Source: Branchinecta lynchi
Taxonomy: Eukaryota > Arthropoda > Branchiopoda > Anostraca > Branchinectidae
Direction: 5' to 3'
Assembly: GCA_023053575.1 (NCBI GenBank)
Contig: JAKZAP010000017.1
Location: forward strand, 10,113,501-10,177,500
Length of the DNA: 64,000 nt
Within the stretch, counting starts at the first letter, position 1. Every line of letters begins with the position of its first letter. The notes under the pieces are model-generated. The model was given only the letters and a program-made list of their open reading frames with translations, did no database searches and was not told the DNA's origin. Of this stretch, positions 1 to 64,000 are shown piece after piece. Made by a program: the position numbers and the translations under genes.

Positions 1-1045
1 TAAGGGGCAAATTAAATGTTTTTGAACAGATAATGTGATAGTCGATTATGGGGTAAGAAGACATGTTGAACACGATGGTGAAAACCATTTTGTCATCGGA
101 AAAGTAGTTCGCCTGGAATCTGGCCAAAACCAGAAAGTTTGTTAAAAGTAAAAGTTTTATTTGAAGTTGATTAGATGTTCGATTTAAGGGTAAGAAGACA
201 TGCTAAACACGATGGTGAAAACCGTTTTATCGCCGGACAAGTACTTAGCCCAGAATCCGGCCAAAACTGGAAAGTCTGTTAAAAGTAAAAGTCTTATTTG
301 AAGTTGATTAGATGTTCGATTTAGGGGTACGAAGCCATGCTGAACACAATAGTGAAAACCATTTTCTCGCCGAACAAGTAGTTCGCCCGGAATCCGGCCA
401 AAAGCGGAAAGATTGTTAACAGTAATAGTTTTATTTAGAATTGATCAGATGTTCGATTTAGGGGTAAGAAAATATGCTGAACACTTATGTGAAAACAATT
501 TTCTAGCCAGACAAGTAGTTCGCCGGGAATCCGGCCAAAACCGAAAATTGTTAAAAGTTAGAGTTGTATTTGTAGTTGATTAGATATTGGATTTAGGGGT
601 AGAGAGATGGTGAATCCGTGTGTGACAATCATTTTTTACCCGAACATATAGTTCGACGGGAATCCGGCTGGAGCCGGAAATTTTTTTATAAGTTGAATTT
701 TTATTTGAAGTTGATTAGATGTTCAATATTGGGGAAAGAAGATACGCTAATTCGTTTTTGAGCTTTCTTTTTTCGTCGGAAACGTAGTTCCGGAATTCGG
801 CCGAAACCGGGAAATTGGCTGAAGTGGCAGGAAGTTTTCGTCAGAATAGAGATGGCTTATAGGGGTAAACACAAATGCTGATTCAATACCTGAACTTGTT
901 TTTCTCTGATGATTAACCTGTTTTTGAATTTTAATAGTAAAAATGTTCAAGGAGTCTGGCGAAGACTGGATCTGGCGAAGACAAGACCCAATTGTCTGGA
1001 TCAATATTGAATTTTTGGGATCCCATCGAAACCTTTGGTCTTGTT
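1..1045 (-). repeat. Family A repeat, truncated by window start
   Basis: About seven diverged units of roughly 135 bp start near 40, 176, 310, 448, 581, 716 and 848. Each contains a version of GATGTTCGATTTAGGGG and a Gly/Pro-like CCGGAATCCGGCC stretch. The block closes with a terminal sequence ending GAAACCTTTGGTCTTGTT at 1045. The same units and the same terminal sequence recur in inverse orientation at 27,325-28,806 and on both ends of the copy at 29,688-30,786. No protein is encoded. I read it as a non-autonomous DNA element built on an internal tandem array. Confidence 0.65.
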
Positions 1046-1109
1046 GTTGAGGGCGCTTCTTGGACGATGTCACAAGAGTTTCGTGTGTCATAAGAATGCA
1101 GGTCTTGAT

Positions 1110-1760
1110 TTAGTGAGAAAATATTTTGGAATGAAGACGGAAGGAGGTTATTGCGATCTGGAAATCTCGAGTCTTCGATACGTCAAATATCTTGGCACAT
1201 TTGAAAAGAAGATTAATGTTATCAGTGTGTTGAACCGGTGATATAATTTGAATTGCCTTATTTTGGATGATTTGAACTCTTTTATAACAAGAAATGAAGT
1301 TACTTGCCCATGTGGAGCACCCGTAAGACAGATGAGGATGGAAAATAGAATGACAAATCATTTTTAGTAATTTCTTTTAGGAAAACGGAATTTAAGGCGG
1401 CGGATGACTCCAAGGGACCTTGAAAGCTTATTACCAACTAATTTCGCATGTTGTTTCCATGAAACATTCTCATCAACTGTGAATCCAAGATATCTGCTGG
1501 TTTTTACTCTATCTATTATCTACTCTTAATTTAAGATTTGTTTCAGTTGATGCTATTTTAGAAAATAAAATATAATTTTTCTTACCGTAATTTAGTGTTA
1601 AATAATTCGAATCAGCCCTTGATACAAATTCAGTAAGAGCTGTTTCCATTTTTTTTTAACATTGAAGGTAGACTTTCACATGCAACAAAAGAAGTGTATC
1701 ATCTGCGAATAGTATTGCATTCTTCAGTTAAATAATATTGTGTGTTCTCCTTGTTCGCTA
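1110..1760 (-). pseudogene. Decayed LINE reverse-transcriptase fragment
   Basis: Read on the minus strand, the catalytic reverse-transcriptase motif FADDT is encoded at 1695-1709. Downstream comes a segment typical of CR1/Jockey-like LINEs: SRYLGFTVDENVSWKQH, then SIFHPHLSYGCSTWAS and KAIQIISPV around 1361-1200. Several frameshifts and stops separate these blocks, so the copy is dead. It lies between a family A repeat (left) and a family C repeat (right). The exact LINE clade cannot be given from this piece. Confidence 0.75.
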
Positions 1761-1770
1761 ACTTAGAGTA

Positions 1771-3412
1771 ACAAGAGCTGAAAGCTCATATGGCCCTTGT
1801 TTGAACAGTTAGCATGTTTGTCAGTTTGTCCTCCTGCAGCTACCCCCCCCCCCCCCCCAGTGATCAGACCCACACCGGACTTGAAACTGAACATTTGAGA
1901 CACTCGTTCTTGACACATGCCACCTGATTCCGGATTCCCCATCCCTCTACTCCCCCCACTATGGTCGGATCGGTGAAGGTACTATTTCAAGTCAATATGT
2001 TAGAGTCCCTAATTGGCCTGCCAAGTTTCATGGTCCTAGCACATCTGGAAGCACCCTAGCTCGAGATCACCGGAATTCTGGGAAACCCCCTCCACTTCCC
2101 CCACCGTGACACGATCCGGTTCTGTTTTGTCAGGAATGCATCTAGGGCTTACGCTTGCTCTTCCAACCAAGTCCAACTCCGATGCCTAGACTTTAAGCGA
2201 TTCACGAAATTTCCCGTGCCCCCTCCAGCTCCCCCCTCCCAGTGATCAGATCCGGTCCAGACTGGAAACTGAACATCCAAGATACTTGTTTTTAATACTT
2301 ACCAAGTTTCATGCACGTCCGATCATCCATTCCAAAGTTGTGAATGTCACTAGATTCCGGATTCCCCACCCCTCTACTCCCCCCACGATGATCGGATCGG
2401 GGAAGGGACTATTTTCAAGTCAATATGGTAGAATTCATAAAATGCCTGGCAAGTTTCATGGACCTAGCACATCTGGAAGTACCCTAACTCGAGATCACCG
2501 GTATTCCGGTAAACCCCCTCCAACTCCCCCCACCGTGACACGATACAGTCCTGTTTTGTCAGTAATTTATCTAGGGTTTAAGCTTGTTCTTCCCACCAAG
2601 TTCCATCCTGACCCTCGAATCTGAGCCTTTCAGAAGATTTCCAGTGCCCCCTTCCACCCCCCCCCAGGTATCGTATCCGGTCCGGATTTGAAAAGGAACA
2701 TCTGAGGCACTTGTTCTTGACACTTGTCAAGTTTCATGCACATCCGGTTACCCCTTCCAAAGTTATGCATGTTAATAATTTCCGGATTCCCCATCCCTCC
2801 ACTCCCCCTACGATGGTCGGATCGGGGAAACGACTATTCTTAAGGCAGTCTGTTCGGGTCCCTGATAGGCCTACCAAATTTTATCGTCCTAGTACCGAAC
2901 TCGCGGGATCACCGAATTCCCCCCCCCCCCAAACTTCCCCGCAGTGTCCGAATCCGGTCCGGTCATGTCAATGATGTATCTAGGACTTGTGCTTGTTCTT
3001 CCCACTAAGTTTCGTCCCGATCCCTCCACTCTAAGCGTTTCCCAAGATTTCCGGTCCCCCCTCCAGCTCCCCCCAAAGTCACCGGATCTGGTCCGGATTT
3101 TAAGTGGGTCTTCTGAGGCACGAGGTCTGTCCAAATATCAATTTTCATTGCTATCCGTTCACCCGTTCAAAAGTTATAAATTCCTCAAGATTCCGGATTC
3201 CCCCTCCCTCCACTCCCGCAACGATCGTCGGGTCAGGGAAATTACTATTTCCAACTTAATCATTTGGGATCCCTGATATGCCTGCCAAGTTTCATCGTCC
3301 TAGCTTGTGTAGAAGTGCCCGAACTAGCAAAACTCGGACCGACCGACAGACCGACGGACGGACAGAAATTGCGATCGCTATATGGCACTTGGCTGAAGGG
3401 CAAGTGCCATAA
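1771..3412. repeat. Family C structured repeat, copy 1
   Basis: The left end is ACAAGAGCTGAAAGCTCATA followed by TGGCCCTTG. The right end is a hairpin, TGGCACTTG then CAAGTGCCA, at about 3382-3410, preceded by a GACCGACAGACCGACGG microsatellite. The interior is a Pro-codon-like, pyrimidine-rich tandem array of about 430 bp per unit, with the phrase TCATCCCGATCCCTCCA and GGTCGGATCGGG recurring. Open frames in this block are repeats read through and share no codon logic, so I call no gene. Copies 2 and 3 lie at 5,553-7,700 and 18,292-19,287. Confidence 0.7.
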
Positions 3413-5552
3413 AAACACATAATTTTTACCCGTATTTCCAACATTTGGTTAGCTTGCTTCAGTATGGAATGGTAGTCCCTTCGATTTTTGTTGTGACTTC
3501 TCTGACGATATGCAGTAAACTATTACTTATTATTACGCACTTTCTAGGTCTTGAACAGAATTAGTCAAAAGTCTTTCTCTTATTTTGGTTATTCTTATTC
3601 TTGGTCCTGCTTTGTTTCTAAGGTTATATTCCGTAAAAAAATATCATGCGGACCTTTATGGCGCTTTAGTTCCGACATTCCGTGGGGGAGGGGAATTGGA
3701 ACCTTTTGGAATGCATAAATCCGATCCGGATATTCGTTTCGGATTGAACTTGATAGTTGGCTAGAGCATGTGTCCATCGTTAGCCATTTATAAATCTACG
3801 TCGGATCCGGCCACGTTCAAGTGCCATCAGTTTCTGCTGCCGAAACATATGCAAAACCTCCATTACCTGGAAAGCAGATAGCAGATTTTCAATTCAGCAG
3901 CGTATACATCTATTTTACTATGTCTCTGACAAGTGATGATGGTGAGACGTAGGAGATTAACAGAAACTAGCCCGCTTGGAAGCGCTAAACTGAAATATGG
4001 CAAATTCGCCAAAGCAGGGCTTCTGACTCTGATGTTCTTTCCCTTCTGTAAGTGGGTAAAAATAAATAAATATATACACTTAAATTGTCATAGTTGTCTT
4101 TTCTTTAATTCAATCATATTTAGGTCTTATTCAGTCATCTAGGCTGAATTTACCAATTCTTGAGTTTTCAATCTTGTTTTGGTGAAGAGTTTGACGCGTC
4201 GACTCGCAGTAGCTTTTACAATCGTAATTAGATCCGCTAGGATCGCTGAATGCAAAAAGGGCGAATTTTTATCAGCCGGATTGAAAATATTCGTCTTTTT
4301 CTGATATTTAATATCGGTTGGAAAATTGGATGGGAGCACTTTTGCTTCCTGATTTCTTTGATAAATTTCCACGACACATTCCTTGGACTTCGGCCCAGGT
4401 TCACATTCCTCCGAGTGTTTGAATCGAACAGTTGGATTCGCTCAGGAGTCGGGGAAATCTGTTATGTTCCGATCGTCTGTTTGAAATTATAGAGCGCATT
4501 GAATTTGATGGATTAACGTGTTGGCAGGTAATATAAATAATATTGTCAATATTAACGTTAATAGTATCCGTAGTAGTAATAATAAGTAATAAGTAAATAA
4601 TTTATTTATAACCTGCCATTTTTGATAGAGCGGAGTAAATGAAAGAAAATAAATAAAACATCAAGGGAAGGACTGTTGGGGAAATATGTTCAGAAGTCAT
4701 TACCATTTTGAAATTAAAAGAAGAACTAAGTTCGACTGTAACAGGTTGCTGGGTAATATAATAATTATAACAAAAATAATAAGTAAGTAAGTATTATATT
4801 TATGACCCGCCATTTTGAAAAGGCGGAGTAAATGACGAAAATAAAGAAAATAAACAAAACACAATAGGAAGGCTAAAACACAAAATAAGAATTTTAAATT
4901 TATGAAAGTAACTAATTTGGATGGATTGACGGGTTGACAGGTTGACAGGTTTTAATGTACATCAGTCAATCAATCAACTTCGTGGTGTTACACATCTTAT
5001 ATTAAAACTATACTAAAATAGGACTATTCTTTAATAAATATAAACAATTATTTCAGCCATTCGGCGGCCCGGTGCAATTTCGACGGAAAAGGCGGTAGAA
5101 ATGGCGGGAGCGATATTCTGCATTATGGTGTATAGCCATTAAGACGGATTTATATATATGTATGTGTATAAATATATATATATCTTATATTTATGTTTGC
5201 CCGTTCCTGAAAAGAAAAAAGTGGCCGAGGAAATCTGTTTTGTATTAATTGTCAGTTTGAAACAATGAGGAGTTCGATGGATTAACAAGCTGCTAGATAG
5301 CATAGTAATATTGCCAATAATATCTGTTAAATATTGGTGGTAAAAATGGAGAGGCCTGTCGAGGGAGCCTACTGTTCGCTGTTCGCCAATAATCGTGTTA
5401 ATAGGCTAATAATAATAAGGTGATATAACTGGGGCACTAAATCTCATTCTGTTAAATTTCTGGGAGTATTCGAATCTAAAGTTTAATCCCCCATCAAAAG
5501 ATAAATAAACGTGAAAGGCAAACAAAATAAAAAAATAAATAACAAACAAAGA
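3413..5552. other. Gene-free AT-rich stretch with LINE-tail-like repeats
   Basis: No exon or convincing reading frame is visible. Around 4,560-4,660 and 4,745-4,860 there are two similar blocks consisting of a TAATAAGTAA-rich run, the phrase ACCCGCCATTTTGA, a GGCGGAGTAAATGA phrase and an A-rich tail. Related blocks occur at 15,196-15,290, 17,940-18,010 and 41,690-41,790, so this looks like the 3' end of a dispersed retroelement. The short open frames at 3,595-3,777, 3,933-4,142 and 4,139-4,492 show no domain and overlap each other. Confidence 0.45.
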
Positions 5553-6330
5553 ACAACAAGAGCTGGAAGATCAAATGGCACTTGCACTACTGGTACAGAG
5601 GATGAAATATATAATTTGCCTTTTCGTGGGTTTGTTCTGATCATCTGTAAGCAGAACCCCTGAGATAAGAATGATCATGGGCTTGGAAATCATGAGAAGT
5701 ATCGTTTGGTAAAAAGTATTTTATTTTTTAACTTGGCTGTAGGCTAATGATGCGCACTTTAAAGGCGCTAGAAATTCATCTGTAAGCGAAAGCTAAGGCA
5801 AAAGCGATAACAGACCCTTGGGGATCGTTAATATATATCGTTTGGTCAAAAGTATTTTTTCAGTTTTCGGTTAAGATGCGCACTTTAAGGGTACTAGAAA
5901 TAAATTTTTAAGCAAAACCCTTGTGGCACAAATGATCATGGGCTGAGATGTATCGTTTTGATCAAAAGTACTTATCAACTTTGTGGTTAAGATGCGCACT
6001 TTAAGGGAACTAGAACTTTATTTGTACGCAAAACCCTTGAGGTAAAAATTATAATGGGCTCATGGTGATCATGAAAATGTATAGTTTGCTCAGAAGTTTC
6101 TTTCTTACTTTGCAGTCAAGATTGGTACCGTACTTTAAAGAGTAGCTGGATTTAGGAAGTGGCGATTTCTAAGCCAATTTGTCGAATCTCTAATATTCCA
6201 ACAAAATTTCATCATTCTAGCACATCTGGAAGTACCTTAACTCGCGATCACCGGAGTTCCGGACCCTCCCCCCTCCAACTCCCCCACATTGCCCGGAGCC
6301 AATCGGGTTCTGTAAATGATTTATCTAGAG

Positions 6331-7049
6331 CAGCGGTTCCCAACCGGTGGTACGCGTACCCAAGGGGTACGCGAGACCCTTGCAAGGGGTACGCGAAGGT
6401 ACCAAAATCGGTTTAGTCTGTAGCTTCAATCTCGCCTTACTGATAATTTATTGACAAAAACCTAATGTTACCAGCAGAGGCATCACTAGCTTTTTTGGGG
6501 GGGGGGGGGGCAAGATATTTTGACTGACTGGTGTAATTTTTACCGACTGTTTAGAAGAAGAAAAAAATACTGTTTTTACGAAAAATAGAGGCGATTCTTG
6601 CCGATCTGACCGACCACAGGGGAGGGGGGGTGTCGCCAACCGTTGCGTGACGCCTCTCATTATAAGCCGTAGTGAAAGTCAATGAAATAATGTTGATTCC
6701 AAAACAAGCTAGCCCATTGCAGTAAGATCTGTTCCTGTTTCAAACAATATTGTTTAAAAACAATCGAAGACATTGCAAGTGATATTGTCATTCGGTTGCG
6801 AATAAAGCTAACAAAAATGGTTGCGATTCATTTTGATGAAAGCGCGGAGAACATCAAACCAAACACAGAAACAGGCTGACCAGCTGACTGTAAACAATAT
6901 TGCCGATAATGACACCGAGCCGAGATTTGACAAGTTTGGCCACAAAGCAGCCTCAGTTGTCGATTTGTATAATTCTAAAAAGGGGGGTACGCAACCTTTT
7001 CGAATCTTTGATTAGGGATACGCGACACGGAAAAGGTTGGGAACCACTG
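6331..7049. mobile_element. Non-autonomous hAT element with perfect 8-bp TSD
   Basis: The inverted termini are CAGCGGTTCCCAACC and GGTTGGGAACCACTG. The flanks carry an identical 8-bp target-site duplication, ATCTAGAG, at 6,323-6,330 and 7,050-7,057. Eight-base TSDs and CAG-type ends are hallmarks of hAT transposons. The interior (6,821-7,015) retains a short open frame of 64 codons that may be a relic of a BED/hAT-type ORF, but I see no intact transposase. A second inverted-repeat element is nested at 6,475-6,657. Confidence 0.85.
6475..6657. mobile_element. Nested CAGRGGCGT-type inverted-repeat element
   Basis: The ends CAGAGGCATCACTAGC and GTTGCGTGACGCCTCT are inverted relatives of the termini of the element at 35,278-35,574, including the G-run just inside the left end. 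It sits within the hAT element above. No matching 8-bp TSD could be read, so the right end may have lost a base. Non-autonomous hAT is the likely class. Confidence 0.5.
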
Positions 7050-7720
7050 ATCTAGAGCATCTGTTTGTTCTTCCCACAAAGTTCCATCCCGATCTCTCCA
7101 GTCTAAGCGGGTCACGTATTTTCCAGTCCCCCCACAATAGTTGTTGGATCCAGTCCGGACATGAAAAAGATCACCAGAGATATTTTCTCCGTTCAATTAT
7201 TAGATTTCACTGGAATCCGATCACCCGTTCCAAACTTACGCATGACTAAATATGCAGGAGTCCCCTCCGTCCACTCCCCCCACGGTGACCAGATCGAGGA
7301 AATTTTTGTTTCCAAATCAGTTTGATCCGGTCCCTGATGTGGTTGCCAAGATTTGTCGTGAATTTCCCCAAAACCGCCATCACAGGAATTCCGGGAAACC
7401 CCCTCCACCCCCACCCCCACCAAGTGTCCGGATCCTGTCGAATTGTGTAGACGATTTATCTATTGCAGATGCTTGTTCTTCCCAGAAAGTTTCACTCCGA
7501 TCCCTCCATTCCAACCGTGTCTCGATATTTCCGGTCTTACCCCCTTCCCCCCCAAATCCCCCGTAGCTGTCGAACCCGATCTGGACGTCAGATGGGACAT
7601 GAGAGATATATCATCTATTCAGTTATTAAGTTTCATTCCAATCCGATCACCCGTTCGAAAGTTACGAACAACTCAATTTCCCCGATTCCCCCGCCCTCGC
7701 AGAAGATTTTTATCGCCTGG

Positions 7721-8007
7721 ATGTTCACACTGAATTTTCGTCGGCAACAGAATTTCTCGCCAAAAATTTGAAAAAAAATCCCTTTTCTCGCTTTTCATAC
7801 AAAATGGGGTAGAACTGAACAGCAATTTTTCTAAAAGTGAATCATCAAAAGGGTCGTCCATGTTGCTGTTGCGTGCATAAAATCGTACTGTCGCCCGATT
7901 AGAGTTGAATTTTCCCAACATTGAAAATCGCCTGACGAAGCAACAGAAATCGCCGATTTTGGCGACGAAAATCTCGGCGATGGCCGATATTGCCTCAGTG
8001 TGAACGT
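7721..8007. mobile_element. Probable MITE with GTTCACACTGA termini
   Basis: GTTCACACTGA near 7,723 is mirrored by TCAGTGTGAAC near 7,995. Inside both ends lie further inverted matches around ATTTTCGTCG and CGACGAAAAT. No coding capacity is visible, and no TSD could be defined. Shadow reading frames run across it on both strands and are not genes. Confidence 0.4.
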
Positions 8008-8009
8008 CT

Positions 8010-10490
8010 GTGTGAATCTAGAGTTAGGCTCTAGCTCGGAAAATGAAACGACATCAGATATGATTTGTATTCTTATGCTGAAGAAAAAACTTGAGAACAT
8101 CTTTTTCATGCTTTCAGGATAACTAACTGGAATCGATAGAATCCAACCATGTTAAAGTTTAACTGAAAAGACAGCTTATTTTTACATCTGATGATACTCT
8201 GAAATATTTTGACCCATCTAAGGGTTTTTTATATTTTCTTCATCCGAGGCTCTAGTAATAACGTTCAGAATGGGCTTGCATGGCAACCCAAAATTCGTCC
8301 AGACGCGCAGAATTTCAATTTCAGCATAGAGATGAAATTCTGGAAGCTCCATTAAACAACACACAAACAAGGATTGCATTTCCAGGGTTAAAGATGCTAA
8401 GCTCGGAAAAGTTACGCCTTTAGAAAGTAGGAAGATGCGATAAGTCAGCTGATTTTTTGGCGATTACTTTTGTAGTTGCTAAATATTTCAAGTGTAGAGG
8501 GACAAGCACATAGAGGTACCGCAAATCAAAAGAATGAGTTCATTCGATGAAATCGATCATTTGTGGATAACGGACTAATGACGCAGCGCATTTTTATCCG
8601 GTTTTCAAGCCTATTTAAGTGAATAAGTGATGTCCAGCAAGACTGTTGGATATCAGTCCTGTTCGGTTAAACTTAAAGTTCAATGGGCACATCAAAACTA
8701 CCCCAATCTCACTCTGTAACAACCTAGGAACAATGAATACCCTCTAGATCAGCAGCAGCTTTTTCAACAGTTTCCTCTCTGTGATATTTCAAAGCGTAAT
8801 TTTTTGGGCCAGTACATGCTCAGTTTACTAAGGTTGGACAAAGATAAAGTGATGTTTCTTATAATACTTAGTAGATCTTTATTATATGCATAAATCAGCT
8901 TGTATAATTCAGATTTGAATAGGTTATTTGTTTTTGAATGATTTGTGTAGCTATGTTATTTTTTATAATCTTATTGCATATTCTGGTGCATTTCATAAAG
9001 CAAGTTAATCAAGCTTCACAACACTATTCCACAAAGAAAAACTTTTAATAGGCGCTTAAAACATGTAATTTCTCATGACACAGTAGAACAATCAGGTAAA
9101 CTGCATCTGAGGCTTGACTTATTGGTGACATCTCAAATATATCCTTTTCTATCAAGCGTTGCTGGGAGTTTTCAAATTTCTTGCCACGATATCCAGCTCC
9201 TAAGTTTTGAATCGCCGAAATGCCAGAGAGGTAAAGACAAGGGATAACAAGAAAACGGTCGATTTTCGTAGCGCCTTCTAAAGGAAGTAGGAAATGTTTA
9301 TTGGTGAAGCATTTAATACAAAGTAAAGCATTAAAAGTGTCCATTGTGCATTAAGGAATACGGGTTGCAAAGCCCACCTGTAAACCTGACCTCGCTGTTC
9401 AGCTGAAGAGCGATTCACTAAGTTCCATCAAATGTTATCAACCGTTCTGTAGTTCGAGTCACAGACAGACACACGGACGGTTGGCGGACGGACAGATTTA
9501 CGGTAGACCATCTTAGGTATCCCTCATTGTCGTTCGAGATCTAAAAGGCAACAGTTTAATTTTGTTTTTCAACTCTTGTTTTGGATAATGGGAAATTGAT
9601 GGGTTCTGAACCGTTTTTGTTTTTGGTTATTCTTTAGCTTTCTTGAGGTTGCTGAATACTTTGTTTTTACCATCCAGGATTATGTACTGGAGTATAAGCT
9701 TTCCGACGCGATCGACCAGTTCCCTGACTTTTTATCTGAAAATACTCTCTGACAATTTTCTGGCTCCGGTCATTGGCATTCGACTGACCGTTATAACGTG
9801 AAACAGACACTATGAGCCAACGACTGCTAGGATTTTTTTTTTCAAAATGGAGCTTTTTGGCTCTTTTTCTCTTTGATACAATATTAGAATTGGTTTCTAG
9901 GATTTCATAAGTTCTGGAGAAACCGATTTTTATCAGCTTGGTCATAGTGTAATTTTGTTGGCCTATTGGATAGCGTTAGGCCTAGCGGAATATCGGGAAG
10001 AAAATAAGCAAAAAGAAACGAAACACATCAACTGATTGCATACAAAAAACATTCAAAGAGGAAGTTGAAGTCAATTTTATCCTTGGAGTTACTTCTTACC
10101 GCACATACGGGTGATCAGGCCAAACGAAAATAAATCACCACTCTTTAAAGAAAAAAAAAATCACAGCGAATCCGTTCGTAAATTTGTGTATTTTTTTTCG
10201 TTTTTATTTTTATGTGAAAATCACCAAAATTTATTATTTTGGTGATAGAAACAGAGTAGTCATCAAATTTGATTATAAATCAAGATCTTTGGCGACCCAG
10301 CGGGTGACCTATGAGTGACTCCCCAGGAATCAAGGGTCCAGTCACCGAGACTGCAGTGACAGATCATCCTGCTTGAAGCCTGCCAACTACGTAAGCGATG
10401 CACATTCGCAGTGGCAATTTCAGCAAGGAACTTCAAAGAAGAAAATAAAAAAAATCAGTCGAATTTTACAAAAGGCTGCCGGTGAGGGAC
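8010..10490. other. Long non-coding stretch before the first exon
   Basis: I see no domain-bearing frame here. The block at about 9,430-9,545 has CACAGACAGACACACGGACGG followed by GGTATCCCTC, resembling the right-hand end of family A (28,680-28,806). The remainder is AT-rich and unremarkable. The open frames at 9,045-9,344 (-) and 9,667-9,945 (-) show no recognisable motif. Confidence 0.4.
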
Positions 10491-10544
10491 CTACGCATTT
10501 GATAGGAGGTTAAAAGTAACCCTGCATTCTGTTGAACCTTCCGT

Positions 10545-10665
10545 TCTAGCTTTGTTAGTCTTGACCTGTCCACTATAGTCTGTCCACTTTAGTCTTTCCA
10601 CTTCATTTTGTCCTCTATAGTCTGTCCACCTTACTCTGTCCACTTTAGTCTGTCCACTATCGCAA
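10545..10665. repeat. Minisatellite of about 15-16 bp
   Basis: TCTGTCCAC followed by a TTTAGT- or TATAGT-type spacer repeats about seven times with small variation. It explains the Trp/Asp/Tyr-repetitive minus-strand open frame here, which is not a gene. Confidence 0.7.
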
Positions 10666-10791
10666 TGGCGCATAGGACATTTTTTGTAAGCCCGCGTAGA
10701 ATCTTTTCTGTTTTTTTTTTGTACGCTTGGGGCTACGACACTTGTACTATTTTTTCGGGCTAACCTCTTTAACATCACCTACTCTCTCAAC

Positions 10792-10822
<31 letters not shown>

Positions 10823-10985
10823 AAATACACAATTTTAATAATTCTAATCTTATATATGGGTGAGTTGTTGTGGCGATTTCCAGGCTACGGCGCTACCTCT
10901 TTCGAAAATGCGATCTTTATGCTATTTAACCGTATTGATTATAGCTTTCTTACCCCAATTGTTCTCAGTATACCAACCTTTCCAG

Positions 10986-11270
10986 CCGAGCCAGAGCCTG
11001 CCCAGCCACAAGACCGGCCCATTTTACACCCAATCGTTATCAAGACTGGGAATGACAAGGTGGAGCTTACATGTGCAGTGGAAGGATTCCTTCCCGGTTT
11101 GGTCCGCTGGTTCCGTAACGGGGAGGAGATCCCTAGTCCCGAGGTCGAGATGTCGAGAAAAACTTCTAAGCTGATTGTGAATCTTGAGGAAGCAGAAAAT
11201 GCTACGTTTGAAGCCAGGGTAGCCACTGATAAGTCCATTATGAAGTCGACAGCTACATTATCTTTAAAAG
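10986..11270 (+). CDS. Exon: I-set Ig domain lacking the second cysteine
   Basis: The exon is 285 bp, phase 1 to phase 1. The acceptor is AACCTTTCCAG and the donor is G|GTAAGA at 11,271. It encodes an acidic Pro/Glu linker (EPEPAQPQDRP), then an Ig domain: B-strand cysteine in VELTCAVEG, core tryptophan in LVRWFRNG, then SKLIVNLEEAENATFEARVA. The F-strand position that normally holds the disulphide cysteine reads Ala (TFEARVA), so the domain cannot form the canonical bond. That is tolerated in several muscle Ig domains. It is the first exon of the gene visible here; the entering phase requires an upstream exon outside the window or unrecognised in the first 11 kb. Confidence 0.85.
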
Positions 11271-11332
11271 GTAAGACAGCGAGCAAGTTCGTTCTGAATA
11301 ATGGAGTATTTTACTGTATTTGTCTTGATCTT

Positions 11333-11655
11333 TCCTGGCCGAATGGTTACTACGCCAGTCTCGTAAGCAAAGGGTTGCTGGTTCGAGTCTCGCTGGTGCC
11401 TATATACCGTTTGGTTTGGGGTTGGGGTTTGTGGCATAACTCTGTAAGACAAGCCAGAACTGAAGTCCACCCAGCTGCAAATGAGTATCTGGAGAAATCT
11501 GGGGAAGGTGAGAGGAAGGGTGTGCGAAAGCACCAGGATGGCTAACTCCCAACCGCCCCTTTGCAGTCCCTGGCTGAGGACTGAGAATCGGAGATCAGCA
11601 CCGCCAGCTAGGCCTGTATAGGCTGATGCTAATACCTTACCTTTTTCTTTTTTTT
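11333..11655 (+). repeat. tRNA-derived SINE
   Basis: A tRNA-like head carries an A-box-like TGGCCGAATGG at about 11,336 and a B-box-like GGTTCGAGTC at about 11,380. A body of roughly 230 bp follows, with CAAATGAGTATCTGG and GACTGAGAATCGGAGATCAG phrases, then a T-rich tail (11,640-11,657). This is the layout of a Pol III SINE. It lies in the intron just after the first Ig exon and accounts for the open frame that appears to extend that exon to 11,545. Confidence 0.75.
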
Positions 11656-11697
11656 TATCTGCATCACAGTTTGAGTAGCCTTTCAGATTGTTTTACT

Positions 11698-12408
11698 GGC
11701 AGCAGTGTTTTAACGCCACCGCGGTTTTCCGCCACCATGTGTTTTCCACCACCTTTTAATTCAGGTAGTGCAGGTAGCCTGTTCAGGTAGTTTCAGATTT
11801 AAATCTTTAAATGTGAAAGAGTGTTTACCGCCACCCATGAAATCTTACGTCCCCAAGAGGATTAGTTCATGTTTTTCCAAGAGGAAGAGAATGCTGCGTA
11901 CTCAACGCTTCTGTGTACTGAGACGGCCAGACCTGCTCCAAAACGTCGCAAAGAACTGGAGGAGAGGCTACTGAAAGTTAAATCTACGTATCAAGAATGA
12001 AAGTCTTCAAGGGAAGCACTTCTGCGGGCGATTTCTCACCTTTTGAAATTTGAATAGTTTGGGTGCCTTGAGTTGTTGAAGTTGTACAGTTTCTTTACTT
12101 GGACTTAAATGAATATTTATTTGAAACGTTAAGCTTAGTCTTCGTATTAGCTAGGATTAACGTAGAGTTGGCGTTGATGGCGGTAAACCCCTCTTCGCAT
12201 TTAACGATTTAGATCTCGGATTACATGAACCAGCTACCTGCGCTACCTGCACTAATGAGTTGGCGGAAAACATACGGTGGCGGTGGACCTACCAAAATAT
12301 TTGACCCTTTCGTCTGACCCAACTAATACTCTTGATGATGCAAGATTTCCTGGGTGGCGGAAAACATACGGTGGCGCTGGAGCACGGTGGCGTTCAGACA
12401 CCCACTTC
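11698..12408. mobile_element. Inverted-repeat DNA transposon with 9-bp TSD (Mutator-like)
   Basis: Identical 9-bp direct repeats TGTTTTACT flank it at 11,689-11,697 and 12,409-12,417. The arms are inverted and about 50 bp long: AACGCCACCG then TTTTCCGCCACC at left, and GGTGGCGGAAAACA then CGGTGGCGTT at right. A second inner inverted pair surrounds TTTACCGCCA/TGGCGGTAAA. No transposase is encoded. A 9-bp TSD suggests the Mutator superfamily. Confidence 0.7.
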
Positions 12409-12448
12409 TGTTTTACTACAACCTCAGCGATAGGGGTCAGCTAAAAGA

Positions 12449-12874
12449 GGGAACGGAACGGAAGGGCATGGTGCAGGCAGAACGAGTACTAAAAACGGGG
12501 ACTTGTAGTAGAAAAGAATAAGTACACTGAGAAGAGGAACGTTGGACCATGATGTACGCTACTAAGAAGAGGAACGATACACCGTCCTTTTCCCGCTTTT
12601 GGTCGATCGTGCGCAGGCATGCTCTAGAAACCCTGCTCAATCGATCGACTGGAGGAAGGAAAAAAAAAATGCTAAACAGGGGTCGTTCGTGGAAAGGACC
12701 TAGAACTCACACCCAGTAAAGCGACTAAAAGGGCGGTGCATTGTCCCTATTTTTAAGTAGCTTGCCTCCTGGTGCAGCGTTCCCCTTTTTAGTATGCCGT
12801 TGCCTATTTAGTACGTAGGCTATTCCCGTTTTAGGTCTCGTTCCCCTTGCACCATGCCCTTTCGTTCCCTTCCA
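12449..12874. mobile_element. Inverted-repeat element with GGGCATGGTGCA arms
   Basis: The left arm contains GGAAGGGCATGGTGCA followed by GAACGAG, ACTAAAA. The right arm is its inverse, TTTTAGGTCTCGTTCC then TGCACCATGCCCTTTC. No TSD is clear and there is no coding content. A smaller inverted element with a different arm lies at 22,336-22,565. Confidence 0.6.
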
Positions 12875-13425
12875 TCTTCAGATCAATCCCCGGACTTAGT
12901 CAACTAAAGTTTTTATTCGGCAATGTTTCGGCTCTTGTTGTCGCAAGTTTAGACTCTTAGCTACGGCCCTAGTGTGCATGCAACGGAAGCTAAAACTATT
13001 CATCTTAAGATCAGTTGAAGTTGTTACCATTCCTGAAATCACGTTGCCATGCGCAATATCCCCCCCCCCGAAGGTGTTGCCAAAATACGGATATTTCTCA
13101 AAAACCGCGAACAAATCTCGCTAGGTTGTGAGGTTAAGTTTGAATCAGCGAAATTCTTGCTGGCGGGCGCCGGATTTGTCCTAGCGGGCACCAATCTGCC
13201 TACTAGGGGCAAACGGCTTTGTGAATATCAGCCAGTTGACTTGACTTGCTTTATTTACTTCTAATTACAAGATAAACTATATAAACACACAACCGCCCGG
13301 GGAAGGCTCAAACAGCCTGATGATGGATGGCTGCAATCCTCTGATTCTCAACCTATAACAAATTTCTTTAAAAAAAAAGAGGGACTTCCGGAATGTTGTC
13401 ATAATCGTATTCTTCTCTTCTCCAG
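12875..13425. other. Intron remainder, nothing recognised
   Basis: Unique-looking intronic DNA with short C-runs. Open frames on both strands are short and lack motifs. A pyrimidine-rich acceptor tract, TCTTCTCTTCTCCAG, closes the interval. Confidence 0.4.
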
Positions 13426-13746
13426 GCTCCTCTGAGGCCCCTAACGTTAAGTCTGAATACTATGAAGCCCCTATTTTCATCACTGAACTAATGCCAATGC
13501 GCGTAATGGATGGGGAAGAAGCAATCCTGCGTTGCCAAGTCTTTGGCAAGCCAACGCCTCGTCTGACCTGGTATTGCAACGACGAGCCAATTAGAGAGCA
13601 TAGAGGATTGACAACCACTCGGTACCCATCTGGCGTTTCGGAGTTAAAGATCGCGGAAGTTTTCCCTGAAGATGGCGGCATGTACTCATGCAAAGCGGTG
13701 AACAAGGCGGGACAAGCCCTGACTCAGACGATCCTGTCGGTAGAAA
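13426..13746 (+). CDS. Exon: canonical I-set Ig domain
   Basis: The exon is 321 bp, phase 1 in and phase 1 out (donor GTAAGT at 13,747). It opens with a short linker (SSEAPNVKSEYYEAP), then IFITELMPMRVMDGEEA. The B-strand cysteine is in ILRCQVFGKPTP, the tryptophan in LTWYCNDEPI, and the F-strand signature is EDGGMYSCKAVNKAG with the expected second cysteine. This is the best-preserved I-set domain in the window, the fold used for filament packing in titin-family proteins. The codons before the linker match the frame left by the 10,986 exon, so the two splice directly. Confidence 0.92.
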
Positions 13747-14971
13747 GTAAGTCGGTTGTTCCTTTTAAAGCACACCTCTCACTATTCGCTGTTAATTTTC
13801 CAATATCCAAAATAGTTAAATACTGTAAAACTAGGCTCTGCTTTCCATAAATTATACACGGCTTTGGGTGTTGTAAGCCTTTTCCCAGGCGCATTGACTT
13901 CTAGCAAGAAGACGGCAAATTTTCGATAACCGATTTTACGCATCAATAGTGTGATACCCGAACACTCGTCGAGAGCATGATAAGCATGGGAAATAGTGAA
14001 ACGCGGTAGTGTGAAAATGAGTGAGGTGTCGTTAGTGGGCTAGAATGTAACATCTGCAATTCGGAGTAAACTTTGTTGGGGGTGGGTTGGAATAGCTTCC
14101 CGGTATCCTGAAGTCTACGAACCACAACTTCGTTGTAGAAGTATGTAAATATGCGGTTAAAGCGCATAGATTGAGGAAAAAAATTTAGCCTTGTTTACGT
14201 AGCATAATAGTTCTGGAGGTGTTACAGTTTATTTGTGTAGTACAAGTGTTTAATCTTGTTTGGCCTTTTAGTTCAATAAACAAACGTTATTATTATTATT
14301 ATGGGTCTCCAGGCTTCAGAATTAATGGATGTAACTACGGAAGTACGTTACATTGGCATTGTAGGTATGACTGGCCGTTTGAGATTTCTGGTTCAGACAC
14401 CCGATCAGGGTAGGATGGTAGCTACCCGGAATGCCTGCCAGCCTTTTCGACACCATCATTGGATCCGTACGGAAAAGTTTATTTAGCCAGCAAACGACTT
14501 GCTGATTCCTTTCATTACCTTTGGTGATTGGGAAGAGTGATTAGAATCTTAGGAGAGTGTGACGATGGAGCCCTTTGCAAGGTTCGGCCTAGCCGAGAGT
14601 CCTGAGCCTCCTTTTTGTTGCATGCTTCAGGTCCACTTCTCGGCCGATTCCGGACTGATTCTTTCTACATCCGTTTTTGCACTACAGCGCTTCCGAGGAA
14701 GACGGCAGCGCTTCTCGAGAATCACGGACTTGCTCCCCGACCAAGTCCGTGCTTCCCTGCAAGATGCTGCAGCGCTGCCGCTTCAACCAAGAAGAAAGTG
14801 AATCCAAAAACGCATATTGGGCAAAAGCAAAGAAGTGCTGCAGCAGTGATGCGGCAGCGCGATTGCAACAAAAACGAGGCTCTGAAGAAGGCAGATTGCT
14901 AGTCAGTGATAACCTCACCTAGCCAGATTGTGCAAGATAGGGATTTTCATCAAAGACTTTCTGTATTACAG
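13747..14971. other. Intron with a strong hairpin at 14,723-14,751
   Basis: No exon. A TTATTATTATTATTATT run stands at 14,287-14,302. At 14,723 a perfect 10-bp stem, CACGGACTTG/CAAGTCCGTG, encloses a 9-nt C-rich loop. It lies within GCAGCGCTTC / GCAGCGCTGC-rich DNA that is probably an old inverted element. Several overlapping frames across 14,559-14,922 share this GC-rich patch and show no domain. Confidence 0.45.
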
Positions 14972-15078
14972 GGTATGAATACATACCGGATTCTGAGAGC
15001 GGTTCGCTTGCACACACAGTGAAGGATGACGACGCCACTGGTCCAAGTGGCTCAGAAGATGATCTGCTAGATGATGAC
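14972..15078 (+). CDS. Exon: acidic interdomain linker
   Basis: This is a small 107-bp exon, phase 1 in and phase 0 out, with donor GAC|GTAAGT. It encodes YEYIPDSESGSLAHT then a Ser/Asp-rich tail, SGSEDDLLDDD. Both boundary phases fit the neighbouring Ig exons (13,746 leaves one base; 23,404 begins in phase 0), which is the main support for it. It is a flexible charged spacer without a fold. Confidence 0.75.
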
Positions 15079-15451
15079 GTAAGTCCTCCTTTCTTATTAT
15101 TTTGTTTACTCCATTTATTTTTTAATCCTGGATTTCAGAACTCCCCGTTTTAGTGACTCTTTGACCTGCGCAGTTACTTTAAGGTTCATACCAATCAATC
15201 AATCTATTTATTACCCGTCCAAACAATGAAGGGCGTGTAGCCCTAGTGACGGAGTACGAAAAAGAAAAAAGAAAAAAATAACAACAAGAAAAAAGCAGCA
15301 GCACAAACATCACCACAGATACACGAAAAGGGAAGACCACTGGTGGTTCGGTTTACTGGCAGAAGATTTGAAGTCTTCCACTCTTTTATCTATAATCTTA
15401 GCAGGCAGAACCAGATGGAATTTCTGCGCCAAGAAAGAATTACCGAACCAT

Positions 15452-15826
15452 AGTTGCATTTTCGCGGATACCATGGTATCTGATACCATATTAACTGGAT
15501 CTGTATCTGATCGTACTGTTGCTTTGCAAAACTTACAATTGCCAAATTTGTGTTTTTAGAAACTACCCCAAAAGAAATACTTAGATCCACTCACGCCACA
15601 AGTGCAAAACTTCTTTCCCACAACTTGGACAAAAAACCTAGGCTCTGGTGTTGATGATGATGAAAGTAAGATGACTGTTTCAGATGCCACAATCAGTTAC
15701 TACGCTCGAGACCGTGGTATCTGAATATCAGATACCACGGTATCTTGCTGGATACTCTGTCACTGCATAACTGACTTACGACAGTGGTATCAGACGAGAT
15801 ACCACGGAATCTGCAAAGACGCAACT
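15452..15826. mobile_element. Palindrome-rich MITE, copy 1
   Basis: The termini AGTTGCATTTTCGCGGATAC and, inverted, AAAGACGCAACT bound a block full of the palindromic word GATACCACGGTATC and variants (15,471-15,500 and 15,715-15,815). The same ends and words recur at 31,663-32,079, establishing a family. There is no ORF, and the TSD is unresolved. Confidence 0.65.
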
Positions 15827-18291
15827 TATGTCTAACTTTTTTGCCAAATCACAATCCTGTCTCGGTTCGTGAACTGCATTTATTGATTTTCGAATAACCA
15901 TCGAAGATAAGAGCTCAAGCAAGCAGAAGACCACCACCAGCTTGTAAAAAATTGTAAGGGAAGGAGAATGCCGGGTGCGAGAAGCTATCTCGAGTCGCTG
16001 ATTTTATGTCCCATGTATACTGTAGATACAGTCTTTAGAATCCGCTGCGATTCCTACGGGGATGACGCTCTGGAGAGATGACAGGTAAAGGGGAATCAGT
16101 GTGTTCCGGAGAGAAATTTAGTGGATATGTGTTAAACCACAATGGGCACTAACTATGCTTTAATTTTTATAACATGCTTCACACATATACATTTCTGACC
16201 TCTACTAGACAGCGCTTCAAAAATAAGACACGATTTCAGAGCATCGTACTACAAGGCACGGAAATTCAAAAACTCTCGGCCATGTACGAAAATCAATCTT
16301 TTTGTAGAGCTAAGTGACGAGAGGGCCATGGCTGCTAAAATAAATCGTCTCTATAGCTGGAAGATTGCTCTAGTGTTATCTGATGAAACTTTCTATTGTT
16401 TCTTGTACCGAAGAAAAGTTTTGTTTTCTGGTAAAGTTGTAAGATGTAAGGTTAAAGTTACGAAGATGTAAGATGTAAAGTTACAACACTGCCAAAAATG
16501 TACAAATATACCGACCTACCTGCAGCTGATTCCAGAGCTTGCAATGAATTCTCAACACCGTTAATATGAATATTTGTCAACAATACAAATAATCTTGAGT
16601 ATATAATAACAACGAATATATAAGAAAAGAGAAACTCTGCTTATATTTGTCGAAGCTAGTAAATCGGAGTATGGCAGTCAGCAAAAAGCATTAGCCATAC
16701 ATTAGCCAATATAAGTTGTATAGGAATCTGCTGATTTCTGATGTAACATTGTATTCTAGGGGGTGCTAGTGTGGCATAATGATTGTTTGATCCGCCCATT
16801 GAACTTTAAGCTGAGTCTTTGTGAAATGCCTCCTGTATCGCAGAATGAGAATGATCAGCAGCCTGTTGGAAGTTTCACAACATTTCAGTAAATTAATTAA
16901 TACATCAGTTTATTACGCATAGTCGAAAGGTGCTTCTTGGAGGGCGCATTATTATTATTTATTTATTTATTTCAAAATACAGCCAACTGGGGCTGCCACA
17001 TAACAACTCATTTTATATACACTGAGGATTAGGAAAGACAAAACATTCGTACAAGATAGTTAAAAATAAAGTTTTGCCTTAAAAATTTAGATTCAGGAGT
17101 GTCGCTTTTCTGTCGTACCAAAGTAACTTCATCGAATGGTTTAGGGTATATCGAATATAGACCATGTCATAGTTGCATTCTTTGTGTCAAAAGAAAGCTG
17201 AAACTCTTGGGTCGTAGCATATTTTAAGTTCTAAGCTATTATTCCCATTAGATGGTTCAGAGGTGAAAAGGAGAAATGTCCAAAGAAGTATACCTCTTAT
17301 GAAATGAAAACAAAGGCAGAAAGCTCTCGTAAAAACTAAAAGTCTTTTATGTAGCCTACAAATTTAACTTAACTTTTCAATAAGCGTTACAGGATACGCA
17401 TAGGCTAGCGTATTTAGTAAGTAATTTATTTTAGTAGATTCAGGAGCGTCGCTGATAGGTCGCACCAAAGTTTTAACATAAGCGAACGGTCGAGGGTATA
17501 TCTAGTATATACCTCCATAATCAAATGCGTTACATAACAAGAAAGGGGACTAATCTAGGATAAACGGCTTGAATTCCACTTGCTTGCCGGTTTTCAGTCT
17601 GGGAACCTTACGACGCGACGTTTTCCGGCACACCGCGTTTCTTGAGTTTTTTCCAGACTTTTCGGAATTTCTGGGAACAATCCTAGCTTATCGCGTTTCA
17701 ACTTTGGCGACGGGACGTCAGTTAACACAGGTGTCTTTGTCTCTTACTACGAACATGTTTTTTTTTTATATTTGAAGACGGCCGTTGGAATTGTATCTTA
17801 CGTAGAGAGCTAGAGCAAGAAAAAATAATTGAAATAAAAAATATGGGAGAATTGATTGTGGTTCGTGTAGGGAGTGATTCTATTTATTTATAAATTCAGT
17901 GGCGAAGCTTTCAAAATGCATTACAAGTTACTGCTAGCTTATTCAGTAAATAGTTTATTTTTGACCCGCCGTTTATACGAAAACATAGTCACAAAAGAAA
18001 ATAAGGAAAAAGGCGTCACAAAATATATATATTAGTGGAGTTAGAGCGAACTGTCGTGTGTACGAGTGAGGGGTCGGGACGTTCCGTGGTGACTGTTGGT
18101 AAACAATCCGTGCCTACTGCCTGCCTCTGTGACTCTGTCTGACACTTCTGTGCTCCCTGGGCTTTACTTTTCCGGCAAACTAGGGGAACCAGGGAGCAAA
18201 AATTGTTGAAACACCAACTTCGGGTAGAATAACATTCGTGTCATTTATGCATCGGGCTCATTTATTTTAGTTTAATTTAGTGTATTTAATT
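15827..18291. other. Intron with diverged direct repeats, no exon seen
   Basis: Two imperfect direct copies of about 100 bp, each with GATTCAGGAG, GTCGC and GGGTATATC, lie near 17,090-17,200 and 17,440-17,530. The first is preceded by a TTTATTTATTTATTT run at 16,958. This suggests 3' ends of a retroelement read on the minus strand, but I could not identify a protein. The rest shows no feature. Confidence 0.35.
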
Positions 18292-19287
18292 AACAAAGCA
18301 AGAGCTAGAAGCTCATATGGCACTTGCGAGGCTGGGTCAGAGGATGTAACTAGGAATTCCAGTTCCTTATTGTGATAATTTGTCAGCAAAACCATCGAGA
18401 TAGCAATGATCATTGACTCTTAGAAATCATGAGAATCTAGTGTTTCATAAAATGTGTTTTATTTTTGCACTTGGCTGTGATGATGCGCACTTTAAGGAGC
18501 TAGAAATTCAAGTGTAAGCAAAATCCTGAGTCAAAATTGATGACAGGCTCATCGAGATCATGAAGGTACATCGTTTTGTCGAAGTACTGTTTTTTTTCAC
18601 TTCTCGGTTAAGATGCGAACTTTGAAGGTGCTAGAATTCATTTCTAAGCACAACCGTTGAGGCAAACATGATCATGTACTCATGGACTATTCCATCATAT
18701 GACCATTTCCAAGTTATTCTGCTCGGGTCTCTGATATGCCTGCCAAGTTTTATCTTCCTAGCGTACCTGGAAGTACATTACCTCCAGATCTTCGGAATTC
18801 TGGACCCCCCCTCCAGCTCCCCCTACAATGTTCGAATCCGGTCCAGTTCTGTCAGTTATGTACTTAGAGCTTGTGCTTGTTCTTCCCTCCAAGTTTCATC
18901 CCGATCGCTCCACTCTGAGCGTGCCACACAATTTCCGGGTCCCCCGTCCCCCCCCCCCCCCCATATTAATGGGACCCGGTCTGGACTTGAAATGGGACAT
19001 CTGAGACACGAGGTCTTTCCAGATATTAAGTTTCATTAAGATCCGATCACCCCTTCGAAAGCTATGCATGCCCCTAATTTCCGGATTCCGCCGTCTCCCC
19101 CTCGCCCCACGATGGTCGGATCGGGCAAGGGACCATTTCCAAGTCAATTTGGTCGGATTCCTAGTAGGCTTGCCCAGTAGAATCGTCTTAGCACATCTGG
19201 AAGTGCCCTAAGTCGCAATCGTGGGACCGACAGACCGACGAAAAAGTGATCGGTATATGGCACTTCGCCGAAGGGCAAGTGCCATAA
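18292..19287. repeat. Family C structured repeat, copy 3
   Basis: It has the same layout as copy 1 in about 1.0 kb: AAGCAAGAGCTAGAAGCTCA then TATGGCACTTGCG at left, two or three of the 125-bp units with GATGCGCACTTTAAGG, and roughly one and a half 430-bp pyrimidine-rich units. It ends with the hairpin TGGCACTTCGCCGAAGGG then CAAGTGCCA. It is the only copy with both ends and both array types, so it defines the family's structure. Confidence 0.7.
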
Positions 19288-19737
19288 AACGACATCATTC
19301 ACTTTCCTGGCCACGTATCATAAGCCTCCCGCCTTGCTACGGATGGGTACTTAATCCTTAATTTTGTTCATATCCTCTTTTCAAAGAAACAAACCAAAAA
19401 GGGCGGGAAAAGGAAGGAGAAGAGAAAACGAACCAGAAGAAAAAACGAATTACAAAAATCACTAAGCTAAGAAGAAAATCAACAAGCGAACTTTCTTCCA
19501 TCAAGCAAAACTAAAGAAAAAAAAATGTATTTTAAATAAGGAAAGACTGCCCAAGACAGGATAGCTGGTAGAGGCGACGCAACCTTTGCCTCTTCAGGTA
19601 GCCAGTGTATACTGCCGGAGCAAAAGTTTGACATTTTTGACGCCTACTCTCATAGAAATACACAAATTCGTGTCTTTCGGGCTTACCGATACTCGTTTCT
19701 ATCGGGCTTACGGAAATTCTCGTCTTTCGGGCTTATA

Positions 19738-19966
19738 GTATATTTTTTTCCGTTTTGGTCGGAGGATACCGCGGAAAAACGCGTTTTGACGAGGCGTTAC
19801 CGCGAAGCGATGACGGCCGAGTGGCGACACTGCAGCCCATCGTATATTTTTTATAGGCTTATCGTATATTTTTTTCCGTTTTGGTCGGAGGATACCGCGG
19901 AAAAACGCGTTTTGACGAGGCGTTACCGCGAAGCGATGACGGCCGAGTGGCGACACTGCAGCCCAT
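19738..19966. repeat. Near-perfect 126-bp tandem duplication
   Basis: The stretch from GTATATTTTTTTCCG to CAGCCCAT occurs twice, 126 bp apart, and reads as identical over about 105 bp. The repeat includes CGCGGAAAAACGCG. The duplication is recent. Reading frames on both strands through it are a by-product. Confidence 0.85.
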
Positions 19967-20278
19967 AGTCGTAGCTTGTTTTTGTTCGTAAATCTTGTTC
20001 GATGCCAGCTGTCATACTTTGTTGCTCGTCATATCACTTAATGAGGGAAAAACTCGCGAATTTGATGTGTTGGAATTTGAACTTGATGACTGCACCTTGG
20101 CTGGACTTGCTGTAATGTCTCGTGATTGTGCGTGGGATGCAGTATCTCGTTGGGCCAAGAAATTGCTCTCTCTCAGGATAGGTTATGGTTTGACAGAGGA
20201 TCGGGCTGGGGGCCACAGGCTAGAACTCCCGCAAGGATTTTCCGGACCATCCTCAGTTCCATACGGAAAGGTTGAGAA

Positions 20279-20655
20279 CTTGAAGGACGTGTTTTCGTAT
20301 AATAATAATGAAATCTATTTCTTTGTTCGATCCACTTATTCTTAAAACTGGAGATCCGAATTTCATGCGGTAACTCTACCGACATCTCACCGATTTCCTC
20401 ATTTGACTCGTTTAGCTTCCTTCGGTGCGTATCATGCTTTCGAAGGTGGTTTGCGAGAAGTTTATTCATCAGAAAAATTGATTATGTTCATTTTTCCCTG
20501 TTTCTGCTAGAAGTCAACGGGCCTGTTAAAAGTTTGTTAACAGCCAACGCCATGGATAATTTGGTGAAAGCAGTGCCTGGTCTTGGATTAATCGACTGCA
20601 TTAAAATAGTTGAACGTAAACAGTAAATAGTTTGAGGGGTCCTTTAAAGAAGAAC
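20279..20655. mobile_element. TTAAAGGACC-type MITE, copy a
   Basis: The right end GAGGGGTCCTTTAAAG and a body containing TCATACGG-like, GCGAGAAGTTT and TTTTTCCCTGTTT phrases match copies b and c. The left end is degraded (TTGAAGGACGTG near 20,281). Confidence 0.55.
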
Positions 20656-20931
20656 AAAATGAAGGAAAGCACCCGAAAGACCTGATCATCTGTCCGCAGA
20701 GTTGAAGGGTTGAAGATCCCCCATGTTCACTGTCCCAGCAGCGGATCGGAATGATGAAAAAGCTTTCAGGGTGCGTCGGATTGAAGTCATGGATCAGACA
20801 GTCTTCGTTTTATTGTTGTTTTCGCTGGACGTGTCACCGGTTGATGTTGCGGACCGGGTGCTGACAACTGAACAAGTATATTTCCATTAGTATGAGTGGC
20901 ATTGACTGAATTATAAACGCTGTATTTAGTT

Positions 20932-21598
20932 AAAGGACCTCTCTTACCTATAACTACTTCATCCGCTATAAATTTGTACCATTTGAAAGATCCACTTCAA
21001 ATTATACGAAAAAAGCAACACAAATTTCTGTCCAGACTGTCTTCTCTTACTCATAACCTATATTTAGCGGTTAAAGAGTTAATATAGTTTAAGGGGTGTA
21101 GATAATTTTATTTTCTTGTATATTTAGTATTATTTGGCCAGATTCTTTTCTTGTAGTATTATATGTTAGGCCAATTCGTTTGTATTTATTTCACTTTATA
21201 CTCTCCGATCTTGGAGGTCAATAAAATATTTGAATTGAATTGATCATTAACGCAACCTTCTTCCATAATCACTCGATATATTTATAACCACGGAGACCCC
21301 TATTTCGTACGGTACATTTTATCCCCACTAACAGAACCACGCTAATTTTCTCACTTGCCGTGTTTTGCTACCTTCGATGTGTATCACGCTGTCGACGGCT
21401 GTTAGCGAGAAGTTTTTGTATCAGGAAAGCCGGTTGCGTTAATTTTTCCCTGTTTTTGCTGTAAGTCAACGGGTCTCGGAAAAGGCTTAAAACAGCTAAA
21501 ACCGTGGGTTCTTTGTTGAAAGCACTACTTAGTTTTAAATTATTCAAATATTTTAAAATACTGTAAGTTGAATAGCAAATAGTGCGAGAGGTCCTTTA
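20932..21598. mobile_element. TTAAAGGACC-type MITE, copy b, split by a LINE tail
   Basis: The left end is TTAAAGGACCTCTCTTACC and the right end is GAGAGGTCCTTTAAAG. Between about 20,985 and 21,243 it is interrupted by DNA ending GGTCAATAAAATATTTGAA then TTGAATTGA, a typical LINE 3' end with its simple-repeat tail. The MITE body resumes with TTAACGCAACC and runs on as in copy c. TTAA-containing ends hint at a piggyBac-type or TTAA-target family. Confidence 0.6.
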
Positions 21599-21714
21599 AA
21601 GAAGTCTTTCGATCCCGTGCACAACGAATTTGTCTTCTCAGTCGGGCTCTGGACCTTTTGTCATTTAGTTTATGATTAAAAGAACCTGAACCTGGACCGG
21701 CCACAAAAATGGCA

Positions 21715-22215
21715 GTTTGGTTTTAAAGTGCTAAAAAACGCCAAGGAAACCTCAAATCTCTTTGGTAGTAGCCCAGCGAAGATGATTAGCTAAACACTTG
21801 TCATATGGTCGAAATCAACTAAAAACTCGCAATGCAAGTCCACCCCGAAGCTTCCCCCAAAATCGTCAAGGAAACCTCAAAATCAATTGGTAGCAGCCCA
21901 GTACAGACGATTAGCTAAACATTTGCTCAAATGGTCAAAATCAACTAGTCAGACTCGCAGTGCAGGTCTACCCACAACCTTTCCCCAAAAATCGTCAAGG
22001 AAACCTCAAAATCAATTGGTAGCAGCCCAGTACAGACGATTAGTTAAAAATTTGCCAAAATAGTCAAGACAACAAAAAAAAGGGTCCAACTCGCATTGTA
22101 GGTCTACCCCCAAGCTTTCCCCCAAAATCGTCAAGGAAACCTCAAAACCAATTGGTAGTACCCCGGTACAGATGATTCGCTACAAATTTGTCAAAATGGT
22201 TAAAATCATCTAAAA
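21715..22215. repeat. Tandem array of about four 125-135 bp units
   Basis: Each unit contains CGTCAAGGAAACCTCAAAA, a TTGGTAG(C/T)A phrase and ACAGA(C/T)GATTAG. The units start near 21,740, 21,867, 21,994 and 22,128. No coding capacity. Confidence 0.8.
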
Positions 22216-22335
22216 AATGGTAAAATCATAAGAGAATCACCTCACAAGCAGAGACATGCACATTTGATGACCAGACAGGACCAGCAGCAGAGGAATAATG
22301 GACGCGAGAATCCGTGACAGAAGGGAAAGAACAGG

Positions 22336-22565
22336 GAAGGGATCGACCAAAAAGAGGCACGGCATGGCGCTGGAGGCACGAATACTGGAAAGAAATTAGC
22401 AAGTAGTAGAAGTAGACAAGTAAATGATCCAGAGCAGAAGGCACGTTAGAACATTATTCCTGTCCCTCACTCTGAAGCCTGCAAGGGTCTTTTTAGTTTT
22501 CGTACTGCTTTTTAGTAGTCGTGCCTCCTAAACTATGTCGGGCCGTGCCTCTTTTAGTCTATCCC
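22336..22565. mobile_element. Short inverted-repeat element
   Basis: GGGATCGACC, AAAAAGAGGCACGGC at left is mirrored by GCCGTGCCTCTTTTAGTCTA, TCCC at right. There is no coding content. The minus-strand frame 22,226-22,444 overlaps it and has no motif. Confidence 0.5.
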
Positions 22566-22904
22566 AACAGAGAAGCGGTGATTTTAGGGAGATTAGGAAA
22601 CTGTGAAGTATATACTCAGTTCGGTTTAACTTATTTCTAAAACGAGAAGTAGACAAGCCGAATATTCGTTCAATCGTCAATAAATATGTATATATAATTT
22701 ATAGTCACCACGTTGAATAAGTTTAAAATAATATTAATCATCAATTACGTTTGATACAGACGTAACGTCATGTACACGATGATTGCCACAGTTTAGTCAG
22801 TGACGGTATGAACACTCAAATACAAAACACAGTTTAAGATAGATATAACTGATAACTACAGCTGTAGCTGCTCTTGCCACCTAGCACTGCACTGGTGTAA
22901 GAAA

Positions 22905-23272
22905 CTCAAAGGACCTGTCTTACTTATAATACTAACGCAACCTACTTCCATAATCACTTCATATATTTCTAAACTCGGAGACCCCAATTTCGTACGGTAC
23001 ATTCTAACCCCTCTAACAAACACGATGATTTTTTCACTTGCCGTGGTTTGCTGCTTTCGATGTGTATCACGCTGTCGACGGGTGTCTGCGAGAAGTTTTT
23101 ACATCAGAAAAAACGGTTATGTAAATTGTTTCCCTGTTTTCGCTATAAGTCAACCGGTCTCAGAAAAGGCTTAAAACAGCCAAAACGGTGTGTTATTTGT
23201 TGAAAGCACAGCCTTGTTTTAAAGTATTAAAATACTGTTAGTTGAAAAGTAGATAGTGAGAGGGGTCCTTTA
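22905..23272. mobile_element. TTAAAGGACC-type MITE, copy c
   Basis: It runs from AAAGGACCTGTCTTAC to GAGAGGGGTCCTTTAA, uninterrupted, about 370 bp. It aligns with copies a and b throughout, including GTGTATCACGCTGTCGACGG. It is the reference copy for this family, just upstream of the third Ig exon. Confidence 0.65.
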
Positions 23273-23403
23273 ACGAACGATGGAACAAAGCTTTTCAGTT
23301 AATCGCTTCGAGACACCTGGATAGGCTGAATATACTCTTCTTTACAGAACTAGTTCTCTATCAATCTTACCCGCAGCCATCTGAAACTGTTTTTTTTTTT
23401 TAG

Positions 23404-23701
23404 GCACCGATTGAAACAGATTCACCCACCACCATCACCAACCTTACTCCCCATATTGCAGTGGGCGAAGGGTCACCGGCTGTCTTTGAGGTTGTCGTGG
23501 GAGACACTAAACCCGAAAATGTGCGCTGGTTCCTCAACTCGCGCGAAATCCGTCCGAGCAGCGAATTCGATATTTCAACTGTAGATGGCAGAAGTGTTCT
23601 GCTCATTAACGAAGTCTTATTGGAGGATTCGGGCGAAGTGGTATGTCAAGTGGAAAGTGAGGGGGAGAAGAAGTTTACCGCTAGTCAGCTAGCGGTAGGT
23701 G
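23404..23701 (+). CDS. Exon: Ig domain lacking the first cysteine
   Basis: The exon is 298 bp, entering in phase 0 after a T12 acceptor tract and leaving in phase 1 (donor GTAAGT at 23,702). It encodes APIETDSPTTITNLTP then an Ig domain. The B-strand reads SPAVFEVVVGD with no cysteine. The core tryptophan is in VRWFLNSREI, followed by SVLLINEVLLEDSGEVVCQV with the F-strand cysteine present. It thus mirrors the 10,986 domain, where the other cysteine is missing. The entry phase fits the linker exon at 14,972-15,078 and the exit phase fits 25,474. Confidence 0.88.
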
Positions 23702-24160
23702 GTAAGTTATCAATTTTCTCTTTAGAAGCGCTTACTAGGTATCGTAATTATAGAGCTAATAACCGTAAACTTATTAATGGCACAACAGTAATCAGATATT
23801 ATTTGTCTTTTGGTAAGAATTCTATTTGGTTTTGGGTATAATTAATCCTATAGTTAATAAATAATTCTTGGATGCTTTATATCCTTTGTTTATGGACATT
23901 GCTATATTTGTTTTGTTCATTTTCATTTCTTGGGTTTTGGTGACCATTCACATGGTGTAAAAGAAGTAGCTCTCAAAAGGACTGCGTCAATAATGTTTAT
24001 TCTTAAGCTTTACCAAGGTTAAGTAGGCTCTGTTTTAATTTACTCACGATTTCTTTCTTGCAGCATTTCTTCGATAACGTTTTCTTCTTACTTTCATGGG
24101 TCTAAACAAGACAAGATCCTCTGTATACCTTTTTTCTATTAAAAGTTCTGAATAACTATT

Positions 24161-24270
24161 TTAGTGCCCCAGTCAAGCCACCTGGCTAAGAAGTAAACCT
24201 GATCCCCCTCCCTACGAAAACCCCTAGTAAGCAGTTTACTTACGGTAGGAAGTCTTGCCTGAGGCACTAA
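24161..24270. mobile_element. Small MITE, TTAGTGCC termini
   Basis: TTAGTGCCCCAGTCAAG at left is inverted as CTTGCCTGAGGCACTAA at right, with an inner inverted match around AGTAAACC / GTTTACT. The length is about 110 bp. It lies in the intron between the third Ig exon and the 25,474 exon. Confidence 0.55.
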
Positions 24271-25144
24271 CCCCTGGTTAACTAGCTTGAAATAAAACCC
24301 ACACTCAGCTTACACTCTCACCACACTCACACGCTTACACACTTTGGTTGAGGGCAGTTGCGCTTTTTATGCTAATTTGGAATTCTTTTCTATCTTTTTC
24401 GTTCCAGGCAAGGAGGAGAGCTTCCAGCATGAGCTTCCTGAGGCTATTTCATTTTCAGCAAGTTCTGCTTTTGTTTCATCTCCCTTAGTGCTATCACCGG
24501 TCTTTCTTGCGTTCTCTGTTTCCCTCAGTCCGAAATTAACTTACGCCTTTGACATTGGAGGCTTCTTGCCTTCCATTTACACTTTCTTTTTGATTTTAGT
24601 TGTTCAGATAATGTAGCCCTATTGGCTATTCTCTTAAATAATGTTATATTTATTATCATATCAAATTAAATATTTCGTCCTCGCGTTTGTTTTTCTCACT
24701 AGAGTTCCGGCCTAAGCACCGGAGTGACTTCCCTCGAATGTCTGAGTACGTATTGTCGTCGCAGAGCTAAAACTCCCACGGAAAATGAAAATCACCGGCG
24801 CTACCCGTTTTTTTTCAGTAAACAATTGTAAACAAGGTGAATGAAATTGGGAAAAGGAAAATTAAAGATTAACAAGGTAGCAATTGTTTAATAAGCACGT
24901 TCTTAATGACCTCGAATAATCTTGCTCGCGGAAGGATATTATTAACAATTAAAATTAAGAATAATGATTATTAAGAACAATTAAAGTTGAGAAATTCAAC
25001 TCATAAAGGTAGGGAAAAGAGGAACCTTTACATTTGGTCAATTTCAGTGTCCTGAGCTTTGTTTAATATGTGTATCAGGTCTTTCAGCCATACTCAAAAT
25101 AGTTCTAATGTAGATTTTTGTTAAATCCAACCAACTTTGGACAG

Positions 25145-25375
25145 GGAACTCTTGCTTCCGAATCCCACTTTTTCCCGGCAAGGTCTAAACGGCAAAAGTC
25201 GGGTATCCGCTGTAGGACCTCAGCTTGTGGGAGGCTGATCCGCTCCGACATCGACGCATGTAAGAAATGCTACATCAAACTTGGTGAAAATCAAAGAAAT
25301 GCAGTGCTGAACTTGAAGATTAAAAAGTACAAGACGGAAGTCATTGAGGTGGTTAGGCTTGTCCTCATTTGTTAA
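25145..25375 (+). other. Unassigned open frame with four clustered cysteines
   Basis: A frame opens after a plausible acceptor (TTTGGACAG) and encodes a Lys/Arg-rich segment with IRCRTSACGRLI and DACKKCYIKLGEN, a spacing that could bind zinc. It runs to a stop at 25,373. Reading it as an exon of the main gene needs phase 0, whereas the flanking exons (23,701 and 25,474) join perfectly in phase 1 without it. So it is either an alternative exon with its own continuation, a relic, or chance. I do not recognise the family. Confidence 0.25.
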
Positions 25376-25473
25376 TAATTCACCTTTCTTTGCTTTACAA
25401 TTTCTAGAAATTTATTGTCATGTCGTTGTATGAATTCCAGTCGGAAACCGACTTACAGACTTTTAATTTTTAG

Positions 25474-26540
25474 AATACAGAGACACCAAGATGTATCGCA
25501 AGCCTGACTGGGTCACTCGAATGGAGGAGATTCAAACTCAAATGAAAGGTAGACACGCGAGTTCCATGTCACGTGACAGCCTTGACTGCATGCATTGTGA
25601 GCACGTTTCCGTGAGCGATGGTGATGATTCGGTGTTCTACTCTAACCCCGAAGCCGTTTACAACTCTACCTCCGATATACGTAACCGCAAGTTGAGTGTT
25701 TCCAACTGTGATATTAATGTAGAGGTAGCAGTGCCGCTGCAAGAGCGATCACGCAGTGAAAAGCATGTTATGTTCAAGATTAGTACTAACACCACTAGAG
25801 ACAACCTTGACAGCATGTCCGAAAAGTATGAAGAGTTCGATGACAGTATAGGAGATAACCTGGACAGCATGCATAGTAGTACATATAGTTGTGAGAGTGG
25901 TAGTTTGGGGAATGAGTCGCCAGAGCACAAGTTGCTAACTCCTGCGTCTATCTTCGCTCAAAGTGTTCTGAATGGCTACCTTAGCAGTCATCGCAAATCA
26001 ATATCAGCAGCCATTGAGGCCTTAAGCTGTGAGGGTTTGAAGACCCCAGTTGAGAGGACCTTTGAACGGCCGCTGTTTAAGAGGGAACTAAGCTCCTCCC
26101 TTCCGGACTTGTCAAACACGTGTGATACAGAGGTTCTTATTTCGGACAGGGCCTCCGAAAAGACCTTGTCGCAAACTTCGTCAATGTTAGAGTTTCTTGC
26201 TTTAGAAGACGAGATGGGGAGTGACCCTGATGACATTAGCGACGGCTGTGACTTCATATCTTCTATATCGGACGATGATACTATCATTGGGGATGATGAA
26301 TATGAAGATTTGCGGGTGAATTACGCGGAAAATTTGAGAAGCAAACTTGGCCTGGAGCTTAGCCATAATAAGCTTCTTTCTCCCATTCTTGAGCTGGGGG
26401 AAACCCCCACTTCTGAGATATCCTACAGAAATGGTCTTCCCGGTTCGAGGCTGGCAACGCTGGATTGGAACGGCTGTCCCTTCCCTGGTCCTGGCTCTTC
26501 CAGGCATCAGGAGAATCAGAATCATGACGCGAATTTTTAA
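25474..26540 (+). CDS. Exon: Ser/Asp-rich disordered region, possibly terminal in a short isoform
   Basis: It enters in phase 1 and matches the donor at 23,701, giving YRDTKMYRKPDWVTRMEEI, a Lys/Trp-containing helix next to the third Ig domain. The remaining 330 residues are rich in Ser, Asp and Glu. They contain four variants of a DNLDSM motif (RDSLDCM, RDNLDSM, DNLDSMHS) and no fold. KHVMF and LRVNYAENL resemble RVxF-type phosphatase docking sequences. The frame runs to a TAA at 26,538 and no strong donor in the right phase precedes it, although weak GT sites exist (for example after codon AAT at about 26,431). A terminal exon of a shorter isoform is therefore plausible, by analogy with kettin from sallimus. 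The alternative is an internal exon with a weak donor joining 29,342. Confidence 0.75.
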
Positions 26541-26759
26541 CCTTGCATGTTGTTGGTGTGTTGTGTTCTCGTAGAGCTGGAGGCGAGGTGAGTGTGCTTT
26601 TCTTTGAACCGGAGGTAAATCACAGACATAATTTTATGTCTTCTTTCCAGGCATAGTACCAAATTAGACACTTTGTAAATTTTGCTTTGTGATTGTGGGA
26701 CCTCTATCCTACGGAAAGTTTGGGACATTAGAAATAGTGAACTGAAAGTCAAAAGTGTT

Positions 26760-26832
26760 CTTCAGGTGGGATTAGAACCGACTACCTTTTGGCTTACAAG
26801 GTCATTGCTCTAACACTGAGCTTCTGAGGGGC
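26760..26832 (-). tRNA. tRNA-like sequence, Thr(TGT)-like, probably a relic or SINE head
   Basis: On the minus strand AGCTCAGTGTTAGAGCA forms the D-arm/A-box. ACCTTGTAAGCC is an anticodon loop with TGT at the anticodon position. GTCGGTTCTAATCCCAC is a T-arm/B-box. Stem pairing is incomplete: one T-stem mismatch, and about four of the seven acceptor pairs are clean. So it is likely a pseudogene or tRNA-derived repeat and not a working gene. Confidence 0.45.
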
Positions 26833-26871
26833 TTGTGAACCTAGTTCGTAAACTAATACAGTAGTCATGGT

Positions 26872-27056
26872 GGGTTTACACACAGCGTAAAATCCGAGCG
26901 TATTTTACGCACGTTTTGAGCTTGAAAAGATTTCTAGCAATACGGACGTATTTAGATACAAAACGGACCGATTTCTCAAACACGTCCGTATTGCTAGAAT
27001 GTTTTCAAGCTCAAAAAGTGCGTAAAATACGCTCGAATTTTACGCAGTGTGTAAAT
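26872..27056. mobile_element. Foldback element, about 90-bp hairpin arms
   Basis: The left arm begins GTTTACACACAGCGTAAAAT and runs through GAGCGTATTTTACGCAC, TTTTGAGCTTGAAAA and CTAGCAATACGGACGT. The right arm repeats these inverted, ending ACGCAGTGTGTAAAT. Arms match nearly base for base and leave a short centre near 26,965. The shape suggests a non-autonomous MITE able to snap back. Confidence 0.8.
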
Positions 27057-27324
27057 GGACTATCAGATAGGAGCAGGCTACAGGGACTGTGATCCTGCCG
27101 CGGCAGATTCTTCTTCAGTTTACAAAAATCAAGATGAAATGGAGAAAAAAATTACTCGTCATTCAGCAAAATTAACTTTTGAGTATGAATTAGTGTATGT
27201 GACGTTAAGTAAGGAATTTTTACTTTTTGATAATTTTTAAAGCTATTGTGTGGAGGTAAAGACTAAGCCACTCGCATTCTAAGGGAGAATTAATAAAATA
27301 AAGAAATAAAGAAAAGCATTACAA

Positions 27325-28806
27325 ACAAGACCAAAGGTTTCGATGGGATCCCAAAAATTCAATATCTGATCCAGACAACTGGGTCTTGTCTTAGCCAGAT
27401 ACAGTCTTCGCCAGACTCCTTGAACATTTTTACAATTAAAATTCAGAAACAGATTAAGGCCAAATAGCTAATCACCTGAGAAAACCAAGTTCAGATTTGG
27501 ATTCAGCATGTGTGTTTACATCACGATTTTCTTATGACATTATGTGACATTTTAATGAGTTTTTCCGTACGGGTTGTCTTAGCCAGATACAGTCTTCGCC
27601 AGACTCCTTGAACATTTTTACAATTAAAATTCAGAAACAGATTAAGGCCAAATAGCTAATCACCTGAGAAAACCAAGTTCAGATTTGGATTCAGCATGTG
27701 TGTTTACCCCTATAAGTCATATCTGTTTTGACGAAAACTTCCTGCCACTTCTGCCAATTTCCCGGTTCCGGACGAACTCCAGAACTACTTGTCCGGCGAA
27801 AAAAGAAAGCTCAAACACGAAATCAGGGTATCTTCTTTCCCCAGTAATGAACATCTAATCAACTTCAAATAGAAATTTAGCTTATAACAAATTTTCCGAT
27901 TCCAGCCGGATTCCGGTCGAACTATATGTCCGAGTAAAATATGATTGTCATACAGGGACTCAGCATCTCTTCTTACCCAATCGCTTATCTAATCAACTAG
28001 AAATAAAACTTTGACTTCCAACAGTTTTCCGGTTTTGGCCTGATTCCGGACGAACTACATGTCCGGGAAGAAACTTGTTTTCACATAAGTTTTCAGCATG
28101 TCTTCTTGCACTAAATCGAACATCTAATCAACTCCAAATAAAACTTTTAATTTTGACAAACTTTCCGGTTTGGGCTGGATTCCTGTCGAAATACTTGTCC
28201 GTCGAGAAAATAGTTTTCACCATCGTCTTCAGCATGTTTTCCTACCCCTAAATCGAACATCTAATCAATTTCAAATAAAACTTTTACTTTCAACAAACTT
28301 TCCGGTTTGGGCCGGACTTGTCCGTCGAGAAAATAATTTTCACAATCGTCTTCAGCATGTCTTCCTACCCCTAAATCGAACATCTAATCAACTTCAAATA
28401 AAACTTTTACTTTCAACAAACTTTCCGGTTTTGGCCGGATTCCGGGCGAACTACTTGTCCGATGACAAAATGGTTTTCACCATCGTGTTCAGCATGTCTT
28501 CTTACCTCATAATCGACTATCACATTAGCTGTTTCAAAACATTTTGTTTGTCCCTTAATTTGAATCCCCTCCGCCACCCCTAAATGTAGAGCTACAAAGC
28601 CCATCTACGAACTTGACTGGTCCGACGACCCAACGAATCCTCACACCAAGTTTCATCAAAATATCTCATTCCCTTCGAGAGCTATCGTGCTTACAGACGG
28701 ACGGACAGACGGACGGACGGACGGACAGACGGACGGACGGACGGACAGACGGACAACTTTTGTGATGTCATAGGTATCCCTCCACTTACGTTTTGGGATC
28801 CCAAAA
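27325..28806 (+). repeat. Family A repeat, inverse-orientation copy
   Basis: It begins ACAAGACCAAAGGTTTCGAT then GGGATCCCA, the inverse of the terminus at 1,045. About six units of roughly 135 bp follow, each with CATCTAATCAACTTCAAAT and a TTCCGGTTTTGGCCGGATT phrase. The block near 27,398-27,525 is repeated almost identically at 27,576-27,705. The far end holds a GGACGGACGGACGGACAGAC microsatellite (28,694-28,753) and GGTATCCCTCCACTTACGTT, TTGGGATCCC. Confidence 0.7.
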
Positions 28807-29341
28807 ATAGAACCCGGTGGGCAACTTGTATATGCGGAAAAAGTTCTTAACACCATTGTTTTCCATCAATTTCTTAGAGTCCGATGACTTTCTTATATAT
28901 TGTATTCTTATTATTGACCTTGTTTTCCCAGAAAGCTCAAGTCCCAAAATCTATACTGTAAAGTCTAACCTCTTGGACAATGGTAGACCATGATAGTAGG
29001 CTTAACTGACTAGTTGAACGAGTAATCGCATCGAGGCCACACATCAGGATGTATGAGAGACGCGGGATGGTGGTCGAGCTTGGGAAACCACCGAGTATCT
29101 AAGATCAGAAACTGCATTCTTAGTCCCTAACATTCCGGGATTTTAACGATCGGAATAATCTATTTGATATGGTCTAGTACTGTACCAAAGTTCGCAATAA
29201 GCCATTCAGATTGCTGCAAGTTTGAAGTCTTATCTAGGAAAGACTCATATGTAAAACTGCTAGCTTCTTCCACGTAGTTTATTTTTAATTCGCGCATTTG
29301 TTAACCGAAGTTCGATTTAACAGTTTGATTTTTATTTATAG

Positions 29342-29446
29342 CGAGCCAACAGGCTCCAATGTTCACAACACCATTATTGGACTGCAGGATCCAGGAGCGT
29401 GAGACGGCCAAATTCGAGTGCTATTTCACCGGAAATCCGGTCCCAG
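29342..29446 (+). CDS. Exon: first part of the fourth Ig domain
   Basis: The exon is 105 bp, phase 1 to phase 1 (donor GTAAAG at 29,447). It encodes SQQAPMFTTPLLDC, then QERETAKFECYFTGNPVP. These are the A-A' and B strands of an I-set Ig with its first cysteine (KFECYFTG). The domain is completed by the exon at 32,176, so the Ig is split by a 2.7-kb intron loaded with repeats. Both halves match in phase and in position of the break, just before the C strand. Confidence 0.85.
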
Positions 29447-29687
29447 GTAAAGGTCAAATTCTACATTTTCCCGTAGTTATAGTGTTTTTTTTCTGGTAGG
29501 ACTAATCTAATGTTTTGTAGTTCTTAGTGGGTAAGTGAGCTGAGGGTCTGTCTTGACAATATTCCGAACCTTCTTGGAAAAGTAACCAAGAAAATGAACT
29601 TTCGACCATAGTAGTAAAGTAGTAAACATAAAATCACGAAATCGAAAACACATAAAGGATCCCAATGTGCATAAGTTTTTTTAAAAA

Positions 29688-30786
29688 AAGACCAAAGGTT
29701 TCGATAGGATCCCAAGAACTTAATATTTGATCCGGACAATTGTGTCTTGTAGGTATCCGGTCTCTTAAACATTTTACTATTGAAATTTAGAAACAGACTA
29801 ATGCCATGACTATAGTCATCTGATAAAACAAAGTTCAGGTATGGGTTCAGAATGAGTGTTTACCCCTATACGTCATATCTACTTTGATGAAGTTGATCGA
29901 AACTTTCTGCCTTACTTCTGCCAAATTTCCGGTTTCAGTTGTATTCCGCTCGATTCCGGGTGAACTACTTGTCCGGCAAAAAACTAAAGCTTAAACGAAT
30001 TCCGCATATTTCCAGTTTCCATAGATAGTTCTTTAGCCCAAGGTGACTTCGAAGTCAGCTATATATAAGTTAGCTGACTTATCCGTTTTGCACCGTCAAA
30101 TATGATTTCCAATTACTCTTATATCGAACCTCTAACAACTTCAGATAAAATTTTAACAAATTTTCAGGTTTGGCCGGACTCCGGGTGGACTGTTTGTCCG
30201 GCGAGAAAATAATTTTCATATAGCCTACAGATTCAGTAAGCCACCTTACCACCTACCTCGAACGTCTAATCAACTTAACTAAGCTCAGATAAAACTTTTT
30301 TAAATGTTCCTCTTTCGGCCGGATTCCGAGCGAACTATATAGCCGGGTAGAAAACGATTGCCATATATGCCTTCAGCAAGTCTTCTTATACCCCTATGTC
30401 TAACATTTAATCAACTTAATATAAAACTTTTACTTTCAACAAATTTACCGGTCTTGAACGGATTACTGGCGAACTGCTTGTCCAAGTACAAAACGATTGT
30501 CATATATGGATTCAGCATGTCTTTTTACCCATACATCGAATATTCAATTAACTTCAGATAAAACTTTTATTTTTAACAAACTTTCCGGTTTTATCCGGAT
30601 TCCGGACGAACTATAGGGGTGCCTGAACTTGGTTTTCTCAGATGACTAGCCATTGGCATCAATCTGTTTCTAAATTTAATAGTAAAAATGTTCAAGGTGT
30701 CTGGCGAAGACTGGGTATCTGGAAGACGCAGTCATCTGGATCAAATATTAGATTTATGGGATCCCGTCGAAACCTTTGGTCTTGTT
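29688..30786. mobile_element. Family A element with long terminal inverted repeats
   Basis: The left end AAGACCAAAGGTTTCGATAG and the right end inverted, ATCCCGTCGAAACCTTTGGT then CTTGTT, match for well over 100 bp, including TTGATCC-GGACAA and the AATTTAGAAACAGA blocks. Between them lie about four of the 135-bp units. This copy shows family A to be a DNA element with long inverted ends around an internal array. It lies inside the intron splitting the fourth Ig domain. Confidence 0.75.
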
Positions 30787-31213
30787 ATTTTTAGTAATAT
30801 CATGTATTTTTTTGTTAGTTTTAGATTTGTGTCAGAACCATAGTTATACAACAAAACTTAGTATTTATTGAAAGTCGGTAGTTTTGAGTTGAAGCACAAC
30901 TCGTACTAGAAATGATATTTTCGTTGAAACGCCTCAGAAATATCGTTTTCGAAAATACCATTAGCCTACCTTCCATGTAAAATTAGCGATTTTCTTGTTG
31001 GCGCTTGTCGACTCTATACAGTCTTCTCTTCGACGCGGTGGATCAAAATCTTTGAAAAAGGAATGTGGTTTAAAAGAAATGGGGAAACTAGGGAACACAA
31101 AAGAAGTAAGGAAAATGACACATGGCTTATTATCTATCATGTCTTCCAAAATAAAAACAACACTTTGAAGCTCTTCATACCTTACGTGTGCAAGAGCAGT
31201 CGGCTCACCTTAA

Positions 31214-31610
31214 AGACGCTTTTACATTGACGCGTCGTTGCGATGCGTACGTGTTTATCTTGCGCTGCGTACAGGTTGCGTAGCGTATCTTTCACACCTG
31301 CGCAACAAGCTTTTAGGATGCATGTGTATTTACGTTTTCCCTCCTCGATTTCTTATGATGAATTCTCGTTTCTTTCATCATTACTCAGTTTGCCTTCATC
31401 GTTAGTAGGTTTTCCAGTTTGTCTTCAAAAACTCAAATTCTATGAAAAATTTGATGCGTACGCGTCGACGCAACGCAAGAATACAACTTGGTTGTATTCT
31501 TGCTTTGCGTTTTATTTGTCTGCATAAGCTCTGCGTTGCGTCACCGCAAGCGCGATGCAGAGGTTGCGTAGCACAGTGTGAAAGCGTCAACGCGTCAGTG
31601 TTAAAGCGGC
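31214..31610. mobile_element. MITE flanked by TTAA
   Basis: TTAA stands at 31,210-31,213 and 31,611-31,614. The inverted ends are AGACGCTTTTACATTGACGC and, from the right, GCCGCTTTAACACTGACGCG. The interior contains inverted GCAACGCAAGAATACAA / TTGTATTCTTGCTTTGCG. A TTAA target suggests piggyBac-type mobilisation. No transposase. Confidence 0.65.
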
Positions 31611-31662
31611 TTAAAGCTTTCGGCGAATTTTCCGGGCAAGACTGGTAAAACTCTCAAAAAAT

Positions 31663-32079
31663 AGTTGCGTTTTGCAGATACCATGGTATCTGATACCACG
31701 GTTTAAAGTCGTTTTCGCAGTTATCGTGGTATCTAATACCACTGTCAAAAGGCGTTTCCGCTTTTATCGTAGTATCTGGCCAGTTATCGTGAAATCTGAT
31801 ATTCAGGTACCACGGTCCGACCGTGGTAACTGACCGTGGTATCTGAAAAAGTCATCTCACATTCATCAATTTTTTGTCAAATTGGTGGGAAAGAAGTTTG
31901 GCGCTTAGTGATGTGACTGAATATCAGTTTTTCTTGTGGGATGACTTAGACAAACATTTCTGCAATTGTCGTTTTTGCAGAGCAACCGTATGTCAGATAC
32001 CACGGCTGCTGCAAAAACGACTGATTGCAGATCCAGTGACCGTGGTAACAGATACCATAGTATCTGCAAAAACGCAACT
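31663..32079. mobile_element. Palindrome-rich MITE, copy 2
   Basis: It is bounded by AGTTGCGTTTTGCAGATACC and, inverted, GTATCTGCAAAAACGCAACT. The interior has at least eight variants of the GGTATCTGATACC / GATACCACGG palindromic word. It ends about 95 bp before the acceptor of the 32,176 exon. Confidence 0.7.
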
Positions 32080-32175
32080 GATGATTGATTGATTGAAAGC
32101 TAGGCGCGAGCATTTGCCCACCCCAAATGACGCCTTGATTACAGAACAAGAACATTTATTTTCTTCCTTCTTAAG

Positions 32176-32358
32176 GTGTGTCATTCTACCATAATGGTAA
32201 GATGCTGAAGAATTCGAAGCAGATCCAGATTCGTCTTAAGAACGACAGGGCCATCTGCTCCTTCTTCGAGTGCAGTATGGATATGGAAGGAGACTACGTC
32301 TGCAAAGCCGAGAATGCCGCTGGCCAATCGGAGACAAAGGCGACCCTCCACATTGCTG
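32176..32358 (+). CDS. Exon: second part of the fourth Ig domain
   Basis: The exon is 183 bp, phase 1 to phase 1 (donor GTAAGA at 32,359). It encodes VSFYHNGKMLKNSKQIQI, then RAICSFFECSMDMEGDY and VCKAENAAGQSETKATL. The C-strand tryptophan is replaced by Phe (VSFYHNG), while the F-strand DYVCKAENAAG is textbook I-set. Joined to 29,342-29,446 it makes a complete domain of about 95 residues. The minus-strand frames over the same bases are shadows. Confidence 0.9.
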
Positions 32359-32424
32359 GTAAGACACACGATCTGAATCCCTAATGTCAAGGACGGATAA
32401 TGATAAGAATCCGGTCGCCACTTA

Positions 32425-32717
32425 GAGCGTGTTCCACCCTACTTACCGTAGTTACTCACGAATTTTGGCTTTTTGCCGTCAAGGCTGGAACGATTTTCTA
32501 TGTTCCAGCAGAATATCATACCACGGATTAATCCGACCAATCATGTTACAGAGATGCGCAGTTACCATGCTTACTACGCTCCTAAGCATGGTAAGCAAAT
32601 ATTTACCGTTAGTTACTGTTTCGAGAAGGCTGGAACGACCAGCGTAGTAGCTTTGCGTGAGGTTGGAACGAAAATAGTAAATATCAGTTACTATCGTTAG
32701 AAGGGTAGAACACGCTC
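32425..32717. mobile_element. MITE with TTA TSD (PIF/Harbinger-like)
   Basis: TTA flanks at 32,422-32,424 and 32,718-32,720. The inverted ends are GAGCGTGTTCCACCCTACT and AGGGTAGAACACGCTC. An inner inverted pair is GGCTGGAACGA at 32,480 and 32,628 (direct) with TTCCAGC. The TTA duplication and length fit a Harbinger-type MITE. Three overlapping frames here are not genes. Confidence 0.75.
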
Positions 32718-32806
32718 TTAGCCGACTATTAATCCGTCGTTCAGTAAATTCCAAGTTTTGTATAATTATAAGACCAAGAGATGGAAGCAAGAGGGACAAG
32801 AATCAA

Positions 32807-33185
32807 GGTTTCGATGGTATCCCAAAAATTGAATTTTTTATCGGACGTATTTTATGCAGACAATAGGGTCTTGTATATTTTCGGTCTTCGCCAGACCCTT
32901 TAAGCATGTAACTATTTATCCTACTCAACCGCTTAAAAATAAAAATACAAGTACGTGTTTTTGAGAAATGACGGCCAAACGGTAGAGTGATAGTGTAGGT
33001 GCAGGATTGCAGTTGAGGAAATTAAAAATGAGGTAGAAGCTAGGCTCTTAGACCAAGAAATCCAGTTTAAACAAAATATTTTAACCCCTTTAACCCCTTT
33101 GAGGGTTATCGTGCTAACAGACGGATGGACAGGCGTACAATTTTTACGAAGTCATAGGTATCCTATCACTTACGTTTTGAGAAAA
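32807..33185. repeat. Family A fragment
   Basis: It starts with AAGGTTTCGATGGTATCCCA and GGTCTTCGCCAGACCC. It closes with a degraded CAGACGGATGGACAGGCG and GGTATCCTATCACTTACGTT, the two ends of the 27,325-28,806 copy without its array. Confidence 0.6.
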
Positions 33186-33686
33186 TGTTGTAAGTAAGCA
33201 CGAATTCAGCTCCTTAGTTATTTATGTCAGGTGTTTCGAAGAGCACTGTACCGTGTTTCTAGTAACAGAAACATAACTTTTTATATTTCAGTCAAATTCA
33301 CCGGTCGATTTTTTCATTTTAAATAACAAGGAAATGTTAAAGCCGCTAGCAGCTTTTAAATATTAAATGTTATTTCATTTTATAAAATAACCTGTAGTCG
33401 ACCAGCATATCTTAAATCCAATCTTTCACTCTCCGTTGACTAATGTTTTTCGTTTTCTCTGAGATTTTTTGTTTTCTTTATATGTGAAGTAATACTTCCA
33501 CACACCATGGGCAGTGCTCACTCCGCGTGGGGTTAGTAACATCACACATTTCTTTGTATTTCAGTAAAAGAAGAACTAATAATAAATAAATAGGCCATGT
33601 CGCGATTCTTTTTTAGTAGCCTGATCCCTCATCAGTGTTCTGTGCCCTGTTAACTTTCATCTTTAGACGATATTATTTTCCTTTAG

Positions 33687-33846
33687 CTTTGTCCGAAGAG
33701 GAACGCACGGAGTGGGAAGAAAAACGCAAGAGGGAATTGGAAGAAATTGGGAAGTTCGAGCAGGAAAGAAAAGAGGCCGAGGATAACAAGAAATCGGCCC
33801 GCAAGTCGAAGAAAGCCCAGTATGTCGCTGAGAAGAGAGCTGTTAG
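33687..33846 (+). CDS. Exon: charged Glu/Lys helix
   Basis: The exon is 160 bp, phase 1 in and phase 2 out (donor GTAAGC at 33,847). It encodes LSEEERTEWEEKRKRELEEI then a continuous Glu/Lys/Arg run to KAQYVAEKRAV. There are no helix breakers, and the alternating charge pattern fits a single long alpha-helix or coiled coil. It follows the fourth Ig domain and continues in the next small exon. Phase 2 out fits the 36,163 acceptor exactly. Confidence 0.88.
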
Positions 33847-33902
33847 GTAAGCTGCAATCAGCAGTTTATTTTTTTTTTCGGCAAACGACCGAATCGTGTC
33901 AC

Positions 33903-34091
33903 CAGGCCCGTATCCAGGAATTTATTTCGGGGGAGGGGGGGTTGCCTGGTGGTCGGACAAGAAAGTACAAAAAACACATAGATCAGAGGGAAAAGCCTAT
34001 ACAAATCGTTTTTTTTATGTTTCGGGGGGGGGGGGGGGGGTCAACCCACTACCCCCCCCCCCCCCCCCCCCCCCCCTTGGATACGGCCTTG
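33903..34091. mobile_element. hAT-type MITE with long G and C runs
   Basis: The inverted ends are CAGGCCCGTATCCAGGA and TTGGATACGGCCTTG. The flanks are CGTGTCAC (33,895-33,902) and CGTGTCAG (34,092-34,099), an 8-bp TSD with one change. The interior has an 18-base G run and a 26-base C run, likely unstable. The Gly/Pro frames across it are artefacts. Confidence 0.75.
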
Positions 34092-34189
34092 CGTGTCAGC
34101 TCTCTTTATCGCACATTTTTCATATTCTAGTTCACATCCACTGTGCGGTTTACTCCTAGTAGTCACTCAATGACGATCACCATCGTCAC

Positions 34190-35167
34190 TAGTGTTGGGC
34201 GATATTCGATATCGATAACGGTATATCAATATATCGTCCCAAATATCGGTATATCGGCCTAAATATCGATATCGAAAACGATATTTGTTCATTCATAATT
34301 ATTTTATTAATCCAACATAACCTACATTTATTTATTCAAACAATCTTTACAACGGATACGTCAGCTACGATTCTTCGTCAGCTATATTTCGGCCCTTCTT
34401 GGCAAGGGTCCTCGTCAGGCTGTCGATCCTCTGGTTCAACTTCGGGGAAGGAAACAAACCTGTAATAAATAACTGAAGCTTCTACCGACTATAAATATCT
34501 TATTAAAGTAAATTATCTTCAAATACCACTATAATGAAAAAACTAGTCCTGACATTTAATTTTGACACGGACACTGCACGGACCCGGTTTTTACGATTGG
34601 GGCGATGAAAGGAAAGGTTTTTTTCTGCATTTTGTCAACTTCGGTTTTTTTATTAATAAGGGGCTGAAAACTTAAATATTGTTTTATTAATAACCTCGTT
34701 CTACGTTTCTATTATGGAGTACTCGCCTGTATCTATTACTTTGAATAATTACTGCACGAAAAAACTAGTGCTAAGATTTAATTTTTGACACGGCTGCTGT
34801 TTTTGCTGCACGGTTGGGGCGACGGCAGGAAACATTTTTTTCTGCATTTGATCGACTTCGGTTTTGTTGTTGATAAGGGACTGAGTTTCCGGTAGGGAGT
34901 ACTCGCCTGTTTCTCGGCTAATGCCTGCTCGGTTTTTCTACATTTATATATCCAAAATTGGACCAATATGTTTTCCGTAATTCAGTTCTTATTTGTTTTT
35001 GGAGGTTGAGATGATGTAAGATGCTATTTAACTCAATTTTGTTCTTAAGTTTTTGCGAAACGACGTATCCTATAGCGAAACATGGTAAAGAAATATCGAT
35101 ATCGATTATCGAATATCGAAAGGGAAAATATCGATATATCGAAAAATTCAGATATCGCCCAACACTA
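34190..35167. mobile_element. hAT element with GTGTTGGGCGATAT ends
   Basis: The termini are TAGTGTTGGGCGATATTCGA and, inverted, GATATCGCCCAACACTA. The flanks ATCGTCAC (34,182-34,189) and ATCTTCAC (35,168-35,175) form an 8-bp TSD with one mismatch. The subterminal DNA is dense in ATATCGATATCG words on both sides. The interior has an imperfect duplication of about 225 bp (AAAAAACTAGT, TTTGACACGG, TTCTGCATTT near 34,540 and 34,760). No transposase frame. Confidence 0.75.
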
Positions 35168-35277
35168 ATCTTCACTGCATAACTAAAACTCTGCTAGGAT
35201 ACGTGTTTATATAGGGCGATTCTGGCGGTCTGGAGAACTCCGCTGGTAAATCCAGCGTGTGTTCTTGCTACTGCAGC

Positions 35278-35574
35278 CAGGGGCGTCACGACGGGGACAG
35301 GGGGGGGGGGACGCCCTCCCCCCAATGTTGTCGGCCAGTCGATACAAAATAACTGAGTTGGGGCGAAGCGCCGCGATTTTTCGTCAAAACAGTTTATTTT
35401 ATTTTTTATGAAAACAGTCGGTTTTTCTGAAAATCAGTCGATTTTTGTGATAATCAGTCGATTTTTTGTCAAAATTGTCATTTTTTTCTTGAAAACAGTC
35501 GGTCAAAATTATCAGCCAGCCGGTAAATGCCTTGCCCCCCCCCCCCCCAAACATTGTGGCTAGTAACGCCTCTG
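35278..35574. mobile_element. hAT-type MITE with perfect 8-bp TSD
   Basis: ACTGCAGC at 35,270-35,277 is repeated exactly at 35,575-35,582. The inverted ends are CAGGGGCGTCACGACG and TAGTAACGCCTCTG, each followed inward by a G or C run. The interior has four to five repeats of CAGTCGATTTTT. A relative is nested at 6,475-6,657. Confidence 0.85.
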
Positions 35575-36162
35575 ACTGCAGCTAAGACTCCTAAGGCTGT
35601 TCTGGTGCTCCGCTAGTTTTTGAAAGTGGCTTGAAAGTGAATTTTGGAAGTTCGCTTCGTACGTGGAAAGTAGATTCGGCAAGTGAGCGAAAAGTTGGAA
35701 AGGCGCAACGACTTTCCATTTACTCTGGCGCTCGGCGGATTCTCCCTTTGCTTTTCGGGAAGCGAATTTGTGAGATCGCTAGAATCGCCCTTTATATTCC
35801 TTTAGCGGAAAAGGTGTGAACCTCCTTGATGATAGGAGTTTTGTATTACCGTTCAGTTTCTATGAAAATTTCCATTTTTTTGCTCTATCACTATATCTGT
35901 ATGAGGGATAAGAGCGTGGTCTGTCTGCCATTGATTATTACAAATTGACATGGATGAATGGATATTTATAGTCACATAGGCTGTGGATAATTACTTAAAG
36001 CGTAATGAGCTTTCGAAAATATGGTAAAGTAAGGTAAGAGTAACACTTTTAAATTTCCTCTGAAAGTTATGTGACGAAGGAACATCTACCTCCGAAAGTG
36101 TCGGTAAAATTGAGAAGATCGTCAGTGGAAGGTTTTAAACCAATCCTCTTTTCCTTTTTCAG

Positions 36163-36235
36163 AGAAGCCGAGATCATGGAAGAACTTAAAAAAGACATCG
36201 TGAAAGCAGAGGAAGATCTCCTTAAGATTGAAGAA
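36163..36235 (+). CDS. Exon: end of the charged helix
   Basis: The exon is 73 bp, phase 2 in and phase 0 out (donor GTAAGC at 36,236), after a TTTTCCTTTTTCAG acceptor. It encodes EAEIMEELKKDIVKAEEDL then LKIEE, continuing the Glu/Lys helix of the previous exon. Phases on both sides are consistent, giving a helix of about 78 residues in total. Confidence 0.85.
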
Positions 36236-37889
36236 GTAAGCTCGTTAGCTCTATATCCCTCAAATGCCCTTACACTTAAATTTTTTCAATATCCTCGATA
36301 TGTATTCCTTTGTTGGTAAGAACAGCATTCTGTGCCATGAAGTGGCCTCCCAAAGGCCGACCTTTGTCGTCCTCGTCAAAAATATCGTAATTTGGCTGTG
36401 CCCCCTCCCCACACGCCGGTTTTATATGTTTGAGGGATAGCGTACAACGACGTTTGAGGCGGTGTACGCTATTCTCTCAGTCCGTTGACACTCCCCTCAT
36501 AATGCAGCCTTGTGGATCTGAGGTGCCAAGGGCGCTAGTATAGTAAGCCTGCTCAGTCAGCAGTCCCCCGTCTCTGCGCCCCTGTTTTTAGTCTGTCGCC
36601 ATGCTTGTTCATTCCCTGCTATGACCACCCCTGGGTATTGCAGGAGTTTCTTGGACCTTTACACCTGGTTTTGATTCTTCGTACTCCGTTTTTTGCTCAG
36701 CAGCCTTGTACTTTTCTTTTTCTTTTACCTTTTTCCCCCATTTCGATTCATCAAAGCTGCACAAATGTGCTGTTCATAGTTGTTCACAAGGAAACAAAGA
36801 CCTTCCACTAGCAGGATTACGGTATTGACTAAACTTTAGCTGATTATCTATGGGTGATGACGTCACACGAAAACTCAATATTTTGCATTTACTAACGAAA
36901 CTGATTGTCCCTAGAACGGTGTATAAGTGTAAACGCGTCTGTTGCCTCGCGGGCCGCTTCGGCTCTATATATGTTGATACAAATATTTATTCTACAACAT
37001 TAATTTAATCGAATTTCCCTATTTTTTTCGTGACGTCCCGATGACATCACTGGCCGTAGATAATAAGCTAAGGTTTGGTTTCCACCAGGATTACGCTGCA
37101 ATCTACTTCACCCCTTTACAGGTCTCCATGGTTTTCGTTGCATATAGTAGAAAATAATTTAATCAAAAAGAACTTTTTCAGCGAAACGCTCAACAAAAAA
37201 AGGACACGCTTAACCTGAAACTAACAACGTTCGTTGTCGTCGATTTTCCGTCACAAATAAAATTTGGATTAAAATAAAACTGTGATCACCAGACAATGGG
37301 CCTTGATTTTTTATAAAACTCGATAACAGACGAAACAAAGCTGTATAACCTTTCAAGTTTTGGGGCAATTGGGGTCAATGTAAGAATCTTCCACCTTCTG
37401 GTCTAAGACATACAGGTGAGTGATGCGCAGCACGAGAAAAAGTAAATAATGTTCTTCACGCTTATACTTTGGATCCTTAGAAAACGGCTATAAAAACTCG
37501 TAGAATTTCATTGCGGAACTCGGCTTATTCTTAATTAACAAAAACGTGCCTTTCAGGGGCATACCCATGTTCAGAAGTGCAGTCGCTGAATAAAGGAGAA
37601 GAAGTTTGTTCCGTTATAGGATAGATTTCGGAAGACTTTGTGAACAACTAGGTTATGAATACATTATGATGGGCCCATGCTGCTATCAAGAATAGATAAA
37701 TATCCGACCAGAGAACAATCTTCGAAAAATCTGGCGTTTAAAAATTTCGTAGAGAAGAGGAAATTCTGTCCCCTGGTGGTGACGCTGCTTGGAATGGTAT
37801 CTGAAAATGTTCTTTGGGGTTAAATATCTATTTTTGCTTCAACATATACCTTCCAGTTGTGATTGTTAAACTAACTTGCTTTCGCGCAG
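36236..37889. other. Intron, one transposon, otherwise featureless
   Basis: Apart from the element at 36,822-37,085 nothing is recognised. The open frame at 36,605-36,811 lacks a domain and lies beside this element. Confidence 0.4.
36822..37085. mobile_element. MITE with 10-bp direct repeats (Mutator-like)
   Basis: CAGGATTACG at 36,812-36,821 recurs at 37,086-37,095. The inverted ends align as GTATTGACTAAACTTTAGCT with TTATCTATGG, against GTGGAAACCAAACCTTAGCT with TTATCTACGG. A TSD of 9-10 bp suggests a Mutator-type non-autonomous element. The sequence around TGACGTCAC near 36,857 and 37,030 is part of the arms. Confidence 0.7.
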
Positions 37890-39236
37890 GCTCCAGTCGA
37901 GAAGAATCTTCCCACTCACCAACCGATCACGGCCCTAGAAACGCACCTCAGTCAATCCACTCAGAAACTTGTAACACCAGCATCCAAGCCACAGCAAGCA
38001 CATCATAGACTATCCACGGTGGAACCTGTCACAAGCAGTGACATACTAGCCATGCAGTCCACCTCCACACTTCATTTACAGAAATCAGAAATGTCCAGAG
38101 CTTCTACTGATGTTTCCATACATGAATCAGTTATCAGCGTCGATACAACGGTTATGGACGGGCTTACAGACAGCCACTTGCAGCAGTACAGCGGTACTGC
38201 CGCTACGGCTGTAAAGGACCAAGTGGTGTCGGTCCAGACTTCCCAGATATTGGCTCAGGACAGCCTTGCAGATCTCCGTACAGATAGACAGGAATCTAGA
38301 GCCATAACAGCCAGTGAGGAATTTGCATCTGTACAAACTTCGCAAATCACCACTCACGATAGCCTGTCAGAGCTCCGTACAGATAGACAGGAATCTAGAG
38401 CCACTAAAGCCAAAGACGAATTAGTGTCTATAGAGACTTCACAAACCACCACTCATGACAGTCTTACAGAAATTAGTACAGTTAGACAAGAGTTCACAGC
38501 CACTACTTCTCAAGAACCTGCTCAGTCATCAACTATCCAGATTACAACAGCCGTAGAGTCCGCTGAGTATGCTCCCCAGCAGGAAACAGACACAGAAAAC
38601 GCTCTACAAGCAGTCACTCCAGTACGAGAAGCAGTTACAGTTGAGACAACCAGCATATCGTCACCGACAATGGTCAGTCCGGCACAAGCCCAAAACAACT
38701 TGATTTTACAGCAAGAGATTGTCAGAACAGAAACAGTTACAGAACAAAAGCCAGTAGCATTCGAAACAGAACAGAACTTACAGAAAGCAGCTATGACAAC
38801 TAAACTGGCATCTGAAACGGTTGTTGAGCAACCCCAGGTTGTCCAGACAACAACAACTATGAAAAAGAAGAAAGTTGTTAAGGAGGCAAAACAAATCATT
38901 AAACCACAGGAGGCTGTAGTTAGCTCTGAAGTCGTACCCAGTCAGGAATCTACAGTTTTACAGATACAGAAGTCGAAGGCCAAGACAGCTGTAAAGGAGC
39001 TGCAAAGCCATACTAGCACCGTGTCGTCAGAAGTGGTCACTTCCCAAAACGTCGAGAACATTAAGTCGGTGGAAACGAAGAAGGAATCAGCGTCTGCTGT
39101 TCTTGGTACCAAGCAGGCTGTAACTACTTCGGAAGCAACGTCAAACTTGTCGACTGCTAGCATTACAGGCTCACGTCCTAAACAGGAGAAAGCTGCAGAG
39201 AAGAAGGAGCCAAAACAGACGAAAGAGGAATATAAG
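37890..39236 (+). CDS. Exon: Thr/Ser/Gln/Val-rich repeat region
   Basis: The exon is 1,347 bp (449 codons), phase 0 in and phase 0 out. The acceptor TTTCGCGCAG is good; the donor AAG|GTTACT is weak but is the only one that joins the CBM21 exon in frame. The protein is low complexity. Residues about 97-205 hold three 33-residue repeats (99 bp apart at 38,277, 38,376 and 38,475) with the core VQTSQITTHDSLSELRTDRQ. Later parts are rich in Thr, Val, Gln and Lys with a basic patch, TMKKKKVVKEAKQ. It probably acts as an extensible spacer. The two minus-strand frames here are shadows. If the donor is not used, the frame stops at 39,275. Confidence 0.85.
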
Positions 39237-40177
39237 GTTACTAGCATGAAGAATTTCATAACTAGCTATAGTTAAAACCAATTTACAGGAATGATAACTA
39301 TAGCAACCTTAACACTTTATTTATCTTTTTTTACAGGCCAGGTAGATTTAGCGGCCGTAACAAATAGACAGAATAACCAATTAAAATTATATCTTTCTTT
39401 TCAGTTCTTCGTTATTTTATGCTCTTAACCCAGTTTAGAAATCTATAGTGCGACAACTAACTTTTCAGATAAATAACCAGACGTTGTACGTTAACAGCGC
39501 TCATTACAGGACATATTAACCTAAAACTGCATCGCAGTTGTCGAGATGCAGCTGTATCTTTCGTCCGTAGTTTATAATATTAACTCTTTCCGTTATTTTC
39601 TTTCTTATTTACCTATAACCTAGCGTTGTTTTTGTATTACAGTTTATATGTTTGAGGGGTCAGGTGGTTCTATAATTACTTTTCCCAGTAAAGAAATTTT
39701 CTCTTCTAACCATTCTGCATCTGGATTCTCAGGAAGTTTAAAATAGAAAAGGCGTCGGTGGAGTGCAAAGTTTGGACAAAAATAGGATAAAATAAATGAA
39801 CGTTGATACTTTAATTCAAGAAATTCGAGGAACATCAAACCTCGCGGGATCTCTGGAGCTGTTTTTTTGCCACAAATCCGTGTCCAAATACTTTGCGGGA
39901 AATGCTTGACGTAAATCGAAATGTCTCCCTGTGATCTTAATAAAAGAGGAGTCTTTAGCCAGCTCCATTTCAGACCACCAGTTATTTTAGTAATAATATG
40001 AATGACTCTAACAATTTCTCTGGAGGCTGTTCAAATAAACCAGTTGACGGTCCACACCTGCTTTAAACTGATTTGTGGTTTATGGGTTCACAACGCTTTC
40101 AGGAATACGATTACGTTATTAGGTCCCGCTCGTGTCCATATCTTATATTTCGCAATACTACCGCCTACTACTTTTAG
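39237..40177. other. Intron without recognised features
   Basis: AT-rich intronic DNA. One minus-strand frame (39,644-39,838) shows no motif. The acceptor tract at the end reads CCGCCTACTACTTTTAG. Confidence 0.4.
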
Positions 40178-40613
40178 GTGGTCGAAGTTCTCACCGGGAA
40201 CTGGATTGAACAGAAGCTCGTCAAGGTCTTGCCGACCATCGAAGACGAATCAACGACTGAAAAGGCGCTGCGAACGAACATTGCCGTCGAAGATGTTCAG
40301 CTCTCCGAGAGTGGGCGCGAGATCGAGGGACGCATAAAAGTCGCCAATCTATCTTTCCACAAGGACGTTTCCGTACGGGCAACGTGCGATTCGTGGAAGA
40401 CGTACGAGGACCACGCCGCAACATACGTCACGTCGGAGGAGTCAGGCTTGGAAGTGTTTGGGTTCAAGTTCGAAATGCCCCGTCATGTTCCGGCTAATAA
40501 GGTGGAGATGTGTGTCAGGTTCGCGTGCGACCAGGGAGAGTTCTGGGACAGCAATGAGGGATCTAACTTCGTAGTTTTGCCGCCGTACACCTTCCACCCA
40601 AGCCTTGTACCAG
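40178..40613 (+). CDS. Exon: CBM21 glycogen-binding module
   Basis: The exon is 436 bp, phase 0 in and phase 1 out (donor GTAAGT at 40,614). After a lead (VVEVLTGNWIEQKLVKVL) the sequence matches carbohydrate-binding module 21 as found in PP1 glycogen-targeting subunits (PPP1R3 family, insect Gbs proteins). Cues are IAVEDVQLSESGREIEG, IKVANLSFHKDVSVRA, CDSWKTYEDHAATYV, FGFKFEMPRHVPANKVEM and VRFACDQGEFWDSNEG followed by SNFVV. The WKTY, EFWDSN and N-F tail positions form the sugar-binding surface in this family. The module is about 105 residues and appears complete in one exon. It would be expected to bind glycogen or other alpha-glucans. Both splice phases agree with the neighbouring exons, so it reads as part of the same transcript, although a separate nested gene cannot be excluded from sequence alone. 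Confidence 0.88.
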
Positions 40614-42143
40614 GTAAGTCTACATTCCATATTGGTGTACGTAAATAAGTCAGTCTGCCAAGAATCCATCTATTTGGGACACCCGATACCTAACTCTGGG
40701 TGCCTCTATGTGCTGTAAGCCTGACCTACACAAAGGACTTCTGGTTGGTTGATTTCTGAACTCCACTAAAATCATCGATATTTTATTGGGTTGGGGTACC
40801 AGCATTCAGCATTTATCAGAATAAGGTAGCCAAGAAACAGGGCTTGTTGTACACTAATATAGATACACTCACGTGAGACGGGAATCTGAATAGTCAGGCA
40901 ATGAACAACTTAAAGGAACACTCTTGCTTATTCTGCCTTTTATACTATACTTAGTTCCCATATGGAATTATAAGCTTCTAAAATCCCCACCTTTCTCCAT
41001 TGTTTCGTTTCGTAACTACGAATGTTTGGTGCTTTTTCGGGCCTGCCGAGTTTTCCTGTCACTCAACGAAACGTTTGCCGGAATCTTCATTGTCCGCTGA
41101 CAACTCTTTCACACATAAGGATGTGATAATCATATGTTTATTACATCTTTTGTTTGCTTAGTTTTCCCACTTTTTAACCAAGGCATGTTAAGTTTTCAAA
41201 TATTTTGCGCCCAGCCGCCGCGTCGGAGAGCAGGAAGGCTGGATAAAATGGACAAGTGCTAACGAGAGAATCGCTAGTTTCAGGTGGAAAGTAATGATAT
41301 TTTAGTGTCCCGAGAATGACCGAGTCGTTCAGGGAGACCGAACCGAAGGCTGATAGACGTACCGAGGACCTCTTCTGCAGGTATCGCCTGCCCTGATCCG
41401 AATAGACAGAAACAAGACCGTTTAGGAAACTAAACTACTTTTATTATTGATGATTAGGTATTTGGATCTTGCACATAATCTGCAGAAAGAAGTTAAAAAG
41501 CTATGTGCAAAACAGGCAACTTACATTAGATGTACAGACACAAGTAACTACACAGAAATAACACCAGCCCAGCACCTCCAGGTAAGCAAGACGCACTGAA
41601 GTCTGCTGCCATGTACTGGAGTTTATATATTGCTCCAGTACAATGATCTTTGGAACACACATGGATATAACAATAATAATAATAATTTATTTCTAACCCA
41701 CTGAACAAAAACAATGTGAAGATAGTGGAGTAAAGAAAGAGGAAAGAAACAAATAAACAACTAAAAAAACACTAATACAACAAAATAAACACAAAAATCA
41801 ACAGAACAAACGGATGAGCCCGTGATATGGAGTAAGCCGTTCACACGCTTGTCCAGATATTTTATATCGGCCGTTATATTGGCAATGGTATATAGCAAGA
41901 AGCAGGCGGCTTTCCAGGCCTGTGGAGCGAGACAGTGAACGAACTCTGAGTCACACCTGGATCCGGCATTGGTAGAGGCGAATGTACTTTGTGTTGCTAC
42001 AGTATTTTTGAAAAAAATTTTTAGGGAAAAGATCATTTCTAGTAAGAGTTGTGCTTTAACTGGCAAGTTGATCGCCCCTTGTTATTATTTTTTCTTTATC
42101 CATTGCTCTGTACTGCATCCTCAATGAGAATAATAAATTGTAG
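40614..42143. other. Intron with a TTAAAGGA-type element end and a LINE-tail-like repeat
   Basis: At 40,912-41,140 a block beginning TTAAAGGAACACTCTTGC and containing TTTCACACATAAGGATGTGA resembles the block at 42,471-42,610. Around 41,678-41,790 a TAATAATAATAATAATTTAT run with ACCCACTGAAC and an A-rich tail resembles the repeats at 4,560-4,860. No exon is seen; the minus-strand frame 41,761-42,066 has no domain. Confidence 0.4.
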
Positions 42144-42323
42144 GTGTCAAGGCTCTCGTTCACCTTGCTGTTCAGGAAAGTCTCAACATTGCCGAAATCA
42201 CTCCTGAGCTTATCGCAAAAGAATTCAGTGCTGGGGAATCCCCGCTCGCCGACATCGCAAAGCTTGATCTCATGGTGAAGAAGGGGGTGACCATCTCCGA
42301 AGTGATGACATGCTTCGAAGCTG
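42144..42323 (+). CDS. Exon: helical segment, part 1
   Basis: The exon is 180 bp, phase 1 to phase 1 (donor GTGAGT at 42,324). It encodes VKALVHLAVQESLNIAEI, then PELIAKEFSAGES, and LADIAKLDLMVKKGVTISEV with MTCFEA. The last part begins a repeat that recurs in 44,715 (see there). The composition predicts alpha-helices separated by short loops. I do not recognise a named family. The 142-residue minus-strand frame over this exon is a shadow. Confidence 0.82.
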
Positions 42324-43768
42324 GTGAGTTTTCTTGATTTTCTTTCAGCAATCACACCGGGCAGTAATTGACTGCTGCCAAATTTTACTACTCCCACTAA
42401 AACCGAAGTGATTAGCCGAAACAGGATTTTTTCATTATATTTCTTTTGACGGTACACGTTACTTAAAGGACCCCTCTTGCTCATGCTGTCTTTTATATTA
42501 TCTCTAAGTCTCTTATGGTATTAAAAGCTTCTTAAATTCCGGCCGTTTGCCATTAATTCGATGGTAGCTCCGACTTCGGCCGAAAGCTTTCACACATAAT
42601 GACATGAGAAGCTTCATTTTGGAAGATAATAATAATGTAATAATGTACTTTATTCCCTTAATAGCTTGTATTGAACATGCTAGCATTGCATCGTCGTTCA
42701 CAAAAATTACAAATGACACAATTACATCTATACGTACAAACTTAACTGGAATTAAAATGTTGGGTGAAATAAGATACAAAAGATTTCAGATAACGATCAG
42801 TAGAGTTCATGGGTGTCTTACTAGTCTTTTGGAAGCAACATCCCTCTGTCTTTGTCGCGTCTTGGGCCTGCTACTTGCTAGGGTCTGAAAATCAGGTAAA
42901 ATGGCACGATGCGCGTGGGGTGCCAGACATTTGCTCCCAAACACTATTGTCAGCTGATGGCGTCTTTCAGCAAGTGTTGGCAGGTCAAGATATGGTAGGC
43001 TATCAGGTCTGCCTTATGTTTTCGTGTCTCGAGCAGAACCGTCTGGGGATTCACGTACCTGTAAAGACACGATTTGACGTGAATAAATTCAGATCGAAAT
43101 CTTGACAGCGAAAACCACCCTTCACCTTGTAGATGCAACTCTATTTTTCAGTTATCTTAGACGCTTACCAAGAAGGTGAATGGACACCAGATCTGATCTC
43201 TAATTTCTACCACATGTGTCTACTTTTTACGCTTTCACGTGAGAGAAAGAGTAGTATTATTACTGGTACAAGTTTTTTGCATGACCCCAAGAACAAATAA
43301 GCTAGAACCTCCGTCTCCGTATCTCTGTAATATGTCGAATATTCGCCATGCCCTGACCGATGCAAACGAGCGGAGGTTAGGAGCTACGCGGCACGTCACT
43401 GTTTGTTACCTTTACAAATAGTTATACCGCTGTAAAGCCGCGTAGAAGAAACTTTCATAGTACAAGGCGATAGAGCAGCTCAACCTGCCTCCTGCACTAA
43501 TTCCTTTTGTATGAGCAACGGTGAAGACGGAAGTAGACGGGTATCAACTCAAAGCTAGATCAAGTACCTCTGGCTCAGCTCAGTTTTGTCGGGGTATCCA
43601 TAGTCTCGGCATTGAACATAAGACGGAGGTTCTGTTAGATTATTTGTTCTTGATGGGCCATAACGCCTATTCCTGGAGGCAGTACAGGGGGGCTTTTCGC
43701 ACATCAGTTCCGGTGGATCTCGTGGTTGTATATATAGTTATATCTACAACCATATGTACGACTTCCAG
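42324..43768. other. Intron with a TTAAAGGACC-type fragment
   Basis: The block 42,471-42,610 starts TTAAAGGACCCCTCTTGCTC and ends near TTTCACACATAATGACATGA, a relative of 40,912-41,140. The rest is unassigned. Frames at 42,604-43,105 and 43,521-43,940 lack motifs, except that the last overlaps the next exon out of frame. Confidence 0.4.
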
Positions 43769-44028
43769 GCGAATTCTCGTCTCTCACTACTCCGGAAGCT
43801 CAGACTGGTCTTATCCGCATTTCGGAACTGCTGAGTCAAAGCGCCATCGTATCCGAAGTTCTTTGCGAGGAGGTCAAGGGCCTCGTCGAGAAGACGCCTA
43901 TTGGTTTAAAGGCCTTCTTGAAGATGGTGGAATCGGTTGAAGAAAGCGTTAAAGTGGAGGAGATGGTTACTCAGTTGAAAGCCCAGGACTTTGCTGACGA
44001 CGTCAAGCCCATTCAGGAGATGGCTAAG
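43769..44028 (+). CDS. Exon: helical segment, part 2
   Basis: The exon is 260 bp, phase 1 in (acceptor ACTTCCAG) and phase 0 out (donor GTATGT at 44,029). It encodes GEFSSLTTPEAQTGLI, RISELLSQSAIVSEVLCEE, VKGLVEKTPIGLKAFLKMV and EESVKVEEMVTQLKAQDF, ending PIQEMAK. It completes the first repeat copy (from LADIAK in the previous exon) and starts the second (PIQEMAK). Everything looks alpha-helical, with leucines and valines at regular spacing. Confidence 0.82.
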
Positions 44029-44219
44029 GTATGTCGTCAGGGTTCTTAGTAGGAACGGGAACTTTACTGACAGTGCTTTAGTATTCGGACGAAAAATTTG
44101 CAGTTTTAATGAAAACCTATTAATAAAGTATGCAAGCCTACTAGTGTTGCATGAGTGCCGTCTCAACTGTTTAATGTAATAATATAATTTCGCCTCTATA
44201 AATTTCTCGCGACTTTAGG

Positions 44220-44480
44220 CTACACACTAAATTGAATTTCAGCCAGGTGGTAGTCGACACCTGCTTTGAAATGGTTAATATTTTCGGCACTTACAGCACT
44301 TTCTTTGAGATTATTCCAATATTCTACTATTCGGTTTCTAAATTGTTAAACACAACGCCACTATTTCTGTTGTTACCTCAGATCGAGGGTAAAACTGCAC
44401 TCGAGTAAAACCACATCCCTATCATTTGGTTTCTGTAAATACCTGCTCCCTCTCCCTCCATGGATCCGTAAAATGAAACT
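44220..44480 (-). pseudogene. LINE ORF2 C-terminal fragment
   Basis: Minus-strand reading gives FRNRIVEYWNNLKESAV, SAENINHFKAGVDYHLA and a stop at about 44,220. That is the signature tail of CR1/L2-like LINE proteins (a V-x-x-W-N-x-L block followed by a FK-x-x-L/V-D block). Upstream codons are broken by stops. It is a dead 5'-truncated insertion in the intron. Confidence 0.65.
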
Positions 44481-44714
44481 AGCTACGAATCGTAAAATTA
44501 TCGAAAAGCAGCATAGATTCCGTTCATTTTCATATTTGGTGTGTCTCCCACATTTGTACCTCTATATGATACCTTCCAGACCACAACCTGGACTTCTAAA
44601 CAATTTTGCTTCACTTCACCTTCCCAGACCCGTCTCGACGAAAATGGATGGCGGGAATCTGGAAGGTGAAGCCTGGTTTTAATTGTATCAATCTTAACAG
44701 CTCTTTCTCCCTAG

Positions 44715-44991
44715 GTGTCTCTCATGTTGAAGGAAGGCGTCACCACCCAAGAGGTGGTCAAGTTCGCTGAGGCTGGAGAACTTCCGTCTCTTGTTAAACC
44801 GGAGTTCCAGGTTCCACTCATCCGATTTGTTGGTCAGCAGGGTCACAGTGCAATTGTGGCTCAGGTAATTGTTGAAGAATCCGCAGCGCTCTTGAAAGAA
44901 CAGCAGCCTCTGCCAGAGTATCAGGAAGTTATGACAGAGCCGGAACCAGCCAAGTTAGATGTCGCCCAGGTTGCTATGCCAGAAGTGAAAG
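44715..44991 (+). CDS. Exon: helical segment, part 3, second repeat copy
   Basis: The exon is 277 bp, phase 0 in and phase 1 out (donor GTAGTT at 44,992). It encodes VSLMLKEGVTTQEVVKFA then EAGELPSLVKPEFQVPLI, RFVGQQGHSAIVAQVIVEES and a Pro/Glu tail ending in VAMPEVK. Aligned with the earlier copy, the pairs are LDLMVKKGVTISEV / VSLMLKEGVTTQEV, FEAGEFSSL / AEAGELPSL and SQSAIVSEVLCEE / GHSAIVAQVIVEE. So a repeat of roughly 60 conserved residues, spaced about 100 apart, spans exons 42,144-44,991. Confidence 0.85.
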
Positions 44992-45498
44992 GTAGTTTTT
45001 TGTTTTTTTCGCTCCTTTTGTCGCGCCTGCGTGATACAACCAAAGTAGTAGTAGCTCATTTTCCTCGTAGTGCAGTAGTCGAAGTACCTTTTATTTCCGA
45101 CCCTGCAAAATGCCTGTGTATATTGTGGACTAGTGCAGTGGCCGTAGCGGGCAGACTGCTGTCCGTGCACAGGAGAATTCCTTAAAGTGAACCACTGATT
45201 CTCTAGGCTCTAGTTGTCGCAGATGAGTTTGTGTTCACTACCTTTCCTAGTATAGTTGGACCTCGGAGGGAGAACTAGCCGACCCTGTCTCTCGCCTTTC
45301 TTTGACTGAGAAGAAACCTATTCCATCCTTTTATAAATTTGTCAGTTCACACCCTTTCTGAGCATTGCATTTAGACAGATTTTCATTAATCCTATTAGTA
45401 TATTAGCCAGGAAGTAGAATTACCCCTTTCTAGCAAGCTGCCCATCCAAGTCATCGACCGCTTCTCCAGGTTTGTAATTTAAAACATACTTTTTACAG

Positions 45499-45549
45499 AA
45501 ATGCCACTCAAACCGCTACCAGCAATACAACAAGCAACGGAGAAGACAG
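45499..45549 (+). CDS. Small exon: Pro/Gln linker
   Basis: The exon is 51 bp, phase 1 to phase 1 (acceptor TTTTTACAG, donor GTTAGC at 45,550). It encodes MPLKPLPAIQQATEKT. It fits between 44,991 and either the strong acceptor at 49,272 or the weak one at 46,557, both of which keep the frame. Confidence 0.65.
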
Positions 45550-46557
45550 GTTAGCACTTACACTTTACATTCATACACCTTATATCTCCTTACGAGAGGC
45601 AGACACGACTGAATAGGCGTAACATAGAGTCAACTTGAACTACCACCTCCTGACGGCACATCCATAAGCATCCACTGTCCATCAGTCGATACTTTTTTCT
45701 ACATGACTCCGGTGCTTGAAGAACGCTTGATCTTATTTTCAGTTCCGTGTAAAGATATCTTCTCTGCCCCCTTGAGCGCACGTCCGAATAAAGAAATCGG
45801 ATTATAAATTAGGGCTGACATAGGATAGGGATATCTAGGCTATACTTAAACTACTTTGTTGTTTTACTGCTTGCATCTATACATTTACATTTCACTTTAC
45901 TCCTTCCATTTTACTCTCGACTCACGAATACTTTTATTTCAGCTATGAATAATCAATAACCCTTTTATCCCTCTCCTTTCTGACCTAACCTAAATCCTTG
46001 TTGCTGGGTTTCTTTGATTCTGTTACCTCGCGTGATTCTGTATGTATGCGTGATTCTGTCTTATTTTTTTCTCTGTAACTTATTGTGCTGTCTTTGAATA
46101 AAGTTCTTTTTTTTCACTAATAATTATGTCGACATACGAGCGGTCGGCCTACTTTTCTCACTTGTCTTCATTTCTCAACATTTCACACTTTTTGCATACA
46201 CTCACCACTAACAAGAGACACTTTTTTCAAAAACTAACGATTTTGAAGGCTCGGTAAGTCTTCTTTTCTAATTTTTCAGTAAGCCTAGTTTTGGATTACT
46301 TCCTTTTTTACTGTATTTTCTCTTCCTTAACCAAGTGGGAGATTCTGACTTGTCTCGCTGACTTTTGAGCTCGTGCGAAGTGAACTCGACATTACCCGAG
46401 GCTGCTAGGGCTCAGCTTCATTTTCTTCCATCAACCAAACCTTAAGTCCAGTTAAAATATGGACATGGCCCTTCTACTGCTATATCTACCTTGTCCTACA
46501 GATAGCTTTTGAACCAAAGCTCGAATGGACACCGAAACTCATACAGATCTTATACAG
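45550..46557. other. Intron without recognised features
   Basis: T-rich intronic DNA with several AATAAA-like words. No motif-bearing frame; the 45,590-45,781 minus-strand frame is unremarkable. Confidence 0.4.
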
Positions 46558-49272
46558 ATGGCATCTTTGTCGCATCGTCTACGAAGACCAAGATCTTTTC
46601 TTGTGGAAAAGTGCAAGAAACAAGTCTCGCCCTGTCATGGGTCCAGCAGACGAACAAGGATGACTTAACTGTAGAGAATCCAGTAGACAGTGGAGTAGAA
46701 GTGATGATGACATTTGTAAAGCCTTCACAGCCAGAAACGTTTAAACACGGAATTATGCCAGCTTCAGTTTCCGAAATAAAAGCCACTTTACCAGTAAAAG
46801 AAGTATCAGTACCAGGATCCTCTATAGTAAAACTCAAGATGACTGACGAAAGGATTGTGAAACCTGTCAATGATGATCCTGCAGAATATCCGTCGAGCTC
46901 ATTCTTCTTAGATCTCAGTAGGAAGTTTAAAGAAGAAAATGGTATCGCGGCAAGCGCATCCAATCTTTCCAAGCCGAAGAATATGTTGCCGAATCCAGTT
47001 ACTAAAATATTGTCAGGCGTGACTAAGGATACTGAACCGATCATCTCGACTGGGAATCTTGAGCCGATCTTACCTGATGTCAGCATGTCCACGAGGCTTG
47101 GAAAAGCGATTGTGCGGGGATGGAAATTTACTAACACGACAACAGATGTGGTTGACTCAAAAACCGGTCTAGTTCGAGAACCCCAGAGTTCCTTTGTTAG
47201 AACTGGCCAGGATTCGCTGGCCAAACTTACTACTGGAAGTGAATCAACTGACGGAGGATCAACAGTCCAGCAAAGAGCGCTGGTTTTAGTCTGTTCAGGA
47301 GGAGAAAGAGATATTAATTGGCTTCAGTCTCCGATTTGGCTATCTGTACCGCTAAGTTTCTCTGAAAAAGAAAAAAGTCTCAAACTGCCTGAAACTTCTG
47401 GAATCGTTAAAGAAAGTACTAAGAATCTTCTTCATATCCAATGCGCAGAGCATACACATGTAGAAGATCTATTGACTGGAAAATTTGGTCCACTCAGGAC
47501 AACAGGAGGAAATAGTTTGGAAGAGTTAGGATCCAATAGCTTAAAGTTGACTGTCTCTGCCGATAGAAATACAGCATCGACTGAAACGAAAGCAATTCGT
47601 CAAGAGGCTTCATATGTGCAGATCCTATTTGACTGAGACTGCGACTGACGTCTCACCGCGCTGTGAGAAGAAGCCAACCATTTCATCAGGTTCATTAGCT
47701 ATTCAGACAGCTGGTAATTCGGAGTTTATGGAAGAAATTCATTCTTCTCGGGAACAGGCTGTACGGGCAAAGAAGCTAACGATTCTTCATAAACATTTAC
47801 TGGGACTTCTCCATGTGTCCTTCAAAAAAGTGAACTGTTTACTTGAGGAAAAGTGCTCTGCTGTGCAGCATATCCGCCAGACTAACACTGAAAGCAATTC
47901 GGTTATGTGTTCACAACCCTTGCTCTTTGAGCACGTTGAGGAATTGTATTCCCGTCAAGTGACAAGGCATTTGTCTTTGCAAACTGCACACGTCCTAGCA
48001 AAATGTTTGTGCCTGTGCCAGGAAGTAATCACATATTTGGATTTTCCCATGTCAGACTAGCTACAGGCGAAAGTGGGTATACATGTAATCCACCCTGTAG
48101 ACAGGCTGATTGCTAATGTTTGGCAGATTGTAAGTAGTATAGATGGACCAGCTAGTTCCTTGGGAAAGAGGTTTTTCCAGTCCGAGGCAGAAGGTTTCAT
48201 TCTACGAAGACATGCGATATTAGACACGATTGCTTGCGAAGCAATTCCGCCTATTGTACAAGTTAGACCTGAGGTTGCTCTTCCATTTGTGAATGCAGAT
48301 TCTCGGACATTTGCCTTTGCTTCTGTAATGATTCCAGAGGTACTATGTACTTTAGCGAAACCAATACTTGCCAAAGAAACCGAGAGAGAGATGCTTACCA
48401 CTGACGGTCTAAAAGAGCAGTTCCTCGGTTCAGTCCCTAGCGTTGATAAGACCAGTGTTATCGCCTTTTTTGTCCCACACCAGGCAGGGTGTTTGGGAAT
48501 GCTGGAATGTGCGTGTCGTTCTCACAGAATGTTATCGGGAAAGGTTCAAGGAAATCCTAAACCGCTTTGCCAACACCTTCAGACAGAAGAGCAGACGAGC
48601 GATGTCCTCGTATCGCCTCATTCCCTACTGCAAAAGACGCGTCTACTTTACGTGATTTCACGCACTTTAGGAACTCCTGAATTCCCAGGGAGTTTAATCC
48701 TTAAGTGCGAAAGTGACTCCCAAGCTTAATCGGCAGATGAAAGAACAGCGCTTCTCCTTGCCAACTCAGCCGGGAAGACGCACCGACGGAAAAGGACCAG
48801 ATTCTTACAAAATTCACGAAGAGACACCAGGTTCAAATGACGGTGCTGTAGATCCAGACAAACTCAGCAAGGCTCCAATAGAGAGGAATCCGGACTTTTC
48901 TCCGACTGCGGTGGAATCTAGCTCTTCTGAACCGTCTTCGGCACATACACCTCTAGTGGCACTAAGCAGCTTTCACGCCTGCCAAGAGGAAGACCCTGAA
49001 TGCCAAGATCTGTGGTTACCGACTACACTTATATTAGCTTGTAAGACTGCTCACGTCTTGCCAGTTTTTGGTCAAGTCTTGGGTGACCAGGATATTTTAC
49101 CATCCGGCGAGATGAAGTCAGAATCTCCCCTTTTTTTACTTATCTCTCGGGTCTCCAGTCACTGGAGCAGCTAACCCAGCATGTAGTTCTTTATTATCTA
49201 TCAGTTTTCAAGAAAAGGAAGATCTTTTTCCTCCCCATGAGCCTATTTTAGAACCTATTACTTTTCTTGCAG
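46558..49272 (+). pseudogene. Decayed repeat-region exon, bypassed by a downstream acceptor
   Basis: Coding-like sequence of the same composition as the exon that follows continues for 2.7 kb but is broken. Frame 0 is open from 46,558 to a TGA at 47,634. The likely continuation then moves to the next frame (open from about 47,614), meets an in-frame TAG at 48,058, and runs to a TAA at 48,727. It shifts again (open from about 48,713 to 49,172) and again near 49,131-49,137 in a C4T7 run, returning to frame 0. All three shifts are in the same direction and lie at short homopolymers (TTT, AAA, C/T run). A strong acceptor, ACTTTTCTTGCAG at 49,272, lets exon 45,499-45,549 skip the whole segment in frame. 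I read this as a former PEVK-type exon part turned into intron; assembly indels are the alternative. Confidence 0.6.
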
Positions 49273-52200
49273 CCGTTCCAACTTTAATCGGGGACCGATC
49301 CGTAACACCGGTACAACACCACTTACATGACACACCAGCTATTATAGAAACACCTATGCAGAAGGCCTCAATCTCCGCTAATCTTGAACCAACCGTGTTT
49401 CCCATGTCTCACCAAGGCCATCAGATCTTGCCAGAAAGACATGCGAAAGCAATATCCGAACAGCTATTCGATTCGAATGAGCAGCTCTCTTCTGGGTCGG
49501 TCTTAACTGTGAACTCCAAAGCTAATACCAATAGGTTGCCACACGAAACTGTTTGTGTACAGGAAGTATTACTTGAAGATGTGTCCCTTCCATTTTCAGA
49601 TGCAGTTCCAGTGAAACACGAAGCAAAAGTTGTTGCTGACAAATTTTCTTCTAATGTCATACTGGAGGTACAGAAACTCGATTCAGAGGGGCAGCTTACT
49701 CTTCCGTTTGTTGTCAAAGAACAAGCCACAGTATTTTCCGAGAAAAGGCCTAATGAAGTTCTAACTGTGGATGAACCTCATGTTGCACAGATGCTGTCCT
49801 TGCTAGCTCTTAATGAGACGCCAACCTCAAAGCAGGCGAAGCCAGTAATTGTTCAACAAAAATCTCAGATCGTAGAGTCTCAACAACAACAGCTTGATTG
49901 TGAAGTCAAAATGATTCCTTTGAATGCGGAAATCCAGGCAACTGAGGCCTTGACAGTTGAAATAAGGCGAGAGGCGCTTACGGTCGGTAAGATACAGCCA
50001 GACCAATGCGCTTCAGGACTGCTTTGTACCGATAAACCAGTGGAACAACAAGCAAAACGCTTCGTAACAGAGCGTCAGGCAAGAGTCGTGGTCAAGCATC
50101 AAAAGCTGGACGCGGGAGGACATTTTTCACCAACGGTCCCCAAGAGTGAACAGGTGACTGCCTCGTCTGTAGAGAACCTGAGGCAGGCTGTTAGCATCGA
50201 AGAAGCGCATCTTGACGATTTCACTCGTGCCTTGTTATCTTGTGAGTCTTATCCTGTCCCGAAAGCAAGGATTGTAACAACTGAACAACAGGCATACCTC
50301 ACTTATACACAAGAACAGTTAGACGCAGGGAAGCCCCTTACACACCCAAATGTGCAGGCTGAGACAAGGAAAACATCGGTTTACGAAACGAAGCGAGGAG
50401 CACCAATTGTTCAAGAGGTTCAGCCAGCTGATTTGGCATCTATTTTGTCCTCTTCAGATTCTCCTCTTGCCTGTAACGCAAGAAGCATTTCAACCGAAAA
50501 GTATGCCAAAGTAACCTATAAACAGCAAGAACTTGATGCCGGACAGCCGCTATCCACTCAAGCTGCACAGGAACAACAAGCCAAGACCTCGTCTGTGGAA
50601 AGACCAAGAGAAGTGTTTAGCATTACCGAACTACAGGTAGGTGACCTGGCAGCTTCGCTGATATCTGCTCAATCTCCCGAGGAACAAAAAGCTAACACTG
50701 TCGATATACATCAGCAAGCTCAAGTTATTTACACACAGCAGCGACTCGATTCTGAGCAAAAGCTGACTTTGCCGACTTCTCATCTTGAGAACCTGAAAAC
50801 TTCGGAAACCCAGACACGAAGAAAAGCAGCGACGATCCAACAGATCCATACTGGTGACGCGGCCTCTTTTCTTGCCCCCTCCACATTACCAACACAACGT
50901 GCAAGGAGTGTATCGACCGAAAGACATGCGAAATCTACCAGTCAACAGCAAACACTCGATGCAGAAATGATTCTGGTTTCAAGCAGCGCACAGTCAAAAC
51001 ACGTTGTACCTTTCTCAGATGAAAGACCCCAACAAGCGATTAGCATCAAAGAAGTCCAGCCTTCCGATTTTGTTCAGTCATATGCACAGCTAGATTCGCC
51101 CGCGCATCAGACAGCAAGGACAGTTTCTTCAGAAAGTCATGCCAAAAGCACCTACAAACAGCAGCATCTTGACGCTGAACAAGAAATTGCCTCGTATCGG
51201 CCTACGCCAGAAACCCCGGAACTGTCTACCGAAATCGCGCCACGAGAAGCAGTAAATGTCAGTGAAATTTGTTTACTTGATGCCTCGAAGTTAATCAATC
51301 CTACTGAATTACCGAAAACTGTCCGTGCTCGAAGTATTTCTTCCGAGAGACAGGCCAAGGTCACTTTCAAGCAGCAAAAACTTGACTCAGAGGAGCAACT
51401 TCTTTTGTCCGCTCCGATACTAGTAAAAGCAAAGAAAACATCCAGAGAACTGCTGGCTGCCACAACCGAAATGAACCTCGCTGTAGATGGTTTAAGTATG
51501 GAGCCAAACCAAATCGTCAAAAGGGTGGAAGTTGCGTTTATGACTACGTCAAAGGCAGAGCGCGCTGCTGGGGAATCTTGTACGTCTCAAACGTTTGATA
51601 AAGAATCAGATATCATCATTAACAAACCTCCTATCGCCAATGCTGCATCTCAGTTGTCAAAAAAGCAGTCCGTGAATGTAGAAGTACAGAAACTCTTCGA
51701 AACCGTAGGTTCTGCTGAGATAAGTCCGAAACTGAACGCCAGTTTTGCCAAAGCCAGCCTAGCGGCTCAAGAAAGATCGGCTTCGTCCTTAGAACACAAA
51801 GAAGCATTTGAAAAAGAGTCTCAGTTCGACCAGCAAATTCCTAAATCTCGAAAAGCTAGGACAGCTTCAACCGAGAGAAGTGCTGCCACTACAGAAAGCT
51901 CGATAAGCCTCGTTGCCCCTTTGCAGCTGACAAAGGACGCAGCAGTGGACATACAAACTGCTATAGTCTCAGTAGAAGGACCGAAAGCCGGAGCTGTCAA
52001 AATTGACATGGTGGATATACCGGAACGAATGAAAGACTTCGACTCAGCAGTGCTGGTGCCACAAAAAGCAAGGACTGCTTCTACTGAAAGAGTATCTACA
52101 TCCACTTCAATCGATCGTGCAGTTGATAATATTGGAACTTTGGAAATAGCTAAGAAGTATGAGCCTATGATTGCGTCCATAATTGTCAGCAAACAGGAGA

Positions 52201-53853
52201 GCATTGTAGTTGCCGAAGTCGACGTCAGAGGAAAAGAAGAAGAACTGGCTCGTGATATAGCAGTTTCTGCTTCCATGGTCTCAAATGCTGATCTGCTTCA
52301 AGCCCATTCTGTCGGTTTACATGAAACTTATGTGCATGGAGCACCCCTGCACGTTGATATGCCTCAGCCTATTGAAGCTTGTCGATCTGCTGATCTGCTT
52401 CAGTCCGTTTCAGTAAAGAGCAGTCCACTCCCCTTGACAAATGTTGCTGACTTGGAAGTTAAAGTTCCTGAAGAGGTTTCTGGATCCTTAGTTTTTTACC
52501 CAATGTCTGAACTAACTGTTAGTTCTACAGATGCTTCCTTCTCTCTCGGGAATGTGGGAGATACTGGCGTGAAATCCTCGGAAGTCGTGCTTAATTTTAT
52601 CTTGCACAAGGCACACGCTTCAGAGGAAATCAAAACTATCGAAACTACCAGTGTAAGCTCAGGTACAAATACGTCTGCAAAAAGTGCTGAGGTAAAGGTT
52701 GAACAGGCTCATTCCGTCGCTACTGACTCTGAAGATGTGAGAATCCAGCCCGAAGAAAAGGCGACAACCGAGACACGCGAACCCATGGTTACGTTGTCAG
52801 GTCTGGTATGCAGCAGTGAGTTTCAACCCATCGTCTTGCTCCAAACCACAGCACTTGGCTCGAAAATTGCGGAAGATACAGCATCAGTCAAACTTACAAG
52901 CGCACAACCGTTGATGACCGACGCTTGTGAAGTTCTTCATGGTGTTGCAGATACGATTTCTGAGAAGCTCTCGGAAGCTAAAGCGACTGTTTCGGTCTCG
53001 ACGATTCTTATTGGACAGAACTCGTCAACAGTGCCTTTACAAAGTACACACGATGTTAAGAAGTTCTCTTTAGCAAGTGCTGTTGCAACAGAAAGTCTGC
53101 AGCCATCGCCATGTATCCAGGGAACTGGTGCTGACGTGGTTTCACAAGCAGCACCACTGACGATATCGGAAGTAACCACTGAGACTGCACGCTGCATAGA
53201 TACTCCTGATGTTTCGCTGAATGTAAGTCAGACAATCACACTGGAAAACACTATTCCTAAGAACACAGACAAACTGGAATTGCAGGCTGCAATAAAGCTG
53301 GAGCAACCCTCTGTCACGTCCACTTTATACGTGCCAGATATGTTCGATTCCACGATGATTTTGCCCAATCGCCGACCAACAGCCGAAACTTCTAAGCTTT
53401 TAGTTGTCCCTCACAACGAGGTACCGTGTGTTTCTGACGTCGATGTGATGCAGCAGTGCAACAACTTAATGACGATGTTGCCCAAAACTGAGGTAGCATT
53501 GCCAGTCTTCCCGACACAAGAGCTGAGAGACCTCCCAGTAGCTACCAGAACTGAAAACATGTCCATCCAAAATGCCGATGATGTTTCAATCCTGGTACTG
53601 AAACAAGAAAAGGTGAAAGTTCGATCCAATCCTGTTTCATCGCTGGATCACACTGGAGCAAGAGCTATGGAACTTGCAGGTAGCTTGGAGTTGGAACTGT
53701 TCAAAAGTGTAGTTGCAGAAGGTACTGTCACCGCTGTTGCAGCTATTGCAGCCTCAGTCACTGTAGAAGCCACCATACCGGAAACAGATGAGAAGATTCC
53801 AGAAGCTGTAACGTGCCAGCAATTAGATGAGAAATTCTTGCAGCCAGCGTCGG
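49273..53853 (+). CDS. Giant exon: 71-residue repeats, PEVK-like elastic region
   Basis: The exon is 4,581 bp (1,527 codons), phase 1 to phase 1 (acceptor CTTTTCTTGCAG, donor GTAAGT at 53,854). Ten consecutive units start near 49,410, 49,623, 49,836, 50,052, 50,265, 50,478, 50,691, 50,901, 51,114 and 51,327. They are almost always 213 bp (71 residues) apart. The consensus features are ARSVSTERHAK, then a QQ-LDAEQ-L block, then a VSI-EVQPSD block. Two later units at 51,855 and 52,068 (KARTASTERS / KARTASTERV) keep the same spacing. The remainder is Ser/Thr/Val/Ala/Glu-rich and diverged. It contains no tryptophan-centred fold and few glycines. It is likely a disordered, extensible filament segment, like the spring region of insect titins. 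The many minus-strand frames in this interval are shadows. Confidence 0.9.
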
Positions 53854-54469
53854 GTAAGTTTATATTTTTTTTTTTGGGGGGGCTAGGTGTTAATCCGATA
53901 AATTAGACCCAAGATACAGAGCTTCGGTAGGCAGACCTACCCCGGAACAATTTTATTATCGGAATGGCAGAGCATTTCAGCGTGGGACCATAGCAAATCT
54001 GACCTGCTCGCAAATTTGAATGCATGTCTTATTAGTTTACCGTCCGAAAGTAGTGTGCGAGCCCTTCCGTCGATACTCAACAACAAGTTAGTTCCCTTAC
54101 AAATGCCAATTCGTAAAGCGCGTGACCTGTCTGTGTCCATACAAAAGCCTCTAAACCACGTTTTCTGTTTGACAACCCCCCCCCCTCCCTCCCTCTCAAC
54201 CACACACTGTCCCATGCGACCCTCAAGATGTATCCTTGGAGAGTAACTCGTGCAAGCTCGTTCGGCAACTTCTGGGATTTCTGCTGGTGAAGCTGACGAT
54301 GGAGTTACGATGAAGAAGAGGATCCGAAGATTGTTAGTCGTTTATAATTTGTTTTGTAGTGTTTCTGTAGGTGCGAACACTGTACAACCCAGCAACAAGC
54401 GTATTTGACTACCCAACCCATCCTCCCATGTTGTTAAATAAATAGATCTTGACACATCGCTTATTTTAG
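53854..54469. other. Intron without recognised features
   Basis: Short intron with a T10/G7 run after the donor and a C-rich run at 54,175-54,195. Open frames here on both strands have no motif. The acceptor is CGCTTATTTTAG at 54,469. Confidence 0.5.
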
Positions 54470-56995
54470 ACACCGTTCATGCTGATAGTATAGAGGATAT
54501 CAAGAAAGCTGTCATAGAATCAACACAGGCAGCTGTCAGCTTCAGCAGCAATGTACCAGTCACCGTGCACGACGTCCATGTTGCGCAGGGCACTCAAAAT
54601 TTGGAAACGAAACAGGCAATACAGGACAAAGCTACGCGTACTCTCTCTACTTTTGACGCCACTCAAGTATCACAGACTCAACCGGAGCTACGCGAAGAAA
54701 TCTTCGTGACACCCCGGCCCACACCAGGTACTGTAGCAGGACAAAGTATGCGAGCTCTTGATAGTGTCACCACGTCACAAGTAGATACTGTTAATACGGT
54801 CACTGAGCTCATGTTACAAGAGCAACCGCAATTAGTAGTGGCAGAATCTCAAGTAAGACTGTCAGAAACCATCCAAACTATATCCGTCTCCGCTTTACAA
54901 GGCTCAGAGTCACTTAATACACAGCAGACAGCAACTGGACAAGCAACATCAGTACGAGTGGCTCCGTCAAAACAGGCCCCTCAGATTCATATTGTGACGG
55001 TCATCGACAAGGAAGCGCAGATACCTGATGAAACAGCTCGTCCGGAGAAGGCAAAGACGTCAGCTCTCCAACATCAAGTTGCGTCTTCTGCTGAAGTCCC
55101 GACAAATTTCAAAGAAGGAATCCTTACAACAGCGTCTGCAGCTTCCGATCATGCAAAGGCATCTACTGCTGAAATAAGTAGAGGTGTTGCGTCAGTTACA
55201 CAAGTAGTGACAGGAGTCAGCGAACCACCAGTCGCCCCGCAGAAGAATACAGAGAAAATTGCCAAAATGGTTGAAGTTCCGTCTTGTGCAGTTGCAGAAG
55301 CTACCAAACCGGATGTGCATCTAAAAGAGAGAAAAGAAGAACCTAAAACAATTCCTGTCGGTGAGAAAACCTCACCGCTTCCGGAAATTGACAACAAACC
55401 TGTCATTGCCGTTCTTAAAACTCGACAAAACTCGTCTTTGGTTGTCGAACAGGCTCAGACTCAAATAGAAACCCAGCCCCTAGACATTAAACAGGGCAAG
55501 GCGGTTAAACCCAATGTGAGCATGATCAACCAGCAAACACTCGTCGTGAAGGAAGAGCAAGTCCAAGCTCAGACTACCGATGCCCCCCCACTAATAGACC
55601 AGGAGACCGCTACAGAAGCTGTTGCATGCAACCTAAGTGGTCCTGCTATTATCGAAGAGCAGAGCATGCTAGACGGGCAAATATTACCACTAAAAGCTGA
55701 CCAGAAAAACTCAGCAAAACCTACCGTCACCATGATTAACCAGAAGTCAGTCTTGACAAAAGAAGAACAGGTTGAAGCACAAACTGAGGAAATCCTATCG
55801 CTTCCAGGAAAAGAAATCGCTACCGAAGCAACGGTGACTAGTACTCAGTGCGGACCGGTCATTGTGGAAGAACAAAGCCTTCTTGAAAAAGAAGCGAAGT
55901 CGCTAGAACCAAAAAAGAAGAAATCAGCGAAATCCACTGTGATCACGGTTAATCAGCTCACGGCAATGGTCAAAGAAGAACTAGTGGAAGCGCAAACTGA
56001 TGAGATTCCGTCGCTACCGGAAAGAGAAATTGCCACCGAGGCCAACGTTTTGATTAAACGCAGTGGACCGGTTGCTGTGGAAGAACAGATCATGCTTGAA
56101 AGTGAAGCCAAGCCACTGGAACCAAAGAAGAAGAAATCTGCCAAGCCTACCGTGAGCACAATCAACCAACAAACAGTAAATGTCAAGGAAGAACAAGTGG
56201 AAGCACAAACTGGTGATGTTCCGTCACTCCCAGAAAAGAAAACAGCCGCTAAAGCTGTTGTTGTTAGCAAACGCAGTGGAGCAGCTGTTATTGAAGAACA
56301 GCACTCCCTTGAGGAACCCCAGAAAGTACGTAAATTGTCCTTACAACAACAGAAGGCCACCGAGACGGTTGAAAAGCCACAACTTCAGGCAGTGTCAAAA
56401 CCAAAACCAGTTGTCAAGAAGCACTCTCCCCCAGAAGAGCAAGTCTTCCCGAAGGTGGTCCTGAAAAAGGCAGAGACGAAGAAATTCGTACCTCAACAAG
56501 CGACCCTCGAAAAGGTCAGTCTGAAGTCCTTCGAAACCGAGGAAGTTGTTGTAGAGAAAGTCGTTAAGAAGCAAGAGTTCGATTCCGACCTGAAACTCGA
56601 AATTAAAGACTTAAAATGGGAGGAGCGCGAAGTGGAAGCTTTGGAAAGTGTCGAGACCGTCCAGCTGAAGAAGAAAAAGAAAAAATCCAAGCAGGAAGAC
56701 AATACTGCTTACACAATTAAAGAAGAGGCAAATGACGATGTCACTATCAAGAGATCTTCCACAGTGAAAGAAGCTCGTAAGGAAGAGTTTGAAGAAGAAG
56801 TAGTCCTGAAGGTTAGAGAGGAACAAGAGGAGTTCTCTGATGACGACGTGACACTGCGCGAGGACACGCAAGAAGCCTTCAACCTACGCCTACCGCAGAA
56901 GGATGTTCAGATATCCGAAGAGGCCCGTGAGTCATTGTCGTTCAAGATTCCCGCCATGCCGCAGAAGCCAGCCCCGAAGATGGAACTTCAAGAAG
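54470..56995 (+). CDS. Giant exon: KEEQVEAQT repeats and acidic/basic PEVK-like tail
   Basis: The exon is 2,526 bp (842 codons), phase 1 to phase 1 (donor GTACAC at 56,996). Four tandem 71-residue units begin at exactly 55,501, 55,714, 55,927 and 56,140. Each reads roughly AKPTVSTINQQT, KEEQVEAQT-E-PSLPEKE, SGPVIVEEQSLLE, then PKKKKS in three of them. After 56,353 come Pro/Lys and Glu/Val stretches (KPKPVVKKHSPPEEQVFPK, FETEEVVVEKVVKKQEF). A strongly acidic stretch follows (EEVVLKVREEQEEFSDDDV), then FNLRLPQKDVQISEEARE and a Pro/Lys end. This alternation of Glu, Val, Lys and Pro is the hallmark of titin PEVK springs. Confidence 0.92.
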
Positions 56996-57587
56996 GTACA
57001 CACGAGTGCAGTTTGAGTAATCACTACTTTCTCACTTTCACTCACCCAAACAAGACCGTGCTTTTTGCGATTTGATTTTTTTTTTTTTTATTTGAATATC
57101 CTCTTTTTTGCAGTTTAAAATTTACTTACTTTAGACTCTTGGTTTTATCTTGTTTGTACAGGAACATAATTAAATTAGAGCATATTCATATCCAGTTCGC
57201 ATTTTCGTTTCTTTGGCTTGAGCTTGAACAACACCCTTTCCAAGAAGAAACGAAATATCGCTAGAATGAATCTCGTCCCACTTATCCATTCAGCTCTGTC
57301 AAATCTTGTCGCTGTCCTCAGTAAAATCATTGATTGTACTCCCAATTTATTCTAACTTGATCCGAAAATTTTAAATGGCACGGTCGAAATCTTTTTGCAG
57401 TGTGACTCTAACTTGTACTACTCATTTAACTTTCATCCAATGGTTACAGACATCCAGTCAGTGGTCATACGGTCTCTCTAACAAACTTACACTCATCTTT
57501 CTAACTTTTCATTTGCAGTTATACTCACCCATGTTTACACACTTGCTTTCTTATAACATGTATTTCTGTTTCACGGTTATTCATTAG
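56996..57587. other. Intron without recognised features
   Basis: T-rich DNA. The frame at 57,375-57,587 leads directly into the next acceptor but has no motif. Confidence 0.45.
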
Positions 57588-57631
57588 CAGACTCGTCCTC
57601 CGTGAAAGCAGGCCATGCCAAGGAAGAGATG
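57588..57631 (+). CDS. Small exon: Ser/Lys linker
   Basis: The exon is 44 bp, phase 1 in, phase 0 out (donor ATG|GTAAGA). It encodes ADSSSVKAGHAKEEM. An acceptor three bases downstream (57,591) would also keep the frame and drop one residue. It can only be joined to the 58,484 exon through the microexon at 57,684, which restores phase 1. Confidence 0.6.
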
Positions 57632-57683
57632 GTAAGACCATATGTACACTTGTATATCTCCATTTTATACAATTGATTATCAG

Positions 57684-57702
57684 ATAACTATACTGGAAGC
57701 AG
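57684..57702 (+). CDS. 19-bp microexon
   Basis: ATAACTATACTGGAAGCAG lies between an acceptor (GATTATCAG) and a strong donor (GTGAGC). It converts phase 0 to phase 1 and encodes ITILEA. The intron to its left would be only 52 bp. Phase bookkeeping is the evidence; skipping both this and the 57,588 exon also keeps the frame, so the pair may be an alternative cassette. Confidence 0.5.
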
Positions 57703-58483
57703 GTGAGCAAACTTGAGTTCAGGCAATGACGAATGAAGCTAGTGGATTCATTTCATGACTACAGAGACAGGTGTAAGATCCCTAGGAACCTATAGAATTC
57801 GGTATCCACCGCTGTTTTAGACATATATCTATGGGCATATTGTGACCCGATCAAACGAAGAGAAGCCTACGATTGGTGGCAAGATTCGCCCAGCCTCTCA
57901 GTGTAGTGCTTATTGGGCATGTTCCTTGCACTGGTAGTAGCTCGTTCTTACTCGCTGGTGCCTGGTTTATTCTTTATAATGCTATGAACAAAGTTTGGGT
58001 TTTTTCGGCCGGATTTTCTTCACTCTCACCAAATTGAAAAATCTCCACTGTTCCATGTTGAACCTGTGATGGGGCAGAAAATCCGTATAGGATTTCCAGT
58101 TTGCGAGCAGCCGACCCTGACCATCTGTCATGTGCATAAAGTAGTGTTTTGTCTTCTCCCGGTTGCTTGTGTAACCTGCCTCCCGACCTGGGTCTAATTA
58201 GTCCGCATTTGATAAGTAAAACCAGACACTGGTGAGTCCAGCAAGAGTTAGAACCCTAGGAAGTAGTCTCCTCCAAAAATGCCTCATTTGAAAACCAGAG
58301 ACAGCTACACTGTCAAGAGTATCATAACATATAACACAAGGATCTGCGGTCAACACTTAGGATGTTATCTGTTATGTTTGTCAAACGAAAAACAAACGCT
58401 ACCTTTAGTTACAGTTGATTACAGGGTTGCTTCTTACCTTCACATTACACTTATATGTTACTAATTCAACATTTCTGGAACAG
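57703..58483. other. Intron without recognised features
   Basis: Nothing beyond unique-looking intronic sequence; the frame 58,279-58,464 lacks a motif. Confidence 0.4.
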
Positions 58484-58549
58484 AAGAGGCAACACTGACA
58501 CTGCGTAAAGAGGAGTCCCTCGCTGTGGCCACAGAAGCACATACTCAAG
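58484..58549 (+). CDS. Small exon: acidic linker before SH3
   Basis: The exon is 66 bp, phase 1 to phase 1 (donor GTCAGT at 58,550). It encodes EATLTLRKEESLAVATEAHTQ. It splices in frame to 58,910 and from either 56,995 or 57,702. Confidence 0.75.
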
Positions 58550-58909
58550 GTCAGTACTTAACCTCTGGATTTCATTCATTCATTTATTTATTTCCCTCAA
58601 AGAATATATAATGAGAAGTACCAAAATAAATTAAAAAAAACACTTGACCTTCGTATCTTTAACTTGGTAAATTTTACCTCCAGGAAAAGATTCAATGGGA
58701 AATTGAGATATGCTTGGGTAGCCTTCTGAATTCTTTTACCTATTTTTATAGACAGTTCACAGTTTACGAAAAAAAAGAAGAACACTAGCTCCAGTGATAA
58801 ATTATGAGTTTGGCCGCGTCGTTACCACGGACGACTTGAAGCGCTTGCGCAGAGTCGTTGGGCCTGATTGTTCATCAGCAGTCAGATTTTGATAACTTTC
58901 AAATTCCAG
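58550..58909. other. Intron without recognised features
   Basis: Contains a TTCATTCATTCATTTATTTATTT run at 58,570-58,591 and otherwise nothing recognisable. Confidence 0.45.
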
Positions 58910-59029
58910 TGGAAGAAGTAACAGCTTTACAGATCAAAGAAGGCGACGCTTTTCATGCACTTCAGACGTACGTGGCTGAAGGTGCCGACGCCATGCATCT
59001 CATTGAAGGTGAACGCGTTTACGTCCTTG
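58910..59029 (+). CDS. Exon: N-terminal half of an SH3 domain
   Basis: The exon is 120 bp, phase 1 to phase 1 (donor GTAAGT at 59,030). It encodes VEEVTALQIKEGDAFHAL then QTYVAEGADAMHLIEGERVY with VLG. The pattern (a first beta-strand with the A-L-x-T-Y motif, an acidic RT loop, then L-x-EGERVYVL) is the first half of an SH3 domain. The part with the WW motif must come from the next exon, beyond the window. An SH3 after a PEVK region is a feature of insect sallimus. The intron that splits the domain carries the polymerase-bearing element to the right. Confidence 0.78.
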
Positions 59030-59842
59030 GTAAGTAGATCCATCAGACGTGACCTTAAGTCAGTTTGTTTTTTACTGATTAATCTTACTAGACCTGCCAA
59101 AATTCGGAGTGACTTTAGTCGTCTCGTTGATAGATAGGGAGGGGGGGTGCTGTACCCCAAACTAAAAATAAGTACCTGGCGCCCACAGTTTTTCAACTTT
59201 GCGTATATAGTCAGATTATAGTGAAAACAGGTAAATCACCTCGATAAAGCAAAAAATCCAGGCTGTAATGCGGAATTGGGGCGATTAAAAAAATGAACCC
59301 AGGAATCTGAGCAGCGTTGCGAGAGTCCCTGTCCCCGCGTCTTTGTAACCTTTGCCTAAAGGGGAGCACAGTTGTCTAGGATGCGAAGTCCGGGGTCTGG
59401 TTTTCGAGAGAATTCGGAAGCATAGTGGGAATAATTTTGCCTTTTAAAGCTCAAGTTCCCCCGCCAAAGAATTTTTCTGGATCCTGCAGTGTGTCGTCTA
59501 GCACCCAGGGCAAACTAACAGTAGTTTGTGATGCTGCAGTTCGCTTTTTTGACAAAATATATCGGCAGTCGATGTTAGCGGTAATTACCGTGACCTCAGT
59601 AGTTATATAAAGGGGGTTCTGGCCCACCCTTCCCCCAATTTCAAAACCCCATTTTAACATCAATTTCTTAAATTTTAACATCCTTTTTACCAAATTACCC
59701 CCCTTTTTAAGAACATTTTTATTTTCTTACTTCCAAAATAAAGGATACAAGAAATGAGAAAAATTACCCTTTACTACATATAAAATACTACAATGTACAC
59801 TACTTCTTTTTTTTTTTACATTTTTCATTTTTTATTCAAATA
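59030..59842. other. Start of the SH3-splitting intron; left border zone of the mobile element
   Basis: Up to about 59,600 the sequence resembles the rest of the host introns. From about 59,640 it becomes AT-rich like the element to its right. I could not find a terminal inverted repeat or TSD here, so the border is only placed by composition, between about 59,600 and 59,830. Confidence 0.35.
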
Positions 59843-60151
59843 TTACTGAGTAAACAGTTCTAAATCCACATATGTTTCTTTGTTCTTGTTTTCGCGTACA
59901 ATAGGCTGCAAAACCAGATTTTTCTTTAAAAGTAATTCGTTAGCAATGGCATTATATTTCTGTGTTATAAACAAATCACATGGTTTGTCATTATGATTAA
60001 TAACTACAACCAACTTATCACCATATTTTGTCTTAGCAATTCTCATTTTAACAATAGTATATTTCAATCCTAGAACTAGTTCTTCTTTCCTGATTGTCTC
60101 ATTGTATTTATTCATTCTGATTGTATTCAAGACTTCCTTTGTGGACTCCAT
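59843..60151 (-). CDS. Small element gene, 102 residues, function unknown
   Basis: The ATG at 60,151 is preceded by TAATAA, and a polyadenylation-like AATAAA lies just past the stop. The protein is lysine- and asparagine-rich, with KEELVLGLKYTIVKMRIAK and KLVVVINHNDKPCDLF. It appears to be a compact beta-rich soluble protein without signal peptide or membrane span. I do not recognise it. Its AT-rich codon use, unlike the host exons, and shared start context with the next gene place it in the mobile element. Confidence 0.6.
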   Translation of the reverse strand: MESTKEVLNTIRMNKYNETIRKEELVLGLKYTIVKMRIAKTKYGDKLVVVINHNDKPCDLFITQKYNAIANELLLKKNLVLQPIVRENKNKETYVDLELFTQ

Positions 60152-60400
60152 TTATTAGGGGATGATTTTATTAAATAAAAATCCAGACTCACAAACTCAC
60201 ATACATATTTTTATTGATAATATCTAATGTAAAAAAAAATCCAAATCGATATTCATCACATCATCAAATTAAAATCTCCTCAATGTAACCAACAATTCTA
60301 CCTCTAGTACTGATAAAGCTCTTAAGGCAACAAAAAACAGGAAATCTCATTGCGCATTAGATGATTCACATCACAAAACATTTCGTTGCGGAGATTTTTC

Positions 60401-60485
60401 GGGCCCCGTTGGCAGAATGCTCTAAGTCGTGCAAACTTAGAAACCATTGTATCAACGATGTCGTGAGATCGAATCCCACTACCAG
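60401..60485 (+). other. tRNA-like sequence, probably a relic
   Basis: CGTTGGCAGAATGCTC resembles an A-box. CTAAGTCGTGCAAACTTAG forms a 5-bp anticodon-like stem. GTGAGATCGAATCCCAC forms a T-arm with a 7-base loop. The conserved T33 is absent and the acceptor ends do not pair well, so I do not call a tRNA gene. A tRNA-derived repeat within the element interval is the simplest reading. Confidence 0.35.
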
Positions 60486-60639
60486 CAATCCGTTGATAGT
60501 GAGTGATGGCGAAAAAAACTCTGAGATGAGTTTCCTCCCCATACGGGGCTACCCCAGACATATGTATATGTGTGTAGATATGATATTTTAACAACATCTT
60601 CAATCTTCAAAGTCTGGGGTGGGAGGTTTTGCAAAAATT

Positions 60640-61062
60640 TTATATTTTTGGTAAATTTTCTTGTATTTTGATAGTTTCGTTCTTACAATATTTATAACCG
60701 TTCAAGCGAACCTGTTTCATGTATTTTTCGCGAGGAAAAAATCGAAAGGTTTTACGCATCTCTGTTTCTCTCTGAATTACCTCCTCAATTGTTAACTGTC
60801 CGCATTTTAGCATCGAGAACAACTCAGTATAAAAATTGTAATTTGTCCTAAATTCTGCTTTTCTATCAGCAATGCTTAACTGCTTTTCAATTATTTCGAT
60901 GATAACAGCACCCAAACTTAAAGAAGCTAAAGGTAGCACTAGAAACGCAGACATTCCTGCTGCCGAAAAGAGGAATTTGGATACAAGTAAGCTATTACTT
61001 ATACGATTGTAGTACTTGTAACTGCGACGGTAAACATACATTTTCTTTTCTAATTCTTCCAT
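60640..61062 (-). CDS. Element membrane protein, 140 residues, function unknown
   Basis: The start ATG is at 61,062, preceded by a TATATAA-like box within AT-rich DNA and the same TAATAA-ATGGA start context as the gene at 60,151. Residues about 24-58 form one long or two short hydrophobic spans (SLLVSKFLFSAAGMSAFLV then LPLASLSLGAVIIEI). They are flanked by a Tyr/Arg-rich N-terminus and a basic C-terminal domain of about 80 residues. Polinton and adintovirus-type elements commonly carry small membrane proteins of unknown role; I cannot say which this is. Confidence 0.65.
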   Translation of the reverse strand: MEELEKKMYVYRRSYKYYNRISNSLLVSKFLFSAAGMSAFLVLPLASLSLGAVIIEIIEKQLSIADRKAEFRTNYNFYTELFSMLKCGQLTIEEVIQRETEMRKTFRFFPREKYMKQVRLNGYKYCKNETIKIQENLPKI

Positions 61063-61198
61063 TTATTATATAATAAAATTGTTTCGAAAAATTATTTGAT
61101 TTTTTCGAATTTCCACACACCCACCATCTAGGCTACTTTTACAGTATGGTTCTCTTTTTTTTTAGCTTGTGAGTCAAAGTTTAAAAAAATATATGATT

Positions 61199-61545
61199 TT
61201 TGTCAAATGAAGAGTAGTACAGAAAGTGGGATTCCAGTACACACAAATTTGTCAAATGAAGAGTAGTACAGAAAGTGGGATTCCAGTACACACAAATTTG
61301 TCAAATGAAGAGTAGTACAGAAAGTGGGATTCCAGTACACACAAATTTGTCAAATGAAGAGTAGTACAGAAAGTGGGATTCCAGTACACACACATTTGTC
61401 AAATGAAGAGTAGTACAGAAAGTGGGATTCCAGTACACACACATTTGTCACATGAAGAGTAGTACGAAAAGTGGGATTCCACTACACACACATTTGTCAC
61501 ATGAAGAGTAGTGAAGAATGTGCGAAATCCGTGTACACATTTTTC
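61199..61545. repeat. 49-bp tandem array between divergent genes
   Basis: Seven copies of a unit containing TTTGTCAAATGAAGAGTAGT and GTGGGATTCCAGTACACACA stand head to tail. The first five are near identical and the last two are diverged. The array sits in the gap between the minus-strand genes and the plus-strand polymerase, where a shared promoter or replication signal would be placed. Confidence 0.9.
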
Positions 61546-61641
61546 TCACAGAGTAGTAAGGTAATAGAAATTCAATGATTTTCTTTACGACTGAGAAAAC
61601 GCAGACTGGGAAATTCATTAATAAAAATGTTCCCCTATTAA

Positions 61642-64000
61642 ATGATGAATACTGCAGAGGTTATTCAGCTTTGTAAAAAGGTTATATCAAACAACAAAGT
61701 GGTTATACAAAGATTGTCGCTATAAACATATAATGAACTGCGGACTTATGCGAAAATTAATAAAATCAAAACAAATGGAGCTAAGAAACATGAAATAACA
61801 AATAATATAATAAACCATCTTAATAAGTATATTTTGATAGCAGAAGATAAAATTAAAATTGAACGCAGAAACGAAAGAACTCATAATAAGAACAGACCAT
61901 CCGACTACAAACCAGAACCGAGATTACGAACCATTCTGGAAGATGAGATAAGAGAAAATAATATCACCATTACAAAACTAAAACAAGAATACAATGATAA
62001 CAAAGAAAAAGAGACAAGCGAATTAAAAAGATTTCTGAAAAACAAGAACCTATCAACTCGCGGAAACCGAGAAGAAGTACTAAAAAGAGTTGGAGAATAC
62101 TATAATAATATTATTAAAAAACACGAAGATACTATAAAGAAAAATAGTAATATCATTAGAGCTCAAATCGAAAGAAGTGATAACAATAAAGAAAAAGTAG
62201 TCGATTTATCAACTCTCTTCATAAATAAGAAAAAAATTAAACAAGAAAAATTAATTCCTGATCATGTATTTAGAACGGAAGAAGAACAACAGCCTACTAT
62301 TTTTAGCGAAAGTGAGAATATATTCACTGTAAACGTTTCAGTTCAAGGTAATGGAGTTGAGGAGCATACTCTTATTGCTTTTACTTTCGCAGATATACAG
62401 CGGCGAATGAACGAAATAAATCAATATAGAGTTCAGTTTGTAACTCGGGTTATTTTCCATCGACAGGAGAATGATGAAGAAGTAGTAGTATATTACAACA
62501 GTACTTCTTGGATTTTAAATAAAAATAGCATTCTTGCTCATAATCATTTGAATGATAATAACAAGAGACTTAGTTCTTTAAGTAATACCCCTCGATCTGG
62601 GCTACAGTTTAGTCGGTATGAAGGAATTGATTATAGGATGACGCGAATAGAATCTTACATGGGAGGAACGTTTAAAATACTACCAGATTTCGTAAAAAAT
62701 AAAAAAGCGTGTATAAATATAAAAAATAACGACCAGAAATGTTTCCTTTGGTCTATCTTAGCAAATCTACATCCAGCTAAGGATCATGTTGATAGACTAT
62801 CAAATTATAAACAATATGAAAACGAATTTGATTTTGAAGGGGTTACCAACTTCCCAATGGATACTAAAGATATACACAAATTTGAAAATAGATACAACAT
62901 TAAGATTTGTTTATTTCAAATTGAAAAAGAGAAAATTATCAGAAGTCATATACTAAAAAGTACAATTAATGGGAAAACTGCAAAACATATCGTTCATTTA
63001 TTGTATTTCGATAATCATTATGTACTGGTAAAGGATCTGAGCAGATTAGTTGGTCCTCAAATATCTAAAAAGAAAACAAAGACATACCTCTGCACTTATT
63101 GCGGAAGGCATTTTAAGAAGGAAGAATGCTTTGAAAAACATGAAAGTAAAAATAATTGCGAAGATCCTGATATAATAATGCCTCCTGAAGGTTCAAGTAT
63201 ACAATATAAAAATATTGCAAAACAAATGAAAGTACCTTATTGCATAATAGCAGACTTTGAGTCTTATAACGAAGAATACAATCAGGTAAACGGGAAGAAA
63301 ACAATAAAAGTGGCCAAACAGAAGCCATTTGCTTACGGATTTCAGGTATGCTGTTCCTTTGATACAAACCAGAACAAATACTACGATTATTTCGGTGAAG
63401 ACGCTGCAAAACATTTTGTTAAAACCATTACAAAAGTATCCACAGAAATTGCAAACAAATATGAAAGCAGACAAAGAAACCATACTTATACCAATGCAGA
63501 AATTACCGAAAAATGGAAAAATCTAATGAATAAGACTTGTCACATCTGTACAACTGAAATTACTGAAAATCCTCACTTTGATCACGACCACATGACAGGA
63601 GAAGATAGGGGATTTGCTCATGCTGAATGTAATATGAAATACAGGATTCCTAGGCATATCCCGGTAGTAATGCATAATTTATCTAAATATGATTCCCATC
63701 TGTTTGTTAGAGAATTGATACCTGATAACGGAATTTTTGAAAGTGCAGAAAGTTTCATCTCATTCTCGAAATCAATAAGTATTACAAAAGCGGATACGGA
63801 AATAAAATATGAGATGCGGTTTATAGATTCAATTAGATTTATGGCTTCATCTTTAGACAAACTATCAGCAAATTTAGCAACATGTGATTGCAAAGTACCT
63901 TGTAATCATCTAAGACAGAATTTCAAGTACACATCTAACAGCTTCAAAAATGACGATGAATTCAAAGAAATAATTAAAAAAGGGGTGTATCCCTATGAAT
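61642..64000 (+). pseudogene. Family B DNA polymerase of a Polinton/adintovirus-like element, N-terminal part, one in-frame stop
   Basis: From the ATG at 61,642 the frame is open except for a TAA at 61,723, then open without a stop to the window edge (over 2.2 kb). Segments in order: a SAP-like helix pair straddling the stop (after it, YNELRTYAKINKIKTNG); a second SAP-like segment, SELKRFLKNKNLSTRG, near 62,014; a conserved block KNNDQKCFLWSILANLHP near 62,720; a C2H2-type finger, CTYCGRHFKKEECFEKH, near 63,090; and an exonuclease-I-like ADFESY at about 63,250. Then an endonuclease VII-like cluster, CHIC at 63,538 with DHDHMTGEDRGFAH and ECN, flows into VVMHNLSKYDSHLF. This mosaic is typical of polymerase genes of such elements in arthropods. 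Polymerase catalytic motifs lie beyond the window. No ATG follows the stop until about 62,406. The stop may mean decay, a sequence error, or an unusual start. Confidence 0.8.

Follow-up and report, generated by a model that had tools for sequence, protein, structure and literature searches.

Does a titin-like muscle gene of Branchinecta lynchi carry a CBM21 module of the kind found in glycogen-targeting subunits of protein phosphatase 1 (PP1), and would such a module bring glycogen, PP1 or both to the filament? The original prediction held that it does, and that the module would tether glycogen, and perhaps PP1, to the sarcomere. The region analysed was the window (the whole stretch of DNA presented, 64,000 nucleotides) plus 100 kb on each side, 264 kb in all; positions are given in window coordinates, and those upstream of the window are negative. 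The reading that we regard as likely is that the CBM21 exon is an in-frame domain of sallimus, shuffled from a PPP1R3B/C-type gene without the PP1-docking exon, and that it serves as a glycogen tether in the I-band spring.

The CBM21 exon and its sugar-contact residues

The exon at 40178–40613 (plus strand; phase 0 in, phase 1 out) was recovered as an open frame, by Pfam and by the exon-chain model described below, and its translation comprises 145 codons without a stop. Pfam family PF03370 (CBM_21; cut-off 28.9 bits) matched it with 94.5 bits (E 6.2e-27) over profile positions 4–112 of 113, the domain proper being located at 40271–40576 on the plus strand (exon residues 32–133). The closest solved relative in a sequence search of the PDB was human PPP1R3C/PTG (7qf7, E 1.3e-16), followed by PPP1R3B (2eef, E 3.3e-15) and PPP1R3A (2m83, E 1.2e-14); NCBIfam gave zero matches for this exon or for the helical exon downstream. 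In the AlphaFold2 model (pLDDT block means of 70–90 across residues 31–130) the predicted fold is the CBM21 beta-sandwich, with PTG, PPP1R3B, PPP1R3A and the Rhizopus CBM21 as top matches [Foldseek and VIA-align]. The PF03370 search and the PDB relatives PPP1R3C, B and A confirm that the exon is real and encodes a complete CBM21 of the PPP1R3 type, as had been proposed.

Residues at the sugar contacts are mostly kept (N177, F180, K182, W193, Y203, W246, D247, N249, N253), the changes being E181 to H, at a site II residue, and D214 to E. Binding of alpha-1,4-glucan is predicted from these residues, and site II would grip the glucan with modest affinity. Both replacements, the long branch of the domain in the CBM21 tree (2.63; see below) and the Ig-like character of the CBM21 fold (PMC9582199, in the part available) would suit a domain that no longer binds glycogen and acts as an extra beta-sandwich or as a protein-binding surface; we consider this unlikely, as the nine contact residues named above are all kept and as H at 181 is common to the titin CBM21 and its canonical paralogue L001.

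Gene context and splice junctions

An Ig profile, seeded with three Ig domains of the window, iterated and run on the open frames of both strands, gave 59 matches from -97 kb to +116 kb, all 59 on the plus strand and one of them weak (E 2.2); the CBM21 exon thus lies on the same strand as the Ig and PEVK exons, in agreement with the original prediction. The order along this strand is Ig array, PEVK-like exons, SH3, Ig and Fn3. The kettin-like Ig array extends from -97 to -63 kb; its longest open frame has 1,787 codons, of which 1,299 were compared with the PDB, with titin as the best match. Ig exons of the window were found at 10986–11270, 13426–13746 and 23404–23701 (Pfam, Ig profile and exon-chain model for each), and the Ig domain upstream of the CBM21 is encoded in two exons, 29388–29446 (exon-chain model at penalty -18) and 32176–32358 (Ig profile, exon-chain model). 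All further exons of the window listed here are on the plus strand and derive from the exon-chain model: a unique 323-aa exon at 25474–26442; charged exons predicted at 33687–33846 and 36163–36235; tandem helical unit exons at 43769–44028 and 44715–44991; low-confidence exons at 46558–47459 (donor 1.5) and 48737–49116; a large exon at 49205–53853, in part a repeat of 70–71 residues; a PEVK-like, E/V/K-rich exon at 54470–56995; and the first half of SH3 at 58853–59029. The second half of SH3 lies beyond the window at 75260–75412, and the joined halves match PF00018 with E 6.2e-10. Fn3 domains are located at 110–111 kb and 124–127 kb. The kettin-like array is separated from the later exons by about 25 kb that hold four low-confidence predicted exons and antisense frames, and for this reason the array and the later exons are not claimed as a single transcript.

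Exons were chained by a dynamic program with generic splice matrices and with codon scores trained on the Ig and PEVK-like exons, the CBM21 exon being excluded; the exon penalty was varied from -18 to -30 in seven steps. A version with low exon penalty and self-training produced hundreds of tiny exons and was dropped. At penalty -24 the chain has 47 exons between -38 kb and +127 kb, with 8,645 residues without a stop, and includes 37890–39236 (phase 0 out), 40178–40613 (phase 0 in, phase 1 out) and 42144–42323 (phase 1 in), the same phases out of 39,236 and into 42,144 as had been read earlier. The junction 39236–40178 was obtained at all seven penalties, and 40613–42144 at only four of the seven (-24 to -30). 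At -18, -20 and -22 the path led from 40613 through a 44-base exon at 41538–41581 (plus strand) to 42176 with the frame kept, a path that scores 2.0 bits below the 42144 path at penalty -24. Barring all splice sites from 39240 to 41899 cost 31.1 bits, the path then running in frame from 39236 to 42176. A gain of more than 30 bits was reached by 12 of 72 sense exons and by none of 16 antisense exons; eight of the 12 overlap training exons, and the four outside training are 37890–39236, the CBM21 exon itself (33.9 bits), 43769–44028 and 44715–44991. The program would also join same-strand exons of neighbouring genes, so the chain does not alone prove a single transcript; the predicted gene structure supports placement of the CBM21 exon inside a sallimus-type titin gene.

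The CBM21 exon has good splice sites of its own (acceptor 7.6; donor 12.2, higher than any other donor in the 47-exon chain), and the facing sites of its neighbours are weak. The preceding exon (37890–39236, plus strand; 449 aa, S/T/Q-rich) ends in donor 39237, which scores 3.9 and is indeed as poor as first remarked. A second weak point, which the original prediction did not name, is acceptor 42144, at -0.4 lower than any other of the 47; the exon that it opens (42144–42323, plus strand; alternative start 42176) begins the tandem helical unit and shares the codon of its first residue, G, with the CBM21 exon. With this G included (codon split across 40613/42144), GVKALVHL... aligns with GLKAFLKM... 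within exon 43769–44028, at a score of 136 over the whole unit, which none of 300 shuffles attained. Directly before 42144 there is a stop, no other AG is apparent that could open an exon with the GVKALVHL residues in it, and the path through 41538–41581 would lose them. Acceptor 42144 with phase 1 is favoured despite its poor matrix score, because the tandem unit starts at the 3' junction of the CBM21 exon and no other AG is at hand.

The strong acceptor at 42176 (10.1) would allow an in-frame skip from 39236, and the CBM21 exon could be skipped in many transcripts. There is a very slight chance that skipping is the normal state and that the exon is a remnant, decaying or seldom used, as the strong skip acceptor and the weak flanking sites would permit; the open frame, the conserved residues and the good codon usage speak against it, and the skip deletes GVKALVHLAVQ, which has a counterpart in the second tandem unit. 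Inclusion of the CBM21 exon in the mRNA as an in-frame domain appears the better reading of these junctions.

Origin of the module and PP1 docking

CBM21 occurs in at least three places in the 575.7-Mb assembly (216 contigs), namely the titin exon and L002 (both on contig C8) and L001 (contig C6), all three candidates having been scored. L002 is a PPP1R3/Gbs-76A-type gene with RVxF and CBM21 within one open frame; it matches best a protein of Artemia franciscana (46% along the full query, E 9e-119), and the CBM21 domains of the two are 71% identical, the other 23 of the 25 rows of the CBM21 tree being at 53.3% or below. L001 is a stand-alone gene of the PPP1R3B/C type, in which the CBM21 exon runs to the stop and the RVxF (KKKVIFADDRG) is located in an upstream exon that ends in ...FLDQ before a gtacgg donor; a direct splice would join this exon to the CBM21 exon, 14 kb away. 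In both L001 and the titin gene the CBM21 exon starts in phase 0 with V, 35 and 33 residues before the domain, respectively. In the tree the titin CBM21 groups with L001 (support 94/84), beside human PPP1R3B/C and away from the 76A group. Its branch is very long (2.63), a case in which, by the program's own warning, false joins may arise.

The grouping with L001, the shared phase-0 start and the confinement of RVxF to a separate exon of L001 point to capture of the CBM21 exon alone; to judge from these sequences, the glycogen-binding exon was probably taken without the PP1-docking exon. The exon would have been acquired by exon shuffling from a PPP1R3B/C-type gene, resembling that of the insect glycogen-targeting subunit Gbs-70E, with the docking exon left behind.

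In PTG, PP1 is bound by the RVxF motif and not by the CBM21 on its own (PMC9582199, in the part available). A tblastn search of the 264 kb that surround the titin exon found no exon like the RVxF exons of L001 or L002 (best E among the matches listed 1.1 and 0.41), and a pattern for such exons, applied to both strands of the same 264 kb, matched once, at -23682, where no exon is predicted. In the exons between 23 and 60 kb, 4 loose RVxF matches were counted, with 2.98 expected, and 176 of 500 shuffles reached 4; examples from the modelled protein are KPVAF in exon 37890–39236 and KHVMF in exon 25474–26442, the latter exon having one match, with 0.197 expected from shuffles. Of the features that mark a PPP1R3 protein, the titin gene has the CBM21, and no RVxF was found shortly before it. 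A further role of the titin CBM21 in bringing PP1 to the filament is quite improbable: KHVMF and KPVAF could be cited in its favour, and against it stand the near-shuffled number of loose matches, the missing paralogue-like RVxF exon and the behaviour of the isolated PTG domain. PP1 recruitment by the titin CBM21 is not supported, and of the original prediction the PPP1R3-type CBM21 and, by gene structure, its sallimus-type placement are supported.

The same searches bear on whether the CBM21 exon could be part of a PPP1R3-like gene of its own, nested on the same strand in a titin intron. The good sites of the exon opposite weak titin sites would fit such a gene, and L001 is a stand-alone gene of this kind. 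We nevertheless hold it to be highly improbable: no L001- or L002-like RVxF exon was found in the 264 kb (tblastn matches listed; pattern, both strands), the CBM21 exon closes with the highest-scoring donor of the 47 where the L001 exon runs to its stop, and the matching phase allows a join to the next titin exon at a residue conserved in the repeat. An in-frame sallimus domain remains the preferred reading.

Place among known proteins and other features of the locus

With PPP1R3B/C (G_L, PTG) and the insect subunits of the Gbs-70E type, the titin CBM21 has in common its sequence, predicted fold and sugar-contact residues, and with the L001-type gene the phase-0 start of the exon; it differs from them in that no RVxF exon was found, in its place within a giant muscle filament protein and in ending in a donor, not a stop. 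PPP1R3A (G_M) is a muscle CBM21 protein that anchors glycogen to the sarcoplasmic reticulum; it is attached to a membrane and carries PP1, whereas the titin CBM21 would anchor to the sarcomere, PP1 binding not being supported. Sls carries SH3, and the one-strand order of Ig array, PEVK-like segments, SH3, Ig and Fn3 is like that of sallimus/kettin/D-titin. In Drosophila, the longest Sls isoform is described as having 48 of 52 Ig domains, a PEVK part and, at the C-terminus, five Fn domains (PMC9886281, in the part available). As far as available, that source describes no CBM21 for Sls, and its main text lacks the word "carbohydrate" (PMC9886281); compared with sallimus as described there, a CBM21 is present only in the gene studied here.

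Searches of an open-access library on CBM21, glycogen, sallimus, connectin and sarcomere topics brought up no description of a CBM21 in a titin-family gene. In the protein database no relative was found among 9 candidates for the CBM21 query (P0001) or among 10 candidates for a 10,000-residue read-through scored on its CBM21 part, these negatives being insensitive, as only 42 of 120 listed PPP1R3 relatives have a 5-residue word in common with P0001, and L001 has none. The same database includes arthropod proteins, L002 having given 773 matches at E ≤ 0.001 among 7992 scored. Six pattern-matching stretches in viral contigs held no relative, and 29 in genome contigs held one, from an SAR324 bacterium (30% over residues 55–131). 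A CBM21 in sallimus may be common among crustaceans and simply unreported.

The module follows Ig domains and the S/T/Q-rich stretch and precedes the helical units, the 71-residue repeats, the PEVK-like part, SH3, Ig and Fn3, a position in the domain order that would correspond to the elastic portion of the filament in the I-band. With many sallimus molecules running in parallel in each sarcomere, glycogen particles could be kept close to the Z-disc, alongside the thin filaments. It has long been asked how glycogen comes to lie within and between myofibrils. If true, a glycogen-binding module in a titin-family protein would link the energy reserve directly to the contractile lattice by an anchor open to genetic tests, and it would clearly exemplify exon shuffling in which glycogen binding was taken from a two-function protein and PP1 docking left. 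That the elastic filament has in its spring region a glycogen-binding domain of its own, through which the third filament of the sarcomere holds fuel granules and these perhaps sense its stretch, without PP1, is a tentative proposal to which we give somewhat less than an even chance.

Exon 25474–26442, located between Ig exons, begins near RKPDWVTRMEEIQTQMKG, holds KHVMF and has no Pfam match. The tandem helical unit at 42144–44991 has no Pfam match above cut-off; it is predicted to be all-helical, at an AlphaFold2 pLDDT of 59 that is too weak to name a fold. Exon 49205–53853 has 1,550 codons, with motif spacings of 143, 142, 71, 70, 71 and 71. Crayfish I-connectin has repeats of about 70 residues and PEVK parts and, to our knowledge, no CBM21; the 70–71-residue repeat is like these repeats in length and is perhaps, by analogy, their counterpart. 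In the gap of about 25 kb, two open frames on the minus strand (-49437 to -48478, 320 aa; -43578 to -42499, 360 aa) gave nothing in Pfam at E 0.001 and look by eye like membrane receptors. A unit of 126 bp is present in 1.9 near-perfect copies (99%) at 19730–19966, between predicted exons. The titin intron that splits SH3 contains a Maverick/Polinton-like element at 61726–72787 (plus strand), running past the end of the window, with an A32-type packaging ATPase (E 2e-13), an integrase core (E 9e-15) and a double-jelly-roll protein (E 2e-27); adjoining it, at 61199–61512, a unit of 49 bp is repeated 6.4 times at 98%.
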